A stretch of DNA of 37,683 nucleotides, taken from contig VGQX01000010.1 of assembly GCA_016882305.1 (NCBI GenBank), positions 1 through 37,683 of the forward strand, given 5' to 3'. The stretch comes from Cyanobacteria bacterium K_Offshore_surface_m2_239. GTDB taxonomy: Bacteria > Cyanobacteriota > Cyanobacteriia > PCC-6307 > Cyanobiaceae. The position numbers and the translations under genes were made by a program. Below are positions 1-37,683 of this stretch, in pieces (position 1 is the stretch's first letter; every line of letters starts with the position of its first letter). A model generated the notes under the pieces. That model made no database searches. It saw nothing but the letters and a program-made list of their open reading frames with translations, and was not told the origin of the DNA.

Positions 1-260
1 CCCCCGAGACCACGGGCGCCTCCCCCCCCCTCGACCCGCCCTTGGCTCCTCCTCGGCCCGCCCCGCGGTCCGCCGTTCGGCTCCCCAAGGCCCGCCCTTC
101 CACTCCGCCTCGGTCCGCCGTCCCGCTCCGCCTCGGCCCCCGCCTCTCCCGCCGCCGCCGCTCCGTAACCGTTTCTGTCAAGTTCGCGCCAAACCCCTGT
201 CAGCCCAACTTGAGGCTGGAAAGTGAGTGCTACTTTCCGCTCCAGTGCGTCGATCCCCCC
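1..260. other. Pyrimidine-rich leader region upstream of apcF
   Basis: No gene is supported here. The plus strand is strongly C/T biased: by direct count the line 61-120 has 42 of 60 pyrimidines and the line 121-180 has 45 of 60, with imperfectly repeated blocks such as CTCCGCCTCGG. An open frame runs through it into apcF, but the translation is low-complexity Pro/Arg/Ala/Ser and is best explained by absence of stop codons in GC-rich DNA. It presumably carries the apcF promoter and leader; I could not identify a convincing -10/-35 pair. Confidence 0.5.
218..238 (+). promoter_or_regulatory. Inverted repeat in the apcF 5' leader
   Basis: GGAAAGT (218-224) and ACTTTCC (232-238) form a perfect 7-base-pair stem with a 7-base loop, ending 22 bases before the apcF start codon. 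There is no T-run, so it is not a terminator for an upstream gene. It could be a leader stem-loop that affects translation or mRNA stability, or a dyad operator. The structure is seen directly; the role is inference. Confidence 0.35.
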
Positions 261-791
261 ATGCGCGATGCCATCGGCCAGCTGATCGGCCGCTACGACC
301 AGCTCGGGCGTTATCTCGACCGGGATGCCGTCGATTGCCTGAAGGCCTATTTCGATCAGTCGGCTCTGCGGCTGGCCGCCGTTGAGCTGATCAACCGCGA
401 AGCCGCGGCGATTGTGCGCGAGGCCTCCCAGCGCCTTTGGTTGGCCGACCCCGAGCTCATCCTGCCCGGGGGGAACGCCTACACCACCCGGCGCTTGGCG
501 GCCTGCCTGCGCGACATGGACTACTTCCTGCGCTACGCCAGCTATGCCCTGATCGCGGGCGACCTCACCCTGCTCGATGAGCGGGTGCTCAACGGCCTGG
601 ATGACACCTACAAGAGCCTGGGCGTGCCCACCGGTCCCACGGTGCGCGGCATCGCTCTCCTGGCGGATGTGGTGTGCGAGCAGCTCCTGGATTCCGGCCT
701 CGGCGATCGGGACACCATCGCCGCCATCGTGCGGGTGCCTTTCGATCATCTCTGCCGCGGATTGGCCGCCAACAACGTCCGCGCCCGCTGA
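261..791 (+). CDS. apcF: Allophycocyanin beta-type phycobilisome core subunit
   Basis: This is a 176-residue globin-fold phycobiliprotein of the ApcF (beta-18 type) family. It replaces one ApcB in the core cylinders near the linker ApcE and helps pass energy to the photosystems. The bilin-binding Cys is C82 in the segment AACLRDMDYFLRYA, and N72 in GGNAYTTRR is the position methylated in beta-type phycobiliproteins. The motif DERVLNGLDDTYKSLGVP and the C-terminal FDHLCRGLAANNV match ApcF better than ApcB as I know these families. The ATG at 261 is chosen because MRDA is the conserved ApcF N-terminus; the open frame extends upstream as low-complexity sequence. The gene stands alone, about 50 bases before an aminotransferase gene on the same strand. 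A 7-base-pair inverted repeat lies in its leader. Extra cysteines (C26, C139, C165) are not bilin sites I recognise. Confidence 0.9.
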   Translation: MRDAIGQLIGRYDQLGRYLDRDAVDCLKAYFDQSALRLAAVELINREAAAIVREASQRLWLADPELILPGGNAYTTRRLAACLRDMDYFLRYASYALIAGDLTLLDERVLNGLDDTYKSLGVPTGPTVRGIALLADVVCEQLLDSGLGDRDTIAAIVRVPFDHLCRGLAANNVRAR

Positions 792-841
792 CCACCGGCC
801 GTTGCCTACGCTCAGCCCTCTAACTCACTTTTTTCCGGACC

Positions 842-2035
842 TTGGCTCCTCTCACCATCCTGCCTCCCGTCAACAGCGCCCACAGGATTCAGCTGGAGCC
901 CATCGCCACGCCAAGCCGTCTGCTGCTGGGGCCCGGGCCCTCCAATGCCCACCCCACTGTTCTGGCGGCCCTGGCCCGCACACCGATCGGTCACCTCGAT
1001 CCCCTTTACATCGAGTTGATGAGCGAGGTGCAGGAACTCCTGCGCTACGCCTGGCAAACCGACAACCGTCTCACCCTTCCCATGAGCGGCACCGGCAGTG
1101 CGGCCATGGAGGCCACCATCGCCAACATGGTGGAACCCGGCGACCGGGTTCTGGTGGCGGTGATGGGATACTTCGGGCTGCGGCAGGCTGACATGTCCAG
1201 CCGCTACGGCGCGGAGGTGATCACCATTGAGCGGCCCTGGGGGGAAGCCTTCTCCCTGGAGGAGCTGGAGGAGGCGCTGATCACCCACAAGCCGGCTGTG
1301 CTGGCCATGGTGCACGCCGAAACCTCCACGGGGGTCTGCCAACCCATGGAGGGCATCGGTGAACTGTGCCGTCGTCACGACTGCCTGCTGCTGCTCGACA
1401 CGGTCACCTCCCTGGGGGGCGTGCCCCTGTTCCTGGACGCCTGGCAGGTGGATCTGGCCTACAGCTGCAGCCAGAAAGGGCTGAGCTGCCCCCCCGGCCT
1501 TGGACCCTTCACGATGGGCCCGCGGGCGGAAGACAAGCTGAATCGTCGCCAGGGCAAGGTGCCCAATTGGTATCTGGACGTTTCCTTGCTCAATCAATAC
1601 TGGGGTTCCGATCGGGTGTATCACCACACGGCCCCGGTGAACATGAACTTCGGCATGCGCGAGGCCCTTCGCCTGCTCGCCGAAGAGGGTCTGGATCAGG
1701 CTTGGGCGCGTCACCGCGGCTCAGCGGAGCGCCTCTGGAGCGGGCTGGAGCGCTTGGGGTTGGAGCTGCACGTTCCGGAACCCCTGCGCCTGGCCACCCT
1801 CACCACCGTGCGCATTCCTGAAGGTGTGGACGGCAAGGCGTTCAGCCGCCATCTGCTCGACACCCACGGCATTGAAGTGGGCGGGGGATTGGGCGCCCTG
1901 TCCGGCAAGGTGTGGCGCATCGGCCTGATGGGCTACAACAGCACACCCCAGAACGTGGACCTGCTGCTCAACCTTCTGGAGACCGAACTTCCTCGTTTCC
2001 GCGACACCGTTCCCGCCGCCGTCGCCGCTGCTTGA
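842..2035 (+). CDS. Alanine/serine-glyoxylate aminotransferase family protein (class V, PLP)
   Basis: A 397-residue fold-type I PLP enzyme of the AGXT/serine-pyruvate aminotransferase family, which transaminates glyoxylate and so could serve photorespiratory glycine formation in a cyanobacterium. Diagnostic parts are the N-terminal LLLGPGPSNAHP, the cofactor-phosphate region MSGTGSAAME (81-90), the D186 segment LLLDTVTSLGG and the Schiff-base lysine K212 in SCSQKGLSCPPG. Length is normal for the family. The start is a TTG at 842: no in-frame ATG precedes the conserved GPGPSN block, so a non-ATG start is required. The last 68 bases overlap the 3' end of convergent tadA. The exact amino donor (alanine, serine) cannot be told from sequence. 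Confidence 0.88.
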   Translation: MAPLTILPPVNSAHRIQLEPIATPSRLLLGPGPSNAHPTVLAALARTPIGHLDPLYIELMSEVQELLRYAWQTDNRLTLPMSGTGSAAMEATIANMVEPGDRVLVAVMGYFGLRQADMSSRYGAEVITIERPWGEAFSLEELEEALITHKPAVLAMVHAETSTGVCQPMEGIGELCRRHDCLLLLDTVTSLGGVPLFLDAWQVDLAYSCSQKGLSCPPGLGPFTMGPRAEDKLNRRQGKVPNWYLDVSLLNQYWGSDRVYHHTAPVNMNFGMREALRLLAEEGLDQAWARHRGSAERLWSGLERLGLELHVPEPLRLATLTTVRIPEGVDGKAFSRHLLDTHGIEVGGGLGALSGKVWRIGLMGYNSTPQNVDLLLNLLETELPRFRDTVPAAVAAA

Positions 2036-2480
2036 ACCACTCCTGGAGCTGACGCTCCGCCCGCTCCCCCTCCAGGCCACCGCTGACCTGGAGGTGGTGA
2101 TGGGCGCTGGGGTGCCGGGCCAGATCGAGGCTGCCGCCGAGGGCTCCCCGCTTGGGATCCCCCGCCGCGAACACCACCCGACCCATGCGCGCCTGAATCA
2201 ATGCGCCCGCGCACATCGGGCAGGGCTCCAGGGTCACCAGCAGGGTGCAGCTGTTGAAGCGCCAGCTGCCGAGCAGGGCGGCGGCCTGCCGCAGCGCCAC
2301 CAGCTCCGCGTGTCCCAGTGGATCCTGGCCATGGTGGCGGCGATTGCCTCCCCAGCCGACGGCGCGGCCCCGCGCGTCCAGCACCACCGCCGCCACGGGC
2401 ACTTCCCCCAGGCGTCCCACCTGGTCCGCCCGACGGAGCAGGCGCTCCATCCACAACCGCTCCCGCTCCGCCGTTTCCAT
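1968..2480 (-). CDS. tadA: tRNA-specific adenosine deaminase
   Basis: This 170-residue protein is a zinc-dependent deaminase that converts A34 to inosine in the anticodon of tRNA-Arg(ACG). The HAE zinc/proton-shuttle motif is in PLGHAELVALRQ and the second zinc motif is PCPMCAG in LVTLEPCPMCAGALIQARMG, the standard TadA pair. RVVFAAGDPKRGALGGSLDL is also typical of TadA. The ATG at 2480 (METAERERLWMERLL) gives a normal family length; the frame stays open upstream to 2609 but that part is low-complexity. An alternative start is the ATG at 2450. The 3' end overlaps the convergent aminotransferase gene by 68 bases, and the C-terminus is very rich in Arg (KQRRRRRERCRG). The start faces the decarboxylase gene at 2588 across 107 bases. 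Confidence 0.9.
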   Translation of the reverse strand: METAERERLWMERLLRRADQVGRLGEVPVAAVVLDARGRAVGWGGNRRHHGQDPLGHAELVALRQAAALLGSWRFNSCTLLVTLEPCPMCAGALIQARMGRVVFAAGDPKRGALGGSLDLARHPSAHHHLQVSGGLEGERAERQLQEWFKQRRRRRERCRGNEEVRSPEG

Positions 2481-2587
2481 CCTCGTCGCGTCCCGATCCT
2501 CAGGAGTCACCCCTTCAGGTGTAGCGCTCCCGGGGGGCGCGTCAGGGGCGTCTCGCGCCCTCGGAGGATGACCCGGGCAACGGCAGA

Positions 2588-4036
2588 ATGACGCTTCAGC
2601 CCATCCCATCGCGGACCTGCCCCTTGGAGCCTTTGGCGCCGTCTCCTCTCCCCGCGTCCCTGGCCCCCTTCGCCGATCCCCTGGGTCTCGACACCAGCCT
2701 GGAGGAGGTCTTGCACCAGGCGGCCACGCTGCTTTGCCGCTGGATGGGGCGTGCCTCCTCCCACCCCCCGCTGCCGGGTCTGAGCGTGTTGCCGGCGGTG
2801 GAGCCGGAGCGGGAAGGCCTCCCGCCGGATCGTCTCCTGGCGGATCTGCAGCTCGTGATGGAAGGGGCTTATCAACCGGCCCATCCAGGGGCCCTCGCCC
2901 ATCTCGATCCCCCCCCGCTCACGGCCTCCGTGGTGGCGGACATGATCGCCGCCGGCCTGAACAACAACCTGCTGGCGGATGAGCTCTCTCCCAGCCTGCG
3001 GCGGCTGGAGCGCAGCCTGTGCGGCCTGATCGCCCAACGGCTGGGGCTGCCCGCAGGGGCGGGGGGCGTTCCCGCCAGCGGCGGCAGCCTGAGCAACCTG
3101 ATGGCGCTGGTCACCGCCCGCGAGCAGCGGTGTCCGGGAGCGGGGCCGGAGGCGGTGGTGCTCGCCAGCGCCGATGCCCACGTCTCGCTGGACAAGGCGG
3201 TGCGGGTGATGGGGCTGCCCCCGCCGGCGCTCCACCGCCTGCCTGTGGATGACGACGGACGGATGGACATCGAGGCCCTGGAGGGCCAGGTGACGCGCCT
3301 GCGCCGTCAGGGCACACCGATCATCGCGGTGGTGGCCACGGCGGGCACCACCGTGCGCGGCGCCGTGGATCCCCTCCTCCCCGTGGCCCGCCTCTGCCGG
3401 GCCCACGACCTCTGGCTGCACGTGGATGCGGCGATCGGCGGCGCCTTTGCCCTGGTGCCGCGCCATCGCTCCCGCCTGGCGGGCTTGGGCGCCGCCGATT
3501 CCATCACCTTCAATCCCCAAAAGGTGATCGGTATCACCAAGACCTCCTCGCTGCTCCTGGTGGCGGATCCCTCCACGCTCCAGGCCACCTTCGCCACCGG
3601 CTTGCCCTACATGGAGCCCAGCTGGGAGGGGGGCCATGGCGGTGAGGAAGGGCTGCAGGGCACCCGGCCGGCTGAGATCCTCAAGCTCTGGCTCGGGTTG
3701 CGGCAACTGGGCTGGGATGGGGTGGACCACCTGCTGGAGGGGGCGTTGCGGCGTCGTCGCCAGCTCGTGGCTCTCCTGGCCCCGGACGCCCGGCTGCTGT
3801 TGCGCGCCGGCCCGCTCCATCTGCTGGCGTTCCGGCCCCGGGACCTGGATCCGGAGGCCTGCGCTCGCTGGAGCCAGCTCACCCGCCAACGCCTCTTGGA
3901 GCATCGCCTGATGCTCTCTCGCCCCTGCTATCAGGGGCACCACCACCTCAAGGCGGTGCTGGGCAACCCCCACACCCGCTCCGGTCATCTGGAGCAGCTC
4001 GCCCAGCTGACGCTCGCCAGCCTGAACACCTTCTGA
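2588..4036 (+). CDS. Group II pyridoxal-dependent decarboxylase family protein
   Basis: A 482-residue PLP protein of the aromatic-amino-acid/glutamate/diaminobutyrate decarboxylase superfamily. Seen in the sequence are PASGGSLSNLMAL (cofactor-phosphate binding, about 162-174), HVDAAIGG with D280 that contacts the pyridine nitrogen, and the lysine block ADSITFNPQKVIGITKTSSLL with K312 as the probable Schiff-base residue. Classical members have DPHK at this place; here it is NPQK, a variant I associate with related lyase-like branches. The substrate is therefore not assigned: amino acid decarboxylase is the likely chemistry. Start ATG 2588 is the first one and leaves 107 bases to divergent tadA. 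A small membrane-protein gene follows after 6 bases, so the two may be co-transcribed. Confidence 0.82.
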   Translation: MTLQPIPSRTCPLEPLAPSPLPASLAPFADPLGLDTSLEEVLHQAATLLCRWMGRASSHPPLPGLSVLPAVEPEREGLPPDRLLADLQLVMEGAYQPAHPGALAHLDPPPLTASVVADMIAAGLNNNLLADELSPSLRRLERSLCGLIAQRLGLPAGAGGVPASGGSLSNLMALVTAREQRCPGAGPEAVVLASADAHVSLDKAVRVMGLPPPALHRLPVDDDGRMDIEALEGQVTRLRRQGTPIIAVVATAGTTVRGAVDPLLPVARLCRAHDLWLHVDAAIGGAFALVPRHRSRLAGLGAADSITFNPQKVIGITKTSSLLLVADPSTLQATFATGLPYMEPSWEGGHGGEEGLQGTRPAEILKLWLGLRQLGWDGVDHLLEGALRRRRQLVALLAPDARLLLRAGPLHLLAFRPRDLDPEACARWSQLTRQRLLEHRLMLSRPCYQGHHHLKAVLGNPHTRSGHLEQLAQLTLASLNTF

Positions 4037-4042
4037 GTCTCC

Positions 4043-4297
4043 ATGCCTCCTCCTGCCGCACGCCCCCGCTGGGTGGCCCTGATCACCGGCGCCGTGTCGA
4101 TCCTGATCGGCGCCCTTTATCTGCTGCTGGTCATCCTTCTCGACCGTTCGGGTCCCTTGCGCCCTCCCCCGCTGGAGGCCTTGGGGGACGGGGCCCCGGT
4201 TGGGGGGGCAATTGTGGCGCCCGCTCCCGCAGGGGATCGACCACCCGACGCAACGCCAACTCCAGAAATCGTTTCAGGGCCCCATCTCGCCGGTTGA
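4043..4297 (+). CDS. Small single-span membrane protein, unknown function
   Basis: An 84-residue protein with one clear membrane segment (about residues 10-34, WVALITGAVSILIGALYLLL then VILL) followed by a Pro/Ala-rich tail. It starts 6 bases after the decarboxylase stop, with no other gene between. I recall similar short proteins with a TGA(V/L)SILIG-like segment in picocyanobacteria, but could not search. Its last 167 bases overlap the 3' end of the convergent GTPase gene, so the tail codons are shared with another coding sequence; the conserved part (first 50 residues) is mostly outside the overlap. No function is proposed. Confidence 0.6.
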   Translation: MPPPAARPRWVALITGAVSILIGALYLLLVILLDRSGPLRPPPLEALGDGAPVGGAIVAPAPAGDRPPDATPTPEIVSGPHLAG

Positions 4298-5729
4298 GGT
4301 CGTATTGGCGGCGCAGCACCTCCTGCACGCCCCCGTCGCCCCAGTCCTGGTTTTGTTGGAAATAGGTGATGAAGCTCTGGCCCGCCACGCGGGTGAGCCA
4401 GGCGGCGCTCACGGCTTGAATGGCGCGGCCCACCAGCAGGGCGGGCAGCTGCAGGGTGAGCGCGCTGGAGAGGAGGCCCACGCCCCCTTTGATCAAGCCC
4501 AATCCCGCCAGGGTGCGTCCCACGGAGAGAGCGAGGTCGCGTGCCGTCTCCCGACGCAGCTCCACCCCGTAGACCCGACCGATCTCCATCACCATCTGGG
4601 CATTCACCGCCGCCGCCGCCAGCAGGTCCACCCCGGGGAGGGGAGTGACCATGAGCACCCCCGCGCCGATCCACATGTGGCGATCGACGATGGCGTCCGC
4701 ATCCCCCTGCCGTTGGCGGGCGAGCAGCTCGCGGCTGGCCTCTCCCAGCTGACGGCATTGCAGCAGAAGGTTGTCGGCGATCAGTTCCTCCCCCTCGGCG
4801 TGGAGCACCGCCGCGATCCGCCGCAGGAGCGCCTCCACCTCCGGTTCAGGTTGAAACGGCCGACCGCCCGGCATCGGCACGCTCTGGGGGGCGGAGCTCA
4901 CGGGCACCACATCCTCCGGTTGGATCCGCCCCGCGCCCCGCCGTCGCAACAGCTCCACCAGGCGCTCCTCCTCCAGCTCGCCGCGGAGGTCGCATTTGTT
5001 GAGCACCAACAGAAGGCGCTTCCCCAGGCTCGCCAGCGTTTCGAACACCTCCCACTCGGCCGCGCGCAGGTCGCCATCCACCACCAACAGGAGCAGATCC
5101 GCTCGCGCGGCCCGCTGGCGGGCGGCCTCCTCCCGCTCCCAACCGCCCGCTCCCGCCTCCAGGATCCCGGGCGTGTCCTCCAGAATCACCGCCCGGGCCA
5201 GTCCCCGCAACCGCAGCCGATGGCGACTCGCCTCCCGGGTGGAGCCCATCGCCGCCCCCACGGAGCCCACCAGCCGCCGCAACAGGGCGCGAATCAGGGA
5301 GGTCTTGCCGGTGGACCCCGTGCCGAAGACGGTGATCACCACATCGCCCCGCTCCAGTTCCGCGCGCATGCGCTCCCGCTCTTCGCGCAAGGCCTGGCGC
5401 TCCACCGCCTCGCGCACCCGCTCCAGGGTTTGATCGATCGCCTCCAGATGGCGGGCTGCGGCCTCCCGGCGGCTGCTCGCCTCCACCGGGGGGGGCATCG
5501 CCCGCTGGCGGCGGGACCGTTGCCAGGACTGGAGCCAGGGCCACCCCAGCTGAGCCACGGCCAGCCCCACTGCGGCCACCACCACCAGCAGCAGCGGACC
5601 CACCAGCCATTCCGGCAGCCAGTAGCTCACTTGCCAGAGCAGCTGGTTGACGCCCTGCAGCACCAGGCCAACCACCAGCAGCACCAGGAGGGCGACAGCG
5701 ATCCAGAGCCAGAGGCGCAGGCGCGGCAT
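4131..5729 (-). CDS. Membrane-associated GTPase with C-terminal DUF697 domain
   Basis: A 532-residue protein. Two hydrophobic segments (about 7-27 and 42-63) anchor the N-terminus; a charged, probably coiled-coil stretch (85-128) links them to an Era-like GTP-binding domain with G1 GTGSTGKTS (136-144), G3 DTPG (185-188) and G4 NKCD (244-247). The C-terminal part, including HMWIGAGVLMVTPLPGVDLLAAAAVNAQ split over a hydrophobic region, matches the DUF697/YcjF-like domain. Such proteins are common in cyanobacteria and their cellular role is not settled. ATG 5729 is chosen because it begins MPRLRLWLWI just before the first membrane helix and lies 22 bases after the stop of the upstream penicillin-binding protein gene; an earlier ATG would lie inside that gene. 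It is last in the bioY-lspA-PBP run. Its 3' end overlaps the small membrane-protein gene on the other strand. Confidence 0.85.
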   Translation of the reverse strand: MPRLRLWLWIAVALLVLLVVGLVLQGVNQLLWQVSYWLPEWLVGPLLLVVVAAVGLAVAQLGWPWLQSWQRSRRQRAMPPPVEASSRREAAARHLEAIDQTLERVREAVERQALREERERMRAELERGDVVITVFGTGSTGKTSLIRALLRRLVGSVGAAMGSTREASRHRLRLRGLARAVILEDTPGILEAGAGGWEREEAARQRAARADLLLLVVDGDLRAAEWEVFETLASLGKRLLLVLNKCDLRGELEEERLVELLRRRGAGRIQPEDVVPVSSAPQSVPMPGGRPFQPEPEVEALLRRIAAVLHAEGEELIADNLLLQCRQLGEASRELLARQRQGDADAIVDRHMWIGAGVLMVTPLPGVDLLAAAAVNAQMVMEIGRVYGVELRRETARDLALSVGRTLAGLGLIKGGVGLLSSALTLQLPALLVGRAIQAVSAAWLTRVAGQSFITYFQQNQDWGDGGVQEVLRRQYDLNRRDGALKRFLELALRRVVDPLRERAPQLPPQPGPRPPRPPAGEGARDPNGREG

Positions 5730-5751
5730 CAGCGGCGGGAGGCGGGGGCCA

Positions 5752-7926
5752 TCAGGACGTCGGCGACGAGGCGCGGATGATCTCCCCCCAGAGGGCGGCC
5801 GGCAGGGCGCTGCTGGCGCGTGTGGGGGCATAGTCGTCGTTGCCCATCCAGATTCCCATCACCCACTGGCGCGCGGGATCGAAGCCGACGAACACCAGAT
5901 CGCGGCCCTCATTGGTGGTGCCTGTCTTGCCCCCCGTGCCCGGGTGCACATAGGCGGCGGTGCCCGTGCCGCCGCTCACCACACCCCGCAGCAGCTCCCG
6001 CATGGCCCGGGCGGTGGCCGGCGCCATCACGCGCCGGGGGGCGGTGAGCGCTCGACTCGCGGCGGTGCCGCTCCGGCAGCTTTTCTCCTCCCTGTTGGCG
6101 GGGCAATGCTCCCCGTCGGTGAGCTTGCGGATGGTGCTGGGGGCGTGCCAGAGGCCGTCGTTGGCCACGGCCAGATAGGCCGACGTGAGCTGCAGCAGGG
6201 TGACCTCGCTCTGGCCCAGCACCAGGCCCGGCACGGGTTGCAGGGGGGTTGTGATGCCAAGATCCCGCGCTTTTTGCACCACCGCCTCCAGGCCGACGCG
6301 ACGGCCGAGGCGCAGGGCGGCGGTGTTGCTGCTGCTGGCCAGGGCCTGCCGCAGGCTGATGCTGCCGCCGCAGCCGCTCTCAAACAGCTGGCCCTGCCAG
6401 CGCAACGGGGCGCAGCTGATGCCATCGCCGGGTTTGGCGCCTCGCTCCAGCGCCACCACGTAGGGCACGAGCTTGAAGGCGCTGCCGGGTTGCCGCAGGG
6501 CCATGGAGGCGCGGTTGAACTGGCTCTGGCGGTAGTCGCGTCCGCCGCTGATCGCCAGGATGCCGCCGGTCTTCTGGTCCAGCACGACCACGGCCCCCTG
6601 GCTCACTCCCAGGGAGCGGCTGGCCTCCAGCTTCTGGCGCAGCAGCCGCTCCACCAGCCCCTGCAGGGCGGGATCGAGATGGGTGTCGACGAGGAAGTTG
6701 CCCTCGGCGGCCACCTCCCGGCCCACCAGATTCTCCAGATCCCGCCGCACCTGATCGCTGTAAAACGGCGCCACCTGCCGCTGGCTTCCTTTGCAGGCGC
6801 CAGGCGCCAGGCGGATCGGCTCCCGTCGCAGGCGTCGGGCCTCATCGGCGGCCAGCCGGCCCGTGGCCACCATTTTGGCCAGCACGCCATTGCGGGCGGC
6901 CAATGCCGCAGCGGGATCCACGCAGGGATCATTGCCGTTGGGGGAGGGAAGCAGACCCACGAGCAAGGCCGCCTCTCCGGTGCTCAGCCGGGCGGCGGGC
7001 TTGTCGAAGAGAAGGCGGGAGGCGTCCTCGAATCCCCAGCCGGCCCCCAGATAGACCCGGTTGAGATAGCTCAGCAGCAGATCGCGTTTGCTGAAGCGCG
7101 CCTCGAGTTGCAGGGCCACCAACAGCTCGCGCCACTTCCGCTCCAGGGTTTCCCCTTCTCCCACCAGGTCGGGATAAAGGCTGCGGGCCAGTTGTTGCGT
7201 CAGGGTGCTGCCCCCCTCCAGCACGCGGCCGCCGAGCAGGTTGGTGATCAGGGCTCGGGCGGTGCCGATCGGGTCCACGCCGGGATGCCACCAGAAGCGG
7301 GTGTCCTCACTGGCCTGCAGGGCCGCGATCAATCCCGGCGGATAGGCGCTCAGGCGTTGCCATTCCCGGTGGCGCTGATCCTCCGCCGAGGCGATCGGCC
7401 GGCCGGTGCGGTCGTAGAGCACCAGAGGCCCGCGCACCGCCGCCAGGGAGCCATGGATGGGGGTGCGCAGGGCGGAGAGGGCCAGCACGCCGAGGGAGAG
7501 GCCGGTGAGGGCGGCCAGGGCCACCCCGGCGCGCCGCAAGGCGCGTTGCAGCGGCGGGCGGGCCTGCCGGTCGAAGGACAGTTCCGGCAACCCCCCTTCC
7601 TCGGCGGGTCCGAAGCGCACCTGGTCGCCGGAGCGCAGCACCAGCTCGCGAACGCGGCGCCCCCGCCACCAGAGCCCGTTGGTGGAGCCGCAATCCCGCA
7701 GCAGCCAGTGGTTGCCATGGCGCTCCAGAAGGGCGTGGCTCCGGCTCACCGCCGGGTGATCCAGGGCCAGCTCGGAGGAGGGATCTCGGCCCAGTCGATA
7801 GCAGGCGCCGTGGAGCGCCACCTGGCGGGCGGGCTGGCCTGGCACGTGGAGGCGCAGGCGTGGCGGCGCCGCAGCGGCCCCGCCGCCGAGCCGGTGGGTG
7901 AGCCAGCGCCACCAGCGGTCAGCCAT
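5752..7926 (-). CDS. FHA-domain-fused class A penicillin-binding protein (PBP1-like)
   Basis: A 724-residue bifunctional peptidoglycan synthase with an extra cytoplasmic N-terminal module. Residues about 23-110 form an FHA domain (LGRDPSSELALDHPAVSRSH, then GSTNG), which in known cases binds phosphothreonine peptides. A membrane helix follows (about 134-152). The GT51 glycosyltransferase has the catalytic Glu in ALQASEDTRFWWHPGVD (E207) and the GGSTLTQQLARSLYP block. The transpeptidase has SxxK S482-AF-K485, SxN S532-S-N534 and KTG 667-669. Start ATG 7926 gives MADRWW and overlaps the lspA stop by 8 bases, so lspA and this gene are translationally close. The FHA fusion links wall synthesis to Ser/Thr kinase signalling by inference. 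The DUF697 GTPase gene follows after 22 bases. Confidence 0.92.
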   Translation of the reverse strand: MADRWWRWLTHRLGGGAAAAPPRLRLHVPGQPARQVALHGACYRLGRDPSSELALDHPAVSRSHALLERHGNHWLLRDCGSTNGLWWRGRRVRELVLRSGDQVRFGPAEEGGLPELSFDRQARPPLQRALRRAGVALAALTGLSLGVLALSALRTPIHGSLAAVRGPLVLYDRTGRPIASAEDQRHREWQRLSAYPPGLIAALQASEDTRFWWHPGVDPIGTARALITNLLGGRVLEGGSTLTQQLARSLYPDLVGEGETLERKWRELLVALQLEARFSKRDLLLSYLNRVYLGAGWGFEDASRLLFDKPAARLSTGEAALLVGLLPSPNGNDPCVDPAAALAARNGVLAKMVATGRLAADEARRLRREPIRLAPGACKGSQRQVAPFYSDQVRRDLENLVGREVAAEGNFLVDTHLDPALQGLVERLLRQKLEASRSLGVSQGAVVVLDQKTGGILAISGGRDYRQSQFNRASMALRQPGSAFKLVPYVVALERGAKPGDGISCAPLRWQGQLFESGCGGSISLRQALASSSNTAALRLGRRVGLEAVVQKARDLGITTPLQPVPGLVLGQSEVTLLQLTSAYLAVANDGLWHAPSTIRKLTDGEHCPANREEKSCRSGTAASRALTAPRRVMAPATARAMRELLRGVVSGGTGTAAYVHPGTGGKTGTTNEGRDLVFVGFDPARQWVMGIWMGNDDYAPTRASSALPAALWGEIIRASSPTS

Positions 7927-8422
7927 GGGGATCCTCGCTGGCGCGCTGCCACGGGCTGAGGTGCAACAGATAGCAGAGCACCGCCAGGTTGATCGCCACA
8001 TCCGCCAGGTTGAAGACGGGAAACTGGATCGGCACCAGGGCGAGGAAATCGATCACCGCCCCGAGCCGCCAGCGATCAAGGCCGTTGCCCAGGGCGCCTC
8101 CCAGCAGGAAGCCCAGGGCCAGGCTCTCCCAGACCCCCCGGGGCGGTCGCCGCAGGATCCAGGCCACGAGCGCCACGCTCACCCCCAGGCTCACCAGGCC
8201 CAACAGCTGCGGCAGACCGGTGAAGAGGCTGAAGGCGGCGCCAGTGTTGCGCACGAGCTGCAGGTTCAGCACCCCCGGCCACAAGGGGAGGCCATGGCTG
8301 TGGGAGAGGTTGTGGAGGGCCCAGTGCTTGCTGACCTGGTCGAGCACCACCACCGCCAGGGCGATCGCCAGCGCCAGACGGCGCCCGAGGGACCCTCCGG
8401 CCCGCGACGCGGGGGTCCTCAC
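7919..8422 (-). CDS. lspA: Lipoprotein signal peptidase (signal peptidase II)
   Basis: A 167-residue integral membrane aspartyl protease that removes the signal peptide from diacylglyceryl-prolipoproteins. Family motifs are all present: VVVLDQVSKHWAL (helix 1 end), RNTGAAFSLF, LGNGLDRWRLGAVIDFL with catalytic D125, and FNLADVAINLAV with catalytic D141. Four membrane segments are visible. The start is GTG 8422, which overlaps the bioY stop in a 4-base GTGA junction; the frame remains open upstream but would then run into bioY. The 3' end overlaps the PBP start by 8 bases. The order bioY-lspA is a known cyanobacterial neighbourhood as far as I recall. Confidence 0.92.
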   Translation of the reverse strand: MRTPASRAGGSLGRRLALAIALAVVVLDQVSKHWALHNLSHSHGLPLWPGVLNLQLVRNTGAAFSLFTGLPQLLGLVSLGVSVALVAWILRRPPRGVWESLALGFLLGGALGNGLDRWRLGAVIDFLALVPIQFPVFNLADVAINLAVLCYLLHLSPWQRASEDPHG

Positions 8423-8991
8423 GTGGTGACCAGCAGCAGGCGCCGCAACCCCCAGGCCAGCAGACCGGCGGCGCAGCAGAGGAGAAGCTGGGGGAGGAAG
8501 GCTAGGCTGTAGCCCACGATCAGCGCGAGGGTGTTGTCGCCCCAGCGACCCGCCAGCCCCCCCAGCGTCAGATTGGCCAGCCCGCACAGGTGGAGTACGA
8601 ACAAGCCCATCACGGCGGCTCCCGTGAGCGCCAGGGGGTCGTCCATGCCGGGTTGGCGGGCGAGCTTGCCGGTCAGCCAGGCGGCGGGCACAAAGCCCGC
8701 CAGATAGCCGAAGCCGGGATCCAGCAGGTAGCTCACGCCTCCACCCTCATGGAACACCGGCAACTGAAACAGGCCCATGAAGAGATAGGCCACCGCCGCG
8801 AGCAGGGCGGTGCGATGCCCCCCGATCAGGGCGATGAGCAGGAGTGCCGGCACCTGCAGGGTCACGCCGAGGGGGCGGAGGGTCCAGCCTGAGGGGTCGG
8901 GGAAGGGAATCGCGGCTGACACCAGGCCTCCCGCCAGGATCAGCAACAGGCCGGCGATGGCGCCGCTCCAGGTGGCAAGAGCCCGCAACAC
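8419..8991 (-). CDS. bioY: Biotin transporter S-component BioY
   Basis: A 190-residue hydrophobic protein of the BioY family, the substrate-binding component of energy-coupling-factor biotin transporters. The block LGVTLQVPALLLIALIGG matches the BioY signature region, as does DPGFGYLAGFVPAAWLTG. Six membrane segments can be drawn. The start is GTG 8991 (MLRALATW); no ATG lies near. No EcfA or EcfT genes are in the window, so it either uses a shared module encoded elsewhere or works alone, which some BioY proteins are reported to do. It is first in the run bioY-lspA-PBP-GTPase with 4-base and 8-base overlaps, and its start is 43 bases from divergent sipA. Confidence 0.9.
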   Translation of the reverse strand: MLRALATWSGAIAGLLLILAGGLVSAAIPFPDPSGWTLRPLGVTLQVPALLLIALIGGHRTALLAAVAYLFMGLFQLPVFHEGGGVSYLLDPGFGYLAGFVPAAWLTGKLARQPGMDDPLALTGAAVMGLFVLHLCGLANLTLGGLAGRWGDNTLALIVGYSLAFLPQLLLCCAAGLLAWGLRRLLLVTT

Positions 8992-9034
8992 GCAGCTTCA
9001 ATGGCAACATCCCATCCTGCTCCAGTCCCTCCCC

Positions 9035-9343
9035 ATGTCCAGCCCCCCGCCAGCGAACCCCCTCCCGGAGCCCGCGCCCCGTGTGGATGCGCCACGTGTG
9101 GACGCGCCGATCGGGGCGCGGGTGCGGCTCCAGGGCGCGGTGGCCTATCTGAAGACCGCCGACCCGATGCCGATGTTGCGTCCACCGGATCTCGTCGATC
9201 CGGAGGAGCTCGGCCTGGTGGTGGAGCGACGGGCGAAGGATCAGCTGGCGGTTCGCTTTCGCCGCGGCACCTTCCTTCTGTCCAGCGCCCAACTCCAGAC
9301 GGTGCTCACCCCCGGGGAAGAGGCGACGGAGCCGGAGCGCTGA
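9035..9343 (+). CDS. sipA: SipA-like regulatory protein (DUF3148)
   Basis: A 102-residue protein whose core (about residues 26-92) has the pattern IGARVRLQGAVAYLKTADP then MPMLRPPDLVDPEELGLVVERR and FRRGTFLLSS, which I recognise as the DUF3148/SipA family. SipA binds the sensor kinase NblS, which controls phycobilisome breakdown and high-light responses through RpaB. The N-terminal 25 residues are Pro/Ala-rich with a short VDAPRVDAP duplication and are probably disordered. The start ATG 9035 was taken as the first in-frame ATG close to the domain; a GTG within the VDAP repeat is possible. The last 38 bases overlap the 3' end of the convergent M16 gene. Confidence 0.85.
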   Translation: MSSPPPANPLPEPAPRVDAPRVDAPIGARVRLQGAVAYLKTADPMPMLRPPDLVDPEELGLVVERRAKDQLAVRFRRGTFLLSSAQLQTVLTPGEEATEPER

Positions 9344-10625
9344 GGGGGTGGTGGCTCCAGGCCGCGCCGGAGGCCTCCAGGGCCGCGGCCGGCCCCACCA
9401 AACTGAGGCTCGGCGTTCGCAACCAGCGGCCCGCCGCGTCGCGCAGATCCTCCGGGGTGAGCCGCGCCGCCCGCTCCAGCTGGAGCTCCAGCTGATCGGC
9501 CGGCAAGCCGTGGCTCAACACCAGCGCCAACCGTTCCGCCAGCTGGGAGCAGGTCTGACGACCCATGGCGTCCTGGCCTCGATACTTCGCCAAGGCCAAG
9601 GTCAGAGCCTCGGCGGAGATGACCTCCTCCAAAGGCGCCTGCCATTCCTCCAGCAGGCAGGTGGTGGCCTCCTCCGCCCGCTCGGCGGAGGTGGAGAGAT
9701 GGACGACGAAGGGAGCCGGGCCGCAGCGGGCCGGCAGGTGCACCCCCACGTCGTAGGCCAGGCCTCTGGCTTCCCGCAGGGTCTGAAACAGCCGACAGGA
9801 CATGCCCGCCCCGAGGTGGGCCTGCAGCAGGCGCAGGGCCAGGGCATCCGGATGACCCCAGGGCACGGTGGGTGCTCCGAGGAGAATCACGAGCTGCTCC
9901 GTCTCCTCGTCCAGACCCGCCAGCCGTTCGGACGGAGGGCGGGAGGGGACGGCCTTGCCGGCGCTCGGCGCGCCGACCGTCCAGGGCATCGCCTCCAGGG
10001 TCCGCTCTAGCAGCTCCTCCACCCCGGCGGGGGCATCGCCGCAGAGGGTGATCACGGCGCCCCGCGTCCCCAGGCCCGCCAGCAGCGGCAGCAGCAGCGA
10101 CCGCTCCAGGCCCTCCAGGTCGGCCTCCACCCCCAGGGGGTCATGGCCATAGGGGCCATCGTTGAAAAGCAGGCGGCGCAGCTGGTCGTAGGCCAGCTGG
10201 GAGGGATCCTCCCGCTGCCGTTGCAGGGTCTGCAGGTTGAGCTGGCGCTCCAGCTCCAGCTGGTCGGGATCCAGGGTGGGTTGCCGCACCATGGCGAGCA
10301 GCAGCGGCAGCAGGCGGTCGGCGTCCTCCGCGCCGCAGTGGAGAGCCACGGTGAGGGCGTCTTCCGAGGCCTCCGACCGCAGGGCCGCGCCGGCTCCCTC
10401 CACCAGATCGGCCAGGGCTTCCGCATCCAGCTCGCCGCAGCCGCGGGTCATCAGCCCCGCCAGGAGTTGATGGGCCCCGCGCCCGTGACGAGGATCGGCG
10501 CCACTGCCACCGCGCATCACCAGCCGGGCGGCCAGCACCCGCGGACCCGGCCGCGGCACCACCACCAGGGGCAACCCGCCCGCCAACAGGGTGGTCCGGG
10601 GGGGAGAGGCAAAGATCTCGTTCAT
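9306..10625 (-). CDS. M16 family peptidase-like protein without the zinc motif
   Basis: A 439-residue M16 (insulinase/processing-peptidase) fold protein. It keeps the conserved C-terminal subdomain block LREARGLAYDVGV and the overall two-repeat length, but where the zinc motif HxxEH should be it reads GAHQLLAGLMTRG, so the Glu and second His are missing. This is the pattern of the non-catalytic partner in heterodimeric M16 enzymes, where one subunit carries HxxEH and the other the RY substrate-binding pair. It overlaps the stop of the upstream catalytic M16 gene by 4 bases (ATGA), which supports a stoichiometric complex. Substrate unknown; targeting-peptide or small-peptide degradation is the family role. 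Start ATG 10625 is fixed by the overlap. Confidence 0.88.
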   Translation of the reverse strand: MNEIFASPPRTTLLAGGLPLVVVPRPGPRVLAARLVMRGGSGADPRHGRGAHQLLAGLMTRGCGELDAEALADLVEGAGAALRSEASEDALTVALHCGAEDADRLLPLLLAMVRQPTLDPDQLELERQLNLQTLQRQREDPSQLAYDQLRRLLFNDGPYGHDPLGVEADLEGLERSLLLPLLAGLGTRGAVITLCGDAPAGVEELLERTLEAMPWTVGAPSAGKAVPSRPPSERLAGLDEETEQLVILLGAPTVPWGHPDALALRLLQAHLGAGMSCRLFQTLREARGLAYDVGVHLPARCGPAPFVVHLSTSAERAEEATTCLLEEWQAPLEEVISAEALTLALAKYRGQDAMGRQTCSQLAERLALVLSHGLPADQLELQLERAARLTPEDLRDAAGRWLRTPSLSLVGPAAALEASGAAWSHHPLSAPAPSPLPRG

Positions 10626-11893
10626 CGGGGCACCGCCTCCAGCACGCAGGCCCGTCGTGGATCCAGGCTGGCGAGGGCCTCCCGCCGCAGGCGATCAGGA
10701 GTCCAGCGCTCCATCATCTCCAAGGGAGCCGCCAGGTCGGAGGGGCGGCCCCAGAGGCGACAGCTGCCGATCAGCCCCGCCACCCCCGAGGCGGATTCGA
10801 GACCGAAGCGGAAGCTGTTGCTCACCAGCCGCCGCGCTCGCTCCCATTCCCGCGCGTCCAAGGGGCGCTCCATCACCTCCTCCCACACGGCTTGAATCGC
10901 GGCGCGGACCGCCGGGAGCTCCTCCGGCGCGCATACCGCCTCCAGAAGAGCAAGGCTGCCGCATTCCATGCTGTGGAGGTCAAGGTCGATGCTTTCCACC
11001 AGCCGCAGATCCTCCCGCAGCCGCTCCACAAGGCGGGAACGGCGGCCCTCCGCCAGCACGGTGGTGGCCAGGTCGGCCCCCATCACCGCCTCCAGATCCC
11101 TGGCGGGGGGCTGCCACCAGGCCAGCAGCAGCCGCGCCGCCTCCAGCCGCGGCAGCTCCAGACGGTGCTGGCCGGGGCGCACCTCCAGCGCGGGCAGGGG
11201 ACAGGGGTCGGCGCAGGGCGCCAGGGTGGAGAGCACGCCGCCGCCGGCCCGCTCCAGCAGGGCCGGATCCACGGCGCCGGAGAGGGCCAGCAGGCAGCGT
11301 CCACCGCCATAGAGCCGCTGGTGAAAGGCCGCCATGGCGGCCGGGTCATGGCCCTCGAGCGCCTGGCGCCGCCCCAGGATCGGCAGGCTGTAGGGGTGGC
11401 CGGGACAGGCCAGCTCCAGCAGGCGCTGCAGGGCCACCTCCTCCGGTTGATCCTCGCTTTGGGCCAGCTCCTCCAGCACCACCTGGCGTTCCATGGCGAA
11501 GCTTTCCGCCTCCAGCCGGGGGGAGAGGACGAGTTCGAGCAGGAGGTCGAGGGCGTCGGGGGCCGCCTCGGGGTTGATGAGCACGTGGTAGTGCACGTCG
11601 TCAAAGCCTGTGGCGGCGTTGCTGCTGCCGCCCAGGGCCTCCACGCGCAGATCGAACTCGCCGGGGGAGAGGTGGTCGCTGCCCTTGAACACCATGTGTT
11701 CGAGGAAGTGGGCCATGCCGCTTTCCGCTGGTGTTTCGAAGACGCTGCCGGCCCGGCACCAGAAATCCAGGCACACCAATGGAGCATCTGGGAGAACGAG
11801 GCTGACCAGCTCGGCGCCGTTGGCGAGGCGTTGGCTGGTGGGATCCCCCAGGGCGGGCAACAGGGTGGCGCGGCACCCCCCGGATTCGCTCAT
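10622..11893 (-). CDS. M16 family zinc metallopeptidase, catalytic subunit
   Basis: A 423-residue M16 peptidase with the inverted zinc motif H62-F-L-E65-H66 in [15 protein letters not shown]. The third metal ligand is expected in the acidic helix [15 protein letters not shown] about 75 residues later. [20 protein letters not shown] is the usual first strand pair and [14 protein letters not shown] the block after the active site. ATG 11893 is chosen (MSESGG); the frame is open upstream but that stretch is antisense to pcyA. It is followed with a 4-base overlap by the zinc-less partner gene. It faces pcyA across 46 bases. The likely working form is a heterodimer of the two products. Confidence 0.9.
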
Positions 11894-11900
11894 CGACACA

Positions 11901-11914
11901 TGGCAGGATTGCCA
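11901..11914. promoter_or_regulatory. Short dyad in the M16/pcyA divergent intergenic region
   Basis: TGGCA-GGAT-TGCCA is a 5-base-pair inverted repeat within the only 46 bases between the divergent starts. Both genes' promoters must overlap this space or lie inside the opposite gene. The dyad could be an operator, but 5 base pairs is within chance expectation, so this is a weak call. Confidence 0.25.
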
Positions 11915-11939
11915 TTCTGCTGGTCGCTCGCTTCCGCCG

Positions 11940-12737
11940 ATGACCCGGGCCACCGACACATCCCTCCCTCCCGCCTCCGCCCCCGGGTCCGACCCCCGCG
12001 TCACGGAGGGGGTGCACCCCCTCGTCGATGCCCTGGCGGCGCGCATCCGCCACATCCGCCAGGGGCTGCCGGAGCTGCGTCCCCTGGAGCTGGATCCCTC
12101 CCTGGAAGCCATCAGCGGCAGCCTGGATGGCGAACGTCTGTTCATCCACAACGAACTGCATCGCAGCTGCGGCCTGCGCAAGCTGCATCTGGAAACCGCC
12201 CGCCTGGGGGCGGGGCTGCAGATTCTGCACTGCGTCTTCTTCCCCGATCCCCGCTACGATCTGCCCGTGTTCGGGGCCGACATTGTCGCTGGGCGCGGCG
12301 TGGTGTCGGCCGCCATCGTGGATCTGTCCCCAGTGAGCGGCACGCTGCCGGCGCCCATGGCCAGCCGATTGACGGAGCGTCCGCGTCCGCCATTTAGTGA
12401 GATCCGGGAGCTGCCGCCCTGGGGCGCCATTTTTTCCCCCCATGTGCTCTTCATCCGGCCCCGCACGCCCGAGGAGGAGGAGTGGTTTGTCGAAGAGGTG
12501 GCGGCGGCTCTGGAGGTGCTGGCGGAGACCTGCCGCAACGCCCAAGCCATGAGTTGGGATGATCCGGCTACCATCGCCAGATGGTCGGGTCAGCTGCACT
12601 ATTGTCACCAACAGAAACAAAACGACAAGACGCGGCGCGTGCTGGAGAAGGCCTTCAATCCGGAGTGGGCGAACACCTACATCGAGACCCTGCTCTTCGA
12701 CGATCCCCTCCCGCCCGCGCCACCTCTGGACCCCTGA
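11940..12737 (+). CDS. pcyA: Phycocyanobilin:ferredoxin oxidoreductase
   Basis: A 265-residue ferredoxin-dependent bilin reductase that makes phycocyanobilin from biliverdin IXalpha by four-electron reduction, supplying the chromophore for phycobilisome proteins such as ApcF in this window. Conserved blocks seen are [46 protein letters not shown] and the C-terminal [15 protein letters not shown]. Start ATG 11940 (MTRATD) adds a short Pro/Ser/Ala-rich leader before [12 protein letters not shown], where most PcyA proteins begin; the leader makes it slightly longer than usual (about 245). A start nearer the domain is possible but would not be ATG. The gene is followed by the devBCA exporter, whose first reading frame overlaps its 3' end. 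Confidence 0.93.
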
Positions 12738-13705
12738 GATCGACTCCCCCCGCTCCAGGGTCCGGGCCGTCCCCGCTGCCGGGCGGACCGCTGGTCTTCG
12801 GCCTCGTCGCCGCCCTGGCCGGCGTCGCTCTGACGCTGACCGCCCTCGTGGCCACGCGACAATGGTCTCTGCCCGGCAAGCCGCCCGCACGGACCACCGG
12901 CCCCGCCAAGATGGCTGTCGCGCCCAAGCCTGCCGAAGCGGTGGCCGCCCTCGGTCGCCTGGAGCCCGCCGGGGAGATCCGGGTGCTGGCGGCTCCCATC
13001 GCCGGGGTGGGCGGCAGCCCGCGCATCACCCGTCTGCTCGTCAATGAAGGCGACCGGGTGGAACGGGGGCAGGTTCTGGCGTTGTTCGACACCCGCCCCA
13101 CCCTGGAGGCGGAGAAGCTGCTCATCGACACGCGCCTGGCCAATCTGGCCCGCCGACTGCGGGTGGAGGAGCGGGAGCTCAATCGCTATCGCCAGCTCAC
13201 CCGCGTCGGGGCCCTGAGCGCGGATGAGCTCGATCGACGCGAGCAGCAATACTTGCAGCTGCTCGGCGAATGGCAGGTGGCCCGCGCCGATCTGGAGCGG
13301 GTGCGGGCGGATCTGGACAACACGGTGTTGCGAGCGCCGATCACGGGCACCGTGCTTCGGTTGATCGCCCACGCGGGGGAGCGGCCCACGGACAAAGGCA
13401 TCCTTGAACTCGGGGCCAACGACCGCATGGAGGCCCTGCTGGAGGTCTACGAAAGCGACATCGACCGCGTGCGACCGGGCCAGGGCGTGCGGCTCACCAG
13501 TGAGAACGGGGGCTTTGCCGGCGGCCTGCGGGGCACGGTGCTCCGCATCAGCCCCCAGATCCGGCAACGGGAGGTGCTCTCCACCGACCCCAGCGGTGAC
13601 GTGGATGCCCGCATCGTGGAGGTGCGGGTGGCCCTGGATCCGGAGGATGCCCGTCGCGTGCGCGCCCTCACGGGCCTGAAGGTGATCGCCCGCCTGGATC
13701 CATGA
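12665..13705 (+). CDS. devB: HlyD/DevB-type membrane fusion protein of an ABC exporter
   Basis: About 346 residues: a short Arg/Pro-rich leader, one membrane anchor ([20 protein letters not shown]), a lipoyl-like half motif, a helical hairpin (about [20 protein letters not shown] onward) and a beta-barrel region ending [39 protein letters not shown] and [18 protein letters not shown] are typical of DevB-like adaptors that join an inner-membrane DevAC pump to a TolC-like channel. The start is uncertain. The frame is open from ATG 12581 inside pcyA; GTG 12665 is given as a compromise (73-base overlap with pcyA). No ATG, GTG or TTG lies between the pcyA stop and the anchor helix, so either a long overlap or a CTG start near 12734 must be used. 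The stop overlaps devC by 4 bases. Confidence 0.82.
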
Positions 13706-14877
13706 GCCCCCCCCTGCCCTGGCGGGAGCGCCGCATTCCCCTGGCCTGGCTGCTCCTGATTCGCCAGCCGGCGCGTTTGGCCGTGGCTCTCGCCGGCATC
13801 TGCTTCGCGGGCATCCTGATGTTCATGCAGCTGGGGTTCCGCGACGGCCTGTTCGACGCCAGCATCACCCTGCACAAGCTCCTTGACGCTGATCTGGTGG
13901 TGATCAGTCCCCGCACCATGAGCTCCATCGCCATGGCGGGCTTCCCTCGGCGTCGTCTGGTGCAGGTCACTGCGGATCCGGATGTGGTCGGCACCACACC
14001 GGTGAATTGGAACCAGTTGCTCTGGCGCAATCCCGAGACGCGCACCACCCGCTCGATCCTCACCCTCGGCTTCGAGCCTGGCGACTCCCTCTTCCTGCCC
14101 TCCGCCCTCGGGGACCAGGCTCGCCTGCTGACGCAGCGCGGGCGCGTGCTGTTTGATGAGCTCTCGCGTCCGGAATACGGCCCGGTGGCGCGCTGGATGA
14201 AGGAGGGGCGCACGGTGGAGACGGAAGTGGCGGGCAAGCGGATCCGGGTGGCGGGCCTGGTGTCCTTGGGGGCCTCCTTCGGGGCGGATGGAAACATGCT
14301 CACCAGCCGCGAAACGTTCCTGCGGCTCCTGCCCAACACGCCACCCGGAAGCATTGAGCTGGGGCTGATCCGCTTGCGGCCCGGAGCCGATGCCGCGGCG
14401 GTGGCCCAGCGTTTGCGCCAGCGGTTGCCGAAGGATGTGGCGATCTACAGCAAGCGCGGTTTTGAGGAATTTGAGATCAACTATTGGCGTGGGAGCACCG
14501 CCATCGGCTTCATCTTCACCCTTGGCGCCGCCATGGGGTTTGTCGTGGGCTGTGTGATCGTGTATCAGATTCTCCACTCTGACGTCAGCGATCACCTGCC
14601 GGAATACGCTACGTTGCTGGCCATGGGTTACCCGCTCCGCGATCTGCTCGGGGTGGTGGCGCGGGAGGGCTTTCTCTTGGCCATCCTTGGTTATCTGCCC
14701 GCCTGGCTCACCGGACAGATGCTTTATGTGATGGTGCGCAAGGGAACGGGGTTGCCGGTTCAGATGGACAGCCAACGCTCCCTTGTGGTGCTGGCGATGA
14801 TCTTCACGATGTGCATGGCCTCAGCTCTGCTGGCGATGCGCAAACTCGCCGACGCCGACCCCGCCGAGATCTTCTGA
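13702..14877 (+). CDS. devC: DevC-type ABC exporter permease
   Basis: A 391-residue FtsX-fold permease. It has one N-terminal membrane helix (about 22-42, RLAVALAGICFAGILMFMQL), a large periplasmic domain (about 45-265) and three more helices, with STAIGFIFTLGAAMGFVVGC, EGFLLAILGYLPAWLTGQML and LVVLAMIFTMCMASALLAM. The opening LAWLLLIRQPARLAVALAGI and FMQLGFRDGLFDAS match DevC proteins. In heterocyst formers DevBCA exports envelope glycolipids; in unicellular cyanobacteria related pumps have less clear cargo. Start ATG 13702 overlaps the devB stop (ATGA), and devA follows after 4 bases, so the three form one operon. Confidence 0.92.
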   Translation: MSPPLPWRERRIPLAWLLLIRQPARLAVALAGICFAGILMFMQLGFRDGLFDASITLHKLLDADLVVISPRTMSSIAMAGFPRRRLVQVTADPDVVGTTPVNWNQLLWRNPETRTTRSILTLGFEPGDSLFLPSALGDQARLLTQRGRVLFDELSRPEYGPVARWMKEGRTVETEVAGKRIRVAGLVSLGASFGADGNMLTSRETFLRLLPNTPPGSIELGLIRLRPGADAAAVAQRLRQRLPKDVAIYSKRGFEEFEINYWRGSTAIGFIFTLGAAMGFVVGCVIVYQILHSDVSDHLPEYATLLAMGYPLRDLLGVVAREGFLLAILGYLPAWLTGQMLYVMVRKGTGLPVQMDSQRSLVVLAMIFTMCMASALLAMRKLADADPAEIF

Positions 14878-14881
14878 CGCG

Positions 14882-15619
14882 ATGCCGATGCCGATCTCCA
14901 TGCCGATGGCGACGTTGAGCGACGCCACCCCCGCCGTCGCTGTGCAAGGGCTGAACCATTGGTATGGCCGGGGGGCGACCCGTCGCCAGGTGCTCCAGGC
15001 GGTGGATCTGCGGATTCAACCCGGGGAGGTGGTGCTGCTCACGGGTCCCTCCGGCTGTGGCAAGACCACCCTTCTCACCCTGGTGGGGGCCCTGCGGCAG
15101 GTGATGGAGGGATCGGTGCGGGTTCTGGACCAGGAGCTGCTGGGCAGCGGTCGGGGCGACCGGCAGCGGATTCGCCGCCAGATCGGCATGATCTTCCAGG
15201 GACACAACCTGTTGCGCTGCCTGACGGCGGAGCAGAACGTGCAGATGGGGTCCGACCTGCTGCCAGGTCTCTCCTACCGGGCGCGTCGCGACCTGGCCCG
15301 CGAGTGGCTGCGGGCGGTGGGCCTGGAGGACCACATGGGCAAGCTTCCCCATGATCTCTCCGGCGGCCAGAAGCAGCGGGTGGCCATCGCCCGTGCCCTG
15401 GCGGCTGAACCCCGCCTGCTGCTGGCCGATGAACCGACAGCCGCCCTGGATCGGCGCACGGGACGGGATGTGGTGCTGCTGCTGCAGTCGTTGGCCCGGG
15501 AGCAAGGCTGTGCCGTGTTGATGGTCACCCATGACCCGCGCATCCTGGACGTGGCCGATCGCCTCGTGCAGATGGAGGATGGTCGTCTCTGGAGCGCCGA
15601 GCCCGCCCTGGTGGGCTGA
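14882..15619 (+). CDS. devA: DevA-type ABC exporter ATP-binding protein
   Basis: A 245-residue ABC ATPase of the LolD/MacB-like branch. Walker A GPSGCGKTT (55-63), Q-loop Q106, signature LSGGQ (159-163), Walker B LLLADE (179-184), D-loop ALD and switch H217 are all intact, so it should be active. It would power the DevBC complex encoded immediately upstream (4-base gap). The start is ambiguous: the first nine codons contain four ATGs in a run of ATGCCG-like units (MPMPISMPM), at 14882, 14888, 14900 and 14906. ATG 14882 is listed as the first; 14906 would leave MATLSDATPAVAVQGL and a more usual length. Confidence 0.93.
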   Translation: MPMPISMPMATLSDATPAVAVQGLNHWYGRGATRRQVLQAVDLRIQPGEVVLLTGPSGCGKTTLLTLVGALRQVMEGSVRVLDQELLGSGRGDRQRIRRQIGMIFQGHNLLRCLTAEQNVQMGSDLLPGLSYRARRDLAREWLRAVGLEDHMGKLPHDLSGGQKQRVAIARALAAEPRLLLADEPTAALDRRTGRDVVLLLQSLAREQGCAVLMVTHDPRILDVADRLVQMEDGRLWSAEPALVG

Positions 15620-15699
15620 GGCCTGATGCGCGCGCCCGGAGGAGGGGGGAGAGGTCGGTTGGCTAGTGTTGTTCTCATCCATTCAGACGCCTCTCGCGC

Positions 15700-15855
15700 A
15701 TGGCCAAACGCCGCAATCTCAAGAAGGAAAAACAGGAGCGCAATCGCGCCTACGCCCGCAAGTTCAAGAAGCGCAAACTCCGCAACGACGGCCGTGGTGA
15801 AGGGGCTGGCAACGGCGTGACCGGCACCGCCAGCAACGGCGGAGCCGCAGACTGA
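15700..15855 (+). CDS. Small highly basic conserved protein (51 aa), unknown function
   Basis: A 51-residue protein beginning MAKRRNLKKEKQERNRAYAR, with basic residues dominating the first 29 positions and a Gly/Asn/Ala-rich tail. I recall near-identical N-termini in small hypothetical proteins of picocyanobacteria, but cannot search. The charge pattern would suit RNA or ribosome binding; that is inference. It lies 80 bases after devA and is followed, 38 bases after its stop, by a strong intrinsic terminator, so its transcript end is well defined. It is too short for many gene finders. Confidence 0.75.
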   Translation: MAKRRNLKKEKQERNRAYARKFKKRKLRNDGRGEGAGNGVTGTASNGGAAD

Positions 15856-15893
15856 CAACCACCCCGCGGCGCTCCCATCAGGAGCTTCGGGCA

Positions 15894-15920
15894 GGGGGGA
15901 TCCAGCGGATCCCCCCTTTT
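15894..15920 (+). terminator. Rho-independent terminator
   Basis: GGGGGGATCC (15894-15903), loop AGC, GGATCCCCCC (15907-15916), then TTTT. This is a perfect 10-base-pair GC-rich stem with a 3-base loop and a short T-run. It ends the 51-residue protein gene and possibly devBCA transcripts. The next gene's first possible ATG (15923) lies 3 bases after it, which argues for the ATG at 15938. Confidence 0.88.
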
Positions 15921-15937
15921 CCATGCAGGCCCCAGCC

Positions 15938-16870
15938 ATGTTTTTCAGCGTCGTCATCCCCACCTACAACCGTCTGCCGATCCTGCGGAAGTGCCTGCGG
16001 GCCTTGGAAGAGCAGGAGATCTCCGCTCCCGTGCGGGGGTATGAGGTGGTGGTGGTGGACGATGGCTCCAGCGATGACACGGTGCCCTGGCTGCGCGCCC
16101 ACGCCGCGACCCTGCCCCATGTCCGCTTGATCCGCCAGGAGCATGGCGGACCGGCGGAGGGACGCAACCGGGGCGTGCGGGAGGCTCGGGGGGAGGTGAT
16201 CGTGTTCATTGACAGCGATCTGGTGGTGACCCCCACTTTTCTCGCCAGCCACGCCCGAGCCCTGGCGGCAGCCTGGCGTCAGCGGGGCGATCGCCTCTGC
16301 TTCACCTACGGCGCGGTGGTCAACACGGCGAATTTTGACCATCCCACCCGGGAACCCCACAAGCTCACCGATCACTCCTGGGCCTACTTCGCCACCGGCA
16401 ATGTGGCGATCGATCGCGAGGTCTTGGAGCGGGCTGGCCTGTTTGACACCAGCTTCCGCCTTTATGGCTGGGAGGATCTGGAGCTGGGGGAACGGCTGCG
16501 CCAGCTGGGCGTGGTGTTGGTGCGAGCTCCGGAGGCGGTGGGCTACCACTGGCATCCGGCCCTCTCCCTGGAGCAGATCCCGGATCTCCTGAGGGTGGAA
16601 CGGGAGCGGGCGAAAATGGCCCTGGTGTTCTTCCGCAAGCATCCCAGCCGTCGGGTGCGCTTCATCGTTCAGTACACCTGGCTCCATCGTCTGCTCTGGG
16701 AGCTGCTCACCCTCGGGGGGCTGCTCAATGAGCGGAGCCTGCGTCCTCTGTTGGCCTGGCTGGTGCGCCATGGACAGGCCCGCTGGGCGATGGAGCTGCT
16801 GCGGTTGCCCCTCAACCGCCTGGGCGTGCGCGAGCTCTTCGCCGAAGCCCGCCGTCAAGGCCTGCGCTGA
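15938..16870 (+). CDS. Family 2 glycosyltransferase
   Basis: About 310 residues with a GT-A fold. The N-terminal MFFSVVIPTYNR, the nucleotide-binding VVVVDDGSSDDT (37-48), RNRGVREARGEVIVFIDSD with the DxD-type D92-S-D94, and the acceptor-side FRLYGWEDLELGERLRQLG place it in family 2, in the group with a galactosyltransferase-like C-terminal block. Donor and acceptor sugars cannot be told. ATG 15938 is preferred because the earlier in-frame ATG at 15923 lies only 3 bases after a terminator hairpin. It precedes the rpsB leader by 118 bases. No partner polysaccharide genes are adjacent; it may act in cell-surface glycan or glycolipid synthesis. Confidence 0.88.
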   Translation: MFFSVVIPTYNRLPILRKCLRALEEQEISAPVRGYEVVVVDDGSSDDTVPWLRAHAATLPHVRLIRQEHGGPAEGRNRGVREARGEVIVFIDSDLVVTPTFLASHARALAAAWRQRGDRLCFTYGAVVNTANFDHPTREPHKLTDHSWAYFATGNVAIDREVLERAGLFDTSFRLYGWEDLELGERLRQLGVVLVRAPEAVGYHWHPALSLEQIPDLLRVERERAKMALVFFRKHPSRRVRFIVQYTWLHRLLWELLTLGGLLNERSLRPLLAWLVRHGQARWAMELLRLPLNRLGVRELFAEARRQGLR

Positions 16871-16906
16871 TCGTTTGGTAGGTTGGCAAGGTCCATTCAT
16901 CCCACA

Positions 16907-16977
16907 CACCTGCACGTTTCGGGTGATGTCAGCCTTTTTGGGCCGCATCCCTGGCAGGTGGAAGGTCAACCCGAAAC
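16907..16977 (+). promoter_or_regulatory. Interleaved inverted repeats in the rpsB leader (candidate pseudoknot)
   Basis: Two pairs of complementary segments interleave: CACCTGC (16907-16913) with GCAGGTG (16954-16960), and GTTTCGGGT (16916-16924) with ACCCGAAAC (16969-16977). The order a-b-a'-b' is that of an H-type pseudoknot. The 9-base pairing ends 11 bases before the rpsB ATG, so it could control ribosome access. S2 is known to repress its own operon through the 5' leader in E. coli. The pairing is seen directly; autoregulation here is inference, and the 7-base pair alone could be chance. Confidence 0.45.
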
Positions 16978-16988
16978 CCCCCTGAACC

Positions 16989-17699
16989 ATGGCTGTCGTC
17001 ACGCTCGCCGAGATGATGGAGGCTGGTGCCCATTTTGGCCACCAGACTCGTCGCTGGAACCCCAAGATGTCGCGCTATATTTACTGCGCGCGCAACGGCG
17101 TTCACATTATTGATCTTGTGCAGACCGCCGTCTGCATGAACAACGCCTACAAGTGGGTGCGCAACGCTTCCCGCGGTGGCAAACGTTTTCTTTTTGTCGG
17201 CACCAAAAAGCAGGCTTCTGAGGTGATCGCTCAGGAGGCCACCCGCTGTGGCGCCGCCTATGTCAACCAGCGTTGGTTGGGCGGCATGCTCACCAACTGG
17301 AGCACCATGCGCGCTCGCATCGATCGCCTCAAGGACCTGGAGCGGATGGAGTCGTCGGGGGCGATTGCCATGCGCCCGAAGAAGGAGGCCGCTGTGTTGC
17401 GACGCGAGCTGGATCGCTTGCAGAAGTATCTCGGTGGCCTGAAGACCATGCGCCGCCTCCCCGATGTGGTTGTGCTTGTCGATCAGCGACGTGAGACCAA
17501 CGCCGTTCTCGAATGCCGCAAGCTGGACATTCCCCTGGTGTCCATGCTGGACACCAACTGCGATCCGGATCTCTGCGACGTGCCGATTCCTTGCAACGAT
17601 GACGCGGTGCGTTCGGTGCAGCTTGTTCTCGGCCGCCTGGCCGACGCCATCAACGAAGGTCGCCACGGCTCCCAAGATCGCACCGAGGAGGAGGGCTGA
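16989..17699 (+). CDS. rpsB: 30S ribosomal protein S2
   Basis: A 236-residue S2 protein, needed for late 30S assembly and S1 binding. Recognisable parts are [20 protein letters not shown], the [19 protein letters not shown]-like block at 25-40, [26 protein letters not shown], and [20 protein letters not shown] then the [11 protein letters not shown] block near the C-terminus. Length is normal. Start ATG 16989 gives the canonical [13 protein letters not shown]. tsf follows after 55 bases, the classical rpsB-tsf order. A candidate regulatory structure lies in its 118-base leader. Confidence 0.97.
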
Positions 17700-17754
17700 G
17701 CCCTCTATTCTTCAGACTTTTTTCGATTGTCATCCGCTTCCCTCCACCTTTCCC

Positions 17755-18414
17755 ATGGCTGAGATCAGCGCCAAGCTTGTCAAAGACCTGCGCGACAAAA
17801 CGGGCGCAGGCATGATGGATTGCAAAAAAGCCCTCAAAGAAACCTCCGGCGACATCCCCAAGGCCATCGAATGGCTGCGGCAGAAAGGAATCGCCAGCGC
17901 GGAGAAAAAAGCTGGCCGCACCGCCGCTGAGGGCATGGTGGGCAGTTACATTCACACTGGCGGTCGCGTGGGAGTCCTGGTCGAGGTGAACTGTGAAACC
18001 GACTTCGTGGCTCGTGGTGACTTGTTTCAAGAACTTGTTCGCAACGTGGCCATGCAGATCGCGGCCTGTCCCAATGTGGAATACGTAAGCGTGGATGAGA
18101 TCCCCGAAGCGGTTGTGGAGCGGGAAAAATCCATTGAAATGGGACGGGATGATCTGGCCGGCAAGAAGGAGGAGATGAAAGCCAAGATCGTTGAAGGTCG
18201 TATCGGCAAGCGATTGAAAGAATTGGCTCTCCTTGACCAACCCTTCATCCGCGACAACAGTCTCACGCTGGGTGAGCTTGTGAAGCAAACCTCCGGCAAG
18301 ACAGGCGAAAACATTCGCGTGCGCCGTTTCACCCGCTACACCCTGGGCGAAGGGATCGAGGTGGAAGAGAGCGATTTCGCCGCCGAGGTCGCCGCCATGG
18401 GCAAGGCGGCCTGA
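17755..18414 (+). CDS. tsf: Translation elongation factor Ts
   Basis: A 219-residue EF-Ts, the nucleotide exchange factor for EF-Tu. The N-terminal UBA-like module [22 protein letters not shown], the core TDFVAR-type motif in [16 protein letters not shown] (the TDF motif that reaches the EF-Tu Mg site) and the C-terminal [15 protein letters not shown] are present. This is the short cyanobacterial/chloroplast-like form with one core repeat rather than the about 280-residue E. coli form. ATG 17755 is the canonical start ([10 protein letters not shown]). The next gene starts with GTG one base after the tsf stop, so at least tsf and that gene are coupled. Confidence 0.97.
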
Positions 18415-18415
18415 G

Positions 18416-19540
18416 GTGGGGGAGCCTGCCGGTTCCGCCTCCCATCCCCTCGGAGCACTCCAGGCCAGTCTGGAACAGCAGATTCCTCAGCTCTACCGCG
18501 AACTGGCCCTGTATCTGCAAGTCCTGCGCGAGGTGCTTCCCGCCAGCCTCGATCAGGCCTGCGCCACCCTCGCCACCCAGGTGCATCCCCGGCGTTACAA
18601 CCGCCTGCCGCCACGGGTGCGGCAACAGTTGCATCTCCGCCTGAAACGGCTCGTCGACAGTTGTTGTTCCTTGCTCACTGTGGAACAACTGCAGGGTCTC
18701 GCCAGCCAGATGGCGCGGGAACGTCAGCGTCTGGCGTTGCGGGCCCTGGCTGGGGCGGTGGGCGAGGGCGAAGAGGAGGAGGACGAGAGCGAGAGCGAGG
18801 GTGAGGAGGACGAGGCTGAGGCGTCGGAGGTGGAGTCGGAACGGGCGTTTTCGGAGGCCTCGGCCTCCTCCCTCCCCCAGGGTTCGGTCCAGCTCAACCT
18901 GGCGCCTCCCCTCTCCACCTCCTCCTTGGCTTGGGCACCCCTTCGGCCGGACTCCACGCCGTCAGAGCGCTCCGCTGACGGTGAGTCGGAGGACGACACC
19001 CCTCCTTGGGTCGCCGCCTGGATCGCGGAAGAGCTCTCCACCTCGATCGACGGCTCGTCCACGGGGGAGACGCTCTGGTCCGAGGGCCAGCTCCCCAGGG
19101 ATCCGGTGCGGCTGTTGCACTGGCTGGAGGGTCTCGACGTGGCCCTTCACCGTCGCCTGCGCAACCTCTCCCATGGCGCCAACATCGAGTTGACGCGCGC
19201 CGGGCTGCTCCCCGCCGTGCTGCCTGTGCGCCTGATGGATTCCGTGCTCAGCGGCCAGATCGAATCCCATGGCGCCCCGCCCAATCTGTTGCGCCTGCCG
19301 CTGCTGCCCCATGAGGCCGGCCGCCATCTCCATGCTCCCCTCGGCGTGCTGCTGCGCACGGTGGATCTGGAAATGGAACAACCCCGGCTGCGCACCTGCC
19401 GCCAACGGCTCCTGCGGCGGCGCCAGGAGATTCTCAAAATGGCGGAGTCTTACCAACGCCTGCAGCATCGTCTTCAGGTCCAAAACGCCGAACGCCTGTG
19501 GCGTCACGACAGCCAGCTGAACCCGTCCGAGGGGATCTGA
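18416..19540 (+). CDS. Conserved-context hypothetical protein with acidic linker
   Basis: A 374-residue protein I cannot assign to a named family. Residues 1-115 look helical (LEQQIPQLYRELALYLQVLR onward) and contain an Arg-rich patch; residues about 120-150 are a run of Glu, Asp and Ser; about 150-210 is Ser/Pro-rich and probably disordered; about 225-374 is again helical (LLHWLEGLDVALHRRLRNLS, then a basic coiled-coil-like C-terminus). It starts with GTG one base after tsf and ends 43 bases inside the recG frame, so it is embedded in a translation/recombination operon. I recall proteins of this kind between tsf and recG in picocyanobacteria. The two-domain layout with a flexible acidic linker suggests a scaffold or nucleic-acid-associated protein, which is inference. 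Confidence 0.75.
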   Translation: MGEPAGSASHPLGALQASLEQQIPQLYRELALYLQVLREVLPASLDQACATLATQVHPRRYNRLPPRVRQQLHLRLKRLVDSCCSLLTVEQLQGLASQMARERQRLALRALAGAVGEGEEEEDESESEGEEDEAEASEVESERAFSEASASSLPQGSVQLNLAPPLSTSSLAWAPLRPDSTPSERSADGESEDDTPPWVAAWIAEELSTSIDGSSTGETLWSEGQLPRDPVRLLHWLEGLDVALHRRLRNLSHGANIELTRAGLLPAVLPVRLMDSVLSGQIESHGAPPNLLRLPLLPHEAGRHLHAPLGVLLRTVDLEMEQPRLRTCRQRLLRRRQEILKMAESYQRLQHRLQVQNAERLWRHDSQLNPSEGI

Positions 19541-22020
19541 CCCCGACTCCGCCAGACCTCAGGGCCTGGTGTGTTCCCCTGCAAAAGGCCTGTGAGCTGG
19601 AGGCGGAACGCGGCTTCGGTGATCTGCGCGGCCGCGCCGACACCTTCAGCGGTTTCGTGCGACGCAGCCTCAGCGCCCCGCCAGCGGAGCTTGGAGAGCC
19701 GGAGGAGCGTCAGCTGGCCGTCTTGCGGCAGGGCTTCGATCGCTACGAGCAACTCAGCGCCTCCCAGCGTCAGCGCCTGGTCTGCCAGTTGCGCCAAGGA
19801 CTGCACGCCCTTCAGTGCCGCTTCCGCCCGCCGCCGACCGTGGCGCCCCCGCGCTTGCGCCTGTTGTCCTCCCCTGCGGGCAGCAAGACCCCCGCAGACG
19901 GTCGCCGCCTCGAACCCTCCAGCCCTTTGGGGCAGGTGCCCGGCATCGGTCCGAAGACGGCCACCCGCCTGGCCGCTTTGGGGCTGTTTCTGGTGGAGGA
20001 TCTCCTGCGCCATTACCCCCGCGACTATCTCAACTACGCCCATCTGGTGCGCATCGCCGCTCTGGAGGCGGGGGGAACCGCCACCGTGGTGGCCACCGTG
20101 CGTCGCTGCACCACGTTCATCAGCCCCAAGAATCCCAATCTCTCCATCCTTGAGCTGCAGGTGCGGGATTGCACCGGTCACCTGCGGGTGACGCGTTTTT
20201 TTGCCGGTCGCCGCTTCGCGTCACCGGGTTGGCTGAAGAGTCAGGCGCGGCTCTACCCCCCGGGCTGCACCGTGGCCGTGAGTGGTCTTGTCCGGGATGG
20301 CCCCCGGGGGCTCTCCATCCATGACCCGTTGATCGAGGTGCTGGAGAGCCCGTCCAGCCCCGTGCGTTCCGACACCATCGGACGCCTGGTGCCGGTCTAC
20401 GCCCTCACGGAAGGCCTCACGGCGGAGACGTTGCGACAGGCCATCGCCCGGGTCCTGCCCCTGGTGGGGCATTGGCCCGATCCCTTGCCCGCGCCCTTGC
20501 GGGCGGGGATCGCTGGACTGCTGCCGCGGACGGAAGCGGTGGAGCAGATTCATCGCCCCAGCGATCCCGCGCGGTTGCAGCAGGCCCGTCGCCGGCTGGT
20601 GTTTGATGAATTTCTCCTGTTGCAGTTGGCCCTTGGGCGCCGGCGTGAGCGGCTGAAGTCCCGGGCCGCTCCACCGCTCCTCAGCGACGACGGTCAAGAG
20701 AGCCTGCTTGCCCGCTTTCTCGCCCTCCTCCCCTTCCCCCTCACGGCCGCCCAGAGCCGCGTGCTGGCGGAGATTCGCCAGGATCTGGCCCAACCCCAGC
20801 CCATGGCGCGCCTGCTCCAGGGGGATGTGGGCAGCGGCAAGACCGTGGTGGCCCTGGCGGCGCTGTTGACCGCCATCGAATCGGGTTGCCAGGGCGCTCT
20901 GATGGCTCCCACCGAGGTGTTGGCGGAGCAACATCTGCGCAAGCTGGCTCCCTGGTTGGACCAACTGCACATCAGCTCGGCCCTGCTCACCGGGTCCACG
21001 CCCACCCGGCGACGACGCCAGTTGCTGCGAGATCTGATCAATGGCCAACTCCACCTCCTGGTGGGGACCCACGCCCTCCTGGAGGATCCGGTGCAATTCG
21101 AGCGCTTGGGCCTGGTGGTCGTCGATGAACAGCATCGCTTCGGCGTTCGCCAGCGCAATCGGCTCCTGGCCAAGGGCCTGCAGCCCCACCTGCTGACGAT
21201 GACCGCCACGCCCATCCCCCGCACCCTGGCCCTCTCCGTGCATGGCGATTTGGACGTGAGCCAGATCGATGAGCTGCCGCCCGGCCGCACCCCGGTGCGC
21301 ACCCGCCTGCTGCGGGAGGAGGAGCGGCCTCAGGCCTGGCGGCTGATCCGCGAGCAGGTGGCTCTGGGCCAGCGGGCCTATGTGGTGCTCCCCCTCGTGG
21401 AAGACAGCGAGAAGCTGGAGCTCCGTTCCGCCGTGGAGGTGCACCGCCAATTGGCGGAGGAGGAGTTCGCCGATCTGTCGGTGGGCCTGCTGCACGGCAG
21501 GCTCTCCAGCGAGGAGAAGCAGCGGGCCCTGGAAGCTTTCGCGACGGGGGCCACCCGGGTGTTGGTGAGCACCACGGTGGTGGAGGTGGGGGTGGATGTG
21601 CCCGAGGCCAGCGTCATGGTCATTGAGCATGCGGAGCGCTTCGGTTTGGCCCAGCTCCATCAACTGCGCGGTCGTGTGGGGCGCGGCGCCGCTGTTTCCC
21701 ACTGCTTGCTGATCCACGCCAGCGGCAGTCCGCTGGCACGTCAGCGGCTGGAGGTTTTGGTTCGCAGCAGCGATGGTTTCGAGATCGCGGAGATGGATCT
21801 GCGTCTGCGAGGGCCGGGTCAGATGCTCGGCACCGCCCAGTCGGGTTTGCCAGATCTGGCGCTGGCTTCCCTCAGCGAGGACGGTGAGGTGTTGGAGGAC
21901 GCCCGGCGGGTGGCGCGTCAGCTGCTGGAGCGGGACCCTGCTTTGGCTGGGGCGCCCGTGTTGCGGCAGGCGCTGGAGGCTCAGCGGCAGCGGTTTCTGG
22001 AGGCGGCGCAACTGAATTGA
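19498..22020 (+). CDS. recG: ATP-dependent DNA helicase RecG
   Basis: An 840-residue RecG, which remodels stalled replication forks and branch-migrates Holliday junctions. A cyanobacterial N-terminal extension (about 1-140) precedes the wedge/OB region, which begins at PLGQVPGIGPKTATRLAALG. Helicase motifs: I GDVGSGKT (442-449), Ia APTEVLAEQH, II DEQH (543-546), III TMTATPIPRT, V/VI GVDVPEASVMVIEHAERFGLAQLHQLRGRVGRG divided over two motifs. The TRG region LRGPGQMLGTAQSGLP follows. The start is uncertain: GTG 19498 (overlap of 43 bases with the upstream gene) or GTG 19570 would both keep the conserved LQKACELEAERGFGDLRGR block in whole or part. It closes the rpsB-tsf-orf-recG run. Confidence 0.94.
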   Translation: MASRQPAEPVRGDLTPTPPDLRAWCVPLQKACELEAERGFGDLRGRADTFSGFVRRSLSAPPAELGEPEERQLAVLRQGFDRYEQLSASQRQRLVCQLRQGLHALQCRFRPPPTVAPPRLRLLSSPAGSKTPADGRRLEPSSPLGQVPGIGPKTATRLAALGLFLVEDLLRHYPRDYLNYAHLVRIAALEAGGTATVVATVRRCTTFISPKNPNLSILELQVRDCTGHLRVTRFFAGRRFASPGWLKSQARLYPPGCTVAVSGLVRDGPRGLSIHDPLIEVLESPSSPVRSDTIGRLVPVYALTEGLTAETLRQAIARVLPLVGHWPDPLPAPLRAGIAGLLPRTEAVEQIHRPSDPARLQQARRRLVFDEFLLLQLALGRRRERLKSRAAPPLLSDDGQESLLARFLALLPFPLTAAQSRVLAEIRQDLAQPQPMARLLQGDVGSGKTVVALAALLTAIESGCQGALMAPTEVLAEQHLRKLAPWLDQLHISSALLTGSTPTRRRRQLLRDLINGQLHLLVGTHALLEDPVQFERLGLVVVDEQHRFGVRQRNRLLAKGLQPHLLTMTATPIPRTLALSVHGDLDVSQIDELPPGRTPVRTRLLREEERPQAWRLIREQVALGQRAYVVLPLVEDSEKLELRSAVEVHRQLAEEEFADLSVGLLHGRLSSEEKQRALEAFATGATRVLVSTTVVEVGVDVPEASVMVIEHAERFGLAQLHQLRGRVGRGAAVSHCLLIHASGSPLARQRLEVLVRSSDGFEIAEMDLRLRGPGQMLGTAQSGLPDLALASLSEDGEVLEDARRVARQLLERDPALAGAPVLRQALEAQRQRFLEAAQLN

Positions 22021-22077
22021 GCGCCCGCGGCAAGCGGCGACGCGTGGCCCTACCCTCAGCCCACCGCCGCGGAGGCC

Positions 22078-22860
22078 ATGGCGCGTCGCCCTTGGAGCTC
22101 GATTCCGATTCTGGACGGGAGGGAGCCCCTGCTCCCTCTCCCCTCTCCGCTGCACCGCCTCGAACCCCACCCCTATGCCTCCCTGGGGGCGCCTTATGGA
22201 CCAGAGGCCTGCCCTTTTCGCCTGCGTCAGGGGGTGGTGGCGCGTCTCCTGCGCGCCCAGCGTCTCCTCCACGACCATGAGCCCGGTTGGCGGCTGGCGA
22301 TCTTTGACGCCTGGCGGCCCGTGGCGGTGCAGCGCTTCATGGTGGCCCACGCTGTGGCCCAGACCTGCCGAGAGCGGGGGCTGGATCCGGAGGGGGCAGG
22401 GCCGGCTTGGGAGGAGGTTCGGGAGGAGGTGGCCGCGTTCTGGGCCCCTCCCAGCGAGGATCCCGCCACGCCCCCGCCCCACAGCACGGGCGGCGCGGTG
22501 GATCTGACCCTGGCTGGCGCCAATGGCGAGCCGTTGGACATGGGCGGCGCCATCGATGCCATCGGTCCCGTGTCCCACCCCCATCACCACGCAGCTGCGG
22601 CAGCGGCGGATCCCGCCAGCGAAGCGGCCCGCTGGCATCGGCGGCGGAGGCTTCTGGCTGACGTGATGATCGCCGCGGGCTTTGCCCAACATCCAGGCGA
22701 ATGGTGGCATTTCAGCTGGGGAGACCAACTCTGGGCCTGGCGCACCGGTCACCCTCTGGCGGTTTACGGCCGCGTTGGCGATGAAGCGGCGGCTGGTGTC
22801 ACCGTTGGAGAGCTGGAGGGCGGCGACAGCTGGAGTTCTGTGGCCAGGGAGGAGGCCTGA
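22078..22860 (+). CDS. VanX-like D-alanyl-D-alanine dipeptidase family protein
   Basis: A 260-residue M15D-type zinc dipeptidase. It has the Arg of the family in FDAWRPVAVQ (R80), the zinc/catalytic motif SxHxxGxAxD as H135 and D142 in PHSTGGAVDLTL, and the ExxH motif with E208 and H211 in PGEWWHFSWGDQ. All catalytic positions are present, so it is likely active on D-Ala-D-Ala or a related dipeptide, probably for wall recycling rather than antibiotic resistance because no vanH, vanA or vanS/R genes are nearby. There is no obvious signal peptide, which fits a cytoplasmic enzyme. The last 97 bases overlap the convergent hypothetical gene. Confidence 0.87.
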   Translation: MARRPWSSIPILDGREPLLPLPSPLHRLEPHPYASLGAPYGPEACPFRLRQGVVARLLRAQRLLHDHEPGWRLAIFDAWRPVAVQRFMVAHAVAQTCRERGLDPEGAGPAWEEVREEVAAFWAPPSEDPATPPPHSTGGAVDLTLAGANGEPLDMGGAIDAIGPVSHPHHHAAAAAADPASEAARWHRRRRLLADVMIAAGFAQHPGEWWHFSWGDQLWAWRTGHPLAVYGRVGDEAAAGVTVGELEGGDSWSSVAREEA

Positions 22861-23234
22861 GACGGACTGAGGAGTCCCCTGGCCTGGCAGTTCCGCAGCG
22901 TGTCCAGCGTCATGGCGGCCTGCAGTTGACGCAGACGTTCCTGCACCACAGGGGGTTGATCCTCCCAGGGGAGAAGGTTGGCTTTGTAGGCCCGACGAAT
23001 CACCTCCGCCTGACAGGTTTCCAGATCCGGGTCATAGCGTTTGGGCTCGGTCCAGCCCGGCAGAGGCGCACCGGAAGCCACCAGGAGAATCCCCAGCAGC
23101 AGAGGCCTCAGGGGGAGGAGCCAGCCCCCCGACGCGTCCCCGAGGCGGGGGCCGGTGACCCGCGCGCACGAGAGGATCCCCTCGTGCCCCTGGATGGCCT
23201 GACGGCGTCCCATGGCTGGTGGCAGGCGTTTCAT
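22764..23234 (-). CDS. Hypothetical secreted or anchored protein
   Basis: A 156-residue protein of unknown function. A hydrophobic stretch (LLPLRPLLLGILLVASGAPL, about residues 40-59) preceded by basic residues could be a late signal peptide or anchor. The following domain, with YDPDLETCQAEVIRRAYKAN and two Cys (C-x-A-E-V and NCQARGLL), is mostly helical and may be disulfide-bonded outside the membrane. The tail is Ser/Pro/Thr-rich and is encoded opposite the end of the VanX-like gene, overlapping it by 97 bases. ATG 23234 is chosen; ATG 23213 would bring the hydrophobic segment nearer to the N-terminus. It is divergent from glyS. Confidence 0.6.
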   Translation of the reverse strand: MKRLPPAMGRRQAIQGHEGILSCARVTGPRLGDASGGWLLPLRPLLLGILLVASGAPLPGWTEPKRYDPDLETCQAEVIRRAYKANLLPWEDQPPVVQERLRQLQAAMTLDTLRNCQARGLLSPSQASSLATELQLSPPSSSPTVTPAAASSPTRP

Positions 23235-23410
23235 CGCGGCGAGCCAGATGTGTGGCGTTGAGGCATTGTGACGGTTGACGCAAGCGGTCCGAGGCCCGTG
23301 CCACGGTCCACGGAGGTCACCCGGTCCAGAGCGTCCGCGCCCTTCAGCGCTTCCAAGCTGTCCACGCTTCCATAAAGTCACAGCAGCTCACCTGCGCCTT
23401 GGCGCCCTGG

Positions 23411-25588
23411 ATGGCCTGTTTTGTGTTGGAGATCGGAACGGAGGAGTTGCCGGCGGACTTTGCTCGCCTGGCCCTTCCCCAACTGGAGCGCCAGCTGCGC
23501 GAGGACCTGGCGAGCTGCCACCTTCCCTATGACTCGCTGAGCGCCACGAGCACGCCGCGCCGGCTGGCCGTGCGGGTGGAGGGCTTGCCACCGCGCCAGG
23601 AGGATTCCCTCCAGGAGCACAAGGGGCCACCCGCCCAGCTGGCTTTTCGGGATGGCAAGCCCACGCCGGCAGCGGAGGGTTTTGCCAAACGTTGCGGCCT
23701 GACGGTGGACCAGCTGGAGGTCCGCGAGACCGCAAAAGGCCCGTTCGTTTATGCGTGTACCCGCCAACCGGGCCGGGAGACGGCTGAGGTGTTGGCGTCC
23801 TTCATTCCCGGCTGGATCTGGGGTCTCCAGGGGCGTCGTTTCATGCGGTGGGGGTCAGGAGAAAGCCGGTTCAGCCGGCCTGTTCGCTGGTTGGTGGCCC
23901 TGCTCGATCGGGAGATCATCCCTGTGGTGCTCGCGGAGTGCGATCCACCCATTCGGAGCGATCGCTTGACCCGGGGCCATCGCCTTCGACCGGAGGTGGT
24001 GTCCATTCCCGCCGCCGGAAGCTACAGCGACATCCTGGAGGCGGCGGATGTTCAGGTGGATCGCGGCGCTCGGGCGGCCCAGATTCGCCTGCAGCTGGAG
24101 GCGGCTGCGCACGAGCTTGGTGGCTGTCTGGATCTGCCGGAATCGTTGTTCGAAGAGCTGGTTGATCTTGTGGAACATCCACGGGTCATCACGGGCCTGA
24201 TTGACAGTGCCTTCCTGTCCCTGCCTCCAGAGGTGCTCAGCACGGTGATGCGAGCCCATCAACGTTATGTGCCGCTCTTGACCTCGGAAGAGCCCAGCGA
24301 TCCCTTGTCACTGAGCGCTGAGGGGACGCTGCTTCCCCGTTTTCTCTGCGTGAGCGATGGACTGGCGGAAGCTGAGGCCACGGTGAAGCGCGGCAATGAG
24401 CGTGTGCTGCGCGCCCGCCTTGCTGATGCGGCCTTCTTCCTCAAGGCTGATCATGCGGTTCCCAGCATTGATCGCCGGGAAGCTCTGGCGCATGTCACCT
24501 TTGCCGAAGGCTTGGGCCATCTGCTGGACCGCACTGAACGCCTTGAGTGGTGCACCGATGTCTTGTTGGAGTCCCTCAGCGTGCCGGAAGAGGCGGCTCC
24601 CGTCGCTCGACGGGCCGCCCATCTCTGCAAGCATGATCTGGTCAGCCAAATTGTGGGTGAATTTCCTGAGCTGCAGGGGATCATGGGAGCCAAGTATCTT
24701 CTTTCTGAGGGAGAGAAGGAAGATGTTGCCCAAGCCGTTTTCGAGCATTATCGTCCCCGTGGCGCTGGAGATGCTCTCCCCGATTCCGCAGCCGGTGCGG
24801 TTGTAGCTCTGGCTGAGAGACTCGAATTATTGCTGAGCATTTTCTGCAAAGGCGAAAGGCCGAGCGGCTCGTCTGATCCCTATGGCCTCAGGCGTGCTGG
24901 AAATGGCATCTTTCAAATCCTCTGGCATCAGGATTGGGAACTCGACCTTGCCAAGATGTTGGCTCGCGGTGCCACCCGCTGGCAGAGCTTATTTCCCTCC
25001 TTCAAGATAGAGCCTGGTCAACTTCTGGATGATCTTACAGACTTTTTCCAGCAGCGCTTGGCGAGTCTTCTTGAGGAAGATGGCTTCGATCCCGACATTG
25101 TGCGTGCCATTGTCAGTCGATCTCAAGGTGTTCAGAATGGCATTCAGAATGGCATTCAGAATATTCGTGATGCTCGTGATCGATCTCAGTTGCTTCAATC
25201 CCTTAGAAGCAAAGGACAGTTGGCCCCGATCCAGGCTGCTGTCCAGAGAGCTGCACGCTTGGCTGACAAGGGCGACCTATCACGGCAGATCCTTTCCCCG
25301 GATGATGTTGTTGATCCCAGCCTCTTTGAACGTCAAAGCGAAGTTTGTCTCCTGCAGATTCTACAAAAACTTCGTGAGCCAGCCCAAAGTATTGAGCGAA
25401 AAAAATACACTCAACTAGCCCAAGGATTAGAAGAGAGTTCAGCAGTTCTATCCGCTTTCTTTGATGGCTCAGATAGTGTCATGGTGATGTGTGATGATCT
25501 TGACCGCCAAAAAAACCGTTTGCATTTATTGAGTGTTCTCAGGAATCAAGCAAACGTGCTGGCACGCTTTGAAGAATTGGATAGTTAG
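23411..25588 (+). CDS. glyS: Glycine--tRNA ligase beta subunit
   Basis: A 725-residue beta subunit of the heterotetrameric glycyl-tRNA synthetase; it binds tRNA-Gly and works with GlyQ, which is not in the window. The N-terminal FVLEIGTEELPADF, MRWGSGESRFSRPVRW, LVEHPRVITGLIDSAFLSLP and VLRARLADAAFFLKAD are signature blocks, and DPYGLRRAGNGI marks the catalytic-like helical domain. The C-terminal anticodon-binding-like part is present and in frame. ATG 23411 (MACFVLEIGTEE) is preferred to the TTG at 23399. Two oddities: GC content falls from about 72% (one line near 23.6 kb) to 40% (line 25381-25440), and a 12-base tandem repeat adds NGIQNGIQN near residue 575-583, where the family usually has a short linker. 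The gene appears intact. Confidence 0.94.
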   Translation: MACFVLEIGTEELPADFARLALPQLERQLREDLASCHLPYDSLSATSTPRRLAVRVEGLPPRQEDSLQEHKGPPAQLAFRDGKPTPAAEGFAKRCGLTVDQLEVRETAKGPFVYACTRQPGRETAEVLASFIPGWIWGLQGRRFMRWGSGESRFSRPVRWLVALLDREIIPVVLAECDPPIRSDRLTRGHRLRPEVVSIPAAGSYSDILEAADVQVDRGARAAQIRLQLEAAAHELGGCLDLPESLFEELVDLVEHPRVITGLIDSAFLSLPPEVLSTVMRAHQRYVPLLTSEEPSDPLSLSAEGTLLPRFLCVSDGLAEAEATVKRGNERVLRARLADAAFFLKADHAVPSIDRREALAHVTFAEGLGHLLDRTERLEWCTDVLLESLSVPEEAAPVARRAAHLCKHDLVSQIVGEFPELQGIMGAKYLLSEGEKEDVAQAVFEHYRPRGAGDALPDSAAGAVVALAERLELLLSIFCKGERPSGSSDPYGLRRAGNGIFQILWHQDWELDLAKMLARGATRWQSLFPSFKIEPGQLLDDLTDFFQQRLASLLEEDGFDPDIVRAIVSRSQGVQNGIQNGIQNIRDARDRSQLLQSLRSKGQLAPIQAAVQRAARLADKGDLSRQILSPDDVVDPSLFERQSEVCLLQILQKLREPAQSIERKKYTQLAQGLEESSAVLSAFFDGSDSVMVMCDDLDRQKNRLHLLSVLRNQANVLARFEELDS
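25131..25162 (+). repeat. 12-base tandem repeat inside glyS
   Basis: TTCAGAATGGCA occurs at 25131-25142 and 25143-25154, followed by the partial unit TTCAGAAT (25155-25162). Being a multiple of three it keeps the frame and encodes the repeated tetrapeptide QNGI. This looks like a recent slippage expansion in a surface loop of the glycyl-tRNA synthetase beta subunit. Confidence 0.9.
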
Positions 25589-26006
25589 CTCAATTTCTTT
25601 TCAACGTGTCAACCAAATATTGTTCAGAAAATGGTTCTTCCACCACGGATGAGACTTCAAAATATTCTTGCTTACGCCTGCGATTTCTAAACAGAGCTGT
25701 GCGAAAGAGAAGAAGAAAGAGCCTGATACGTAGTTGACGAGAGAGCAAGCAGCCCTTAGGGCGAATTTCCTTTTCTGGAGTAAGGATTGATTAGTCCCAT
25801 AACTGGTATTAAGCGAACCCATGGAGAAATTGATGCATATTGGTTGGTCTTGCCTGAGGCAACCTGCCAGCATTATTGCTTGTCAAACAGCGTAGTTTAA
25901 TGTCAAAACCTGTTGAATGCAGTATGTGATTTTTAGTCGGCACAAAATAAAAGCCTGGAACGTCTTCTTGACGTCTATTGATATGTTCTTTGACAATAGT
26001 CTTTCT
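25589..26006. other. Gene-free AT-rich intergenic region between glyS and the methyltransferase gene
   Basis: Both flanking genes end here (convergent), so no promoter is required. I see no tRNA, no intrinsic terminator with a T-run, and no convincing coding frame; the open frames present (for example a 90-residue one on the minus strand, 25601-25873) start and stop at random points and have no family features. Two short dyads occur, TTGCC-TGA-GGCAA at 25850-25862 and ACGTC-TTCTT-GACGT at 25960-25974, both weak. It may contain decayed gene sequence. Confidence 0.5.
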
Positions 26007-26738
26007 CTATTCTATCTTTTTGGCAGAGACAAAAACCGAGCAGCCAGTCGGGAACGAAGCACCTCTTTGCAGCCAGGCCTGTTCAAGTTGGGCGATCCCG
26101 CCAAAGAGACTTTCAATCATTGACGGATAGGTTTGAACATCGCTGGTCGCATGACTTGGTGGGAAAATTTTTCGACGAGCTATGATCATCGGAAAGACGA
26201 ACATATTCGCATAAGAAGCTTGAAGTGGCAGAAGCCCGAAGGATCTAATCATCTTGACAAGCTCGCTCCTTCGATAGCGATGCTGAGTTTCACAAGTGTC
26301 ATCGTGGTATGACCACATCCACTGATAAGCGGCCACATTGATGACAAGCACACCATTGGGGCGCAGAACGCGAGCAAACTCTTTGATGGCTGAAGTTCCA
26401 TCTTTGACTTGTGAAATGACATCTGCGCATGTGAGGATATCAAAGCTCTCTGTGGCAAAAGGGAGTTCGGTGATGGAACCTTCCACGATGTCTGCGCGAG
26501 TGGTTTCCCTTGCATAGGCGCAGGCTATTGGTGAAAAATCAAGACCAGTGATGGACCAATCCGGCGAGTATTTCTGAAGGGCACGAATTAAACCTCCAGT
26601 TCCACAGCCTGCATCCAACACCTTGGCGGGTTGACCTCTCCACGAGTCCAGAGGTATGAGCATGCGACGATTGAGAGTATGGAAATACCACATCCTATCC
26701 TCGGTTTCTGCCAACTTACGGTACTCATCAATGTGCAT
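26007..26738 (-). CDS. Class I SAM-dependent methyltransferase
   Basis: A 243-residue Rossmann-fold methyltransferase. Motif I is VLDAGCGTGG (40-49), the acidic ribose-binding Asp is in SITGLDFSPIA, motif II region FDILTCADVISQV, and motif III LRPNGVLVINVAAY. The N-terminal MHIDEYRKLAETEDRMWYFH and the C-terminal SLFGGIAQLEQAWL then FPTGCSVFVSAKK match a subfamily often annotated only as class I methyltransferase. It is the last gene of a three-gene unit with a polyprenyl-phosphate-type GT2 and a GtrA-family protein, so a methylated sugar or lipid-linked glycan is a reasonable guess. The ATG at 26738 lies 151 bases inside the gtrA reading frame. Confidence 0.85.
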   Translation of the reverse strand: MHIDEYRKLAETEDRMWYFHTLNRRMLIPLDSWRGQPAKVLDAGCGTGGLIRALQKYSPDWSITGLDFSPIACAYARETTRADIVEGSITELPFATESFDILTCADVISQVKDGTSAIKEFARVLRPNGVLVINVAAYQWMWSYHDDTCETQHRYRRSELVKMIRSFGLLPLQASYANMFVFPMIIARRKIFPPSHATSDVQTYPSMIESLFGGIAQLEQAWLQRGASFPTGCSVFVSAKKIE

Positions 26739-27190
26739 GGCGTTTTAAGATTGAAGTTGTTCCGGAATGATGTGGACAGAGCCGATTTTTTTTCCTTAGA
26801 TCGGTATAAAACTTTTGTGAGAAGATAGGAGATGATAGCCCAGAATGCATACGTAACGAGGGCGATCACCCACTTATTTGTTCCTATTTTATCAAGAAGC
26901 AATCCAATGAGGAAGGCGACAGCAAAGCCTAGTAATTGGATTTGTAGATAGCCAAGAAGCAGGCGCCACGTAAACTTAACCCGGAAGGTGACGCGAGAAT
27001 GAGTGTAAGCATTTGAGAGAATACAAATTCCGCCAGCGATAGCTAGGCTTGTTGAGGTATTATTTGTAAAATTCAGAACTAAACCATAAAGAAGAAAATA
27101 GAGGGCTTCTCCAAACAAGGCAACCAAGCCAAAACGAATAAATATAAACTTAATGACTGGAAAGGATTGAAGCCACTCGGAGTTGTTCAT
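26588..27190 (-). CDS. GtrA-family polyprenyl-phosphate-sugar flippase-like protein
   Basis: A 200-residue protein whose first about 135 residues form four membrane helices of the GtrA type: FIFIRFGLVALFGEALYFLL, then SLAIAGGICILSNAYTHSRV (with the typical NFxxxRxxxF-like end TFRVKF), LLGYLQIQLLGFAVAFLIGL, and WVIALVTYAFWAIISYLLTK. GtrA proteins are thought to flip lipid-linked sugars across the inner membrane. The start ATG 27190 overlaps the GT2 stop by 4 bases (ATGA). The family normally ends soon after the fourth helix, at KVLYRSKEK here, but this frame continues about 60 residues, the last 50 overlapping the methyltransferase gene in another frame. That tail has no recognisable features and probably reflects loss of an earlier stop. 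Confidence 0.82.
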   Translation of the reverse strand: MNNSEWLQSFPVIKFIFIRFGLVALFGEALYFLLYGLVLNFTNNTSTSLAIAGGICILSNAYTHSRVTFRVKFTWRLLLGYLQIQLLGFAVAFLIGLLLDKIGTNKWVIALVTYAFWAIISYLLTKVLYRSKEKKSALSTSFRNNFNLKTPCTLMSTVSWQKPRIGCGISILSIVACSYLWTRGEVNPPRCWMQAVELEV

Positions 27191-28182
27191 ATTGTACTCA
27201 TGACGTGAAGCGATTGTGCTTTCACAGGACTTTTCATCTTTCCATACCAAGCCAAGTTTCGAATGTGGGCCTGCGGTTTGCCAGAGACCGTGAGGTAAAT
27301 CCGTCCTATATATTCACCAACCATACCAAGCAATAAACATTGGATGCCTCCAAAGAAAAGGATTGATGAGATCACTGAGGCCCAACCAGCTACATCAAGA
27401 CGCCCGAAGAGGGAGCTGATCAATATATAAGCCAAGCTTACAGCTCCAATCAGGGAGGCACCGATGCCAATTAAGCTTGCAAAGCGGAGGGGCATTAAGG
27501 AAAAGCTAGTGAGAATCACTAGCCAGAGGCGCACCAACCGACGTAAATTGTAACCACTCGAACCCGCATCTCTTGGGTCGTGACGAACATCCAAGCTACC
27601 AATTCTGGTTGTGACTTGCGAGAGTAAGCCATCGAGGTAAACGTAGGGACCATTGATGCAGGTGATTTTCTCCGCAACCAAGCGCTTGACACAGCGGAAG
27701 CTGGATAAGTAATAAGAATTAGGCAGATCCAGGAGCCAGCGTGCCGTAAGTTTGGCGAAAACGCTGCCAAGATTGCGAAAAATATTGTGTTTCTTGCAAA
27801 TATGGTTGCCATATGTCACGTCAAGATCGTTGTCTTTGGCATAGTCCAAGAGGCGGATCGCTTCTTCTGGCGGATTCTGAAGATCGTCATCAATGTTGAT
27901 GAAATACTCGCCTTCGGCATGACGATAGCCCGTGAGGACGGCCTGATGTTCACCAAAATTACGAGTATGTCTGATCACCACGGCGTTTAATGGAGATTTG
28001 TTGAGTCGTCGGCAGAGAACGTTATAGCTTTGATCGGGGCTGCCATCATCGATGAAAATGGCTTGCCAGGCAGAGTGAAAGTCGAGGCCCTCCAAACGCG
28101 TCACCAATTTATCAATTGTCTCCTCACTGCGATATAGAGGGACGATCAGGCTGAAGGAAAAAGGGGATGATTCAGTCATCAT
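27187..28182 (-). CDS. Family 2 glycosyltransferase, GtrB/ArnC-like
   Basis: About 331 residues: a cytoplasmic GT-A domain followed by two membrane helices. LIVPLYRSEETI, FIDDGSPDQS, HTRNFGEHQAVLTGYRHAEG, NIDDDLQNPPE (the DxD region) and the C-terminal VGEYIGRIYLTVSGKPQ are the signatures of polyprenyl-phosphate glucosyl/mannosyl transferases that load undecaprenyl phosphate. Helices are near LIGIGASLIGAVSLAYILIS and VISSILFFGGIQCLLLGMVG. The start is uncertain: ATG 28182, 28179 or 28221 are all possible; the conserved domain begins about 8 residues after 28182. It overlaps gtrA by 4 bases. Its product and GtrA should form a load-and-flip pair. Confidence 0.88.
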   Translation of the reverse strand: MMTESSPFSFSLIVPLYRSEETIDKLVTRLEGLDFHSAWQAIFIDDGSPDQSYNVLCRRLNKSPLNAVVIRHTRNFGEHQAVLTGYRHAEGEYFINIDDDLQNPPEEAIRLLDYAKDNDLDVTYGNHICKKHNIFRNLGSVFAKLTARWLLDLPNSYYLSSFRCVKRLVAEKITCINGPYVYLDGLLSQVTTRIGSLDVRHDPRDAGSSGYNLRRLVRLWLVILTSFSLMPLRFASLIGIGASLIGAVSLAYILISSLFGRLDVAGWASVISSILFFGGIQCLLLGMVGEYIGRIYLTVSGKPQAHIRNLAWYGKMKSPVKAQSLHVMSTI

Positions 28183-28717
28183 CACGTCGGATAAGCGGTA
28201 GGAAGGCGCGGAAGATGTCATCGCTTCTTGCCCGACGTTTGGATGTTGGCATCGCGATGAGAGAGACCACCTGGACGTTGGCAGGCAAAGTGCTGAGATC
28301 GGCGCAATGAAGCGGCTTGTGCGGGGATTGAAAGGGTTGACATAGAAAAAGATCTGAAGTGCTGGGACGGGCAAAAACCCACTGGATCAACACATCAGAA
28401 CGTTTGGTTCACGGGTGGACCCATGCCAAGGCGCTCCCCATTTCCCTCATTGTAACCCAATTTACGTACGCGTCTCTGCCGTCCTTCTGTTTGTGGCCAG
28501 TCTCGCGTCTGTCTTCCGGGACTCTTCCTGTCGCGCGTTATCCCGTCCCCTTGGGAATGTCTAGGGCCTGGAGCTCGCCAGATGATCTGCCAGCCTAAGT
28601 CTCGCCTGTCCCTTTTTGGTCTTGATCGGAGTGTCTGCGCTGCGGGGAAGGGGCTGCCGGGAATCTGGGGGTGCTTGGTGTCTGTGAGTCAAAAACGCGC
28701 GAGGACGCCGACGTCGG
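28183..28717. other. Gene-free region between kaiC and the GT2 operon
   Basis: About 500 bases separate the kaiC stop from the GT2 start on the same (minus) strand. The region should contain the kaiC transcript end and the promoter of the GT2-GtrA-methyltransferase unit. A TTGACA hexamer occurs on the plus strand near 28337, without a -10 partner. A palindromic CCGACGTCGG lies just after the kaiC stop and a T5 run (minus strand) follows it, but the stem is too weak to call a terminator. I see no convincing coding sequence, RNA gene or repeat. Composition rises to about 58% GC here (line 28561). Confidence 0.45.
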
Positions 28718-30259
28718 TCAGCTGTCTTCTACACCTCTAACAATCCTGGAAAGCTCACTGCGCTCATCGGTGCTGATCCGATGCGGAACACCACTAATGA
28801 TTCGCTCAAAATTGGTGAAGGAATCTTTGATTTCCGGCCCGTTGCCTGTAATGACAAACTCGCGAATCCCCTTGTCATGCCAGGAGCCTCGCATCTTGAA
28901 AACGTTGAGGGCGCGCGCCATTTCTCCGCGGATCTCCACATATTGCAACAGTAAAATGGTGTCGGTTATCGTCGAGATATGCGAATCGGTGATGGAATGA
29001 CTACCCATGAACTCTTCGGAAGTATTTGTAAAAAAGCCGGCAATCTCTTCTTGCTTTGCATAGCCCGTTACTCCGATAACAAATTGACGAAAAGCATTGT
29101 GGCTAACGCCGCGAGCCAGCGCAGATAAAGAATCTATGGCCATTCGTGAGGGTTTGAACTGGCTGATTTCTGTTTTGATGATTTGTAGATGATCCTCCAA
29201 CCCTGTTGACTCCGGATAGGCGCAGATGATCTTCAGCAAGCCATCCTGTTCCATCTGCTCGAAATCAATGCCCCAGCTCGTGGCATTGCGAAGGAGTTGC
29301 GCTCGGGATTCCTCGTAGGCGAAAAGGATGGCCCGCTCTTTACTCCGACAGGCATCCTCAACAAACTTGCTGACAAGAAGGGTCTTGCCGGTACCCGTAG
29401 CGCCTGTGGCCAGGATGATGGAATCTTTAAAGAAGCCTCCTCCGCACATCTCGTCCAGTCTCGGGACACCAGAGCTCAAGCGAACATTGGAAGATCGTTG
29501 CGTCAGGCGCATGGCGCCCAGTGGGAAGATGCTGACTCCATGGCTTCCCATTGTGAAGGGGAACTCTCCCTTCATATGTGTCGTCCCACGCAATTTCAGA
29601 ATCTCGACCGTCCGCCTTCTTCGTTCTCCCTCGAGAACATTTCTGAGTATGACCACATTGTCTGAGACGAATTCCTCAACTCCATAACGGGCAATTGGTC
29701 CGTATTCATCGATGCGCTCTGTGGTCATGACTGTGGTCACGCCGATTTCTTTCAGACGGGCGATCAAACGAAAAATTTCACGCCTGACCACAGAGATGGC
29801 ATCATATTGCTGAAAAACCGCTGTGATGGAGTCGATGGCGACCCGCCGTGCCTTGTATTTGCGAATAGCATAATTAATGCGTTCAATCAGTCCAGATAGA
29901 TCGAAGCTGCCTGCAACATCTTGTCCATCTGGGTCGGGTGAGGCATCCAGCAGGAAAAGTTTGTCTTGCTCCACCATGTCCTGGAGATTCCAGCCAAAGC
30001 TGGCGGCATTTCTTAAAATATCTAGAGGCGATTCTTCAAAGGTGACAAAAATGCCGGATTCGTTAAAGTCTCTAATTCCATTATAAAGAAAATTAAGTGA
30101 GAAAACTGTTTTGCCAGTTCCTGAGGTTCCGCTGATCAACGTCGAACGGCCAATCGGTAATCCCCCGTGACAGATGTCATCAAAGCCCTCGATGCCGGTC
30201 GGCAGCTTCTGGACCTGGGCGAGGGTGTTGGAGGAGGTATGGAGATTGGGTTCCTGCAT
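28718..30259 (-). CDS. kaiC: Circadian clock ATPase/autokinase KaiC
   Basis: A 513-residue double-RecA-domain clock protein that forms hexamers and cycles through phosphorylation with KaiA and KaiB. CI has Walker A GTSGTGKT (44-51) and catalytic Glu pair in TFEES (E75-E76); CII has Walker A GATGTGKT (286-293) and YEES (E316-E317). The phosphorylation sites are S429 and T430 in ITDSHISTITDT, equal to S431/T432 of S. elongatus, with the T426 equivalent at T424. The C-terminal A-loop and tail (FERIISGVPHRISTDERSEL) that bind KaiA are present, which fits a KaiA-containing clock. ATG 30259 is the canonical start area. kaiB ends 48 bases upstream; the order kaiA-kaiB-kaiC is standard. Confidence 0.98.
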   Translation of the reverse strand: MQEPNLHTSSNTLAQVQKLPTGIEGFDDICHGGLPIGRSTLISGTSGTGKTVFSLNFLYNGIRDFNESGIFVTFEESPLDILRNAASFGWNLQDMVEQDKLFLLDASPDPDGQDVAGSFDLSGLIERINYAIRKYKARRVAIDSITAVFQQYDAISVVRREIFRLIARLKEIGVTTVMTTERIDEYGPIARYGVEEFVSDNVVILRNVLEGERRRRTVEILKLRGTTHMKGEFPFTMGSHGVSIFPLGAMRLTQRSSNVRLSSGVPRLDEMCGGGFFKDSIILATGATGTGKTLLVSKFVEDACRSKERAILFAYEESRAQLLRNATSWGIDFEQMEQDGLLKIICAYPESTGLEDHLQIIKTEISQFKPSRMAIDSLSALARGVSHNAFRQFVIGVTGYAKQEEIAGFFTNTSEEFMGSHSITDSHISTITDTILLLQYVEIRGEMARALNVFKMRGSWHDKGIREFVITGNGPEIKDSFTNFERIISGVPHRISTDERSELSRIVRGVEDS

Positions 30260-30307
30260 GGACGGGGAGATGAGGGGGCAAGGAAAATGGACGTGTCAAC
30301 AGGTCTG

Positions 30308-30703
30308 TCAGGATGTTTCCATGGGGCCTGAGGCCTGGTCATCCCGGGATTGATCCCTCGTGTCGTCAGGAACGGAATCAGCAGAGGTTTCTTCGAGATT
30401 GAAGCTCTCGTCAACCAACTCTTCGTAAAGAAGATCGAGGCCGATGAGCACACGTTCGCGGTCAGAGAGGTCGCCGATGATCCGGCGCACTGGTGGTGGA
30501 AGAATTTTGGCGAGTGTGGGGGTGGCAAGGATTTTATCTTCCTCGGCAAGCTGGGGATTTTTCAAAACATCGATCACTTTCAGCGCATAGACACCACGAA
30601 ACTCGGTTTCAAGAATGTTGCGTAAGGTCTTCAATGCTCGCATTGAATTTGGTGTGTTTCCGGCAACGTAAAGCTTGAGGATGTAGGTTTTGCGGGCAGG
30701 CAT
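30308..30703 (-). CDS. kaiB: Circadian clock protein KaiB
   Basis: A 131-residue fold-switching thioredoxin-like protein that binds the KaiC CI ring, sequesters KaiA and signals to SasA and Cik[41 protein letters not shown] and [23 protein letters not shown] are strongly conserved. It is about 30 residues longer than the 102-residue S. elongatus protein because of an acidic C-terminal tail rich in Asp, Glu and Ser (from about residue 98). ATG 30703 follows the kaiA stop by 2 bases, and AAGGAG inside the end of kaiA supplies its ribosome-binding site, so kaiA and kaiB are translationally coupled. Confidence 0.97.
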
Positions 30704-30705
30704 GT

Positions 30706-31566
30706 TCAGACGGACTCCTTAAGAAAATTGTGTGAGCCGATTCTGGATGGGATGGGTCTGTCGGGCGGGATGGATCGGCGATACATCTCACAGAGATGGG
30801 CCATCACGTCCAACAGGGCTAATCGATAGTCTTGCAGGAAATCGTTTTTATGTCCTTCCAGTTTAAGCTGTTTCCAGAAGCCATCAATCAAATTCATGTG
30901 AATCTCAACAGTTGTTGTGATGGGTAGATCGGCAAAAAATGCTGTGTTGACAAAGCTTTCCAGGGCTTGATTGGCTGCTGCTGGATCTCGGAAGTAACTC
31001 ACGAGCAGGTCGCGGTAGGTGCGCGTCAGGGATCGCACCAGCTCCTCCCGTTCCGTTTCCGGCAAATGACGATAAAATCGTTCAGGATCGCGTTTATAAT
31101 AAACTCCCAGGTAGCCAAGTCGATCCTTGAGGCGATTGGCCAATTTCCAGCGTTCTTCCGTATCCGCCGGCGATCCCGCCGCGAGGCTCCCGCCACGCAG
31201 CAGTCCTCGTCGAATGAACCGCGAAACGGCCGCATCCAGGCTGTAAGGCAGTTGCTCAAGCTGATCCGCTGGCAGATGCACCTCGGCATCGTGATACTCG
31301 ATGCGTCCGGTGACCTCGCCGATCACGACCGCCGGCAGGAGCAACTCCCGGGCGCGCAGGGCCTGATAAATGTCTGGTGACAACGCTCCTTGCTCGAGCA
31401 GCACGGCATCCAGCTCCTCGCGACAAGCGCTGAGGGCGGCGACGGGATCGCTGCTGTCCGCCATGGGCACCAGGGCGTAGCGGCCGGATTTCAGCCAAAG
31501 GGAGCTTGCCTCTTGCAGGTCCGGGGAGCGCAACAGGCTGGCAATCGTCAGGGCGGGATCACGCAT
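30706..31566 (-). CDS. kaiA: Circadian clock protein KaiA
   Basis: A full-length 286-residue KaiA, which stimulates KaiC autophosphorylation by binding its C-terminal A-loop. The N-terminal pseudo-receiver domain covers about residues 1-135 ([31 protein letters not shown]-type strands), and the C-terminal four-helix dimer/KaiC-binding domain about 170-280, including [34 protein letters not shown] and [23 protein letters not shown] 31566 gives [16 protein letters not shown] content falls within the gene from 68% (N-terminal codons) to 37% (C-terminal codons). It is divergent from rplU across 153 bases. Presence of KaiA separates this organism from Prochlorococcus, which lost it at this same locus next to rplU. 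Confidence 0.96.
30713..30718 (-). promoter_or_regulatory. Ribosome-binding site of kaiB inside kaiA
   Basis: On the minus strand the end of kaiA reads AAGGAGTCCGTCTGA, then AC, then the kaiB ATG. AGGAG is complementary to the 16S anti-Shine-Dalgarno and sits about 9-10 bases before the kaiB start. Few other genes in the window have so clear a site; it settles the kaiB start and suggests coupling with kaiA. Confidence 0.7.
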
Positions 31567-31654
31567 CAGAATGGAACACCAGCGGAACCAGTGGTGGTCG
31601 CCCTCAAATGTTGACGAATCGGCGGTCGCAACGGGAGGATCTTTGTTTGTCTTT

Positions 31655-31695
31655 CGATTGCCGGCGGTTCAGGCCGAATCGGGGCCTCGCGCCCC
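31655..31695 (+). promoter_or_regulatory. Tandem stem-loops in the rplU leader
   Basis: Stem 1 pairs CGATT (31655-31659) and CGGC (31662-31665) with GCCGAATCG (31673-31681), a 9-base-pair stem with a 2-base bulge and a 7-base loop. Stem 2 is GGGGC-CTCGC-GCCCC (31681-31695). They share base 31681. The structures end 24 bases before the rplU ATG and lack a T-run. They could be an L21-type autoregulatory leader or a barrier between rplU and the divergent kaiA promoter. The role is inference. Confidence 0.35.
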
Positions 31696-31719
31696 AGCCT
31701 GTCCACGGCCCCCTCGCCC

Positions 31720-32133
31720 ATGAGCGTTTCCACCCCATCGGTTCCCTCGGGAGCCACGTCCGCCGCCCAGTCCTCCGCCGCCCCGGACAGCCCGGGACCC
31801 GGTGTCTACGCGATTGTTGAGGCCGGCGGTCAGCAGGTCTGGCTGCAACCCGACCGCTACCTGGACCTGAACCGGCTGGACGCCGCTGTGGACAGCACCA
31901 TCACCTTGGAGACGGTGCTCCTGGTCAAGGATTCCAGGGGCACGACCCTGGGTCAGCCCTACGTCCAGGGAGCCACCGTGGAGCTGTCGGTGATGGCGCA
32001 CCGCCGCGGCCCCAAAATTCTGGTGTACAAGATGCGCCGCAAGAAAAAAACCCGTCGCAAGACGGGGCATCGCCAGGAGCTGACCCGCGTGATGGTGCGG
32101 GCGATCCGCGTTGGCGGGCAACCCGTCGGCTGA
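31720..32133 (+). CDS. rplU: 50S ribosomal protein L21
   Basis: A 137-residue L21. The core begins at VYAIVEAGGQQVWLQPDRYL and ends with the RNA-binding HRRGPKILVYKMRRKKKTRR and GHRQELTRVMVRAI. A Ser/Pro/Ala-rich leader of about 28 residues precedes the core, making it longer than the usual about 103 residues; ATG 31720 is the only ATG before the core. rpmA follows after 56 bases in the common rplU-rpmA order. It is divergent from kaiA. Confidence 0.96.
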   Translation: MSVSTPSVPSGATSAAQSSAAPDSPGPGVYAIVEAGGQQVWLQPDRYLDLNRLDAAVDSTITLETVLLVKDSRGTTLGQPYVQGATVELSVMAHRRGPKILVYKMRRKKKTRRKTGHRQELTRVMVRAIRVGGQPVG

Positions 32134-32189
32134 TCCGCCTTCCTCCTGTTTCGCGTATCCTCCCCCTATTTCCCCTTCGCTGACGTCTC

Positions 32190-32453
32190 ATGGCCCATAA
32201 GAAAGGCACCGGTTCCACGCGCAACGGTCGCGATTCCAATTCCAAGCGTCTCGGCGTCAAGGCCTATGGCGGCGAATCCGTCCCCGCCGGCGCGATCCTC
32301 ATTCGTCAACGGGGCACGGCGGTGCTGCCCGGCGAGAACGTCGGTCGGGGATCTGACGACACGCTCTTTGCCCTGACCTCTGGCGTGGTGCGGTTCGAGA
32401 GCATCAAGCGCGCTCTGCGCAATCGCAAGCGGATCAGCGTTGTCGCTGGCTGA
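32190..32453 (+). CDS. rpmA: 50S ribosomal protein L27
   Basis: An 87-residue L27, whose N-terminal tail reaches the peptidyl-transferase centre. [20 protein letters not shown], then [20 protein letters not shown] and [20 protein letters not shown] are typical, and the length is normal. There is no N-terminal cleavable extension of the Firmicutes type. truB starts 33 bases downstream on the same strand. Confidence 0.98.
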
Positions 32454-32486
32454 GCCGGGCGTTCCTCGGGTCCAGGGGGCTCCACG

Positions 32487-33367
32487 GTGGTGATCTGCGG
32501 CTTTCTGGCTCTCGACAAACCCGCGGGCCCCAGCTCCCACAGCTGTGTGGCCCTCATCCGTCGAGCCTATGGACTCAAGCGGGTGGGCCATGGGGGCACC
32601 CTCGACCCAGCCGTCACCGGGGTTCTGCCCATTGCCCTCGGACCAGCCACGCGGCTCCTGCCCTATCTCCCCGGGGAGAAGGGTTATTCCGCCACGGTCC
32701 AGCTGGGAGTGCGCACCAGCACCGATGACCTGCAGGGCACAGTCCTGTCTCGTCACGACCTCCCCGCCGCCCTTCACGCGTCTGATCTGGAGGCCGCCTT
32801 GGAGTCCTTCCGGGGGCCCATTCAGCAGCGACCGCCAGCGGTGTCCGCCGTGCATGTGGATGGCCAGCGGGCCTATTCGCTCGCTCGCCAGGGAAGACCT
32901 CCCGTCCTGGCTCCTCGCCCCGTCACGGTGCATCAGCTCCAGCTGCGGCGCTGGGATCCGGAGACGGGCCAACTCGACCTCGAAATCTTCTGTTCCGCCG
33001 GCACCTACATCCGCTCCTTGGCCAGGGATCTGGGGAGATTCTCGGCTGTGGCGCCGCCCTCGCCTGTCTCCGTCGCACGCGTGCCCTGGGCTTCTCCCTC
33101 AGCCAGTGCGTCTGCCTGGAGGAGGTGAAACAGGTCCCACCGGTTCCGCTCGACCCCTTGGCTGTGCTCACGCACCTCCCGCGCCACGATCTGAACGCCG
33201 CAGAGCTGGAGGGGTGGCGTTGCGGTCGCGCCTCTCGGTCGATGGACGATTGGCCCCCGGGCGCTTCTGTCCTGATGGTGGGCCCGGATGGCAAGCTGGC
33301 GGGGTTGGCGGCCGTCGAGGACGGTGGAATCTTGCGTCCCCGTTTGGTGTTCGAGGCTCGCGGTTGA
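32487..33367 (+). pseudogene. truB: tRNA pseudouridine-55 synthase TruB, broken by a one-base frameshift
   Basis: TruB makes pseudouridine 55 in the T-loop of tRNAs. The first frame (32487-33128) gives LALDKPAGPSSHSCVALIRR, the catalytic-Asp motif GHGGTLDPAVTGVLPIALG (D40) and CSAGTYIRSLARDLG, then turns to nonsense after about residue 183. Another frame resumes the normal sequence at once as EILGCGAALACLRRTRALGF, then SLSQCVCLEEVKQVPPVPLD, and runs to the stop at 33367. Restoring one G in the run GGGG at 33032-33035 joins the two into about 293 residues, a normal TruB length. Either this is a true mutation or a homopolymer sequencing error. The rest of the gene has no other damage, which favours error or a very recent mutation. 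Start is GTG 32487 or the next GTG 32490. Confidence 0.9.
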
Positions 33368-33468
33368 CCCCTCCTCCACCGACAGCACCGCTCAACGACG
33401 CCTGACCCTCCCGAACGTCCCGCGCCCTCGCCTCCCCCCTGTTCAGTCCTTCTGGATCCGCTCCCGCC

Positions 33469-34239
33469 ATGGCAGGTCACAGCAAATGGGCTCAGATCAA
33501 GCGCACCAAGGCCGTCGTTGACGCCAAGCGCGGAGCGGTGTTCACCCGCCTCGGCCGCGAAATCACCGTGGCGGCACGGGCAGGCGCGGATCCGGCCGGA
33601 AATTTTCAGTTGCGCACCGCCATTGAGAAGGCCAAGGCGGCCGGCGTCCCCAACAACAACATCGAGCGGGCCATCGCCAAGGGCAGCGGCCAGGCCGGCT
33701 CCGGCGACAGCCTGGAAGCGGTGCGCTACGAGGGTTACGGTCCGGGAGGGGTGGCTGTGTTGGTCGAGGCCTTCACTGACAACCGCAATCGCACGGCGGC
33801 CGATCTGCGCCTGGTGTTCAACAAGGCGGGCGGCAATCTGGGGGAGACCGGCTGTGTGAGCTTTCTCTTTGACCAGCGTTCCCTGGTGCGCCTCGATTCG
33901 GAGGGACTGGATGAGGAGGCGCTCCTGGAAGCGTTGCTGGCGCTGGAAGAGGCGGGTGGACCGGCGGCTCTCCAGTACAACCTGGACGGGGAGGGTGTGG
34001 AGATCATCGGTCGGTATGAAGACCTGGAGGCTTTGCAGGGCGGATTGCGGCTGTTGGGCCTGCCCGTGCGGAGTTGGGAACATCGCTGGCTCGCCAACAC
34101 CGTCTGTCGAATCGAGGATCCAGACCTGCTCAAGGCCATCCTGCGCATGCTCGACGCCTTGGACGATCTGGAGGATGTGCGCAGTGTCACCGCCAATCTG
34201 GAGGCGGAGGACGGTCTGTTGGAAGCGGCGCTGGTCTGA
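33469..34239 (+). CDS. YebC/PmpR (TACO1) family protein
   Basis: A 256-residue protein of the YebC/PmpR/TACO1 family, described as a DNA-binding regulator in some bacteria and, in newer work, as a ribosome-associated factor that helps translate difficult motifs. [20 protein letters not shown], then [54 protein letters not shown] (divided over two motifs) and [18 protein letters not shown] are the hallmarks. Length is normal. ATG 33469 is canonical. It follows truB by about 100 pyrimidine-rich bases and converges on the NagB-like gene. Confidence 0.95.
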
Positions 34240-34242
34240 GCG

Positions 34243-34274
34243 TCGGGGGCGATGACCCCCCGAGCATCGCTCGG
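34243..34274. terminator. Overlapping stem-loops between convergent genes
   Basis: TCGGGGG (34243-34249) pairs with CCCCCGA (34257-34263), 7 base pairs. CCGAGC (34260-34265) pairs with GCTCGG (34269-34274), 6 base pairs with a 3-base loop. They share bases 34260-34263, so only one can form at a time. They fill most of the 49 bases between the YebC-family and NagB-like stops and could end transcripts from both sides. There is no T-run on either strand, so termination is inference. Confidence 0.4.
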
Positions 34275-34288
34275 AAGCCGCGGGATCC

Positions 34289-35107
34289 TCAGGCCGCCAT
34301 CGCGGCCGCATCCGCCAGGAGCCGCACGCGGGGATGGCGATGGAGCCAGCTTGCGGGCAGATCCGCTGATGGGGAGGATTGAAGCAGCCGACGCAGCACG
34401 GGGGCTTTCGCGGCGCCAGTCACCACCAACAGGATCCGCTCCGCCTCAAGAATCTCCGCCAGCCCCAGGGTGATCGCCCGCTCCGGCACCCGGGAGGGAT
34501 CGCCCCCGAAGGCGGCGGCGTTCGCCTGGCGCGTGCTCGCGCGGAGGGAGACGCAACGGCAGCGACGGTCCGCGGCGCAGGGGGGCTCGTTGAAGCCCAC
34601 ATGCCCGTTCAGGCCCAGGCCCAGCACCTGGAGGCCCACCCCCCCCGCCTCACGCAGCGCGGCCCCGTAGCGCTGGGCCTCCGCGTCCGGATCCGCGGCC
34701 CGCCCATCGGGCAGGAGCAGTTGCGCGGTGGAGAGGCCCAGCGGCTGTCCGAGGCTGGCCCGCATGTCCGCAGCAAAGGAGCCGGGGTCCTCCGGTCCCA
34801 GACCGACATACTCATCCAGATTGAAGCTGCGCCAGTGGTTGCGCAGTGTCTCCAGCGTGCGGGGCGACCCCCCCTGGACCATGGCGGTGAAGGCGGCGTA
34901 GATCGGCACCATGGTGCGTCCCGTCGCCAGTCCCAGGGGGCGGCGCGGCCGGGCCAGGCAGGCGTCCAGCAGGGCGAGGGCGGCCTGTTCAGCCACGGCC
35001 TCCGCAGTGGGCAAAACCTGGAGCTGGATGCCTGAGTCGGGCGATCCCGGTTGTTCACCAGCTGCGCAGCACCGCTCCTCGGTAGTAGTGACGGAGGATG
35101 TCCTCAT
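34289..35107 (-). CDS. nagB: Glucosamine-6-phosphate deaminase/isomerase family protein
   Basis: A 272-residue member of the NagB/6-phosphogluconolactonase sugar-isomerase family. PLGLATGRTMVPIYAAF is the phosphate loop, SFNLDEYVGL carries the catalytic base D98, and LGLGLNGHVGFNEP carries H169; NLDEYVGL plus NGHVGFNEP indicate the deaminase branch rather than Pgl. It would convert glucosamine-6-phosphate to fructose-6-phosphate plus ammonia, linking amino-sugar recycling to central metabolism. The start is uncertain: ATG 35107 overlaps the end of the SpoIID-like gene by 53 bases; the conserved domain starts near residue 30 and no nearer ATG exists. Confidence 0.85.
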   Translation of the reverse strand: MRTSSVTTTEERCCAAGEQPGSPDSGIQLQVLPTAEAVAEQAALALLDACLARPRRPLGLATGRTMVPIYAAFTAMVQGGSPRTLETLRNHWRSFNLDEYVGLGPEDPGSFAADMRASLGQPLGLSTAQLLLPDGRAADPDAEAQRYGAALREAGGVGLQVLGLGLNGHVGFNEPPCAADRRCRCVSLRASTRQANAAAFGGDPSRVPERAITLGLAEILEAERILLVVTGAAKAPVLRRLLQSSPSADLPASWLHRHPRVRLLADAAAMAA

Positions 35108-36566
35108 GGCTTTTCCCGCGCAGGGCCAGGGCGTAGGCCCCCCACTGGCTCATTCCTACTCCATGGCCGTAGCCCCGCCCCTCGACGACCAGGCGCAGGG
35201 GGGGGGAGGCCGCCAGGCCCGGGACGATGGCGGGCGTGGCGACGGGAGAGCGATCGCCTCGGCTTCCCCCTCCGGGCAAGGGAGGAGGGGGAGCGAGGCC
35301 AACACCGGTCGTCATTGGCGCAGCGCTCCCGAAGGCTCGCTCAGCGCCGACGGCCGAATCCAGGGCGCTCTCCGCGCTGACCTCATCCGTCCGTCCGGCG
35401 GTCTCGAAGCGAAACCGCACCAGCGTGCTGCGCAGCCCCAAGCGCTCCCGCAAGCCAGCGCCACTGAGGAGCAGTTCCCCTCCGGGCCCGACCACCTTGG
35501 CCCGGCGCACGCGGCCCGTTCGGGAGAGTTCCACGGGTTGGATGTCGGTCGCGCCACCGATCTCCCTGAACGCCCGCGTGAGGGTCTCCGGCGTGAAGGT
35601 TTTCTCCCAGCGGCTCACCGGGCTGATGGCGTCGTCATCGGCGACGCTCACCAGGTAGGGCATCTGGCGACTCCAGAGGTCGCCACTGTTCTCCGTCCGG
35701 CCACCGCTGCTGCTGTGGAACACCGCGTTGATCAGCTGCTCGCCATGGGTGAGCACCTGGGCGCGGGTGCTGGCCACGGCCTCGCGCACCGCCGCCGATT
35801 CCCCTTCCAGCCCCTTGTACACCTGACTGATCACGGTGGCCAGGATGTCGTAAGGAGCGTTGGGCTTCAGCTGTCGCAAGGCGTAGGTGCGAGAGGCGAC
35901 GGCTTGAGCGCGCAGAGCGGCCAGGGGCCAGGTGTTGGGCATCTCACTGCCCACCACCCCCAGGAGGTAGGTCTCCAACGGCAGGTGGTTGATCGCCTGC
36001 ACCCCCTCTCCCTCGGGACGAAGCACAAGTGAGCCGCGATAACGGCGCTGTTTGAGCACCAGCAGGCTCCGCGCCTCCAGGGGGTCCAGCCGCAGCTCCT
36101 GAAGGGGAATCAGGCGCGGCGCCACGTTCGCCGCGTCCTCCTCGCTCCAGGGTGAGCGGCTGTCGCCGAGCGGTTCCAGGCTCAGGGAGCCGCCGCTGCG
36201 CCGCACCCGCAGTTGGCGACCCGGTTCCAGAACCAGCAACGGGCGCTGATCCCGGTCGCTCAGGCGCAAACCGGCGGGTCCCGCCGCACCGATCGTGACG
36301 ACAGGTCCCGCCAACAACAACACCCGCACGGGCGGCCCGGAGGCCAAAGGGCTGGCCATCGCTGGACCGTCGGCTGGAAGGGTCGAGCGGGCCCCACCCA
36401 TCAGGGGCGGGATCGCCACCACCAGGAGCAGGGTCAGACCACTCGCGCCGAGCAGGGCGCGAAGGTGGGCGCGAAGGGTGGGACCAGCCAGGGACAAGGG
36501 GAGGGGAGGGCGCAGGCGGCCATTCTTGCCATGCTCTCCCGCTCCGGCCAGGGGACGTGTCAACAT
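35055..36566 (-). CDS. SpoIID/LytB-domain protein
   Basis: A 503-residue envelope protein. A basic N-terminus is followed by a membrane anchor or signal segment (about 35-57, [20 protein letters not shown]). The SpoIID domain covers about residues 175-330 and 455-500: [20 protein letters not shown] with the conserved [32 protein letters not shown] and the C-terminal [21 protein letters not shown] low-complexity Pro/Gly/Ser insert (about 405-455) interrupts the domain. SpoIID of Bacillus is a lytic transglycosylase acting on denuded glycan; cyanobacterial relatives are presumed wall enzymes. ATG 36566 lies 20 bases from divergent rnz; the NagB-like gene overlaps its end by 53 bases. Confidence 0.9.
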
Positions 36567-36586
36567 TCAGCGGCGAGGATGGGATT

Positions 36587-37561
36587 GTGCAGGTCACCTT
36601 TCTTGGCACCAGCTCCGGTGTCCCCACCCGCTCCCGCAATGTCTCTGCGGTGGCCCTCCGCTTGCCGCAACGGGCTGAGCTCTGGTTGTTCGACTGTGGC
36701 GAGGGCACGCAGCATCAGTTCTTGCGCAGCCCGTTGCGCGTGTCCCAGCTGCGGCGCATCTTCATCAGCCACATGCATGGCGACCACATCTACGGACTGC
36801 CGGGCCTTTTGGCCAGCCTGGGCCTCGCCGGGCAGTGCGAAGGGGTGGATCTCTATGGACCCGATCCCCTGCGGGAGTATCTCGACGGTGTGCTGCGCGC
36901 CTCCTCCACCCGTTTGAGCTACCCGATCCGGGTGCATCCCGTGCGGGAGGCCGCCCGCACGGGCGCTCCCCTGCTGGTGGATGGAGATCTGAGCGTGCGC
37001 GTGGCGCCGCTCATTCATCGCGTGCCCGCCTTCGCCTACCGCGTCGAACAGCAACCACGGCCCGGTCGCTTCGATGTGGAGCGGGCCCGGGCCATGGGGC
37101 TCCCGCCAGGTCCGCTCTACGCCGACCTGAAGGCGGGACGCTCGGTCACCCTGGAGGACGGACGCGTCGTGGATGGAGCCAGCCTGTGCGGCCCGCCGCG
37201 TCCGGGGGGGAGCTTGGTTTACTGCACGGACACGACATTCAGCGAAGCGGCCGTGGCCCTGGCCAGGGGGGCCGACCTGCTCATTCATGAGGCCACCTTT
37301 GCCCATGGCGAGGCGGAGCTGGCGATCCAGCGCCAGCACTCCACCAGCACCATGGCGGCTCAGACCGCCTTGGAGGCTGGCGTCAAGCGGTTGGCGCTCA
37401 CCCATCTGAGCCCCCGCTACGTGCCCGGCAACGCCGTGACAGCGGATGATCTGCTTCTGGAGGCGCGGGCGATCTTTCCGGAGACGGTGCTGGCCAGTGA
37501 TTTCCTGTCGCTGACCCTGGACGGGGAGCCGCCAGGGCGGAGCCCGGGGCGAACCTCCTGA
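36587..37561 (+). CDS. rnz: Ribonuclease Z
   Basis: A 324-residue zinc-dependent metallo-beta-lactamase-fold endonuclease that matures tRNA 3' ends. Zinc ligands are seen in SHMHGDH (H62, H64, D66, H67), with further motifs [25 protein letters not shown] and ALTHLSPRY. The GTG at 36587 is chosen because it gives [15 protein letters not shown], the usual family N-terminus, and GAGG lies about 8 bases upstream; a GTG at 36557 would add ten atypical residues and overlap the SpoIID-like start. The gene ends 96 bases before the next start. Confidence 0.95.
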
Positions 37562-37657
37562 TCCCTGCAACAGTTCGCTTCGTCCCTGGCGAGTCCCCCT
37601 CCCCCCCGTGATACAAGGGCACAGTGCGGCCCGTCCGCCCGTTCTTCGGCTTCTTCC

Positions 37658-37683
37658 ATGGCCCCCACCCTTCGCTCAGCCGT
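37658..37683 (+). CDS. Start of a gene cut by the window edge
   Basis: An ATG at 37658 opens a frame reading MAPTLRSA to the window end, after a 96-base space rich in C and T that follows rnz. Only about 8 codons are visible, so the product cannot be named. A possible -10-like TACAAG near 37612 is weak. Confidence 0.35.

What the first reader, a model, noticed from the sequence alone, without database searches (positions are those of the whole stretch)
24600..31200. GC valley with edges inside glyS and kaiA that carries kaiBC and a glycan operon
Sampled 60-base lines fall from 72% GC (23581) to 40% (25381) and 33% (25981), stay low through kaiC and kaiB, and climb inside kaiA from 37% (30841) to 48%, 58% and 68% (31381). 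The borders do not match gene borders. Acquisition by homologous recombination through conserved flanking genes would make such in-gene mosaics, so part of the clock cluster and of a tRNA synthetase could come from a lower-GC relative. Regional mutational bias (for example near the terminus) is the main alternative.
Basis: partly seen in the sequence, partly recalled or inferred. Interest (0 to 1): 0.62.

Follow-up and report, generated by a model that had tools for sequence, protein, structure and literature searches.

The report
Rearrangement joins two GC-poor gene blocks
In a freshwater-type cyanobacterium, a chromosome rearrangement appears to have put the circadian clock genes next to a tRNA-synthetase gene with three sugar-coating genes between them, making one AT-rich stretch; the clock side of it is mostly inherited, while the tail of the synthetase gene has changed only in this lineage.

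Summary
The GC valley is real: 48.6% over 25-31 kb, against 64.8% (sd 4.6) in 559 kb sampled from the same genome. It is a composite. (1) The kaiABC dip, including the edge inside kaiA, is shared: kaiA falls 5'->3' in 33 of 33 relatives read, kaiC GC3 lies below its flanks in 49 of 62 loci, 5 of 62 deeper than here. Kai proteins are ordinary for the genus, so imported clock genes are not supported. (2) gt2-gtrA-mt is an accessory cassette, found in 5 of 41 congeners away from kaiC and glyS. (3) In 38 of 41 congeners glyS lies 2.5-7.2 kb from typA, with chlP between; here that block, itself GC-poor, is on another contig, and glyS is joined through the cassette to kaiC, an order seen in no relative checked. 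(4) The glyS 3' decline is private (GC3 -32 points; 36 relatives mean -0.5, sd 3.6), fits a slope better than a step, and goes with fast AT-ward protein change; no donor appeared among 388 genomes of the class. I favour in-place erosion beside the junction; a patch from an unsampled picocyanobacterium remains possible.

The parts
23399..25588 (+). glyS (glycyl-tRNA synthetase beta subunit); GC3 per 60 codons falls from 85% to 35% along the gene; residues 540-727 unusually divergent
   Evidence: TIGR00211 665 bits; GC3 blocks; slope versus step; identity by segment
24660..25588 (+). private eroded 3' part of glyS (about residue 420 to the end)
   Evidence: GC3 of residues 540-727 minus 5-400: -32.3, against mean -0.5 sd 3.6 in 36 relatives; FYMINK residues 16%, genus mean 8%, maximum 13%
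25589..26006 (.). glyS-mt intergenic, 40.7% GC, convergent; junction side 1
   Evidence: single copy in own genome
26007..26738 (-). SAM-dependent methyltransferase (mt) of the accessory cassette
   Evidence: PF08241; 67-74% identical in 5 of 41 congeners
26747..27193 (-). GtrA-like membrane protein
   Evidence: PF04138, 26.3 bits against a cut-off of 26.1; 56-63% identical in the same five
27187..28185 (-). glycosyltransferase family 2 (gt2)
   Evidence: PF00535; 69-71% identical in five congeners
28186..28717 (.). gt2-kaiC intergenic, 57.3% GC; junction side 2 (nblS stands downstream of kaiC in most relatives)
28718..30259 (-). kaiC
   Evidence: TIGR02655 1033 bits; GC3 55%, GC12 47%
30308..30703 (-). 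kaiB
   Evidence: TIGR02654
30706..31566 (-). kaiA, with the inherited GC edge about codon 90
   Evidence: PF07688 and PF21714
31720..32133 (+). rplU, high-GC flank, conserved neighbour of kaiA
   Evidence: TIGR00061

Best explanation
The valley is a composite made by a rearrangement. The kaiABC block is an old GC-poor block of these picocyanobacteria: KaiC composition keeps GC12 near 48%, and GC3 is usually lower than in its neighbours. In this lineage the 3' side of kaiC has no nblS, the 3' side of glyS lost its usual neighbours chlP-typA-lptB (themselves GC-poor here), and the two are now joined through an accessory gt2-gtrA-mt cassette (shown by gene order, given a correct contig). The glycan genes probably modify cell-surface sugars (inferred from their families). 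The last ~1 kb of glyS then drifted, or had already drifted, towards AT in place, changing codons and amino acids gradually towards the junction (inferred from the slope, the composition and the lack of a donor). The clock genes were not imported.
For: kaiA GC falls 5'->3' in 33 of 33 relatives and GC3 in 29 of 33. kaiC GC3 is below its flanks in 49 of 62 named loci, 5 of 62 deeper than the window. KaiC, KaiB (1-102) and the KaiA C-half are as similar to the genus as its members are to one another (ratios 0.997, 0.999, 0.997). glyS and typA are on one contig 2.5-7.2 kb apart in 38 of 41 congeners, with chlP after glyS in 27 of 29 loci read, the other 2 ending at glyS; in the window genome chlP-typA-lptB-lptFG is on contig C15 with GC3 44-53 (families). 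nblS begins within 1.7 kb of kaiC in 73 of 80 named kai loci and is on C78 here. The three-gene cassette is elsewhere in 5 of 41 congeners. Junction sequences are single-copy. glyS GC3: a linear model beats one step by 8.3 and two steps by 3.8 AIC units. The best non-self match of the GlyS C-term among 388 class genomes is a congener, 51%. It is also further from other families than an ordinary congener is (43.0 against 47.8% over 26 genomes, lower in 25).
Against: The window kaiA step (-25 GC3 points) is deeper than in any of 33 relatives, so something private deepened the kai side too. In relatives glyS holds its GC to the end (36 scored, largest GC3 drop 9.4 points) although GC-poor chlP follows, so inheritance does not explain the glyS slope. 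A deep unsampled donor would also give equal distance to all relatives; the extra distance is larger within the family than to other families on raw identities (11.7 against 4.8 points), and only roughly equal after a gamma correction (1.01 against 0.74). Absence of nblS after kaiC is not private: 8 of 29 genus loci outside the window lack it, 2 are too short to tell. In kaiA a step fits slightly better than a slope. The genome is a 343-contig assembly, so a mis-join cannot be excluded, although no repeat was found at the junction.
Confidence: 0.6

Rival explanations
1. Homologous import limited to the glyS side: a DNA piece with the cassette and the 3' end of a donor's glyS recombined into glyS, leaving a hybrid synthetase gene.
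For: The glyS 3' decline is private. GlyS 540-727 is 48.6% identical to the genus, against 68.4% among the others. Its fourfold-site composition matches the cassette (p=0.39) and differs from kaiBC (p=0.006).
Against: Composition matches chlP+typA equally well (p=0.43). A slope is preferred to one or two steps. No donor among 388 genomes; equally far from the genus (48.8%) and from 9 other family loci (49.6%). In the five congeners with the cassette, glyS is not beside it.
Confidence: 0.25
2. Import of the whole tract (glyS 3' end through kaiA) from a lower-GC relative.
For: GC is low throughout, and some congeners have a GC-poor kaiC (GC3 44-49 in G020, G023, G037, G038, G041).
Against: glyS is in none of the 80 named or 29 genus kai loci outside the window, within the bases held. 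Those GC-poor congeners are not shown as sisters of the window in the kaiA or recG trees, and glyS of G023 and G041, the two read whole, keeps high GC. kaiBC and glyS 3' differ in fourfold composition.
Confidence: 0.05
3. Assembly artefact: contig C10 wrongly joins a glyS contig to a kai contig.
For: Fragmented assembly (343 contigs, 3.33% contamination); the order is unique among relatives checked; truB nearby is split by a frame change.
Against: GC is low on both sides of the cassette; the junction sequences are single-copy with no repeat longer than 23 imperfect bases; the end of C15 shares only 11-12-base matches with the window.
Confidence: 0.1

Closest known systems
Accessory genomic islands of picocyanobacteria
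   Same: Patchy three-gene glycan cassette, GC-poor relative to its surroundings, in 5 of 41 congeners; genomic islands of gained genes are a described feature of marine picocyanobacteria (PMC7522525, passages read)
   Different: The GC-poor tract runs on into two core loci (glyS 3' end and kaiABC) that are not part of the cassette
Within-genome GC heterogeneity explained by GC-biased gene conversion (Lassalle et al. 2015, PMC4450053, abstract read)
   Same: Links a gene's GC content to recombination in bacteria and offers it as a cause of uneven gene composition within genomes
   Different: Recombination was not measured here; the slope lies inside one gene
Non-optimal codon usage of kaiBC (Xu et al. 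2013, Nature; not held; known here from passages of the review PMC3676770)
   Same: kaiBC use more AT-ending codons than tsf and rplU of the same genome, and kaiC GC3 is below its flanks in 49 of 62 named loci
   Different: Codon optimality was not measured against tRNAs, and chlP, typA and lptB show the same drift, so it is not special to the clock

Membership tests
   kaiA edge in 33 of 33 relatives, kaiC GC3 dip in 49 of 62; only the glyS part is private
   glyS is near typA in 38 of 41 congeners; glyS in none of 80 named kai loci
   Neither half of GlyS has a supported sister; end branches 0.47 and 1.13
   glyS: linear AIC 898.5, one step 906.8, two steps 902.3. In kaiA one step is slightly better than linear (358.0 against 362.5), but relatives have a like edge
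Accessory glycan cassette / genomic island | Patchy presence, low GC, variable place | tested here: met
   All three genes together in 5 of 41 congeners, gene GC 54-67% in loci of 65-67%, not beside glyS or kaiC there
Accessory glycan cassette / genomic island | Mobility genes, tRNA or direct repeats at the ends | tested here: not met
   No tRNA in the window, no long repeats, no integrase among the 10 proteins scanned
Replication-terminus composition effect | GC-skew switch at the site | tested here: inconclusive
   Skew is weak; 20 stretches of a single-contig congener show no clear switch near kai or glyS

The most novel reading that the evidence does not exclude
Breaking and rejoining a bacterial chromosome leaves a local zone in which the GC-maintaining force is lost, so that AT-ward change spreads gradually from the junction into the neighbouring essential genes and speeds up their protein evolution. 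Here it would have remodelled the C-terminal third of glycyl-tRNA synthetase and deepened the clock-gene dip. A hint: of 26 genus genomes scored (window included), all five with a kaiC GC3 deficit beyond 20 points are among the nine without nblS downstream of kaiC; but two of the nine (G007, G021) have deficits under 5 points, two non-genus loci (L066, L067) keep nblS with deficits of 25-26, and the tree offers too few independent events to test it.
Probability: 0.22. Interest if true: 0.55.

Novelty: new variant of a known kind. Interest (0 to 1): 0.3.

Why it matters
A GC valley with borders inside genes is easily read as imported DNA. Here the comparison with relatives shows that one side is inherited, that the two sides were not neighbours before, and that only one gene end needs a special explanation. 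If the glyS slope is in-place erosion next to a junction, it gives a natural case for asking what keeps GC high in these genomes, and whether rearrangement changes the evolution of essential genes nearby.

Tried and rejected
Replication terminus: GC skew of 20 stretches of a single-contig congener (G002) is too weak and noisy to place it; not settled. Codon selection for high expression: rejected for the valley, because tsf and rplU keep 4-6% A at fourfold sites and 69-85% C-ending twofold codons, while kaiBC, glyS 3', the cassette, chlP and typA have 17-20% A and 30-47% C-ending; against this, G-ending K/E/Q codons in tsf (46%) are as low as in the valley. Phage origin of the valley: no match of 25000-28700 in 50,697 phage records; in viral contigs 3 stretches matched a pattern from gt2 but none encodes a relative. 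Decay of glyS to a pseudogene: rejected; the frame is open, tRNA_synt_2f is full length (598 bits; 597-619 in 7 relatives) and a DALR domain just under its cut-off is seen as in 2 of the 7. Reciprocal inversion: nblS (C78) and the CNNM gene found after glyS in some relatives (C63) are on separate contigs, so the matching junction was not found. Wider relatives of the cassette: gt2 also has 55-61% relatives in ten more congeners, five of them with a distantly related methyltransferase (29-34%) beside it, and mt has 53-58% relatives in three more; these were not counted as the cassette.

Mended after checking: the protein rows behind searches carried up to 20 residues translated upstream of the start, so residue numbers and the GC3 part are shifted by 20 for GlyS (one search had allowed for it). 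repeat the identities, the GlyS GC3 difference and the two GlyS trees with the true start, and the report uses those; conclusions did not change, but the low value for the N-half of KaiA (0.83) became 0.905. The recG, kaiA and kaiC trees were not repeated. My truB comparison is void because the query was read across the frame change seen. One search used an arbitrary family only to obtain the genome handle. Association of missing nblS with depth of the kaiC dip: p=0.0005 (6 against 66 named loci) and p=0.005 (9 against 17 genus genomes) without tree correction; only 3 changes on the tree, so not claimed.
Full report
WHAT THE WINDOW IS. The window is contig C10 (37,683 bp) of a 3.52-Mb, 343-contig genome (95.6% complete, 3.3% contamination). 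Forty-one other genomes are held from its genus. The 80 named loci closest in KaiC include Cyanobium, Synechococcus and Vulcanococcus, and some lie on contigs of the same lengths as genus genomes, so I take the genus to be Cyanobium-like (inference). In the recG, glyS and kaiA trees the window genome is a long lone branch; it pairs with G028 in kaiA (support 83, not starred) and in the 5' part of glyS (42, weak), and no starred set of up to half the rows holds it.

OBSERVATION. The valley is 48.55% GC over 25.0-31.0 kb. In 36 readable sample stretches of the same genome (559 kb), 6-kb windows average 64.8%, sd 4.6, minimum 49.9. The genome is very uneven. Of five other valleys that I looked into, three hold glycosyltransferase genes (C17, C3, C5), one a DUF2326/ABC-3C pair (C11), and one core genes, chlP, typA, lptB and lptF/G (C15).

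THE KAI SIDE IS INHERITED. In 500-bp bins most of the named high-GC kai loci dip over kaiBC (by eye). KaiC GC12 averages 48.8% in 62 relatives and is 47% here, so part of the dip is amino-acid composition. Over the 62 of 80 named loci with all genes scorable, kaiC GC3 minus flank GC3 (truB, rplU) averages -8.5 and is negative in 49; the window is -24.4, and 5 of 62 are deeper. The in-gene edge of kaiA exists in 33 of 33 relatives by GC (mean -6.8) and 29 of 33 by GC3 (mean -7.5); the window is the deepest (-13.5 and -25.4). KaiC, KaiB (residues 1-102) and the C-half of KaiA are ordinary genus proteins (identity to the genus over identity among the others 0.997, 0.999, 0.997; KaiA N-half 0.905, the lowest of 34). 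So there is no sign that the clock genes came from outside; their dip was deepened.

THE GLYS SIDE IS PRIVATE. In the 17 relatives whose four 500-bp bins inside glyS could be read, all bins are 62-75% GC; the window has 67, 63, 59, 51. GC3 of residues 540-727 minus residues 5-400 is -32.3 in the window, against a mean of -0.5 (sd 3.6, minimum -9.4) in 36 of 41 relatives (5 dropped as incomplete). Per 60 codons GC3 runs 85, 73, 78, 73, 65, 65, 67, 47, 62, 38, 48, 35; a straight slope fits better than one or two steps (AIC 898.5, 906.8, 902.3). The protein changes with it: residues 540-727 are 48.6% identical to the genus, against 68.4% among 38 others; residues 420-540 68.9 against 80.9; residues 5-365 63.9 against 71.0. 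AT-coded residues (FYMINK) are 16% against 8% (range 5-13), GC-coded residues (GARP) 24% against 37%. The 3' tree has an end branch of 1.13 against 0.47 for the 5' tree, with a composition warning. The gene is open and its main domain scores as in 7 relatives.

NO DONOR. Among 388 genomes of the class (own included; 369 with a match) the best non-self match of the C-terminal part is a congener at 51%, and the following ones are congeners or of the same family; the first of another family is 44%. It is equally far from 39 congeners (48.8%) and from 9 loci of other genera (49.6%), which are 58.1% identical to the congeners on average (those 9 were picked as best matches of the window, so the 49.6% leans high). 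Compared with an ordinary congener (G017), it is further from 12 of 12 other genera of the family (48.0 against 59.7%) and from 25 of 26 genomes of other families (43.0 against 47.8%) (16 of the 26 were taken from the top of the window's own list). After a gamma correction the added distance is 1.01 and 0.74: nearly what extra change on its own branch would give, but a deep unsampled donor is not excluded.

GENE ORDER: A PRIVATE JUNCTION. In congeners glyS is followed, directly or after variable genes, by chlP(-), a VanY-like gene, typA, a small gene, lptB and lptF/G: chlP is seen after glyS in 27 of 29 loci read (the other two contigs end at glyS), and glyS and typA are on one contig 2.5-7.2 kb apart in 38 of 41 (not in G027, G037 and G038, because of contig ends or no typA match). 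In the window genome this block is on contig C15, with GC3 48, 44, 47 and 53 for chlP, typA, lptB and lptF/G. The same block is mildly GC-poor in relatives: chlP GC3 is below recG in 24 of 24 scored, typA in 14 of 19, lptB in 12 of 13. On the other side, nblS follows kaiC within 1 kb in 70 of 80 named loci and within 1.7 kb in 3 more; in the genus it is found after kaiC in 19 of 29 loci, is absent in 8 and cannot be judged in 2. In the window genome nblS is on contig C78. So the lack of nblS is not private, but the junction is: glyS occurs in none of the 80 named nor the 29 genus kai loci outside the window, within the bases held. Between the two lies gt2-gtrA-mt. Five of 41 congeners have the same three genes in the same order at 56-74% identity, about 92-103 kb from kaiC in G002, G015 and G032 and on other contigs in G005 and G011, with gene GC of 54-67%. 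G028 has rlmN and rpoC2-rpoC1 after kaiC.

MECHANISM. Shown, if the contig is right: the junction, the inherited kai dip, the private glyS slope, and the accessory nature of the cassette. Inferred: a rearrangement, perhaps helped by insertion of the cassette at a naturally variable site after glyS, joined the two regions; near the junction the balance between AT-ward mutation and GC-restoring processes shifted. GC-biased gene conversion is a candidate for the latter (PMC4450053, abstract), but I measured no recombination. The drift raises both A and T at fourfold sites and is unlike the codon choice of tsf and rplU. The glyS 3' fourfold sites resemble the cassette (p=0.39) and chlP+typA (p=0.43) more than kaiBC (p=0.006), so the slope may be older than the junction with kai. 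Non-optimal codons of kaiBC are a reported property in Synechococcus elongatus (review passages in PMC3676770); that may explain part of the kai dip but not glyS, chlP or typA.

WHAT IS NOT SETTLED. Whether the glyS tail eroded in place or was pasted in from an unsampled lineage; whether the deepening of the kai dip is caused by the junction (hint only); the position relative to the terminus; and, with a fragmented assembly, the junction itself until reads are seen. I searched the open library for Cyanobium with GC content and kaiC, for picocyanobacterial low-GC islands, for kaiA with rplU and gene order and for breakpoints and GC; no title in those listings (the last one showing 8 of 252 papers) is about this locus.

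Noticed in passing
window 32463-33364: truB is split between two reading frames that overlap at 33017-33035, with both parts matching relatives' TruB: a frameshift, or a sequencing error.
   Followed up: partly
L181 (G028) 11206-18551; L005, L012, L017, L019, L023, L034, L069 downstream of kaiC: The gene pair kaiC-nblS, kept in most picocyanobacteria, is missing in 7 of 80 named loci; on the kaiA tree of 26 genus genomes its state changes at least 3 times; in G028 kaiC is followed by rlmN, rpoC2 and rpoC1.
   Followed up: partly
L212 (own genome contig C15) 470-7623: A second core-gene GC valley in the same genome: chlP-typA-lptB-lptF/G with GC3 44-53, the usual neighbours of glyS in the genus.
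   Followed up: yes
interval after glyS in L161-L180 and L234-L246: The glyS-chlP interval varies from almost nothing to about 5 kb with different genes (CNNM transporter, an ABC ATPase): a variable insertion site in the genus.
   Followed up: no
L209 (own genome contig C11) 1974-4954: An ABC-3C C-terminal domain protein (PF20279) beside a DUF2326 protein in a low-GC stretch, perhaps a defence system.
   Followed up: no
window 25133-25162: The private part of GlyS holds a short internal repeat (QNGIQNGIQN, residues 579-588) at a four-residue insertion relative to the relatives shown.
   Followed up: no
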